31,410 bases of DNA, from the IMG/VR virus record IMGVR_UViG_3300024518_001348, positions 1-31,410 of that record. One strand, given 5' to 3'. The stretch comes from a virus. Below the pieces are notes generated by a model. It was given only the letters and a program-made list of their open reading frames with translations, ran no database searches and was not told where the DNA came from. Below, piece after piece: positions 1 to 31,410 of the stretch (position 1 is the stretch's first letter; every line of letters starts with the position of its first letter). Both the position numbers and the translations under genes were made by a program.

Positions 1-45
1 TCAGAGACAGAACAAGAACAGCTTAAAAAGAAGCATGTATTATGA
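1..45 (+). CDS. C-terminal end of an upstream gene (partial)
   Basis: Frame 1 is open from the first base and ends in TGA at 43-45, encoding the last 14 residues SETEQEQLKKKHVL. The stop overlaps the next start in an ATGA junction (ATG at 42), the same arrangement used at many junctions later in the window, which is the main reason to believe the frame is real. The tail is charged and probably helical. Nothing can be said about function; by position it belongs to the virion/tail gene block. Confidence 0.55.
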   Translation, partial: SETEQEQLKKKHVL

Positions 46-695
46 GTGGTGATTTTCCCTTTATCCGAGTATTCTCCTGGGATACAGATGAGATAGCGAG
101 TCCGGTTGGTAATCGGACTACGCCGGGGGGATCTTTTGCATTCAAGAACATCGTGTCTTCTGGTTGCTCTACTGCTAATCCTAGTAGTCCTACCACCACG
201 TCTGGCGTATTGATGTTTGAGGAGACACAATTTGATCTTACGAATGCTCCTCTGCCGTCGCACTTAGAATCTAAAGTAGCAGCAATTACATTTAATGTTG
301 CCACCAGCGGTACGGCTATTTCAGACCTTCGCTTGTTCGTGTCTGACGACAGTGCTTTTCAAGGAAGTGCAGACGAAGGACTAGACAGAGCATTCGTACA
401 GTTCGCTGCCAGTGGTAGCTTCTGGGCTTATAGCAGTGAGATGCCTTCGGGGGCCGTAGAGCGTCTTCCGCTTGTGGTTCCTGCTATTGCAAACGTACTA
501 CGACAAGATGGCACCGCTGGGCTTGTTGGAGAGACCGACGCAAATTCATCTGAGTTTGTGTACTTGAATTTGGTGATACCTTTGGGCACGCCGTTGGGCT
601 CCTACGGGGTATGTGGATCTGGGCTGCTGAGGCTTGGATTAACTTTTAACTATTGGTGCAACGACTTCATTTTGGAGTTCGGAGACAATGGTTAG
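42..695 (+). CDS. Putative virion structural protein, beta-rich, 217 aa
   Basis: I do not recognise a family. The 217-residue product is rich in Ser, Gly, Thr and short alternating hydrophobic stretches, has almost no long helices, signal peptide or membrane segment, and contains seven Ser-Gly dipeptides, a trait shared with the large structural proteins downstream. A middle section (about residues 75-130: AAITFNVATSGTAISDLRLF, then a variable loop and FVQFAASGSFWAY) reads like a small beta-sandwich. The ATG at 42 follows an A/G-rich stretch (AAAAAGAAG) and overlaps the previous stop as ATGA, while an in-frame TAA at 24-26 rules out a longer start. By position it is probably a tail or fibre-associated protein; this is inference from context only. 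Confidence 0.6.
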   Translation: MSGDFPFIRVFSWDTDEIASPVGNRTTPGGSFAFKNIVSSGCSTANPSSPTTTSGVLMFEETQFDLTNAPLPSHLESKVAAITFNVATSGTAISDLRLFVSDDSAFQGSADEGLDRAFVQFAASGSFWAYSSEMPSGAVERLPLVVPAIANVLRQDGTAGLVGETDANSSEFVYLNLVIPLGTPLGSYGVCGSGLLRLGLTFNYWCNDFILEFGDNG

Positions 696-745
696 TGTAT
701 TATTTGCTGGGCCATCCCGGTCCATTCGACGTTCGAAAAACATGT

Positions 746-751
746 AGGAGG
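746..751 (+). promoter_or_regulatory. Strong Shine-Dalgarno site for the 61-aa gene
   Basis: AGGAGG at 746-751 lies six bases before the ATG at 758. It is one of the two strongest ribosome binding sites in the window (the other precedes 26522) and fixes the start of an otherwise unremarkable small frame. Confidence 0.85.
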
Positions 752-757
752 TAAGCT

Positions 758-943
758 ATGGCTACTTTTAACGCTACTAGCAGCACGAACAACGCAAACC
801 AAGTCCTTTGGGGCTGGAGCACTAAGCTCGTATGGCACACCGACCGCAAGGTCACTGGTGCTGCTCGCGGTGCGGAAGTCCAGGCTGTAGAGAATCTTGG
901 TGTTGGTGTTGCAAGTGGGGATCCTTTCACTTTACTAACGTAA
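758..943 (+). CDS. Small probable virion protein, 61 aa
   Basis: A 61-residue protein starting MATFNATSSTNNANQVLWGW, with no recognised domain, no signal peptide and no membrane helix. Asn/Thr/Ser/Ala-rich ends flank a central basic, tryptophan-containing part (LWGWSTKLVWHTDRK). Reality is supported by a near-perfect AGGAGG ribosome site and by a perfect 15-bp hairpin terminator only 21 bases after its stop, so it is the last gene of its transcript and is probably made in large amounts. The 62-base gap before it holds no recognisable sigma-70 promoter. High expression and position suggest an abundant small virion component (decoration or tail-associated), but nothing in the sequence proves this. 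Confidence 0.7.
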   Translation: MATFNATSSTNNANQVLWGWSTKLVWHTDRKVTGAARGAEVQAVENLGVGVASGDPFTLLT

Positions 944-964
944 TCTGATTGATTCCTGACAAAA

Positions 965-1010
965 TAAGGGCTGTCATCCGTTTCTGGATGACAGCCCTTA
1001 GTTTATTATT
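965..1010 (+). terminator. Intrinsic terminator, perfect 15-bp stem
   Basis: TAAGGGCTGTCATCC (965-979) pairs exactly with GGATGACAGCCCTTA (986-1000) around a six-base loop, followed by the T-rich run GTTTATTATT. The left flank is A-rich (ACAAAA), so weak termination of antisense transcription is also possible. It separates the highly expressible 61-aa gene from the adhesin block starting at 1055. Confidence 0.88.
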
Positions 1011-1054
1011 AGATGGAACGTAGCCAAGTGGTTTAGTTCCAGGAGTAAGGATAA

Positions 1055-1540
1055 ATGGTAAAAGCAAGCTTTGAGCATGAAGGCAATTCTGGCCTTCTAA
1101 CGGTTGTAACACACTTCAACAAAACCATCGAGATTGCGTGCGAGAAACGGGACGACGAAAAGTTCCGTCTAGGCGGCACAGCGATCAACGAGGTTATTGT
1201 TTATGAAGGGCTCATGCTTCGTATGCCTGAAGACCCGCTCTCTGCTCATTTTAGAGCATTTCGTTCAGAAGAAGTTTACTTTGAGAGCACTGGTGTTCTG
1301 TCTCCGGAAGAATGGGACGCAGCCGACCTACACTGTTATGTGACTGAATATTACAGTCTTGATATGGAAGGTAAGGCTCCTGGCTGGTTTGTCAGCAAGG
1401 CTCCGATTAGCGATTCTCATTATCTGTTTGTCAATATGGATATAACAGACGGTGGTGGCAACGTGGTTAAGCGGTATAGAATTTCTCCATTTACCGGAGA
1501 GTATAAAGTGATGGAGGGACTACATGCCCAACCTAATTAA
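1055..1540 (+). CDS. Hypothetical structural-region protein, 161 aa
   Basis: No family recognised. The product is a mixed alpha/beta soluble protein of 161 residues with an acidic middle and no signal peptide or membrane helix; the C-terminal part (LFVNMDITDGGGNVVKRYRI) looks like a beta-hairpin. It has only one Ser-Gly dipeptide, unlike its neighbours, so it may be an assembly factor or connector rather than an exposed adhesin. The ATG is preceded by AGGAGTAAGG at 1041-1050. Its last 17 bases overlap the start of the giant LamG gene, whose ribosome site lies inside this frame, so the two are probably translated together and may act together. Confidence 0.7.
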   Translation: MVKASFEHEGNSGLLTVVTHFNKTIEIACEKRDDEKFRLGGTAINEVIVYEGLMLRMPEDPLSAHFRAFRSEEVYFESTGVLSPEEWDAADLHCYVTEYYSLDMEGKAPGWFVSKAPISDSHYLFVNMDITDGGGNVVKRYRISPFTGEYKVMEGLHAQPN

Positions 1541-4500
1541 TGATGGCTCCCTTGTAGGATTCTGGCCTCTACACGAACCGAGTGGAGCACCGTTTTTCAA
1601 GAATTATTCGCCCGCATACGCGAAGTATCCCAGTGGTATTTCGTTTGATATGCAAGTGGTTACTGCCGCCAGTGTTGCAAGAGAAGAACAGTCGTCGTTT
1701 TGGCCCGGAGGCATAGAGTTCATGAATCCCGAATCTGGTACTTTGATTCGTGGGTATAGTGTCGGTGGTCACTGGAAAACCAATATTGATTCATCGCCCT
1801 TTAGTAAATATCTAGCCATGGGCGGTGGCGGTAGACAACAATCAGAACAATGTTTGTCATTGCCTATTGCGAATAGTGGATTCACTGTTGGCGTTTGGGC
1901 GTATCCTAATAGTGATGGTTATGCCGTTGATGCAACGACATTTACTTCAACTGCATCAAACCTAAGTGCTAATAACACATGGTCTGTAGCGATGGCGAGA
2001 GCCCACGCTCTTATTGGACAATTTTCAGCATATACCAATATTGGTGGTTGGTATATGGGGGTATCTGGTCTTTTGGATCATGGTGCTCAATATAACAATC
2101 ATGCTGGTGAAGGATTGGGTGCTTATGTTTCCATGACAAAAGCCAGTAACTCTGCTCCAGATTTACTTCTGGAAGTTCCTATTGAGTCGGGTCGTTATAC
2201 TCACTTAACGATGTCGTATCGTCGCGATCCTGCTGGGGGATCAGTTCATCAATTAGTTCTCTACAAAGACGGTCGTGTTGCGGCTAGTGGTACAACTAAT
2301 GATAATTTATCGTTATCAAACACTAATCTTATCAGTAGCACTAATAGTCGTGCGTTAGCTATTGGTGCATGTGACCCAGAAGTAACAACAGGTTTTGCTA
2401 ATCACTATGACAATACAAGTGGTTGGAATAATTTAGTCTCTGGTGTTTATCACTTCCGTCGTGTCTTAGACGAAGGTGAAATTCTGGATATGCATGAACG
2501 TGGTGGTCTTGCTTTTGAAGAAGCTCTTGTGCTTCCTACAGAAGAGGTTACGTTAACTGATCCTGATTTAGTGGCATATTATCCTGTGTTTGAAACGCTG
2601 TATGGTGACGTTAGCATGCATCACAGGCCGCTAATTAGTAACTTTGACATGGGATATGCTGGTCTAGGAACAGTACCTACCACTGGTCCGTTTGGTGGTG
2701 GCAGCATCTATAACGATAGTGCAAATGACTCTATTGTTCATGCTGCCAATAGTGGCGTATGTTACGATCTTCTAAGTAACGGTAGTTGGACTATTGGCCT
2801 AAATGTTTCTACTCTTAATGGTTCTACTAGAGAATCAAACATGTTGTTCTCTTGGGGTTCCGTAACAGCAGAAGAGACTTCGGCTTTACCTGTTACTCAT
2901 CCATTGAGTAGTAATACAGCGGGCATTTGTTGCACGTCTAGTGGAGTTACTAATCAACACCGTCACGTTATTGAGATATATTCAATTGGATCGGAATCTG
3001 ATACTCCGTCCATTCTTGTATTTAACATTGATGGCTTTAAAGAGTTTTATGATGGGGCCGTTAGCCATTTAAGCCTTGCGTATGATGACAGCACAAAGGG
3101 TGTAGCCGCATATCTGAATGGCGTACAACAAGGTAGTGGTACATTACCGCACTCGTTAACAGATCAGTTAATGCGTGTCACTGGTAGTGGGTATCCGCTA
3201 TTATTTGGCAATGGTGTTCAAGATACAATTCTTGACAATTCTACTCGTGGAGTACATGACAACGCTAGTACTGATGCTTCCCTTGGACAAATGTTCATGG
3301 TCAAAAGAGCTTTGTTGCCAGCAGAAATACGTGCTATTGCTACAAGTGGAATTGACTTTACGCCTATTTATCGTTCTCATCATGATACGAGATTGGTTGG
3401 GTATTGGCCAGCTAGTGATTTCAAGATGGGCGATATCATTGTATCTGATCAAGCACGCTGTTGGAAAGAAGTGCCGGGTGATCTGGTTCGTGGTGATGCT
3501 TTTGCTAAGCAAGACCGTTGGTATGGTCGTGACTTGACAACCAACAGTACAAACATTTGGTACAACAACGGTGTTGCAAGATATGACCAATTTGGCATTA
3601 GGGATCTTCCGCCCGAATTAGCTAGTGAAGGTAATCTTGGTATTACTTCTGGTACATATACAGTTAGAGGTGGCAGTGCTGGTACGGCAGACGTTCCGGA
3701 CGCCAATGATGTTCAGTCGTCTATTGGTAACGTATCGTCTAGACATAAAGCTAACTTTGAAAGACGTAACGGAACCCTGGTAAAACCTCAAAGTCAGCTT
3801 AATGAATTTGTACTATCGTATGAAGTAACTCCCAGTGGCGACATTCCCGCAACTGTTGTTGGTCTTAATAGTATCGCTGGGGGTCCAGCACATAATTCTT
3901 TACTACACATGTATGGTGTAGATGGTGGCAGTGATACCAGATCATACCTAACCACACTAGAAGCCGGATCTGGTTCTGGCGTAAGCTTGGTGTGGTTAGG
4001 AGAGGATGCTACTCCGTTAGTGTCTGGCAACTTGCCGTATGGTGTACCTAGTCGTGTATTACTACATGGTAAATTTGACATACCTAATCAAACAAATACG
4101 CCATTTAATACTGCGGGTGCTGCCCCCTACAGTGTTAGTTTGTGGATTGACGGCGAGTTGATCCATAGACGCCATATGACTGCTAGTTCTGCTGCACTAT
4201 GGAGTGCAAGTGTTCCAATTGACTTAACGCCCATGTTGTCGTTTGGTGGTATTGTTGGTAACACGCTTAGTTATACAACTCAGTTTACTAATCTAGATAG
4301 TGGCTTAGGTGACATTTATCTACGCAACATGTTTATGATGCGTGGTGTGTTTTTTAAAGATGAAATTGAAGCACTAGCGACTAGCGGCATTCAAACAAAA
4401 ACCATTAGTGGATTTTCTAATCAGCAGCCAACGACACAGGTTAGTATTGCTGACTCTAATCTCGTAGGATACTATAGATTCAATGGTTTTGCTGGTGGAG

Positions 4501-6515
4501 GTTCTGGAACATCAGATCTTAGCTTGAATGCCAATCATCTATTTGGAGCACAGCAGAGTCTATATGAAAACAGTCCAGGTACCGCTAACGAGGGTGCCGC
4601 CAATCTTCGTGTGATTGCGGGACCGTTAGCACAATCTGATCTTGGTATTCAGTGTAGTGGATTTACATACCACGATGATAATCCACCCACAACTTCATCT
4701 CCTCACAATATGCCGCCTTTCATGGCGTCAGGCACTAGGTTTAATTCACCAGATAGTAGTTTTTCAGTTGGTTTCTTTTATATCAAGAAGAACGACGTAG
4801 CAGCTAGTCACTTTGATGCTATTGTTTCTTATGGTACAACTCCTGGTGGGCTGAGTGCTGATACTGGCACAGACGTTAACTTTGGATGGATGATTGGCCA
4901 GGACTCGTCAGAAAATATGAAGATGGTTATTTCTCTAGATGGAAATATGTATCTTGATAACTCTAGTAATGCCGCTCAAGCTGGTCAGCTTGTTGTGGGT
5001 ACTTTTGGAGAAGGCGGTTCTCTTTATGAAGACTTCAGACAATGGGAACAGTATCGTGCTGGTCACCATCAGATGCCCCGTCTTGACTCATGGAGTCACT
5101 ATTGTTGGGTGTACGATTCAGACGCAAGAATAGTTAATCATTATGTCAATGGTACATTGATTGACTTTAAGGCAATGAAGGACGGGAAGAACCCGCAGAT
5201 TCCTGCTGAAGAAGCTCGTTACTTAACGTTCATGCAGCACACGTCTGATCCGTGGGTAAATGCCGCAACGGTTTGTCATGACCAAGTGGGCGTTATGACT
5301 GATTTCTTCTATTTTGATGATGCATTAACAGAAGAAGAAGTTAGGTATATTTCACGAAACGGTATTGATAGTGCTACTGGTACAGTGACCAGTGGCGTTA
5401 TTGGTGGCTATGTGCGTGGTCAAGACACTGGATCTGGTATCGTTGGCGGCTTTACTCGTGGTCAAGATACTGGCTCTGGCTTATTCGGTGGTTTCATGCC
5501 TGGTGGCGTTGAGAGTAGTGGTCTGTTCGGTGGTTATGTGTCTGGTGTTGTCTTTGGTGATGGTACTGTTGGTGGTTGGATTCGTGGTCTAGATGACGTA
5601 TCTGGTATCATGGGTGGCTACATGCTCGGCGTTGATGTTGGATCAGGTTCTATCGCTGGTTACATTCGTGGTCAAGAGGTTGGATCGGGTCACTTTGGCG
5701 GAATGATCTTTGCCTCTGAGGTGTCTAGTGGTGTCCTTGGTGGACTTATGTTCGCGTCTGACCAAGCCAGTGGAGTCTTTGGTGGCTTCATGCTAGGTGG
5801 TCTACAGAGTAACTTTGAGTTTGACGCTGGATTCACTGTTGACGTACTGGCAGCAAAAGACTTTGATGCACAGCTTGAAATTGCGAAAACGGTTGCCTCG
5901 GACTTTGATGCTAAGGTTGTCATTTTCCAAGACGAGATACCTCCTCTAGTAGACATCATCATTCCCGATGCGTCTGTTAGTGGTTTGGTTCCTCCGTTCA
6001 ATCAGTACTTCATTGCCAAGGCTTCTGGTCAACAAGGCAAGACTATCAATTCTACTAAGTGGACGTTTGGTGACTTTACCCCGACTGAAACGGTTGCGGA
6101 AAGTGGTGCTGGGTGTTATCCCGTTCAGCACATGTATGCGTCTAGTGGATTCTTCATTGCGAAGTTTGAAGCCATTGATTCTGATGGCATGCACTCTTCT
6201 GCTACAAGAATCATCAGTGCCGCGTCTGGTATTGATCCGGTTCTGATTAGTCTGTCTGGTGTACCTCGTTCTGGTAATGCTGGCTTGATTGTTGATTTCG
6301 ATACGGATATCAATATCCTGCCGCCTGGAGTAAGTGTCTCAACTCAGTTGCTCCACTTCGATGATGGACAGACGACTATTGCATTTAGCCCGACACACAA
6401 CTATACGCAACCTGGAACGTACAAGCCGATCTGGTGTGTACGAGACTCGCGTGGTGTGATCTGGTGTGACAGCCTGGAGGCAGGTAATGACTTCCTCGAA
6501 AGTGGAGGGGCGTAA
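1524..6515 (+). CDS. Giant multidomain adhesin-like tail protein (4 LamG-like, glycine repeats, PKD)
   Basis: This 1663-residue protein is modular. Four concanavalin-A/LamG_3-like units start near residues 6, 346, 621 and 977; each opens with a strand such as LVGFWPLHE, LVAYYPVF, LVGYWPAS or LVGYYRFN and closes with the LamG_3-type tail seen as LDEGEILDMHERGG, LLPAEIRAIATSG, FFKDEIEALATSG and LTEEEVRYISRNG. Residues 1290-1429 are ten 14-residue glycine repeats, 1432-1473 three FDA-type 14-residue repeats, and the end carries two PKD-like domains (about 1510 WTFGDF and 1605 LLHFDDG). LamG and PKD domains typically bind carbohydrates or act as spacers on exposed proteins, so a host-binding tail fibre or tip is likely. 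The start follows GGAGGG at 1513-1518. The middle is AT-rich (20 of 60 G/C at 2281-2340), suggesting exchange. Confidence 0.85.
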   Translation: MPNLINDGSLVGFWPLHEPSGAPFFKNYSPAYAKYPSGISFDMQVVTAASVAREEQSSFWPGGIEFMNPESGTLIRGYSVGGHWKTNIDSSPFSKYLAMGGGGRQQSEQCLSLPIANSGFTVGVWAYPNSDGYAVDATTFTSTASNLSANNTWSVAMARAHALIGQFSAYTNIGGWYMGVSGLLDHGAQYNNHAGEGLGAYVSMTKASNSAPDLLLEVPIESGRYTHLTMSYRRDPAGGSVHQLVLYKDGRVAASGTTNDNLSLSNTNLISSTNSRALAIGACDPEVTTGFANHYDNTSGWNNLVSGVYHFRRVLDEGEILDMHERGGLAFEEALVLPTEEVTLTDPDLVAYYPVFETLYGDVSMHHRPLISNFDMGYAGLGTVPTTGPFGGGSIYNDSANDSIVHAANSGVCYDLLSNGSWTIGLNVSTLNGSTRESNMLFSWGSVTAEETSALPVTHPLSSNTAGICCTSSGVTNQHRHVIEIYSIGSESDTPSILVFNIDGFKEFYDGAVSHLSLAYDDSTKGVAAYLNGVQQGSGTLPHSLTDQLMRVTGSGYPLLFGNGVQDTILDNSTRGVHDNASTDASLGQMFMVKRALLPAEIRAIATSGIDFTPIYRSHHDTRLVGYWPASDFKMGDIIVSDQARCWKEVPGDLVRGDAFAKQDRWYGRDLTTNSTNIWYNNGVARYDQFGIRDLPPELASEGNLGITSGTYTVRGGSAGTADVPDANDVQSSIGNVSSRHKANFERRNGTLVKPQSQLNEFVLSYEVTPSGDIPATVVGLNSIAGGPAHNSLLHMYGVDGGSDTRSYLTTLEAGSGSGVSLVWLGEDATPLVSGNLPYGVPSRVLLHGKFDIPNQTNTPFNTAGAAPYSVSLWIDGELIHRRHMTASSAALWSASVPIDLTPMLSFGGIVGNTLSYTTQFTNLDSGLGDIYLRNMFMMRGVFFKDEIEALATSGIQTKTISGFSNQQPTTQVSIADSNLVGYYRFNGFAGGGSGTSDLSLNANHLFGAQQSLYENSPGTANEGAANLRVIAGPLAQSDLGIQCSGFTYHDDNPPTTSSPHNMPPFMASGTRFNSPDSSFSVGFFYIKKNDVAASHFDAIVSYGTTPGGLSADTGTDVNFGWMIGQDSSENMKMVISLDGNMYLDNSSNAAQAGQLVVGTFGEGGSLYEDFRQWEQYRAGHHQMPRLDSWSHYCWVYDSDARIVNHYVNGTLIDFKAMKDGKNPQIPAEEARYLTFMQHTSDPWVNAATVCHDQVGVMTDFFYFDDALTEEEVRYISRNGIDSATGTVTSGVIGGYVRGQDTGSGIVGGFTRGQDTGSGLFGGFMPGGVESSGLFGGYVSGVVFGDGTVGGWIRGLDDVSGIMGGYMLGVDVGSGSIAGYIRGQEVGSGHFGGMIFASEVSSGVLGGLMFASDQASGVFGGFMLGGLQSNFEFDAGFTVDVLAAKDFDAQLEIAKTVASDFDAKVVIFQDEIPPLVDIIIPDASVSGLVPPFNQYFIAKASGQQGKTINSTKWTFGDFTPTETVAESGAGCYPVQHMYASSGFFIAKFEAIDSDGMHSSATRIISAASGIDPVLISLSGVPRSGNAGLIVDFDTDINILPPGVSVSTQLLHFDDGQTTIAFSPTHNYTQPGTYKPIWCVRDSRGVIWCDSLEAGNDFLESGGA
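5391..5810 (+). repeat. Ten tandem 42-bp units encoding 14-residue glycine repeats
   Basis: Ten consecutive in-frame units of exactly 42 bases encode residues 1290-1429 of the LamG protein. The pattern is S-G-h-h-G-G-h-h-x-G-x-x-x-x (h hydrophobic), for example SGIVGGFTRGQDTG, SGLFGGFMPGGVES and SGIMGGYMLGVDVG. Every unit keeps the length; unit 5 starts DG, unit 7 has AG for GG, and units 8 and 9 replace the third glycine position by FA. DNA similarity is highest between units 1 and 2; the others have diverged at synonymous and variable positions. Confidence 0.93.
5817..5942 (+). repeat. Three 42-bp units encoding FDA-type 14-residue repeats
   Basis: Directly after the glycine repeats, residues 1432-1473 divide into EFDAGFTVDVLAAK, DFDAQLEIAKTVAS and DFDAKVVIFQDEIP. 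Each begins acidic-FDA and is followed by alternating hydrophobic residues. The period equals that of the preceding array, but the motif is different. The third unit merges into the linker to the PKD-like domains, so its end is less certain. Confidence 0.65.
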
Positions 6516-6518
6516 GGT

Positions 6519-9500
6519 ATGAGTATTATTGTTTCAGACGGCATTGTTGTTAGTGGTGTAGGTGTACCCCTTAACGGCATCGAGTGGCCCTCTGGTCAGT
6601 TCGGCAGCAACGAACCAGGATCGCAGCTATGTGCGTTCCTGTCGTCGGTGAATGCCACATTTGGTTTCAATCTAACACCGCACTCGTTCCAGACGGAATG
6701 GGTGCCGTGTGGAGATCCGTGTACATTCCACGGTGCTTCCGGCCAACTGCCAGATATCGGGCACTCTCTAGAACTCTTCGTAGGTGATTTCTTTTTTCGA
6801 GGAAAGGTTACTCACTCTGATTATACAGCTAGCACTGGTGGTACCATTGTCAGTGTTACAGTAGAAGACAATAGACACGAACTGAGACGAGTCAAGATTC
6901 ATACGGAAGACCTAGGGGAAGATGCACCCAGTGGTGTTGTGTCTGTAGCTAGAGGGTATCGAGTAGTCAATGGTCTAACTGATGTTGGCGGTGACCCTAA
7001 CGATCCTAACATTAAAGAGTATCGTCGTATCTTACAGTTCGGTGCTACATACAGTCAGGTTTTAGAGGCTATTGACCTACATTTCAATGAGGGCAAGTGC
7101 TCTGTTCCCGTGTCTGATCTGCCTACAGTGGAGCAGCTTGAAAAGAACATTGGCGGTAGTGTTGAGGCCCTTCGTTTCCAGTTTAACTTAACGCAATTGG
7201 ACGAGGTGTTATCTCGTATCCTTCTAGATACTGGCTATGATTGGTACTGGAGTATGGATGCTCAGCGTATCAACCTGATCAATAAGAAAACAACGTTTGA
7301 TATCAGTGAGTCAGACATCCTTGATCTGGTATCTGAGTTTGGTAGTACCAGTGGATTGAATGAAACAAAGCAGCTTGGTTTTGGCCAGGATGTTGTACCT
7401 GACCCTACACGCTTCCGTGTCTTGGGTGGTCACCAAGAAGGCTTCATCAACTCGCATCTGTTAAGTCCTATTGATGGTCTTGACACGTTGGCCTTAGATA
7501 ATATTATTGACGTAGACAGCACGCAAGATGGCGTGGTGTTTGAGCCAGCATGGAACAAGCTAACTGTTGGCTTCTATGATGCTGACGGTTTCTACCGTAC
7601 GTATATCCCTCAGGAAAAAGAACTACAGCTTGCCTTGGCGGGTATTGAACAGTGGACATACTACAAGATTTATCAAACAACGAGTCCGCTCAGTGATCCT
7701 GCTGGTTATGGTTTCACGTCTGATGCTGGGTCTATTGCTGCCCAACATTCATCATTTCAAAGTCGTTTCGATCCGGTGATGCCGTTGGCTGGTCTAGCGA
7801 CTGGTGCTGCTGAGTCTGGCATTCGTGTTATCAACAACCGTAGAGACGAAGAACAGAACTGGGTACTGTCTTTTTATGCAAGACTACGTGATCATGCATC
7901 TAGACATTACGGTCGTTCGTATGTTCTTGAAGGACTGTTGTTTGACGATGCCGAAGGACTGTACAATCTCGTTGGTGCCGCATGGGCTAACGTCGAGAAC
8001 CAAGTAGAGGGATTCACCTTGTCTCCTTCTGGTACTGTAGGATCCAGTGGTGTTTTCGTTGAAGACTACGAGATCAATAGAGACCTGGGTCCGGTCAGTC
8101 CGTTTATCACTGATGACTTCCGTGTCAGTGCTCACTGTCGTTTGCCATCCGATACGGTCTATGGACCACAGGGCGATAGTAACCCTGCTGGTTTTGGCAA
8201 CTGGACAGAAGACGCACCTCCGTTTAACCCTACCGGAGATGGTAGCCACTATATTCCTGTAGAGTTGACTATCGTGGGTAACCGCGTTATCAATCCTCGC
8301 AGCGACGAACTATACTCTTTTGAAGACTATCCTGAAGGAACCATTTGGTGTCAATTACCCATCAACGCTGGAGCCTCTGGCGGTCTGTCGATTGACAACA
8401 CAATTTCTTCACTGGCCACACTAGTAACTACTAACGCAAAGCTAGACGCTGAGACAACACTAGACATCATCAACCCTGCGGTTGTTCTTAATGTTTACAG
8501 TGCTCTATCCGGCGTAGCTATTCCTGTGCAGGCTCGTAATCGTTATGGACAGTCTTACCCGAGTCAGTGGGTACTAGGCGACCTTCATTACGAGCGTGAC
8601 GAAGATGTACAATTAGACGATCAGTTTGTGCCTTGGGCATTCTCTCCTGTGGGTGATGAAACGTCTCTACAGGTTATGACTGATCGTGCAGTCCGCAGAG
8701 CTGAGGGCAAAATTGTTCCCAAGAGTTCCTCACGCTATGCCGACTTCAATCAGGTTGGATTGCCGCTTCTGTCGTTTGATGCTTTTGCCGAACAAGGCAT
8801 TGGTCCTTCGGGATCATATGGAGAGATCAGTCACGGCGTGAGCGAAACCAATATCTCATTTGGCACCGAGGGATTCCTGACTAGATACAAGATCCAGTCG
8901 TACTTCCCGAAGTTCGGTCGTGAGGCTCCGCTAGGTGAACGTGTGCGTGCTGTCCTGAATGGTATTCTGAATCCCATTGACTTCAGCGACTTGGCACTAC
9001 TCAATCCTAACCCTGGACCTCCGACCAATCCAACCCTTCCGGGTGATCCGTTTGTTCCGCCGCTGTTCTTTGATCGCGAAGAACGAGCAGTTCGCGTCAC
9101 GATTACTGAAGTGAACAATGTATTTACTCTTTCTAGCACTGCTGGAAGTGAAGTAGACGAACGTTATAGAGGTATCGATCAAAACCTATATACGAAACCA
9201 TCACCTAATGCTGGTGCTAATGTTGATTTCCAAGAAGGTGCGATTTGCATTGACGGCTTCTTGAACATTAACGATGAGGCCATGTATCATACAGACGAGT
9301 TTGAGCTACCCGGAGGGAATACTATCCTCAGGTACTTTACTCAAGGTCGTCCGTTTGGTAACGGTACGATTGTTGAAGTTGAACGCACTAACGTAGCTGA
9401 CAGTACTACGTATGATGTTACGATTGTTGACCCTACTGCTTTAGCAGAAGGAACAGAGCGTGCTGTATTTGGCGTTGAGGTTCTCAATGGCTCTGTCGCC

Positions 9501-9869
9501 GTAGGCGACAAGACCACTCTTGCCGTGCAGGGGGATGCACCAGTTTCTCCTGGCACAAACAACGGCACAATTTTCATTAATGGTACTGTTTCTGATTCCG
9601 CTGGTGTTACTCCGGTTGAAATTGTGTCTGTTTCGAGTATTGGTACAGCTAATGCAAAAGCGACATGCAAACAGTTAGATTCCTTAGGGTGCCTTGCGTC
9701 GTCTGGCACAACATACACAGATGTTATCCCTATCCCCTTTAGGCAGTTTGCTTCGTCTGGAGATCGAGGCTTCTTGGCTAGTGCCGTTGTACCTAGTGGT
9801 GGCTTTGGTGCCAGTGCAACCGTTAGCTTCATTGAGATCGTGAAGCCTGCCTTCTTCCGCCACAGTTAA
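6519..9869 (+). CDS. Large tail protein, possible baseplate hub, 1116 aa
   Basis: The N-terminal half resembles tail-hub proteins of the gp27/gpD type. A compact barrel-like segment near residues 85-130 (LFVGDFFFRGKVTHSDY, then VSVTVEDNRHELRR) is followed around 225-270 by a helix-plus-strand unit (FNLTQLDEVLSRILLDTGYD, then QRINLINKK), the arrangement by which hub proteins are often recognised. This is pattern recognition, not an alignment. The C-terminal third is beta-rich with Ig-like or carbohydrate-module character. There are about 14 Ser-Gly dipeptides. The start has GGAGGGG at 6504-6510, eight bases upstream, and lies three bases after the LamG stop, so the two are co-translated. An alternative is a receptor-binding or tail-spike protein. 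Confidence 0.7.
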   Translation: MSIIVSDGIVVSGVGVPLNGIEWPSGQFGSNEPGSQLCAFLSSVNATFGFNLTPHSFQTEWVPCGDPCTFHGASGQLPDIGHSLELFVGDFFFRGKVTHSDYTASTGGTIVSVTVEDNRHELRRVKIHTEDLGEDAPSGVVSVARGYRVVNGLTDVGGDPNDPNIKEYRRILQFGATYSQVLEAIDLHFNEGKCSVPVSDLPTVEQLEKNIGGSVEALRFQFNLTQLDEVLSRILLDTGYDWYWSMDAQRINLINKKTTFDISESDILDLVSEFGSTSGLNETKQLGFGQDVVPDPTRFRVLGGHQEGFINSHLLSPIDGLDTLALDNIIDVDSTQDGVVFEPAWNKLTVGFYDADGFYRTYIPQEKELQLALAGIEQWTYYKIYQTTSPLSDPAGYGFTSDAGSIAAQHSSFQSRFDPVMPLAGLATGAAESGIRVINNRRDEEQNWVLSFYARLRDHASRHYGRSYVLEGLLFDDAEGLYNLVGAAWANVENQVEGFTLSPSGTVGSSGVFVEDYEINRDLGPVSPFITDDFRVSAHCRLPSDTVYGPQGDSNPAGFGNWTEDAPPFNPTGDGSHYIPVELTIVGNRVINPRSDELYSFEDYPEGTIWCQLPINAGASGGLSIDNTISSLATLVTTNAKLDAETTLDIINPAVVLNVYSALSGVAIPVQARNRYGQSYPSQWVLGDLHYERDEDVQLDDQFVPWAFSPVGDETSLQVMTDRAVRRAEGKIVPKSSSRYADFNQVGLPLLSFDAFAEQGIGPSGSYGEISHGVSETNISFGTEGFLTRYKIQSYFPKFGREAPLGERVRAVLNGILNPIDFSDLALLNPNPGPPTNPTLPGDPFVPPLFFDREERAVRVTITEVNNVFTLSSTAGSEVDERYRGIDQNLYTKPSPNAGANVDFQEGAICIDGFLNINDEAMYHTDEFELPGGNTILRYFTQGRPFGNGTIVEVERTNVADSTTYDVTIVDPTALAEGTERAVFGVEVLNGSVAVGDKTTLAVQGDAPVSPGTNNGTIFINGTVSDSAGVTPVEIVSVSSIGTANAKATCKQLDSLGCLASSGTTYTDVIPIPFRQFASSGDRGFLASAVVPSGGFGASATVSFIEIVKPAFFRHS

Positions 9870-9873
9870 TCAA

Positions 9874-11997
9874 ATGGTATTAGAATCAGGAATATTACCT
9901 TACGACTATGACGCTGGTCGTGGACCCTTCAGGGTTGAGACTCCATCTTGTAATGGTTCACCTATTGGTCTATCTGGTACTTTACTAGAGCAAGCACAGT
10001 TTGCTGTGACGGCAGAACTTCGTCGTTGGCGAGGTAATGATGATCCATCTGCTCTGAGTGATTTTAACGTCTATCGACACGAGGACTCTCCCGCTAGTGG
10101 GCCGTATGAACCCACTACAAGTGGTGCTAATCTTGCATCAAGTTCTAATCCCGGCAGCATGATTTTTGTTGATCATATTCTTGAGACAAGAGCTGCCATG
10201 GAGGATATTTTTGAGTACATGGCTTATGATTCTTCGTATAATGAAGAACAGATGTTGACTTCTTGGTTGAGTGCGTTATACCCGAATAACCCAAGTGGTC
10301 AACTTGGTTTTTATACACACAGATCTCCTTCTGCTGTTGGTGCTATCACTGAGATTTCAGATGAAGTACTTGGGTCTTCTGGCGTACTGTATGACGTGGA
10401 CATTGGAGAGGTTATGTATAATCCTTTCCCGCATATTGGTCAACACTCTTACGGTAACGCTCACGGTACTGGTCCTGCTGGTGAGAACGCTGTTTTTGAT
10501 ATTAGAATCGAACCGTTTTTCCCTGCGTTTCAAAAAACAAACGGTACGCTAATTGGCTTAAATGGTCGTGAGCCTGACCCTATCAATGTTGATAACAATG
10601 GGGGAGCAATTTACGACGTTGATCCCATATCGTCTGGCACTGTACGTTTAGATGGTTACATGCTGACGGGAAACTCCGAATACTATCTTGGTCGTAACGG
10701 AAACAATTTTGATCGAGTAGAAGACTTTACGCCGTTTGCGGACAGTACACGTAGTCCGGATGTTTTTGCAGAGCGTGGCATGTCAACGACTCGTGAATAC
10801 CTAACTCCCACGACAGAAGGGTCTGGTATTTATCGTGTTGCTGTTAGAAATCCTCGTTCGGTATTTCCAAACACCACTATTGAATCGGGTGTTACTAGCT
10901 TCTGGCCTACGTTTGAAGACTATTGGCCTTCTGGCCAAAATAGTTCTGCTGGCAATCTCAACTTAGGATACGAAGTTTTTGATGATGCTCTTTGGATGAC
11001 CGACATTCCGTTTGCTGGTGCTACCAATGTATCTCGTTATCCATCAGGTCTTGCTGTGTTGTCTCCGTTTACAGGACATCGTATGTGGACGAGATTTGCC
11101 GAATTAGTTAATGAAACTCATGCGACTCTTGGTAAGGAAAACAATTGGCCATTACAGACGGGATTAGAATATCCTAGTAGTAATACGGTCATCAGAATAT
11201 CTGAAGAGTTTGAGTTTATGGAACATCCAGATGGTAGTTTCATGAACGCTGCTTCTGGACGTATTGCTTTTATTGAGTATGATGATAATCTAGACTATGT
11301 GGACACTCACATGTCTACTAGTACTACTACCGTAGGCATTCCAGATTTTTTCCCAACAGGTGGAACAACTACCACTGACCTTCGTGACATGTGTTTTGAT
11401 GGAACCTTTTATTGGGTTACTAACGGACAGCATGTTGGTTTCGACTTGTGGAAATTCGATGATACGTTTTCTTTTATTGATAAGTATAACAACAGACCAG
11501 CCGCTTGGGTTGGTCCCCATACACTGTTTGGATTAAGTAGATGGAGTGTTGGTGCTATCGGTGGATCTCCATATGTATATCACGGATACTCTGGTGTTAG
11601 TTTGTCTTTGTCTGGTCCTATTACACAAAGCGGTATATTCCCTTTAGAGAATTTCACAGGAAGTCCTGGTGATCCAGGAGAACATGCTGCTGGTGGGTTT
11701 GACCTTGGGCAACGTAAAGACATTGATGGTGCGGCATTCTTTGGATTCCAGAGGTTTGCCAGAATCATGGACTTGTACGAAGTCACCAACGGCACGCACA
11801 CGCCCAATGGTGTTTATGCAATCGTTAGATGGAACAATGATTTTTCTGTATTGAGTGATGGTATTATTGCCTTGGTACGCATTGAAGAAGAACCAAACAG
11901 GTGGGCCGTAAAGGCGGCTTACAAACTGTCAAATAGTTCAAACGGTTTTTTCCCAGGTGACCCACAGCGAATGGAGATCTTTCACAAAGACATCTAG
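9874..11997 (+). CDS. Structural protein of the tail region, 707 aa
   Basis: A 707-residue protein of unknown family, beta-rich, acidic and aromatic, without signal peptide or membrane helix, with about 15 Ser-Gly dipeptides. The section around residues 455-560 contains strand-turn patterns such as GRIAFIEYDDNLDYVDTHM and DLRDMCFDGTFYWVTNGQ followed by LWKFDDTFSFIDKY, which read like consecutive beta-propeller blades. It starts four bases after the previous stop without a good ribosome site, so translation is probably coupled. The gene is AT-rich (20 of 60 G/C at 10201-10260) compared with replication genes, similar to the LamG gene. A tail fibre, baseplate or receptor-binding part is likely from position; no catalytic motif is evident. 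Confidence 0.68.
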   Translation: MVLESGILPYDYDAGRGPFRVETPSCNGSPIGLSGTLLEQAQFAVTAELRRWRGNDDPSALSDFNVYRHEDSPASGPYEPTTSGANLASSSNPGSMIFVDHILETRAAMEDIFEYMAYDSSYNEEQMLTSWLSALYPNNPSGQLGFYTHRSPSAVGAITEISDEVLGSSGVLYDVDIGEVMYNPFPHIGQHSYGNAHGTGPAGENAVFDIRIEPFFPAFQKTNGTLIGLNGREPDPINVDNNGGAIYDVDPISSGTVRLDGYMLTGNSEYYLGRNGNNFDRVEDFTPFADSTRSPDVFAERGMSTTREYLTPTTEGSGIYRVAVRNPRSVFPNTTIESGVTSFWPTFEDYWPSGQNSSAGNLNLGYEVFDDALWMTDIPFAGATNVSRYPSGLAVLSPFTGHRMWTRFAELVNETHATLGKENNWPLQTGLEYPSSNTVIRISEEFEFMEHPDGSFMNAASGRIAFIEYDDNLDYVDTHMSTSTTTVGIPDFFPTGGTTTTDLRDMCFDGTFYWVTNGQHVGFDLWKFDDTFSFIDKYNNRPAAWVGPHTLFGLSRWSVGAIGGSPYVYHGYSGVSLSLSGPITQSGIFPLENFTGSPGDPGEHAAGGFDLGQRKDIDGAAFFGFQRFARIMDLYEVTNGTHTPNGVYAIVRWNNDFSVLSDGIIALVRIEEEPNRWAVKAAYKLSNSSNGFFPGDPQRMEIFHKDI

Positions 11998-12092
11998 TGT
12001 ACTCTTTAAAGACGTTGGTATTAGCCATAGTCTATGTCTCGGGGCTGTGTTCCGTTTAAAGGATAACTGCTTCTTGAAAAGGAACAAATACA

Positions 12093-12803
12093 ATGGTATC
12101 AGGAATTAGATTTTTCGGTGGATCCGGAACAATGGGTCAATTGACCACGGGGCGTCTCACGCCAGCAGCATATTACGCTTCGGCGGATACATTGCCAGTT
12201 GATCGTGCTCGTCCCAATTTGGAGATTTTCCAAATGGAAGCAGGGGCAGATGGTAGCCCCAACCGCTTAGGTTTCTTTGGTGCTAATGGTGCTCCAAACA
12301 GTGCGGTTATTGTTGGACAATATCAAGACTCGACGTTCAGGACTGACGCTCTAGGTGCTGATCTTGGTCGAATGATCAATGCAAAATACACTGGTGCTAG
12401 CTCGGTAGAACACTCAGGAGTTGCATATACGGCTGGAACGTTTGTGGATATTCCGTCTGAGTCTGGTACTCTCCTGTGTCGCTTTGTGGAGCCTAATGGA
12501 ACGGCAGTCATCACACAAACGGCAACGTTCCGTGCAGTAGATTTTACTGCTGCTTCTGGCGTACCGGATATCTCGGATCTGGCTACCGGAATCACGATTC
12601 AGGCTGCTCAGTTAGCAGATACCGATGGTTACGCTGGTGCTACGGCATGGTCAGAAATTTCTGACGGTGGTGCCGCATTGAGTCTTCAAGACCAGAGTGC
12701 CGAGGCAAACGTACACGATTTCCACCTGATGTTAAGTGGTACACCAACCACTGCTGGTCGAAAGACTAACTTCGGGTACCTTGTCCAGCTTGAGTTCCTG
12801 TAA
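12093..12803 (+). CDS. Structural protein closing the virion block, 236 aa
   Basis: No family recognised. This 236-residue, small-residue-rich protein opens MVSGIRFFGGSGTMGQLTTG and ends in hydrophobic strands (FGYLVQLEFL). It has six Ser-Gly dipeptides and no charged helices, like the other virion candidates. AAAAGGAA at 12077-12083 lies nine bases before the ATG. It stands alone between a 95-base gap and a strong terminator 21 bases after the stop, so it could be its own transcription unit or the end of the long tail transcript. The gap at 11998-12092 shows no sigma-70 consensus. A fibre, decoration or tail-tip protein is plausible; function is unknown. Confidence 0.68.
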   Translation: MVSGIRFFGGSGTMGQLTTGRLTPAAYYASADTLPVDRARPNLEIFQMEAGADGSPNRLGFFGANGAPNSAVIVGQYQDSTFRTDALGADLGRMINAKYTGASSVEHSGVAYTAGTFVDIPSESGTLLCRFVEPNGTAVITQTATFRAVDFTAASGVPDISDLATGITIQAAQLADTDGYAGATAWSEISDGGAALSLQDQSAEANVHDFHLMLSGTPTTAGRKTNFGYLVQLEFL

Positions 12804-12824
12804 GAGTTATTTAGTTCATAACAT

Positions 12825-12858
12825 GAGGTCACAAGTTTCAACTTGTGGCCTCTTTTTT
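12825..12858 (+). terminator. Strong intrinsic terminator between virion and replication genes
   Basis: GAGGTCACAAGT (12825-12836) pairs with ACTTGTGGCCTC (12841-12852), with one G-U pair in a 12-bp stem around a TTCA loop, immediately followed by six T residues. It ends the virion block 21 bases after the stop of the 236-aa gene and insulates the promoter directly downstream. Confidence 0.92.
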
Positions 12859-12859
12859 G

Positions 12860-12887
12860 TTTCCACTCGTACGTTTTCGCGTATAAT
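12860..12887 (+). promoter_or_regulatory. Sigma-70-type promoter of the replication block
   Basis: A perfect -10 box TATAAT at 12882-12887 is preceded by TTTCCA at 12860-12865 (16-bp spacer); TTGTTT at 12857-12862 is an alternative with a long 19-bp spacer, so the -35 assignment is weak. Transcription would start near 12894 and give a leader of about 45 bases before the ATG at 12940. Its place directly after a terminator and in front of the replication operon supports the call. It would be read by the host's housekeeping sigma, as expected for early genes. Confidence 0.72.
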
Positions 12888-12939
12888 GTGTGTACCCATC
12901 CGTTGTGCTGGATAGTCCACCTACGGTTTTGGAAGAAAC

Positions 12940-13398
12940 ATGACATTAGCATTTAGCTCGAAACACCCTCACGTCCCCAATCCCAAGAGTGATCCGAACG
13001 CAAGCCGTTGGATAGCCTCTCTGTCAGACGGAACCACCGTCTTTGAAGACCTCACGCCCGGTGCTAGATCTGCGTGGATGCGTCTTAGGGATTACATCGA
13101 GGTCCACAAGCTCAAGGTCACGAACCTGAGACTTGAGGCGTATGGCCGCAATGTTGTACTGGTTCCGTATAAAGACGGAGAAGGGAACGCTCAGGTTAAT
13201 GGCTACTGGCACAGTAAGCAGATCAATGCCCTACTACACACGAGCGGCGTAACCGAAACAGAGTGTCGTGGTATTGGTATTTTGAAGGGAAAAGAAATCT
13301 GGATCACCTGGGTACAAGAACAGGGGACAACCAGACAAGAAGTTAGAGAATACAAGTCTGGCGACAAAGCGGTCATTGTCAATGATCCCTCGGTATGA
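12940..13398 (+). CDS. Unknown early protein, 152 aa
   Basis: First gene after the TATAAT promoter, with GGAAG at 12931-12935 as ribosome site. The 152-residue product has an N-terminal basic/polar stretch, a helical middle (ARSAWMRLRDYIEVHKLKV) and a C-terminal strand-rich half containing KGKEIWITWVQEQG. No known domain is recognised, and there is no signal peptide or membrane helix. It overlaps the next gene by ATGA at 13395-13398. First position in an early operon often holds a regulator or replication-associated protein, but the sequence does not decide. Confidence 0.68.
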   Translation: MTLAFSSKHPHVPNPKSDPNASRWIASLSDGTTVFEDLTPGARSAWMRLRDYIEVHKLKVTNLRLEAYGRNVVLVPYKDGEGNAQVNGYWHSKQINALLHTSGVTETECRGIGILKGKEIWITWVQEQGTTRQEVREYKSGDKAVIVNDPSV

Positions 13399-13826
13399 AG
13401 TACCCTTCTCTTACTACTCCGGACGTTGAGCACGACGGGGCCAACCTACTCGCAGAATTCATTTGGTTGAATCGCGACATTCGTGCTGACATTTACCCGT
13501 GGCGAGGTCATAATGGTAAGGAGTGGGGACGGCTAGTTGCTGCTTTGAAAAAACTAATGGGGGATTCCTATGGTTTATCAGCAGGACAACTGGCCTTTTA
13601 CATTTGGAAATGTAAGCCGCACCACATCAGCCCACAGCAGTTCGCCAAGATGGCAGTTGTTGCCCGTCAGCTTTTCGAGTCATACGACTTGGAGCAAGTA
13701 TCACGATTCTACACAGACTGGCAAAAGGAACTCGCCTCGTCCGGTCTTGAAAAAGTTAAGTACAAAGAAGCAAAACCGAAAACACTGTTTTCATTTTTGA
13801 GAGAACTAGAGAATGGCAAAGCGTAA
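13395..13826 (+). CDS. Unknown replication-operon protein, 143 aa
   Basis: A mostly alpha-helical 143-residue protein with many aromatic residues (FIWLNRDIRADIYPW, QLAFYIWKC), ending in a basic linker and the helix TLFSFLRELENGKA. Start and end overlap both neighbours (4 bases with the previous gene, 14 with recA), so expression is coupled to the recombinase. It has no visible Shine-Dalgarno of its own. No family recognised. Size, helicity and position directly before recA would fit a mediator, loader or primosome accessory protein; this is speculation from context. Confidence 0.68.
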   Translation: MKYPSLTTPDVEHDGANLLAEFIWLNRDIRADIYPWRGHNGKEWGRLVAALKKLMGDSYGLSAGQLAFYIWKCKPHHISPQQFAKMAVVARQLFESYDLEQVSRFYTDWQKELASSGLEKVKYKEAKPKTLFSFLRELENGKA

Positions 13827-15000
13827 GAAACCTGGACTGAACATTGATATCGGGGAGCAGACGACTCCCACCTTTGGCTTTTTCAAGCAGGAGGTAGAAC
13901 AAGATGGCGTACAAGCCATGTCGGCAGAGGAGGTTGGTGATCCCAATCCTAATCGTAGTGGGTCATATAACTTAGACTACGATTTAGCTGTGCCATTTCC
14001 TGAGGGGCGTATCACCGAGATCTTCGGTGCAGAGGGAACCTGCAAGACAACGTTGTCACTAGAGGTAGCTGGTCGTGCTATCCAGGCTGGCAAGACTGTA
14101 CTATATGTCAACATGGAGAGAAACCTGAACCTATCTCTTATGCGGACGGTTCGAACGCTTCGTCCCTATCTTGATATTGCCGTTGAGCACGCAACAGCCC
14201 TGGCCGCTGGCAAGAAGTCTCCGCATCCCGAATGTCCCCTATGGATCGTCAATGCTTCCAATGGTGAGCAGGCTTTTGAAGCAATGCGTAAGTTTGCCGG
14301 TATGGTTCCTAACGGAGTGGCCATCCTAGACTCTATCGACGCCGCTCAACCGCAGTCAGTGATGGCTGGAGAGATCGGTGACTCTACCGTGGGCAAGCTG
14401 GCCAAGCTCATGTCTGATGCCATGCGTAAGCTCATCGGTGTGTCTGAGCAAAACAAGGTCGCCCTCGTGTTCGTCAATCAGATCCGCGATAAGATCACCA
14501 TGTATGGTGACCCTACGGATACCCCTGGCGGCTATGCTCTTAAGTTCTATGCTTCGCAGCGTATCCGACTCTTCACGCCCCGCAAGACCGATTGGATCCT
14601 GGACTCTGACAAGGAGCGTATCGGCAGCCTAATCAGATACAAGGTAATCAAAAACAAGGTAGCCCCCGATGGTAACGAAGGTGTGTTCCCTATCCTTTTC
14701 AAGAACGGTATTTTCCGCGAGCAGGAACTTGTGACTCAGGCGTGCAACTTTGGTGTCCTGCGTATGGGTGGCAAAGGTGGCAAGCAAGTCTTCCTGCCTA
14801 AGATCGACCGTGACACTGGTGAGTACATTATGGATGGCGAGGAAATCGCCTCCACTTGTATGAGTCAGTTCAATGCTGCTCGCAGACTCTTGATGGACAG
14901 TGTACTATTCAACAAGCTGGACGCAGAAGTACAAAGCTTATTCATTCCTGGTGGACATGATCCCATTGAAGATCTAGTAGATGAAATTCAAGACGCTTAA
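13813..15000 (+). CDS. recA: RecA-family strand-exchange recombinase, 395 aa
   Basis: RecA/UvsX proteins form ATP-dependent filaments on single-stranded DNA and pair it with homologous duplex. The core motifs are in order: Walker A GAEGTCKTT at residues 72-80, catalytic glutamate E102 in NMER, Walker B VAILD at 169-173, and the RecA signature VALVFVNQIRDKI at 216-228 followed by TDTPGGYALKFYASQR (235-250). Length is close to that of phage UvsX and slightly longer than bacterial RecA (about 350). The Walker A has Cys in place of the usual Ser/Gly before the Lys. G/C use is high for the window (34 of 60 at 14521-14580). The gene overlaps its neighbours on both sides and probably serves recombination-dependent replication and repair. 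Confidence 0.95.
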   Translation: MAKRKKPGLNIDIGEQTTPTFGFFKQEVEQDGVQAMSAEEVGDPNPNRSGSYNLDYDLAVPFPEGRITEIFGAEGTCKTTLSLEVAGRAIQAGKTVLYVNMERNLNLSLMRTVRTLRPYLDIAVEHATALAAGKKSPHPECPLWIVNASNGEQAFEAMRKFAGMVPNGVAILDSIDAAQPQSVMAGEIGDSTVGKLAKLMSDAMRKLIGVSEQNKVALVFVNQIRDKITMYGDPTDTPGGYALKFYASQRIRLFTPRKTDWILDSDKERIGSLIRYKVIKNKVAPDGNEGVFPILFKNGIFREQELVTQACNFGVLRMGGKGGKQVFLPKIDRDTGEYIMDGEEIASTCMSQFNAARRLLMDSVLFNKLDAEVQSLFIPGGHDPIEDLVDEIQDA

Positions 15001-15397
15001 TGGCCGCGAGATTCGTATGGAGATTCTACCCGAAAGGTATCCCGTACGGACACGCGAACAGTGCAAGTCGGCTGGGCAGTACATGCTCGGTCGCTTGCTA
15101 CGTAGCATCTATGGTTTTCACGCATTGATTTTGGAAGAGTTTCCTCTACCGGAAGAACGACTTTACTTAGATTTTTTCATGCCGCATAACAAACTGGGCT
15201 TTGAGTATCAAGGCATACAACACGATAAGTTTGTTAAGCTATTCCACAGTGACAAGAAAGGGTTTGAAAAATCTAAGGCACGAGACGCCAGAAAGAGACT
15301 CTGGTGCGAGACAAACGAAATTACATTAATCGAAGTACGTGGTAACGTGTCTGTCGAAGAACTACAAAAACTAATCGAAGAAGCACGAAATGAGTAA
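14981..15397 (+). CDS. Small PD-(D/E)XK-type endonuclease, Vsr/DUF559-like
   Basis: The 138-residue protein carries the hallmark of small Vsr/DUF559-like nucleases: LYLDFFMP with D64, then GFEYQGIQH with E75 and Q77, then the basic helix KSKARDARKRLWCETNEI and a final strand TLIEV. In this superfamily the Asp and the E-x-Q/K dyad hold Mg2+ for phosphodiester cleavage; the substrate cannot be read from sequence. It overlaps recA by 20 bases and the helicase gene by 8, so it belongs to the recombination/replication operon, and roles such as junction resolution or processing of branched or nicked DNA are reasonable guesses. The N-terminal 50 residues are a helical extension typical of this group. 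Confidence 0.75.
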   Translation: MKFKTLNGREIRMEILPERYPVRTREQCKSAGQYMLGRLLRSIYGFHALILEEFPLPEERLYLDFFMPHNKLGFEYQGIQHDKFVKLFHSDKKGFEKSKARDARKRLWCETNEITLIEVRGNVSVEELQKLIEEARNE

Positions 15398-16838
15398 CGT
15401 TGCAGCAGAGAAGATATTCCTAGCAGGAGTTGTACAGCATCCAGACAAGCTGTTTGAGTTTGTTGAATATCTTGGAGAGGAAGACTTTCAACATACGGCT
15501 ACCCGTATGACCTTTGAGGCACTACGGTCTCTGGTTATTGATAAAGAAGCTCAGAAGGTCACGAAGGCCAAGCTTGTGGCGGAAGCTAAAGCATTGGGTC
15601 ATCATAACTACTTGTCTGCCACGAGGAACGGTGAGTGGATTGATGAACTGATTGCCGAAGAAGTGAGCATTGGTGAGGTTGACAATCATTTTCTTGAGGT
15701 CAAGAGACAGGCACTCAAGGACCAATATACTCAAGCCTTTGTTGAGCAAAGAGACTATCTATCAGCGACCAACGATTCGTTGTCAGTGATGATTGGTAAG
15801 GTTGAAAACGCCATCATCAGTAAGGTCAATATTATCGACAAGGGCGAACACGCCATTGAAGATATTCGTGAAGGGTTTGAAGAGTTCATTAATACTCTTG
15901 CTGATGACCCTGGACATATGGGGCTTGATCTAGGTTATCCTTTGTGGCAAGAGTGTATCGGTCAACTGAGAAATGGCTCTATGACATTCTTGGTTGGTAC
16001 TACTGGCAGTGGTAAGTCTCAGTTTGGTATGCGTGCCGCTGTCACCGCTGCACGCAAGGGGCTACCAGTTCTTTATCTTGATAGCGAGCTAAGCAAGCAA
16101 GACCAGTGGGTGCGTATTGCAGCCATGGTTGCTAGGGTTCCGTCAGAGTATATTGAAACTGGTTTCTGGCGTATGTCAGAAAAAGAACTAATTGATAACA
16201 ACGTCACAGATCCGAAGATTCGTGATGAGATCATGGCTCATGGTCGCAAGCTTAAAGAGCCGCGTCTTTGGGAAGCAGTGAAGAAGATGCCTATTTTCTA
16301 TCAGTCGATTAGTGGTCTCAGCGTTCCTGACGTGCTACCGCATATCAGAAGGTGGCTACTGACCCACGTTAAGCCCGACCGTGATACTCGTGTACCGCAG
16401 TGCTTGATTGTGTATGACTATATCAAGCTGGCTATGACCAACGAGATTAGTCGTGGTGTCCTGCAAGAATGGCAACAGAATGGTTTACACATTGCGGCGT
16501 TGCATGACTTTATCAACAAGTACAATGTGCCGCTTATTGGGTTTGGCCAAACTAACAACGAATTGATCTCTGGAATCAAGGCTGTCGCTGGTGGTAAACG
16601 CATCAGTGAGAACGTAGATTCTGTCAGTTACCTCAAAAGAAAGACTGACGCTGAACGTGCTGACGATGGCAACGGTACTCACAAGATGGAGAACTTTAAG
16701 TCTAGGTTTGGCAAAGGACTATGGGGTAGTTACATTAATTACAACGCAGACCTTAGTTGTGGTTATTTCGAAGAACTGGAGATTGGTCATGTAACACCTC
16801 CTCAACAAGATAGTGACGACGATGACGACGACGAATGA
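15390..16838 (+). CDS. dnaB: DnaB-like replicative helicase, 482 aa
   Basis: DnaB-type hexameric helicases unwind DNA at the fork. Residues 1-120 match the helical DnaB N-terminal domain (AEKIFLAGVVQHPDKLFEF, then DFQHTATRMTFEALRSL). The C-terminal RecA-like motor has Walker A GTTGSGKS at 203-210, the catalytic glutamate in LDSEL (E233), and Walker B CLIVYDYIKL with D343; FGQTNNE (about 392-398) is the sensor/arginine-loop region. Length is that of bacterial DnaB (about 470). The protein ends in a run of Asp residues (DSDDDDDDE), whose repetitive codons hold the start of the primase gene in another frame. Coupled to the nuclease (8-base overlap) and primase (26-base overlap). Confidence 0.95.
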   Translation: MSNVAAEKIFLAGVVQHPDKLFEFVEYLGEEDFQHTATRMTFEALRSLVIDKEAQKVTKAKLVAEAKALGHHNYLSATRNGEWIDELIAEEVSIGEVDNHFLEVKRQALKDQYTQAFVEQRDYLSATNDSLSVMIGKVENAIISKVNIIDKGEHAIEDIREGFEEFINTLADDPGHMGLDLGYPLWQECIGQLRNGSMTFLVGTTGSGKSQFGMRAAVTAARKGLPVLYLDSELSKQDQWVRIAAMVARVPSEYIETGFWRMSEKELIDNNVTDPKIRDEIMAHGRKLKEPRLWEAVKKMPIFYQSISGLSVPDVLPHIRRWLLTHVKPDRDTRVPQCLIVYDYIKLAMTNEISRGVLQEWQQNGLHIAALHDFINKYNVPLIGFGQTNNELISGIKAVAGGKRISENVDSVSYLKRKTDAERADDGNGTHKMENFKSRFGKGLWGSYINYNADLSCGYFEELEIGHVTPPQQDSDDDDDDE

Positions 16839-17895
16839 AAAGAAGCAAACGATTCGTAACCATGCGAATCGCAACATTACTTATCTGCTAGACAGACTAG
16901 AGATTGAGTTTGATGATCGTGGAGACGGTCTAATTCAATCTACGTGTCAGTGCATGCAGCACGGGGGAGACCGTAACAACGTGACGGCATGGAGTTGGCG
17001 AACCGATCTTGGTAAATGGGTATGTTGGACGCATCACTGTGAGGAGAGTCGTGGCAATGATATCTTCGGCTTAGTGAGTAGTGTTAAAGGTATCAACTTT
17101 CGTGAGACCGTTGAATGGATTACCACACAGCTTGAGAACAAAAACGTGGACCTTGATGAGAAGGTATCTGATCCAATCAATATTCATCGTGGTAACAAGT
17201 TACACATTCATGAACCGCTAAAAGAGGATAACCTAAAGTTCCTCATGCCGGATCCTCAGTATCTACTGAATCGTGAGTTTGATCTAGAATCATTGCGTAA
17301 ATACGAGGTTGGCCTTTGGAGTCGTCTTGGTACGTACATGCATGATCGTGTCGTGTTCCCTGTTAGAGATCACGAAGGTCACTTGATTGGATATACAGGA
17401 CGTACCATTCATACTCCTGAGTATTTCAAGCAGCGTGACCTCAAGTACATGAAGTGGGTACATGGTCGCCATTACAACAGATGGCCTCAGCGTGGAGACT
17501 TGTTTACTAGCTCCATTCTGTATAACCTACATAATGCTAAACGATACTTGGGCATGAGCAAAAAGCTCATTCTGGTTGAAGGACCGCTAGATGGTATGAA
17601 GTTGGATGAAGCGGGGATCCACAACTGGGTTGCCACACTTGGTACTAGCTTCTGTCATGCTCACAGAACACTACTAATCAAGTATGGTGTTACGGATCTG
17701 TATGTTGCGTACGACAATGATGATCCTGCTAAATACAAGAGTGGAGAAAGCCCCGGTGAAAAAGGATGGGAACGCATGGAGCGTATTGTTGGTGACCTTT
17801 TTCAGTTGCACAGGGTTCTCCTGCCACACGATAAAGACTGTGGCGATCTAAGCACAACTTTACTTCAAGAAATTTTTAAAGGTATCTCATGTTAA
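16813..17895 (+). CDS. dnaG: DnaG-type primase, 360 aa
   Basis: Synthesises RNA primers at the fork. An N-terminal zinc-binding module is visible as C45-x-C47-x2-H50 and C71-x2-H74/H75-C76, around WSWRTDLGKWVCW. The Toprim catalytic core follows: ILVEGPLDGMKLDEAG with E256, and LYVAYDNDD with D301, D303 and D304. At 360 residues it is shorter than bacterial DnaG (about 580) because it lacks a full C-terminal helicase-binding domain, as in many phage primases. The start lies inside the poly-Asp tail of the helicase; ATG at 16813 and at 16822 are both possible and neither has a good ribosome site, so coupling to helicase translation is likely. Confidence 0.93.
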   Translation: MTTMTTTNEKKQTIRNHANRNITYLLDRLEIEFDDRGDGLIQSTCQCMQHGGDRNNVTAWSWRTDLGKWVCWTHHCEESRGNDIFGLVSSVKGINFRETVEWITTQLENKNVDLDEKVSDPINIHRGNKLHIHEPLKEDNLKFLMPDPQYLLNREFDLESLRKYEVGLWSRLGTYMHDRVVFPVRDHEGHLIGYTGRTIHTPEYFKQRDLKYMKWVHGRHYNRWPQRGDLFTSSILYNLHNAKRYLGMSKKLILVEGPLDGMKLDEAGIHNWVATLGTSFCHAHRTLLIKYGVTDLYVAYDNDDPAKYKSGESPGEKGWERMERIVGDLFQLHRVLLPHDKDCGDLSTTLLQEIFKGISC

Positions 17896-18854
17896 AACTC
17901 AAGTCCATTTCACCCTCACGCATCAAAACTTTTGAGATGTGTAAGTTTAAGTATTGGTTAACGTACAATACCGATCTTGCACTTAAGACCAACTGGGGTG
18001 CTTGTCATGGTTCTCTTATCCATGATGTTTTGGAGCAGTATTCCAATGGTAGTGATCCAGACTGGGTAGCCAGACTGTATCGTGGTTATGGTGGAGTACT
18101 AGAAACGCTAGATCGTTACCAGAAGCCAGAGGTCATGGAAAGCCCATTGGTATGGGCTAAAGAAAAAGACTACGCCAACAAGAGACCGCTGTGTGACACA
18201 TGTCCTTACGCTTCAAAAGAAGATAACACATGTAGCATTTCGCAAAAGCCCCTAGACGCATTGCCGGGTTGTCCTCGCGATCTGTTTGATGGATCAATCA
18301 AGATGTGCGAGACACAGATTGAGCGTTACAAAGACATGTGGGATAAGACCCTGCGGAACCCAGAAGGGGAAGTAGTTGGGTACGAGTATGGCTATAGGAT
18401 TAACATTCCTGGTACAGACGTTCCGATTATTGGTTACATGGACCTTGTGATCGAAGAAGACCCCGAAACCATCCATGTGATTGACTACAAGACCGGCACA
18501 TGGACACAAGACTACTTGCAGTGTCGTGAAGACATTCAAGTGAAGATGTATTCTCTTGCTTCTCGTCGTGAGTTCATTGACGACATTAGTAACAAGGGTT
18601 ACAATTACAAGAACGTGATCTTGACGTTTGACTACTTCACTAAGAATCCTATCACTGTAGCATTTACAGAAGAAGAGGATCTAGCGACAGAAGAATGGGT
18701 TAAGAACAAGGTAAAAGAGATCGAGTCTACTGCTTATATCGACCGTATCGTTAGAGACAACAGTGACTTTGAAAAGAGGTGGGCTTGGAAGTGTCGTTCG
18801 TTATGCGACACTGGCGTTTGTTCTAGTCAATGGAATGGGAAGTTTAAAACATAA
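17889..18854 (+). CDS. Cas4/RecB-like PD-(D/E)XK nuclease with predicted Fe-S cluster
   Basis: A 321-residue PDDEXK_1 (RecB/AddB/Cas4-type) protein. It opens with ISPSRIKTFEMCKFKYWL, the usual first helix of the family, with C18. Catalytic residues appear as H45 (LIHDVLE), D185 (GYMDLV), D199 and K201 (VIDYKTG) and Q217 (QVKMYSLA). C302, C306 and C311 near the C-terminus together with C18 match the four-cysteine pattern that holds a 4Fe-4S cluster in Cas4 and AddB. A further group, C102-x2-C105, C115 and C128, sits in an insertion and may bind another metal. Such enzymes resect or process DNA ends. AAAGG at 17877-17881 serves the start, which overlaps the primase by 7 bases. Confidence 0.88.
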   Translation: MLKLKSISPSRIKTFEMCKFKYWLTYNTDLALKTNWGACHGSLIHDVLEQYSNGSDPDWVARLYRGYGGVLETLDRYQKPEVMESPLVWAKEKDYANKRPLCDTCPYASKEDNTCSISQKPLDALPGCPRDLFDGSIKMCETQIERYKDMWDKTLRNPEGEVVGYEYGYRINIPGTDVPIIGYMDLVIEEDPETIHVIDYKTGTWTQDYLQCREDIQVKMYSLASRREFIDDISNKGYNYKNVILTFDYFTKNPITVAFTEEEDLATEEWVKNKVKEIESTAYIDRIVRDNSDFEKRWAWKCRSLCDTGVCSSQWNGKFKT

Positions 18855-19441
18855 TGAGAGCACGTATTGGTAAAGATTGGATTGATGCATATTTTGACTA
18901 TGGTGTAGACCGTACCAATAGACGTATCTTTATGTTTGATGGTGTTGACGAAACATCTATTGGTACAGTTATTAAGGGTCTGTATTACATGAATGCAGAG
19001 TCAACGGAAAAGCCTATTGAACTATTCATTGGTTCATTTGGTGGTAGCGAGTACGAAATGTATGCATTGTACGACGTGATCGGTACTCTTCAGGCACCAG
19101 TACATATTACTGCTATTGGCAAATGTATGAGTGCTGCACCATTGTTGGTTGCTCGTGGCGAACCAGGACATAGATACGCTACTCCAAACACTTGGTTCAT
19201 GGTCCATCAGTCGTGGGACGAGTTTGGCATGAAGCGTACGGATGAACTAAAAAAGGACTTAGTTCATTATGATGCAATGGCAAAGAGTTGGTATGCTCTT
19301 ATGGAAAAGCACACCAGCCAAAAGGCCACGTTCTGGAAGAAGCATTGCGAACAGGTTGGTGACAAATACTTTAGTTCTGAGCAGGCCCTAGAGTGGGGTA
19401 TCATTGATCACATTTGGGATCAGAAAGACGGAGAAGAGTAA
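18854..19441 (+). CDS. ClpP-like serine protease, 195 aa
   Basis: The fold and active site of ClpP are recognisable: the SFGGS turn at 61-65 (SPGG in bacterial ClpP), the nucleophile S93 in GKCMSAAPL, H118 in MVHQS, and D170 in the segment GDKYFSSEQALEWGIIDHIW that matches the ClpP Asp region. Length (195) equals bacterial ClpP. ClpP assembles as a double heptamer and needs an AAA+ unfoldase; none is seen here, so it may work with host ClpX/ClpA or alone on unfolded peptides. Phage ClpP-like proteins often mature capsids, but this one sits in the replication operon between a nuclease and a zinc-finger protein, joined by TAATG junctions at both ends. Confidence 0.88.
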   Translation: MRARIGKDWIDAYFDYGVDRTNRRIFMFDGVDETSIGTVIKGLYYMNAESTEKPIELFIGSFGGSEYEMYALYDVIGTLQAPVHITAIGKCMSAAPLLVARGEPGHRYATPNTWFMVHQSWDEFGMKRTDELKKDLVHYDAMAKSWYALMEKHTSQKATFWKKHCEQVGDKYFSSEQALEWGIIDHIWDQKDGEE

Positions 19442-20106
19442 TGGCTAAACATATTGTAGTAATAGGCTGCTGGGAGAAGGGTCACGTAACAGAGTTACTG
19501 ATGACCAAGAAGCAAGAGGAGACGCTTTGTAGAAAGATTGACAAAATGAAAGCCGTCTGTCCCGTGTGTCGTGACGAAGGGGTTGGCAATCAGTCAATCA
19601 CAATCCTGCGTGGTGAGACACGGTTCACGCTAGATAAGTCGTACCAGTGTCGCCATGGTCACATGACGAACGTGGGGGCATTTTCTAATGGCATGTTACA
19701 CGTTAAGTCCAGTTCAGGCAGAAGCGATTTCGAGAACATAGAAGGAACCATCGAAGAACTAGAGGAACTGATTGACAAAAAGACGATTTCGTGTCATCAT
19801 GTAGATGAGAAAGGCCAACAGTGTGGCTGTAAACTCAAACCGATGGACAACTTACAACTAGAGTATCCTGTAGTTACTGGCATTAAGACAAGAACTAGAG
19901 TCGGTGACCTTTGGGACAAGGCTGGTGCTGATGTTGTTCGTACTGGTGGCTATGACAAAGATGGTAACCACACTTCGGGTACTGGTCAAGAAGGAAACAA
20001 AGCTCGCTTAGAGGCCATGCGAAGACTGAACGCAAAAAATAGCAAGTCTCCTGGTAAGCGAATCACCAAGCCGACGAATAAGATTTACAATCGAAGATCC
20101 AGATGA
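19441..20106 (+). CDS. Zinc-finger protein of unknown function, 221 aa
   Basis: I place the start at ATG 19441, which overlaps the protease stop as TAATG and has GGAG about nine bases upstream; a start at 19414 would add nine arginine-rich residues and a longer overlap. Two cysteine/histidine clusters suggest zinc binding: CPVC near residues 31-34 with CRHGH around 64-68, and CHH (about 120) with CGC about ten residues later. The final 60 residues are basic (ending RITKPTNKIYNRRSR), which fits nucleic-acid binding. No family recognised. Its place directly before the polymerase (ATGA overlap) suggests a replication or regulatory accessory protein. Confidence 0.75.
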   Translation: MAKHIVVIGCWEKGHVTELLMTKKQEETLCRKIDKMKAVCPVCRDEGVGNQSITILRGETRFTLDKSYQCRHGHMTNVGAFSNGMLHVKSSSGRSDFENIEGTIEELEELIDKKTISCHHVDEKGQQCGCKLKPMDNLQLEYPVVTGIKTRTRVGDLWDKAGADVVRTGGYDKDGNHTSGTGQEGNKARLEAMRRLNAKNSKSPGKRITKPTNKIYNRRSR

Positions 20107-23100
20107 CATTTACACACCTGAACGTACATTCTAAAGCTTCTATGCTGTACGGTTCTGCTGACATCAAAAAGATTGTCGCCAGAGCCAAGGAGCTAGGACA
20201 GCCCGCCGTAGCACTTACAGACTATTCGAACGTCTTTGAAACGGTAAACTTTTGTCGCGAGGCAGAGGCGGCTGGGGTCAAGCCCATCCTGGGGGCCGAC
20301 CTGTATTTTTGCGAGGACGCAGAGCAGCTTAGAATCCAGAAAGTACGTCAGGTGTCTCACATCGTTCTACTGGCCGAGAATGAAACCGGCTGGAAGAACA
20401 TCACGCGGCTGCTATCGCACGCCAACAGTCCGGACTATTTCTTCTACAGTCCCCGCATTGACTTTTCTCTTTTAGAGCAATACAGTGAAGGCGTAATCTG
20501 TCTTACGGGCAGTAGTCTTGACGGGGTTGTCTCTTCTCAACTGTATGATAAGGTAGACGAAAGCGGCGAAGTGTATGAGACCGCTGCTCTGTTTAAGGCA
20601 GAGGGTTTGATTCGTCGTTTCCTTAAGATCTTTGACAAGGACCACCTGTTCCTGGAAGTACAGGATACTGGTGTTGCAGAGCAGAAGCAGATTAACACTA
20701 GGCTTCGTAGTATTGGTACTAAGTATGGTTTGCGTACCGTAGCTACCAACAACGTTCACTACGTTGAGCAGCATGACGCTGAGGCACACAAGACTCTGTT
20801 GGAAATGAGTGCCAACAAGTATAGTCGTGCTACATACACTGACTTTATTCCTGAGGAATACTACCTCAAGAGTCGTGATGAAATGGCCGAACTTGGTCTC
20901 TTGGAAAGTGAGCTTGATCTTGCTTGTGAGATTGCTGATCGTTGTAACGTTAATCTTGATATCAAGAAACGTCGTTTGCCTAAGTATAAGTTTATCCCCG
21001 AAGGAAAAACATCTAATGAATATCTTCGTGAGATTGCTCGTGAAGGGCTAAGTAAACTATCGCAACGCGACATTACTGGTGAGTCTTATCATGATCGACT
21101 GGAAAGAGAGCTTACGGACATTGAAGAAATGGGGTTCGCAGACTACTTCCTCATCGTCCACGATGTCATGTCCTGGGTGCATAGCCAAAATATCCTGGTT
21201 GGTCGTGGACGTGGTAGTGCGGGTGGTAGCCTTGTTAGTTATGCTTTGGGTATTACTGAGATTGATCCTCTTGAGTATGGTCTCATTTGGGAGCGGTTCC
21301 TCAATAAAGGTCGCGGAGGTTTGCCTGATATTGATACTGACGTTCCCCGTTCGAAGCGACAGAAAGTACTTGAGTATATCCGAGAACGGTTCGGTGCAGG
21401 TAACGTCGCACAGCTAGTCACCCTTGGTGGCCTTCAAGCTAAGGCTATTCTAAAAGAAGTTTTCAAGGTCTATGACATGCCTTTCGATGAGGCTAATAAG
21501 ATCACGGCTTTGGTGCCCGCTAAGAACGATGATCACGGTGCTATCAGTCTACAGGAAGCTATCGATACTGTACCAGAGCTTAAGGAGTATTATAACAAGT
21601 ACACGCCTTGGTTTAAGATTGCCCTAGCACTTGAAGGGTGTTACAAATCAACAGGGATCCACGCGGCTGCGGTCGTGATCTCTGATGTTCCGTTTGACGA
21701 GAGTCCATATCCTCTTGCACGGTCGAAGGACGGAAGTCTACTTTTCGGATGGGACATGAACACGGTGGACTCCTTGAGTCTGCTCAAGCTCGATATCCTT
21801 GGATTGACCACGTTGGATGATATCCAGGTGACCATGGAGCTTGTCAAGGATCGCCATGATATTAAGCTTTCGCGACAGGCCATGCCGCTAGATGATCCGG
21901 TGACCATGGCCATGATTGGCCAAGGCTTTACCGTAGGCGTTTTCCAGATTGAAAAACAACTGGGTCGTACCTGGAGCAAGAACCTACAGCCTGGATCTAT
22001 TGAAGAGATTTCTGACTTGGTTAGTATCATTCGACCCGGCCCCATGGAAAGTAATATGCATACGGCTTACCGTAGCGTGAAGAACAAGGGTGAAGACCCT
22101 GAGTACATTCACCCTATGCTTGAGCCGATCATGTCACCGACATACTCTGCACTCTTGTACCAAGAGCAGGTTATCTATATCTGCCAGCAACTTGCTTGCA
22201 TGAACTCGGTAGACGCTGACATGGTTCGTAAGGCTATGGGCAAGAAGAAGCCTGAGGAAATGGCCAAATGGCAAGAGGTATTCGTTTCTGGTTGTGCTAA
22301 GAATAACATTGACCCTATTACCGCTGAGGAAATTTGGGGATACATTGAGAAGTTTGCTGGATATGGATTCAACAAATCTCACGGTGTAGGCTATGCTCTA
22401 CTTGCGTACGAAACCGCTTATCTAAAAGCCAACTATACCGTTGAGTTCTTGTGTGCTAAGCTTCGTCACGCAGAGAGTCACCCGGATAAGTTTGAACAAA
22501 TGGCGGCTCTGACTTTCGATGGTAAATTATTTGACATCGAGGTTACTCCTCCTCGTGTGTCCATGAGCAACAAAGAGTTTGCCGTTGTGGACGACACACA
22601 TATTGCTTTCGGGCTTACAGCCCTCAAGGGTGTTGGGGTTACTGCTGTCAATGATCTTGTCAAGCTTTGCAAGGACTGCGAAACGTTTGATGATATTCTG
22701 TGGAAGTTCAAGACCACCAAGAGTAAAGTCAATGCCGGTGTCATGACTGCACTGATTCGTGGTGGTGCATTCGATGATATCGAAGAACACAGAGTTGAGA
22801 GTCAAGCCAAGTTCCGTTTACTAGATGGCCTTACGGTCAAAGAAATGGAAGTTGTTTTAGAGCTTGCTCCTCATCAGCAAGATCCAGATTGGATTCGTAT
22901 CGTGAGAGCACTTGCCGACGATGACAAGTCCTTACTGGTAAAAGAAAAGTTTAACGTCAAGATTCCGAACGTGCGTCGTCGTGCTGCCATTAGGGGTCTT
23001 CTGTCTGACTATGACGGTCGTGAACTATTCGATACCAAGGCACAGCGAGTAGCCTGGGAGCAACATTACCTAGGGATCTCCCTAAGTGGTAGTGAAGCTG

Positions 23101-23396
23101 ATATCTATAAAGCACAAGAAAGTTGCATTGATTTGGTGCGTAGCGGATACCCTGACATGCAGTTCGAGATTGCTGTCTGTGTGGATACGGTACGTGAAAT
23201 TATTACTAAAAAGGGTGACCCTATGGCGTTTGTGACGGCACGCGACAATACGTACGTCATGGACAACATCGTGGTGTTCCCTAAGACATTTGTAAGATCT
23301 AAGACACTTCTAGAAGAAGGTAACGTTCTTAAAATTAGAGGAAAGATGGACGACAGAGGCTCATTGATTGCCGAAAGAGTTGAGAGATTAAGATGA
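20103..23396 (+). CDS. dnaE: DNA polymerase III alpha subunit, DnaE type, 1097 aa
   Basis: C-family replicative polymerase. The N-terminal PHP domain (HLNVHSKASMLYG to about residue 260) is followed by the palm: GRGRGSAGGSLVSY at 368-380, PDIDTD at 408-413 with catalytic D409 and D411, STGIHAAAVVIS at 516-527, and the third aspartate D564 in KLDILGL. Then come the fingers (KAMGKKKPEEMAKW), a helix-hairpin-helix (FGLTALKGVGVTAVNDL) and an OB-like C-terminal part. Length is slightly below E. coli DnaE (1160). Several PHP metal ligands are replaced (N7, Y16, Y41, D66, N217), so PHP proofreading is unlikely. Coupled by ATGA at both ends. Confidence 0.96.
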   Translation: MTFTHLNVHSKASMLYGSADIKKIVARAKELGQPAVALTDYSNVFETVNFCREAEAAGVKPILGADLYFCEDAEQLRIQKVRQVSHIVLLAENETGWKNITRLLSHANSPDYFFYSPRIDFSLLEQYSEGVICLTGSSLDGVVSSQLYDKVDESGEVYETAALFKAEGLIRRFLKIFDKDHLFLEVQDTGVAEQKQINTRLRSIGTKYGLRTVATNNVHYVEQHDAEAHKTLLEMSANKYSRATYTDFIPEEYYLKSRDEMAELGLLESELDLACEIADRCNVNLDIKKRRLPKYKFIPEGKTSNEYLREIAREGLSKLSQRDITGESYHDRLERELTDIEEMGFADYFLIVHDVMSWVHSQNILVGRGRGSAGGSLVSYALGITEIDPLEYGLIWERFLNKGRGGLPDIDTDVPRSKRQKVLEYIRERFGAGNVAQLVTLGGLQAKAILKEVFKVYDMPFDEANKITALVPAKNDDHGAISLQEAIDTVPELKEYYNKYTPWFKIALALEGCYKSTGIHAAAVVISDVPFDESPYPLARSKDGSLLFGWDMNTVDSLSLLKLDILGLTTLDDIQVTMELVKDRHDIKLSRQAMPLDDPVTMAMIGQGFTVGVFQIEKQLGRTWSKNLQPGSIEEISDLVSIIRPGPMESNMHTAYRSVKNKGEDPEYIHPMLEPIMSPTYSALLYQEQVIYICQQLACMNSVDADMVRKAMGKKKPEEMAKWQEVFVSGCAKNNIDPITAEEIWGYIEKFAGYGFNKSHGVGYALLAYETAYLKANYTVEFLCAKLRHAESHPDKFEQMAALTFDGKLFDIEVTPPRVSMSNKEFAVVDDTHIAFGLTALKGVGVTAVNDLVKLCKDCETFDDILWKFKTTKSKVNAGVMTALIRGGAFDDIEEHRVESQAKFRLLDGLTVKEMEVVLELAPHQQDPDWIRIVRALADDDKSLLVKEKFNVKIPNVRRRAAIRGLLSDYDGRELFDTKAQRVAWEQHYLGISLSGSEADIYKAQESCIDLVRSGYPDMQFEIAVCVDTVREIITKKGDPMAFVTARDNTYVMDNIVVFPKTFVRSKTLLEEGNVLKIRGKMDDRGSLIAERVERLR

Positions 23397-23617
23397 CAAA
23401 ATACGAATACGATTTCGCGAACATAGAACTTGACGAACAACAGCAGGCCATGATAGAGATTGGTGTGGGCAATGTTGCTGCTTTAAATCCTATCATTAGA
23501 GACATTTTAAATGAGCGTGCCAAAACAGGATGGGAACCCATGTATCCTTTTTCGGTGCCACAGATCTGGTTCCGTAGAGCTAAGCCGGTACGCAGAAAAA
23601 CCACAAAAAAGCCTTAA
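23393..23617 (+). CDS. Small DUF4177-like protein, 74 aa
   Basis: A 74-residue protein starting MTKYEYDF, with a helix ending ILNERAKTGWEPM and a strand PQIWFRRAK, then a basic tail RRKTTKKP. The pattern of strand, helix, G-W-E and a final I-W-F-R-R strand is that of the small DUF4177 family, whose function is not established. It overlaps the polymerase gene by ATGA and uses GAGAG in the polymerase 3' end as ribosome site. The basic tail would allow DNA or RNA contact. Confidence 0.7.
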   Translation: MTKYEYDFANIELDEQQQAMIEIGVGNVAALNPIIRDILNERAKTGWEPMYPFSVPQIWFRRAKPVRRKTTKKP

Positions 23618-23642
23618 CACTTCGGGTAAAAACTGACATAAT
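23614..23642 (+). promoter_or_regulatory. Candidate sigma-70 promoter at the ssb start
   Basis: TTAACA (23614-23619) and CATAAT (23637-23642) each match the consensus at five of six positions with an ideal 17-bp spacer. The predicted start site would fall just inside ssb (near 23649), so a transcript from here would leave ssb without its ATG but could drive the sigma factor and sugar genes. It may also be chance in AT-rich DNA. Confidence 0.3.
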
Positions 23643-24014
23643 ATGTACGACTACGCAAACGTTCAACTGATGGGTCGAGCCACATCTGATGCCGAACTCG
23701 GAAAAGTTGACGAAGAAGGACGAGTTAGTAAAGCTGTTTTTACTCTGGCCCTAAACATCCCCATACGACGTGGAAACCAAACTACTTCACGTACCCTATA
23801 TCGCCGCGTCATGGCACTTGGTTCTTTTGCCAACTATGTGTCAAACTGTCAAGAAGATGGTGGTCTTAAAGGACGACTCATTAATATACTTGGCGTAATG
23901 GACGACGAGCACTGCACAGATGAAGACGAAGAATATTTCCAGGACATCGTTCGAGTTGCCCCCGGTGCTGGATTCATCAAGATCATGGATCGGAGAGCAC
24001 GAAATGATGGTTGA
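23643..24014 (+). CDS. ssb: Single-stranded DNA-binding protein, 123 aa
   Basis: The OB fold of bacterial SSB is recognisable: strand 1 ANVQLMGRATSDAEL (usually NxVxLiGRlxxDPEL), strand 2 SKAVFTLALNIPIR, then TLYRRVMALGSFANYVSNC (usually F-x3-V-x-W-x-K-x-AE), and GRLINILGVMD. At 123 residues it is shorter than E. coli SSB (178) and ends soon after the fold; its acidic stretch CTDEDEEYFQD is internal rather than a C-terminal DDDIPF tip, so partner recruitment probably differs. It protects single-stranded DNA for the polymerase, helicase and RecA encoded upstream. No clear ribosome site precedes the ATG. Confidence 0.85.
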   Translation: MYDYANVQLMGRATSDAELGKVDEEGRVSKAVFTLALNIPIRRGNQTTSRTLYRRVMALGSFANYVSNCQEDGGLKGRLINILGVMDDEHCTDEDEEYFQDIVRVAPGAGFIKIMDRRARNDG

Positions 24015-24669
24015 CATGTCCGATGCTGAGGCCGTTGAACTTCTAAACGAATACAGTTCAGTCGTAAAGAAGATAGCACGTTCTGCGTGTTACTCTTCTG
24101 CGTCGATAGACTTTGCTGACCTATGTCAGATTGGCGATATTGCTATTTTGAAAGCTATTAAAATGTATGATCCAACGCAAGGTACGACTATCAGATCGTA
24201 CGTTGCAAAAATCGTACGTCAAGACGTGTTTAATGAAGCGGCTAAATTCCTGGGCGTATTCACGGTGGACCATAGGGTTACTAGTCTAGCAGCAAAAGTC
24301 AATAAGTTACACATTAACGACAAGACAGACGAAGAGATTGCTGTCATTCTAACTAAAAACGGTCACCGTAGCTTTGATGCCGATCACATTAAGGATCTAC
24401 GTATCACCTACAATCGTCGCAAGCATTCAGAGCTACAGTCAGATGACGCTCTGGAAGAAGGGGACGCAAAAGAAAGTACAATCATGACACTACTGAATGA
24501 TGTCATTGAGGGTAAAACAGAAGAAGTGATTTTAGAGCAAAGACTTATGGGTAACACAACAGCGGAAGACGTAGCTTCTCAGTTGGGTATACACGTAGGA
24601 CAGTTGTACAAATTGGAGAACGATCTTAAAGTTCGTATTCGGCAAGCCATCAGGGGCGTAATTGAATGA
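24004..24669 (+). CDS. Phage sigma-70-family RNA polymerase sigma factor, 221 aa
   Basis: Residues 15-110 resemble sigma region 2: two helices (VVKKIARSACYSSASIDFAD), then DLCQIGDIAILKAIKMYDP and the region 2.3/2.4-like TTIRSYVAKIVRQDVF. The C-terminal 45 residues form a helix-turn-helix like region 4 (TAEDVASQLGIHVGQLYKLE). The frame is open from 23920, but I choose ATG 24004: GGAGAG at 23992-23997 is six bases upstream, the overlap with ssb is short, and the product then begins with domain sequence. It would redirect host RNA polymerase to phage promoters, plausibly late ones, since the virion genes in this window lack clear sigma-70 boxes. Confidence 0.82.
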   Translation: MMVDMSDAEAVELLNEYSSVVKKIARSACYSSASIDFADLCQIGDIAILKAIKMYDPTQGTTIRSYVAKIVRQDVFNEAAKFLGVFTVDHRVTSLAAKVNKLHINDKTDEEIAVILTKNGHRSFDADHIKDLRITYNRRKHSELQSDDALEEGDAKESTIMTLLNDVIEGKTEEVILEQRLMGNTTAEDVASQLGIHVGQLYKLENDLKVRIRQAIRGVIE

Positions 24670-26471
24670 GTAACAAGAAACGTATTTTGTTTATCGGAGA
24701 AGCCAGTAATCTTAGTACTGGTTTTTCGACATACTATAGGGAATTGATCCCTAGATTGGTGGCCACAGGGAAATATGAAATCGCTGAGCTTGGTTCGTAT
24801 GTACGCCAGGACGATCCCAAGGTCCAGGAGTTCATCCAGGGCCGCTGGAAGTTCTATGGCGTAATGCCCACGACCCAGGAAGAGGCTCAAGCCTTCAACG
24901 CTCCGAATCCGCACCCTCGCACACGAGGCCAGAACACTAACCAGTTTGGCGAGTACAAGTTCAACCATGTATGTGCTGATTTTAAGCCGGATATCGTTAT
25001 CGATATCCGTGACTGGTGGATGCTAGAATTCCAAGAGCGAAGTGTGTTTCGCTCTTGGTTTAAGTGGGTTGTGATGCCTACTGTTGACGCTGAACCTCAG
25101 GCAGAAGAGTGGATGAAAACCTATGAGAACGCTGAAATGGTTTTGGCGTACTCTGATTATGGTGTTCACACCCTGCGTCGTCAGAGCCAACTGTTGCCTA
25201 ACGGTAAGAAAAGCGTTAGTATTTTTCCTAAGGCCATGCGTCCTGGTGTTGACCTAGAAACGTTTCTACCCATGGACACCAAGGAGACTCGTGAGCACTG
25301 GAATCTAAACAGTGACAACCCTGTCATCGGCACGGTTATGCGTAACCAAAGTCGTAAACTGTATCCTGATCTTATCGATGGCTTTGCCGCGATGAAGGAG
25401 AAGTACAAAGGAGAAGACGCTGTTGATAAGGCGGTTCTGTTGATTCATTCTTCGTGGCCGGATAACGCACACTCTTACGATTACCCTAGACACATTATGC
25501 GTCTAGAGTCTTACGACTGGATGCCATATGCCAGTAAAGGTATTCGTGGTAGTATCTTGCAGTCCATGTATTGTCACGCATGTCAAGAGCCCTCCGTGAC
25601 CTTTGCTATGAACCTGTGGGGTAAGCCTACGCAGGACGGTCGCATTAAGTTGCCTTGTCCTCACTGTGGAGCAATTGAAGCTTCTCCTCCGAACACCGCT
25701 GGTGGTTTTACAAGAGAAGATCTTGCTAAGCTATATAACCTCATGGATCTTTATGTTCAGTGTTCGATTTGTGAGGGTGACGGAATGCCTATTCAGGAAG
25801 CTAAAGCTTGTGGCGTTCCGACTCTAGTAACAGACTACACGGCCATGCGTGAGAAGGGGCGTTTCCCTGACTACAATCATTTTGAAGATCTCAAGATCAC
25901 TGAGGATAACTACACCTGTACTAAGGGTGGTGACGTTATTGATGTTGGTCGTTATTACCATGAACCAGAAACGGGGTGTATTCGTGCCCACCCAGACGTT
26001 GACGATCTTGCCGATAAGATGCGTAACATGATCACTGATCCTGTTAAGCTTAAGGCCCTTGGTGTTGAGGCTCGTGAGTGTACTGAAGAGAATTACGACT
26101 GGAATAAACTCTGGAAGCAATGGGAGTACGTTCTTGATAACATCAAGCCGCTAGACCGTTCGCAGACATGGGATAGCCCCATCGCTCAACATGATGCGAT
26201 TGCAGCCGTTCCGGTTCCTGATGGGCTGAGCGATGAGCAGTATGTTGAGTGGTTGTACATTAACGTATTGAAGTATCCGGCAGTTGACCCAGAGGGTGCC
26301 AAGACTTGGATTCAGCATCTTGGACTTGGTGTTCCTCGTGAACAGATCATGAAACAGTTTGTCGCAATTGGTAACCAGCAGTCTGATGGTGGTAAACTAC
26401 GCGACCAAATCAGACAAGAGGTTGCTGGTATAGCACCTGTGGCCCAGCGTCCCACGCAAGAATTTATCTAA
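24666..26471 (+). CDS. GT4-like glycosyltransferase with zinc-ribbon insertion, 601 aa
   Basis: A GT-B-fold retaining glycosyltransferase. The N-terminus KRILFIGEASNLSTGFSTYY has the first Rossmann strand and glycine loop; the C-terminal donor-binding half has VMRNQSRKLYPDLIDGFAAM and the EX7E motif in CEGDGMPIQEAKACG (E370, E378) with GVPTLVTDY. Between the two C-terminal parts lies a four-cysteine insertion, C303-x2-C306 and C331-x2-C334 (YCHACQ and PCPHCG), which looks like a zinc ribbon and is unusual for GT4 enzymes. The last 90 residues are an extra helical region. The start overlaps the sigma gene by ATGA with AGGGG upstream. Donor and acceptor are unknown. Confidence 0.87.
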   Translation: MSNKKRILFIGEASNLSTGFSTYYRELIPRLVATGKYEIAELGSYVRQDDPKVQEFIQGRWKFYGVMPTTQEEAQAFNAPNPHPRTRGQNTNQFGEYKFNHVCADFKPDIVIDIRDWWMLEFQERSVFRSWFKWVVMPTVDAEPQAEEWMKTYENAEMVLAYSDYGVHTLRRQSQLLPNGKKSVSIFPKAMRPGVDLETFLPMDTKETREHWNLNSDNPVIGTVMRNQSRKLYPDLIDGFAAMKEKYKGEDAVDKAVLLIHSSWPDNAHSYDYPRHIMRLESYDWMPYASKGIRGSILQSMYCHACQEPSVTFAMNLWGKPTQDGRIKLPCPHCGAIEASPPNTAGGFTREDLAKLYNLMDLYVQCSICEGDGMPIQEAKACGVPTLVTDYTAMREKGRFPDYNHFEDLKITEDNYTCTKGGDVIDVGRYYHEPETGCIRAHPDVDDLADKMRNMITDPVKLKALGVEARECTEENYDWNKLWKQWEYVLDNIKPLDRSQTWDSPIAQHDAIAAVPVPDGLSDEQYVEWLYINVLKYPAVDPEGAKTWIQHLGLGVPREQIMKQFVAIGNQQSDGGKLRDQIRQEVAGIAPVAQRPTQEFI

Positions 26472-26480
26472 AGAAAAAAT

Positions 26481-26525
26481 ATGATTAACAGCTTAGTAGA
26501 CTATTTAAAGGAGGGGTTAGTATGA
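26481..26525 (+). CDS. Possible 14-codon leader peptide
   Basis: ATG at 26481 opens a frame encoding MINSLVDYLKEGLV, whose TGA (26523-26525) overlaps the next start as ATGA, exactly like proven-looking junctions elsewhere. It is preceded by AAGAAAAAAT, a poor ribosome site, and fills the only gap in the sugar operon. It may couple translation of the downstream glycosyltransferase, or be chance; no conservation can be judged here. Confidence 0.25.
   Translation: MINSLVDYLKEGLV
26507..26516 (+). promoter_or_regulatory. Very strong Shine-Dalgarno site for the second glycosyltransferase
   Basis: AAAGGAGGGG at 26507-26516 lies five bases before ATG 26522. It is among the best ribosome sites in the window and stands in the operon's only non-overlapping gap (26472-26521), implying independent, high initiation for this gene. 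Confidence 0.85.
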
Positions 26526-27766
26526 AGCTTTTGTACGTTGGACCGTTGATGGATTTTTCGGGATTTGCCACAGCATCGCGTCATCTCTTGCAGGCACTAG
26601 CTCAGAATGACAGACTAGAAATTACGGCTCGTCCTCTTAAGTTTGACTCTTTGGACGAAGGACAAGAATTTGAGGTGCCCGATTGGATGCAACCTCTGTT
26701 AGAGAACGACCTACAGAACGTAGACGTTGCTTTACAGATGATTACATGCAACAACGAAGCAGTGCCCGTTCCTGGAATTCCCAATGGTCTATATACTTTT
26801 TTAGAGACAGACCGTATTCAACAAGGGTGGGTAGCTAAAGCTAATGAGTTTGACTTTTTGATTGTCCCCTCTAAGCACAATGCTACAGCACTCTTGAATT
26901 CTGGCGTTAACAAGCCTATCTTGGTGGCTGGTCCTCCTTGTGACGTTGATGACTACAAGCGTGACTACGAGCCGTTTGTTATCGACAACATTGAAGGGCG
27001 AACCGTGTTTTATAACATCTGCCAACTAAGCACAAAGAAGGGTATTGATGTTCTTCTGCGTGCGTACTTTGCAGCGTTTGCTGGTGCTCCTAACGATGTT
27101 CTGTTGGTTCTCAAAACCTATGTCAATATGGGTGGACGACAGAATGACCTTGAAATAGTGAAGCAATACATCCAGGGCGTCAAAGAGCGTTGTCGGATCC
27201 CCATCAGTGAGTACCCGCCTATCTTGCCCGTCATTTACACCATGAGTGACGACGAGGTTCACGGTCTTCATGCTCGTGGCGATGCGTACGTTTGTACTAG
27301 TCGTGGCGAAGGCTGGGGCATCCCTGCGTTTGATGCGTTGGCACACGGCAACACGGTCATTAGTCATAACGCTGGTGGTCTTGCAGAGTTTGTGACGCCT
27401 GAGAACTCTCTGGTTTATGGTGGTACCCCGACATTTTTCTATGATATGCCGCACCCTGACCCTGGTCTCTTTACTGGTCTAGAACAATGTTTTGAGCCTT
27501 CGCCCGTAGAGCTTGCCATGACCATGCAGCGTTTCCATATTCTTCGCAAGGCAAATGAAGCTGATGTGTTGGACGAACAGGGTCAAGCCGAGTGGAAAGC
27601 CGTTTTACAGCGTCGTGAGAATGCAAAGCTAGTAGGAGAAAAGCTAGATTACCGTAATGTCCATGAACAGATTGTCGAGCAAGTAGAGGCCGCAGTACAA
27701 TCTTGGAAAGAGACCGGCGTAGCTAGATATAAGGAAGCCGAAGTATCGTTGGAGGAAACACTATGA
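26522..27766 (+). CDS. GT4-like glycosyltransferase, 414 aa
   Basis: GT-B enzyme of usual GT4 length. The N-terminus MKLLYVGPLMDFSGFATASR carries the first strand and glycine loop; FLIVPSKHNATALLNSGV, then VFYNICQLSTKKGIDVLLRAY (start of the C-terminal Rossmann domain) and YVCTSRGEGWGIPAFDALAHG follow in order. The retaining-GT4 EX7E pair is present as E263 and D271, with Asp in place of the second Glu. HNAGGLAEFV afterwards is the usual nucleotide-binding loop. It is related to, but clearly distinct from, the preceding enzyme and lacks its zinc ribbon. Donor and acceptor sugars cannot be read from sequence. Confidence 0.88.
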   Translation: MKLLYVGPLMDFSGFATASRHLLQALAQNDRLEITARPLKFDSLDEGQEFEVPDWMQPLLENDLQNVDVALQMITCNNEAVPVPGIPNGLYTFLETDRIQQGWVAKANEFDFLIVPSKHNATALLNSGVNKPILVAGPPCDVDDYKRDYEPFVIDNIEGRTVFYNICQLSTKKGIDVLLRAYFAAFAGAPNDVLLVLKTYVNMGGRQNDLEIVKQYIQGVKERCRIPISEYPPILPVIYTMSDDEVHGLHARGDAYVCTSRGEGWGIPAFDALAHGNTVISHNAGGLAEFVTPENSLVYGGTPTFFYDMPHPDPGLFTGLEQCFEPSPVELAMTMQRFHILRKANEADVLDEQGQAEWKAVLQRRENAKLVGEKLDYRNVHEQIVEQVEAAVQSWKETGVARYKEAEVSLEETL

Positions 27767-28380
27767 GCAGACCTGTTGGTAGTACAAAATATCATGTGAA
27801 CGATGATTTTTTCTGCCAGCCAAACAAAATTAACTCTTATTGGGCTGGTTTTTTGGCAGCAGATGGTGCATTAACTCCATACAGGAATAATGTTCGTCTT
27901 GGTATTTCTATTAAGGATGAAAAACACTTAGAAAGACTTCGACATGACGTTGGTTTTAATGGACCTATTCGTTACTCAAACGATTTATGTATTTTAGAAG
28001 TCTATTCAAGAACATGGAGGCAATCATTAAAGGAAAACTTTTACGTTACTCCTCAGAAGAGCTTAACTTTGAAACCACCAGTTCATCTTAATCACGAGTG
28101 CAGTATGGCGTATATTGCTGGATACATTGACGGCGATGGGTGGCGTACTCAGTCTCGTAATACGCCAGCGATTGGCTTTCAGGGGACAGAAACAGTAACT
28201 TGTTGGATAGCTGGATTTTTGAATACACATTTTCCTGCAACACGTAAAGATACCTCACCAAGCAAAAGATCAGACGCTAACTGCTGGCAGGCGACTATCT
28301 ATGGAGCAAGAGTTATAGAGCTTACACAATCAATTAAAACGTTAGAATTACCTTTATTAGAGAGAAAGTGGCATGAATAA
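27763..28380 (+). CDS. Free-standing LAGLIDADG homing endonuclease, 205 aa
   Basis: Two LAGLIDADG helices are clear: WAGFLAADG at residues 27-35 and IAGYIDGDG at 118-126, with likely metal-binding acids D34 and D125. Length (205) and spacing of about 90 residues between motifs fit a single-chain, double-motif enzyme that makes a site-specific double-strand break to spread itself. The gene starts with GGAGG at 27751-27755 in an ATGA junction and overlaps the next start, so it was inserted without breaking either neighbour. It is more AT-rich than its surroundings (17 of 60 G/C at 28321-28380 against 28 of 60 at 28681-28740), a sign of separate origin. No intein splice residues or intron boundaries are seen. 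Confidence 0.9.
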   Translation: MSRPVGSTKYHVNDDFFCQPNKINSYWAGFLAADGALTPYRNNVRLGISIKDEKHLERLRHDVGFNGPIRYSNDLCILEVYSRTWRQSLKENFYVTPQKSLTLKPPVHLNHECSMAYIAGYIDGDGWRTQSRNTPAIGFQGTETVTCWIAGFLNTHFPATRKDTSPSKRSDANCWQATIYGARVIELTQSIKTLELPLLERKWHE

Positions 28381-29491
28381 TCAGATGCATTATACACCTC
28401 AAATGCAAAATATTGCAGAGAGAGTGAATAGACCAGTTAGAATTGTGCAAGCAATCCAAATGCACAACGAGGAAGATTTCGCGGGAGCAGTACTACACTC
28501 TATCTACGACGAGGTAGATCGCATTCTCGTTATTGAGGGTGCCGTTGAGAACCGCCCCAACTCCACGGAGGATGGTCACTCAACCGACAACACGAAAGGT
28601 GTTATTGATGATTTTAAAGCTCACAACGATCCTGACAATAAGCTTGTGGTGATTTCAATTAACAAGCACTGGAAGGATCTTGAGGACATGAAGCAGACGT
28701 TCTTGGATATGTCTGTGCCTGGAGACTGGATGCTTATCAATGATGCCGATGAGTTCTATCGTCCTGAGGATATCCGCAGGCTACGTAAAGCTATTGAGCT
28801 AAACCCTCAGGCACAGGAATTCGTTCCTAACTTCCTGCACTTCTATGGTGACTTTAGCCATATTGCTGTGCCTGGACCGGAATGGCAGACGCAACACCAA
28901 AGGTGTTTTAAGTACATGCGTGGCATGAAGTACAATAGTCACCCGGTCGTAACTGATCCGGCTGGACACTGTACATACTTCTCTCCTCACTATCAGCCCC
29001 GTAGGTTCATGCTAAATGACTTTTTCATTTACCACTATGGTTATGCACGTCATAACATGGATAATGTAATGGAACAGAAGCAAGAGTACTACAAGGGTGA
29101 ACTTGCTAAGCACGATGGAGCAGACAAGAAGTTTGATCAGAAGGTCAAAGACTGGTTTGCTAACGCGGAACCCGTGCTAGAGTTTAACGGTGAGCATCCG
29201 GCGTGGATTGCTCCTGAGTATTTTGAGAATGAAACAGTACGCGGCAAAGTTGTTGGTAACTGGCGTGAAGATCGTTTCTACAGTCAAGTGCTTGCCGGTA
29301 AACCTTATGGAAACATCTGGCTGTGCATGACTGGACAATCTCAGCCGCACATGGGACTGTATCACAACGGCATGGACGTTACTGTTGGCAGTGTTGAACA
29401 TGATATTTTGAGCGACGAAGAACTCAAGATTGCTATGGCGTCTAGTGGCCTAGAGAACTTTGGTAGTGCAAATCCTGTAGGATCCTGTTAA
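28373..29491 (+). CDS. GT2-like (GT-A) glycosyltransferase, 372 aa
   Basis: The protein begins the GT-A pattern at VRIVQAIQMHNEEDFAGAVL (about residue 22), followed by RILVIEGAVENRP and the DxD motif MLINDADEF (D124, D126) that binds the metal-nucleotide sugar. A later segment with FFIYHYGYARHN is common in related phage and capsule-associated GT2 proteins. The first 20 residues, overlapping the homing endonuclease end, are AT-rich and Asn/Gln-rich, and further in-frame ATGs occur at 28385 and 28403, so the native N-terminus may have been altered by the endonuclease insertion. GAGAG lies before 28373. Ends directly before the next glycosyltransferase with no gap. Confidence 0.85.
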   Translation: MNNQMHYTPQMQNIAERVNRPVRIVQAIQMHNEEDFAGAVLHSIYDEVDRILVIEGAVENRPNSTEDGHSTDNTKGVIDDFKAHNDPDNKLVVISINKHWKDLEDMKQTFLDMSVPGDWMLINDADEFYRPEDIRRLRKAIELNPQAQEFVPNFLHFYGDFSHIAVPGPEWQTQHQRCFKYMRGMKYNSHPVVTDPAGHCTYFSPHYQPRRFMLNDFFIYHYGYARHNMDNVMEQKQEYYKGELAKHDGADKKFDQKVKDWFANAEPVLEFNGEHPAWIAPEYFENETVRGKVVGNWREDRFYSQVLAGKPYGNIWLCMTGQSQPHMGLYHNGMDVTVGSVEHDILSDEELKIAMASSGLENFGSANPVGSC

Positions 29492-30352
29492 ATGCCTAAG
29501 CTCTCTTACTTGGTTTCAACCTATGACTCTGGCCATTATCTAGATAGCCACATAGCGGACTTGTTGGATAACCAGACCGATCCCGATTTCGAGATCGTCA
29601 TCGTGAATCCCAATTCTCCTGGTACCGATGGTATCATTGCAGAAAAATGGGCGAGCATGGATGATCGTGTTAAGTATATCTATCACCACGAGCGGGAGCC
29701 GTATGGTGCTTCGTGGCTTAGAGCCTGGAGGGCCGCGAGTGGTGAGTTTGTGATGAATTCTAACACAGATGACTACCACGCACCCGAGACCACGGCAACC
29801 GTTTTCAAGCACATGAGGATGGCTACCAGTCCTATGCATGTAGGCTCTAAGATTGCCTTCTGCTACGGTGGCTTGACCATTGTCAATGAGAACGGTCAGA
29901 TACAAGGAAGAGGATTAAAACCCAAGTTTGATTTTGAGGTCATGTCTCGTGAGTGTTGGGCTGGACCGCAGGTTGCGTGGAGAAATGACAAGGATTTTGT
30001 AGATGATCTTGACTGGGATTTGATGGATGAGAGGGCAGCCAGCCACCAGTCTGCGTACGACTACTGGCTTTGGCTTTACTTCATGAGTAAAGGCTATCAC
30101 GGCCATGTGATCAGTCAGCTCATTACAGTTTATACACAACGTCCCGATTCTATTGAGAATCGCAATAAGCACGCAAATAATTGGGAAACTTATGCTTCCA
30201 TCTCAGAGTTCTTCGGTCATAATTTCAAAGGACATTTGAAGCACGCAAGAGAATTTAGTGACTTCAACGATCTGCCCCCGAAAGACGAATGGGTAGCCAA
30301 GATGCAAGCAGGCAAGAAATGGAAAAGATCAAAACGTGGTGGTATAAATTAG
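29492..30352 (+). CDS. GT2-like (GT-A) glycosyltransferase, 286 aa
   Basis: A typical GT2 core: KLSYLVSTYDSGHYLDSHI at the start, then FEIVIVNPNSPGTDGI, RVKYIYHHEREPYGASWLRA and the DxD-like FVMNSNTDDYHAPE (D93, D94). Length is normal for GT2 enzymes. A SHQSAYDYWLWLYF segment about 90 residues after the DxD lies where the acceptor-binding helix is expected. The start follows the previous stop with zero spacing and AGGA upstream. It probably acts in the same glycan pathway as the neighbouring enzymes; specificity is unknown. The basic end (KKWKRSKRGG) overlaps the next gene. Confidence 0.87.
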   Translation: MPKLSYLVSTYDSGHYLDSHIADLLDNQTDPDFEIVIVNPNSPGTDGIIAEKWASMDDRVKYIYHHEREPYGASWLRAWRAASGEFVMNSNTDDYHAPETTATVFKHMRMATSPMHVGSKIAFCYGGLTIVNENGQIQGRGLKPKFDFEVMSRECWAGPQVAWRNDKDFVDDLDWDLMDERAASHQSAYDYWLWLYFMSKGYHGHVISQLITVYTQRPDSIENRNKHANNWETYASISEFFGHNFKGHLKHAREFSDFNDLPPKDEWVAKMQAGKKWKRSKRGGIN

Positions 30353-30627
30353 TCGCTCATGATCTTTGGTATAACTACCTAGAGTCACGAGAAGATGTTA
30401 AAAGTTGGGTTGCACGTTACAACAGACTGCAAGCCGAGAAGATGGACCTAGTGCGAGAAGATGGAAAGATCGCGGCGGAAATCTGCAACATGAGAACCAG
30501 TATCCGTACTCTAAAGCAGCAAGACCCTATGGCTGCCTCGTTAGATAGTGCTAGACATCATGCCGCTCAGACACGTATTCGTGATTTGGAACATCAACTG
30601 AGACGCAACAATATTGAACCGCAATGA
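30319..30627 (+). CDS. Small coiled-coil protein, 102 aa
   Basis: A basic, highly helical 102-residue protein with no recognised family; residues 30-100 (VARYNRLQAEKMDLVREDG, then DLEHQLRRNN) have the charge and leucine spacing of a coiled coil. ATG 30289 would add ten residues but lengthens the overlap with the glycosyltransferase to 64 bases; at 30319 the product starts MEKIKTWWYK, which reads like a natural N-terminus. Neither start has a strong ribosome site, so the choice is uncertain. ATGA overlap with the cupin gene supports the frame. It could be a scaffold for neighbouring enzymes; that is a guess. Confidence 0.6.
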   Translation: MEKIKTWWYKLVAHDLWYNYLESREDVKSWVARYNRLQAEKMDLVREDGKIAAEICNMRTSIRTLKQQDPMAASLDSARHHAAQTRIRDLEHQLRRNNIEPQ

Positions 30628-31016
30628 AGTTAGTAGATAAGCCCTGGGGTAGAGAGCGAATCATGGAAGTAAACGACAAGTATGCTTTCAAGATTTTAGA
30701 GGTTGATGCGGGGCATCGACTTAGCCTACAATACCACAATGACAAGCTGGAAACAATGTATTGCCTATACGGCTGCGGCACTTTGTTTTTGTCTGCTGAT
30801 GGTTTTGATCGCGAAATGACATTGTTGCCGGGACGTTTTATTACCATCACTCCTGGGACCATACATAGACTTGAGGCGTCTGCCACATCGCCCGTTGTCG
30901 TGATGGAAGCGTCATCGCCAGAGCTAGACGACGTGGTTCGTCTTGATGATGATTACAAAAGAAACGACGAAGAAGAAGAGGTTGACCCGTTCAGTGGTCC
31001 TATTGATTTCTCATGA
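30624..31016 (+). CDS. Cupin of the mannose-6-phosphate isomerase type II family
   Basis: The 130-residue protein matches the C-terminal isomerase domain of PMI/GDP-mannose pyrophosphorylase enzymes: KPWGRE at residues 6-11, FKILEVDAGHRLSLQYHND at 22-40, PGTIHRLEA at 77-85 and LDDVVRLDDDYKR at 101-113. Likely metal ligands are Q36, H38, E43 and H81. The family interconverts fructose-6-phosphate and mannose-6-phosphate, or related sugar phosphates; the N-terminal nucleotidyltransferase domain is absent, leaving a stand-alone cupin. An acidic tail (DEEEEVDPFSGP) follows. Inside a glycosyltransferase cluster it probably helps supply a sugar precursor, possibly towards GDP-mannose; substrate not proven. 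Confidence 0.86.
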   Translation: MKLVDKPWGRERIMEVNDKYAFKILEVDAGHRLSLQYHNDKLETMYCLYGCGTLFLSADGFDREMTLLPGRFITITPGTIHRLEASATSPVVVMEASSPELDDVVRLDDDYKRNDEEEEVDPFSGPIDFS

Positions 31017-31410
31017 TTACCGTTCTACACTACTTGCGTCACCTTGATCTTGGTGGTACAGCTAAGACGTGTCAGTTGTTTTTCGAGCAACTCACTAGTC
31101 CAGACTTCAACACTATAGTAGCATACGAAAAAGGTGGCGACCACCCTAGACTAGAAGAGTTTCAAAAGGCCGCTGCCGTCTGTGGTGGCACCTTAGTAGC
31201 GGTAGACTCCTATCAGGACGGTGACCCCACAGGGGACGATCTACAGGCTGTTATTGACATGTACGAAGTTGATATCGTACACACGTATCGAAGCGGGTAT
31301 GCCGAGTTCCCCGAGCCGGGAGTCCACATTCATGTGCCCCACTTCGTGGAGACCAACGTCTTTGGTTTCATCGACCAGAACCCCAAGGTGTCAAAGTCGC
31401 TGTTCATGAG
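31013..31410 (+). CDS. GT-B glycosyltransferase, N-terminal part (runs off window)
   Basis: An ATGA junction at 31013 opens a frame that stays open to the end of the window (132 codons). The start ITVLHYLRHLDLGGTAKTCQ is the N-terminal Rossmann strand and glycine-containing loop of GT4 glycosyltransferases (usually a V-L-H-hxxxLxxGGaE type opening), then DIVHTYRSGY and HIHVPHFVETNVFG, where GT4 enzymes have their V-H-x-H and V-H-x strand motifs. The catalytic C-terminal half lies outside, so family membership rests on the N-terminal half only. Confidence 0.72.
   Translation, partial: MITVLHYLRHLDLGGTAKTCQLFFEQLTSPDFNTIVAYEKGGDHPRLEEFQKAAAVCGGTLVAVDSYQDGDPTGDDLQAVIDMYEVDIVHTYRSGYAEFPEPGVHIHVPHFVETNVFGFIDQNPKVSKSLFM

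Follow-up and report, generated by a model that had tools for sequence, protein, structure and literature searches.

A conserved tandem array of 14-residue Ser-Gly units in a tail-tip protein of uncultured phages: a candidate spacer

What kind of structure is encoded by ten tandem glycine-rich units in a phage protein that also carries LamG and PKD domains? The question arises from an initial annotation of the window, by which we mean the whole stretch of 31,410 nucleotides analysed here (IMG/VR virus record IMGVR_UViG_3300024518_001348, positions 1 to 31,410). The array of units that open with Ser-Gly (the SG array) is a real, conserved and uncatalogued repeat in a tail-tip protein, and none of the libraries searched contains its unit. 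The reading that we favour, with middling confidence, is that it most likely forms a beta-solenoid-type spacer within that protein. The features of the locus are collected in Table 1.

Table 1. Layout of the array gene and its neighbour in the window.
Feature	Position	Strand	Remarks
Modular tail protein gene, 1663 aa	1524..6515	+	LamG/ConA-like region, SG array, DFDA units, two PKD domains
LamG/ConA-like region	1524..5378	+	Pfam Laminin_G_3, two stretches; best residues 1178-1273
SG array, ten 14-residue units	5391..5810	+	residues 1290-1429; consensus SGhhGG[YF]hxGxDxG
Three DFDA units	5820..5945	+	FDAGFTVDVLAAKD / FDAQLEIAKTVASD / FDAKVVIFQDEIPP
Two PKD domains	6042..6464	+	residues 1507-1563, 1581-1647; Pfam
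Next gene, 1116 aa	6519..9869	+	conserved together with the array gene among relatives

The segment divides without indels into ten exact 14-residue units, as had been claimed. Units 1-5 are SGVIGGYVRGQDTG SGIVGGFTRGQDTG SGLFGGFMPGGVES SGLFGGYVSGVVFG DGTVGGWIRGLDDV, and units 6-10 are SGIMGGYMLGVDVG SGSIAGYIRGQEVG SGHFGGMIFASEVS SGVLGGLMFASDQA SGVFGGFMLGGLQS. Shifted by 14 residues, the protein has an autocorrelation of 0.476, whereas 10,000 shuffles average 0.137 and never exceed 0.254. A higher periodicity of three units finds no support, with an autocorrelation of 0.42 at lag 42 compared with 0.48 at lag 14. The SG and GG pairs had been described as strict; this holds for the consensus but not for every unit, as unit 5 opens with DG and unit 7 has AG instead of GG. 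In units 8 and 9 an alanine replaces the last glycine. At the DNA level the units are on average only 53% identical, and in this interval Tandem Repeats Finder lists no array. Thus the repeat is old, and has been kept at the level of the protein.

A position profile built from 130 units of 13 genomes reveals which features are kept. Serine is present at position 1 in 89% of units, and glycine at positions 2 and 6 in 98 and 95%, respectively. Position 4 is hydrophobic in 98%, position 7 in 95% (tyrosine or phenylalanine in 72%) and position 8 in 90%. The overall pattern is therefore hydrophobic at 3, 4, 7 and 8, with glycine at 2, 5, 6 and 10, a small residue at 14, and charge at 9 (R/Q/H) and 12 (D/E); glycine occupies position 11 in just 19%. 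The array as a whole has a GRAVY of +0.41, with 31% glycine and 10% charged residues. Both the TCN and AGY codon families encode Ser1, and the residue must therefore be selected. Moreover, a unit is more similar to that at the same position in other genomes (57% identity) than to units at other positions (42%), so these are not drifting copies.

The remainder of the protein is modular. Pfam finds both of the domain types that had been recognized in it, above the curated cut-offs in each case: 41.0 bits against 27.6 for Laminin_G_3 (PF13385), and for PKD 41.1 bits (PF18911, cut-off 27) and 28.9 bits (PF00801, cut-off 23.5). PKD was matched in all 17 relatives scanned. Recurring motifs at residues 12, 349, 624 and 980 suggest that the LamG/ConA-like region comprises about four domain-sized blocks. 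The three DFDA units directly after the SG array were absent from the initial annotation. They have the same 14-residue period but another, amphipathic consensus (FDAxxxxx...D), and are kept across alignments of relatives.

The location of the gene is clearest in the relative G001. The order there is terminase, portal, probable major head protein and tape measure (phrog_4211, E 5e-36), followed by a 501-aa protein with a weak PHROGs tail match, two smaller proteins and further short ORFs, and then the array protein and a 1126-aa protein. The array gene is thus a few ORFs past the tape measure, which places it among the tail-tip genes of a siphovirus-like module. The matches of the tape measure and terminase to large siphoviruses are distant. 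The earlier designation as a tail protein agrees with this position just downstream of the tape measure in relatives, and is well supported by gene order. For the term adhesin the evidence is the LamG-like domains and the gene position, which may point to such a role, and the LamG domains could bind carbohydrate. The next gene in the window probably encodes a tail hub or tip protein, and a profile scan with it matched no family. Elsewhere in the window are genes for a RecA-like protein, a helicase, a primase, the DNA polymerase III alpha subunit and a sigma-like factor. Four glycosyltransferase-like genes (Glycos_transf_1 and _2) lie at 24666-30352, downstream of both the tail genes and those for replication.

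The Ser-Gly dipeptide is also frequent outside the array. In the tail proteins of the window (42-11997), with the array removed, it occurs 69 times against 34.7 expected, i.e. about twice, and in the 501-, 186- and 216-aa proteins of G001 (L259, L260) 22 times against 7.4, about three times. No excess is found in the replication genes (13813-23396), terminase, portal or tape measure. The enrichment in the comparison sets lambda, T4 and T5 is 1.2-1.55.

How general is the SG array? IMG/VR was scanned with the full-length protein, with its C-terminal portion, with the next gene and with a DNA pattern of three units, the last adopted because unit-only alignments were too unspecific for a profile scan of genome contigs; among the genomic matches listed for this pattern, most are unrelated low-complexity glycine-rich frames. 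The scans yielded about 27 distinct relatives, all on uncultured viral contigs or on one contig of a metagenome-assembled genome (MAG), and a search of the cultured-phage collection found none. The MAG contig (L164, 158 kb) is assigned to Hydrogenophaga, and this is either a lead to the host or a binning error. The array protein is encoded directly upstream of the next-gene homologue in 18 of the 20 loci found with the next gene. The other two have <1 kb of upstream sequence each, too short to reveal the array protein, and in one of them this stretch encodes a homing-endonuclease-like ORF. Such ORFs are present near the array and hub genes (L032 1-923, L002 2335-3360).

About 14 members have ten units and about 11 have seven, with nine in L015 and eight in L088, so that a comparison of related phages gives 7, 8, 9 or 10. 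These differences are of whole units. Extra residues are found between the unit cores in relatives, most often after unit 4, and indels are mainly confined to such places. MAFFT set unit-shifted windows back in orthologous register. The constant unit length noted earlier is therefore a property of the window: relatives vary both by whole units and by indels in the loops, and the strict ten-fold length is local. One single-unit duplication is recent, giving units 3 and 4 of L060 and L061, which are 93% identical as DNA in L061; the copy-number tree has little resolution overall. The relative G007 has a 2772-aa protein (L261 1033-9348) with SG arrays of 5, 1 and 7 units and seven reported Laminin_G_3 stretches, in which each array follows a LamG-like domain. 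This supports a spacer module of adjustable length. In L031 (8208-9974) the array ORF has only 589 aa, compared with about 1600 in relatives, and the LamG portion may lie in a gene of its own or in a broken one.

Can the fold be predicted? AlphaFold2 models were calculated for the monomers of residues 1189-1663 (mean pLDDT 42.6) and of the regular seven-unit relative L061 (mean pLDDT 45.2), and the pTM of 0.24 signifies very low confidence. In the first of these the PKD and LamG regions were also poor. Both models place strands in a 14-residue register, but the confidence is so low that the fold of the array is not established by them. The Foldseek hits of the L061 model were mainly left-handed beta-helices and ice-binding solenoids, and no hit reached significance (best E 0.79). 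The earlier proposal of a beta-solenoid thus fits the position profile and the strand register of the two models, albeit at very low confidence, and such a fold is plausible for the array. Pfam and PHROGs were scanned with the array, with its relatives and with an artificial consensus, and NCBIfam with whole proteins. None of these scans matched the array significantly, and single arrays found no match in the sequences of the PDB. An array profile searched against the PDB returned only unrelated proteins at E ≥0.013, and no solved homologue; the hit at E 0.013, the integral membrane protein Yrbe1a, is read as a compositional match. The statement that the unit lies outside known repeat families is borne out in the libraries searched.

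In the explanation that we favour, each 14-residue unit would form a single beta-solenoid or beta-roll rung. The strand would be G-h-h-G-G-[YF]-h, and positions 9-14 (R/Q/H, D, G) an exposed turn. One rung per unit, with the turn at the site of most length variation, is compatible with the position profile. With a rise of about 4.5 Å, ten stacked rungs would generate a short, stiff rod of about 4-5 nm. Such a rod would fix how far the LamG/ConA-like domains stand from the tail hub and the PKD end, and the number of units (7-10) would set its length. We infer the strand and rung structure, the rod shape and the role as spacer from these patterns. A point against this reading is that the predicted strand carries hydrophobic residues on both faces, which a simple soluble monomeric solenoid would not need; an oligomer is assumed.

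The same rungs might instead constitute a receptor-binding surface, presenting similar residues at regular intervals that would hold on to a polymeric ligand, for example a polysaccharide of the surface. A solenoid would space the exposed positions 9 and 12 and the aromatic residue at 7 evenly. Yet the probably exposed positions vary within the array while the core is conserved, and the ConA-like domains of the same protein are likelier binders, so we regard this as unlikely. A linker that is extended or partly disordered, with a weak tendency to beta structure and no defined fold, would account for the low pLDDT throughout the array and for its glycine content, but sits badly with the near-invariant hydrophobic character of positions 4, 7 and 8 and with a period that is fixed across divergent relatives; we consider it improbable. 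Glycine or small residues at 2, 6, 10 and 14 give GxxxGxxxGxxxG in each unit, the spacing of a glycine zipper, and together with the positive GRAVY and abundant glycine this raises the idea that the array is a hydrophobic segment which inserts into the host membrane when the DNA is delivered. Charged residues, chiefly D/E at position 12 and R at position 9, nevertheless recur along the array, the AlphaFold models contain strands and no helices (at low confidence), and no Pfam glycine-zipper family is matched. In siphoviruses the usual channel-forming protein is the tape measure, and a membrane role for the array seems quite unlikely.

Two further readings turn on composition. The array had been compared with the polyglycine-II lattice of gp38 of phage S16 (S16/T2 type), and it is indeed glycine-rich and part of a phage tail protein. 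Polyglycine-II packing requires glycine at about every third residue. The glycines (and small residues) of the SG unit are at 2, 5, 6, 10 and 14, and positions 8 and 11 break the rule, the former being predominantly hydrophobic. PDB sequence searches with the array returned no match to gp38 up to E 10. Thus the comparison fails on glycine spacing, and a lattice of this kind is highly improbable. Alternatively, the Ser-Gly with which each unit opens could be a site of O-glycosylation, making the array a dense glycan scaffold that is modified by the phage's own downstream glycosyltransferases. The array would then be the extreme case of an SG enrichment that reaches two to three times expectation among exposed virion proteins. 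We think this very unlikely.

If the spacer reading is correct, the array would be one more instance of a common theme in phage tails, where length-setting repeat modules are found in the receptor-binding parts. The lineage that carries it consists of phages of 150-183 kb without close cultured members, and the SG unit provides a clean and recognizable marker for their tail-tip gene. At 98-140 residues the array is also a well-defined structural target, and possibly a new type of beta-solenoid.

How does the array compare with known systems? The RTX nonapeptide repeat (HemolysinCabind), GGxGxDxUx, forms a beta-roll and resembles the SG unit in its GG and GxD elements. However, the period of the SG array is 14 rather than 9 and its motif is GGxxxGxD in place of GGxGxD, with no Pfam match. 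The polyglycine-II sandwich of S16 and PP01 gp38 is likewise glycine-rich and located at the receptor end of a phage tail; it differs in glycine spacing, in sequence and in order, as its glycine motifs flank hypervariable loops (PMC12892980) whereas the SG units are in tandem. Another likeness is offered by the YadA-type head repeats of trimeric autotransporter adhesins, which form a left-handed parallel beta-roll (LPBR) with a 14-residue period and insertions between layers, and whose copy number is thought to tune length (PMC9543794). The two share 14-residue repeats, a glycine-containing beta unit (putative in the SG array) and indels between layers. The YadA motif GxNSVAIGAxSxAx is unmatched by the SG array in any register tried by eye, there is no Pfam match to the YadA head up to E 10, and the one belongs to an autotransporter while the other is in a phage tail. 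A further array is found in the Aeromonas phage 13AC503A (OQ622094, Casjensviridae; L267 1-3324), with about twenty 14-residue units (APYGLTAGYLPDLV) that form the C-terminal end of a Phage-tail_3 protein, and in eight further Aeromonas phage records. Like the SG array it has a 14-residue period and lies at the end of a tail protein, and its core G-L-T-A-G-Y-L can be set beside G-h-h-[GA]-G-Y-h; it lacks the SG start and contains proline, and an hhalign comparison of the two profiles gives a probability of 2.7%, which is not significant. The Aeromonas array is probably an analogue of the SG array, and the resemblance may be convergent. This second, apparently unrelated array is a hint that rungs of 14 residues may have more than one origin.
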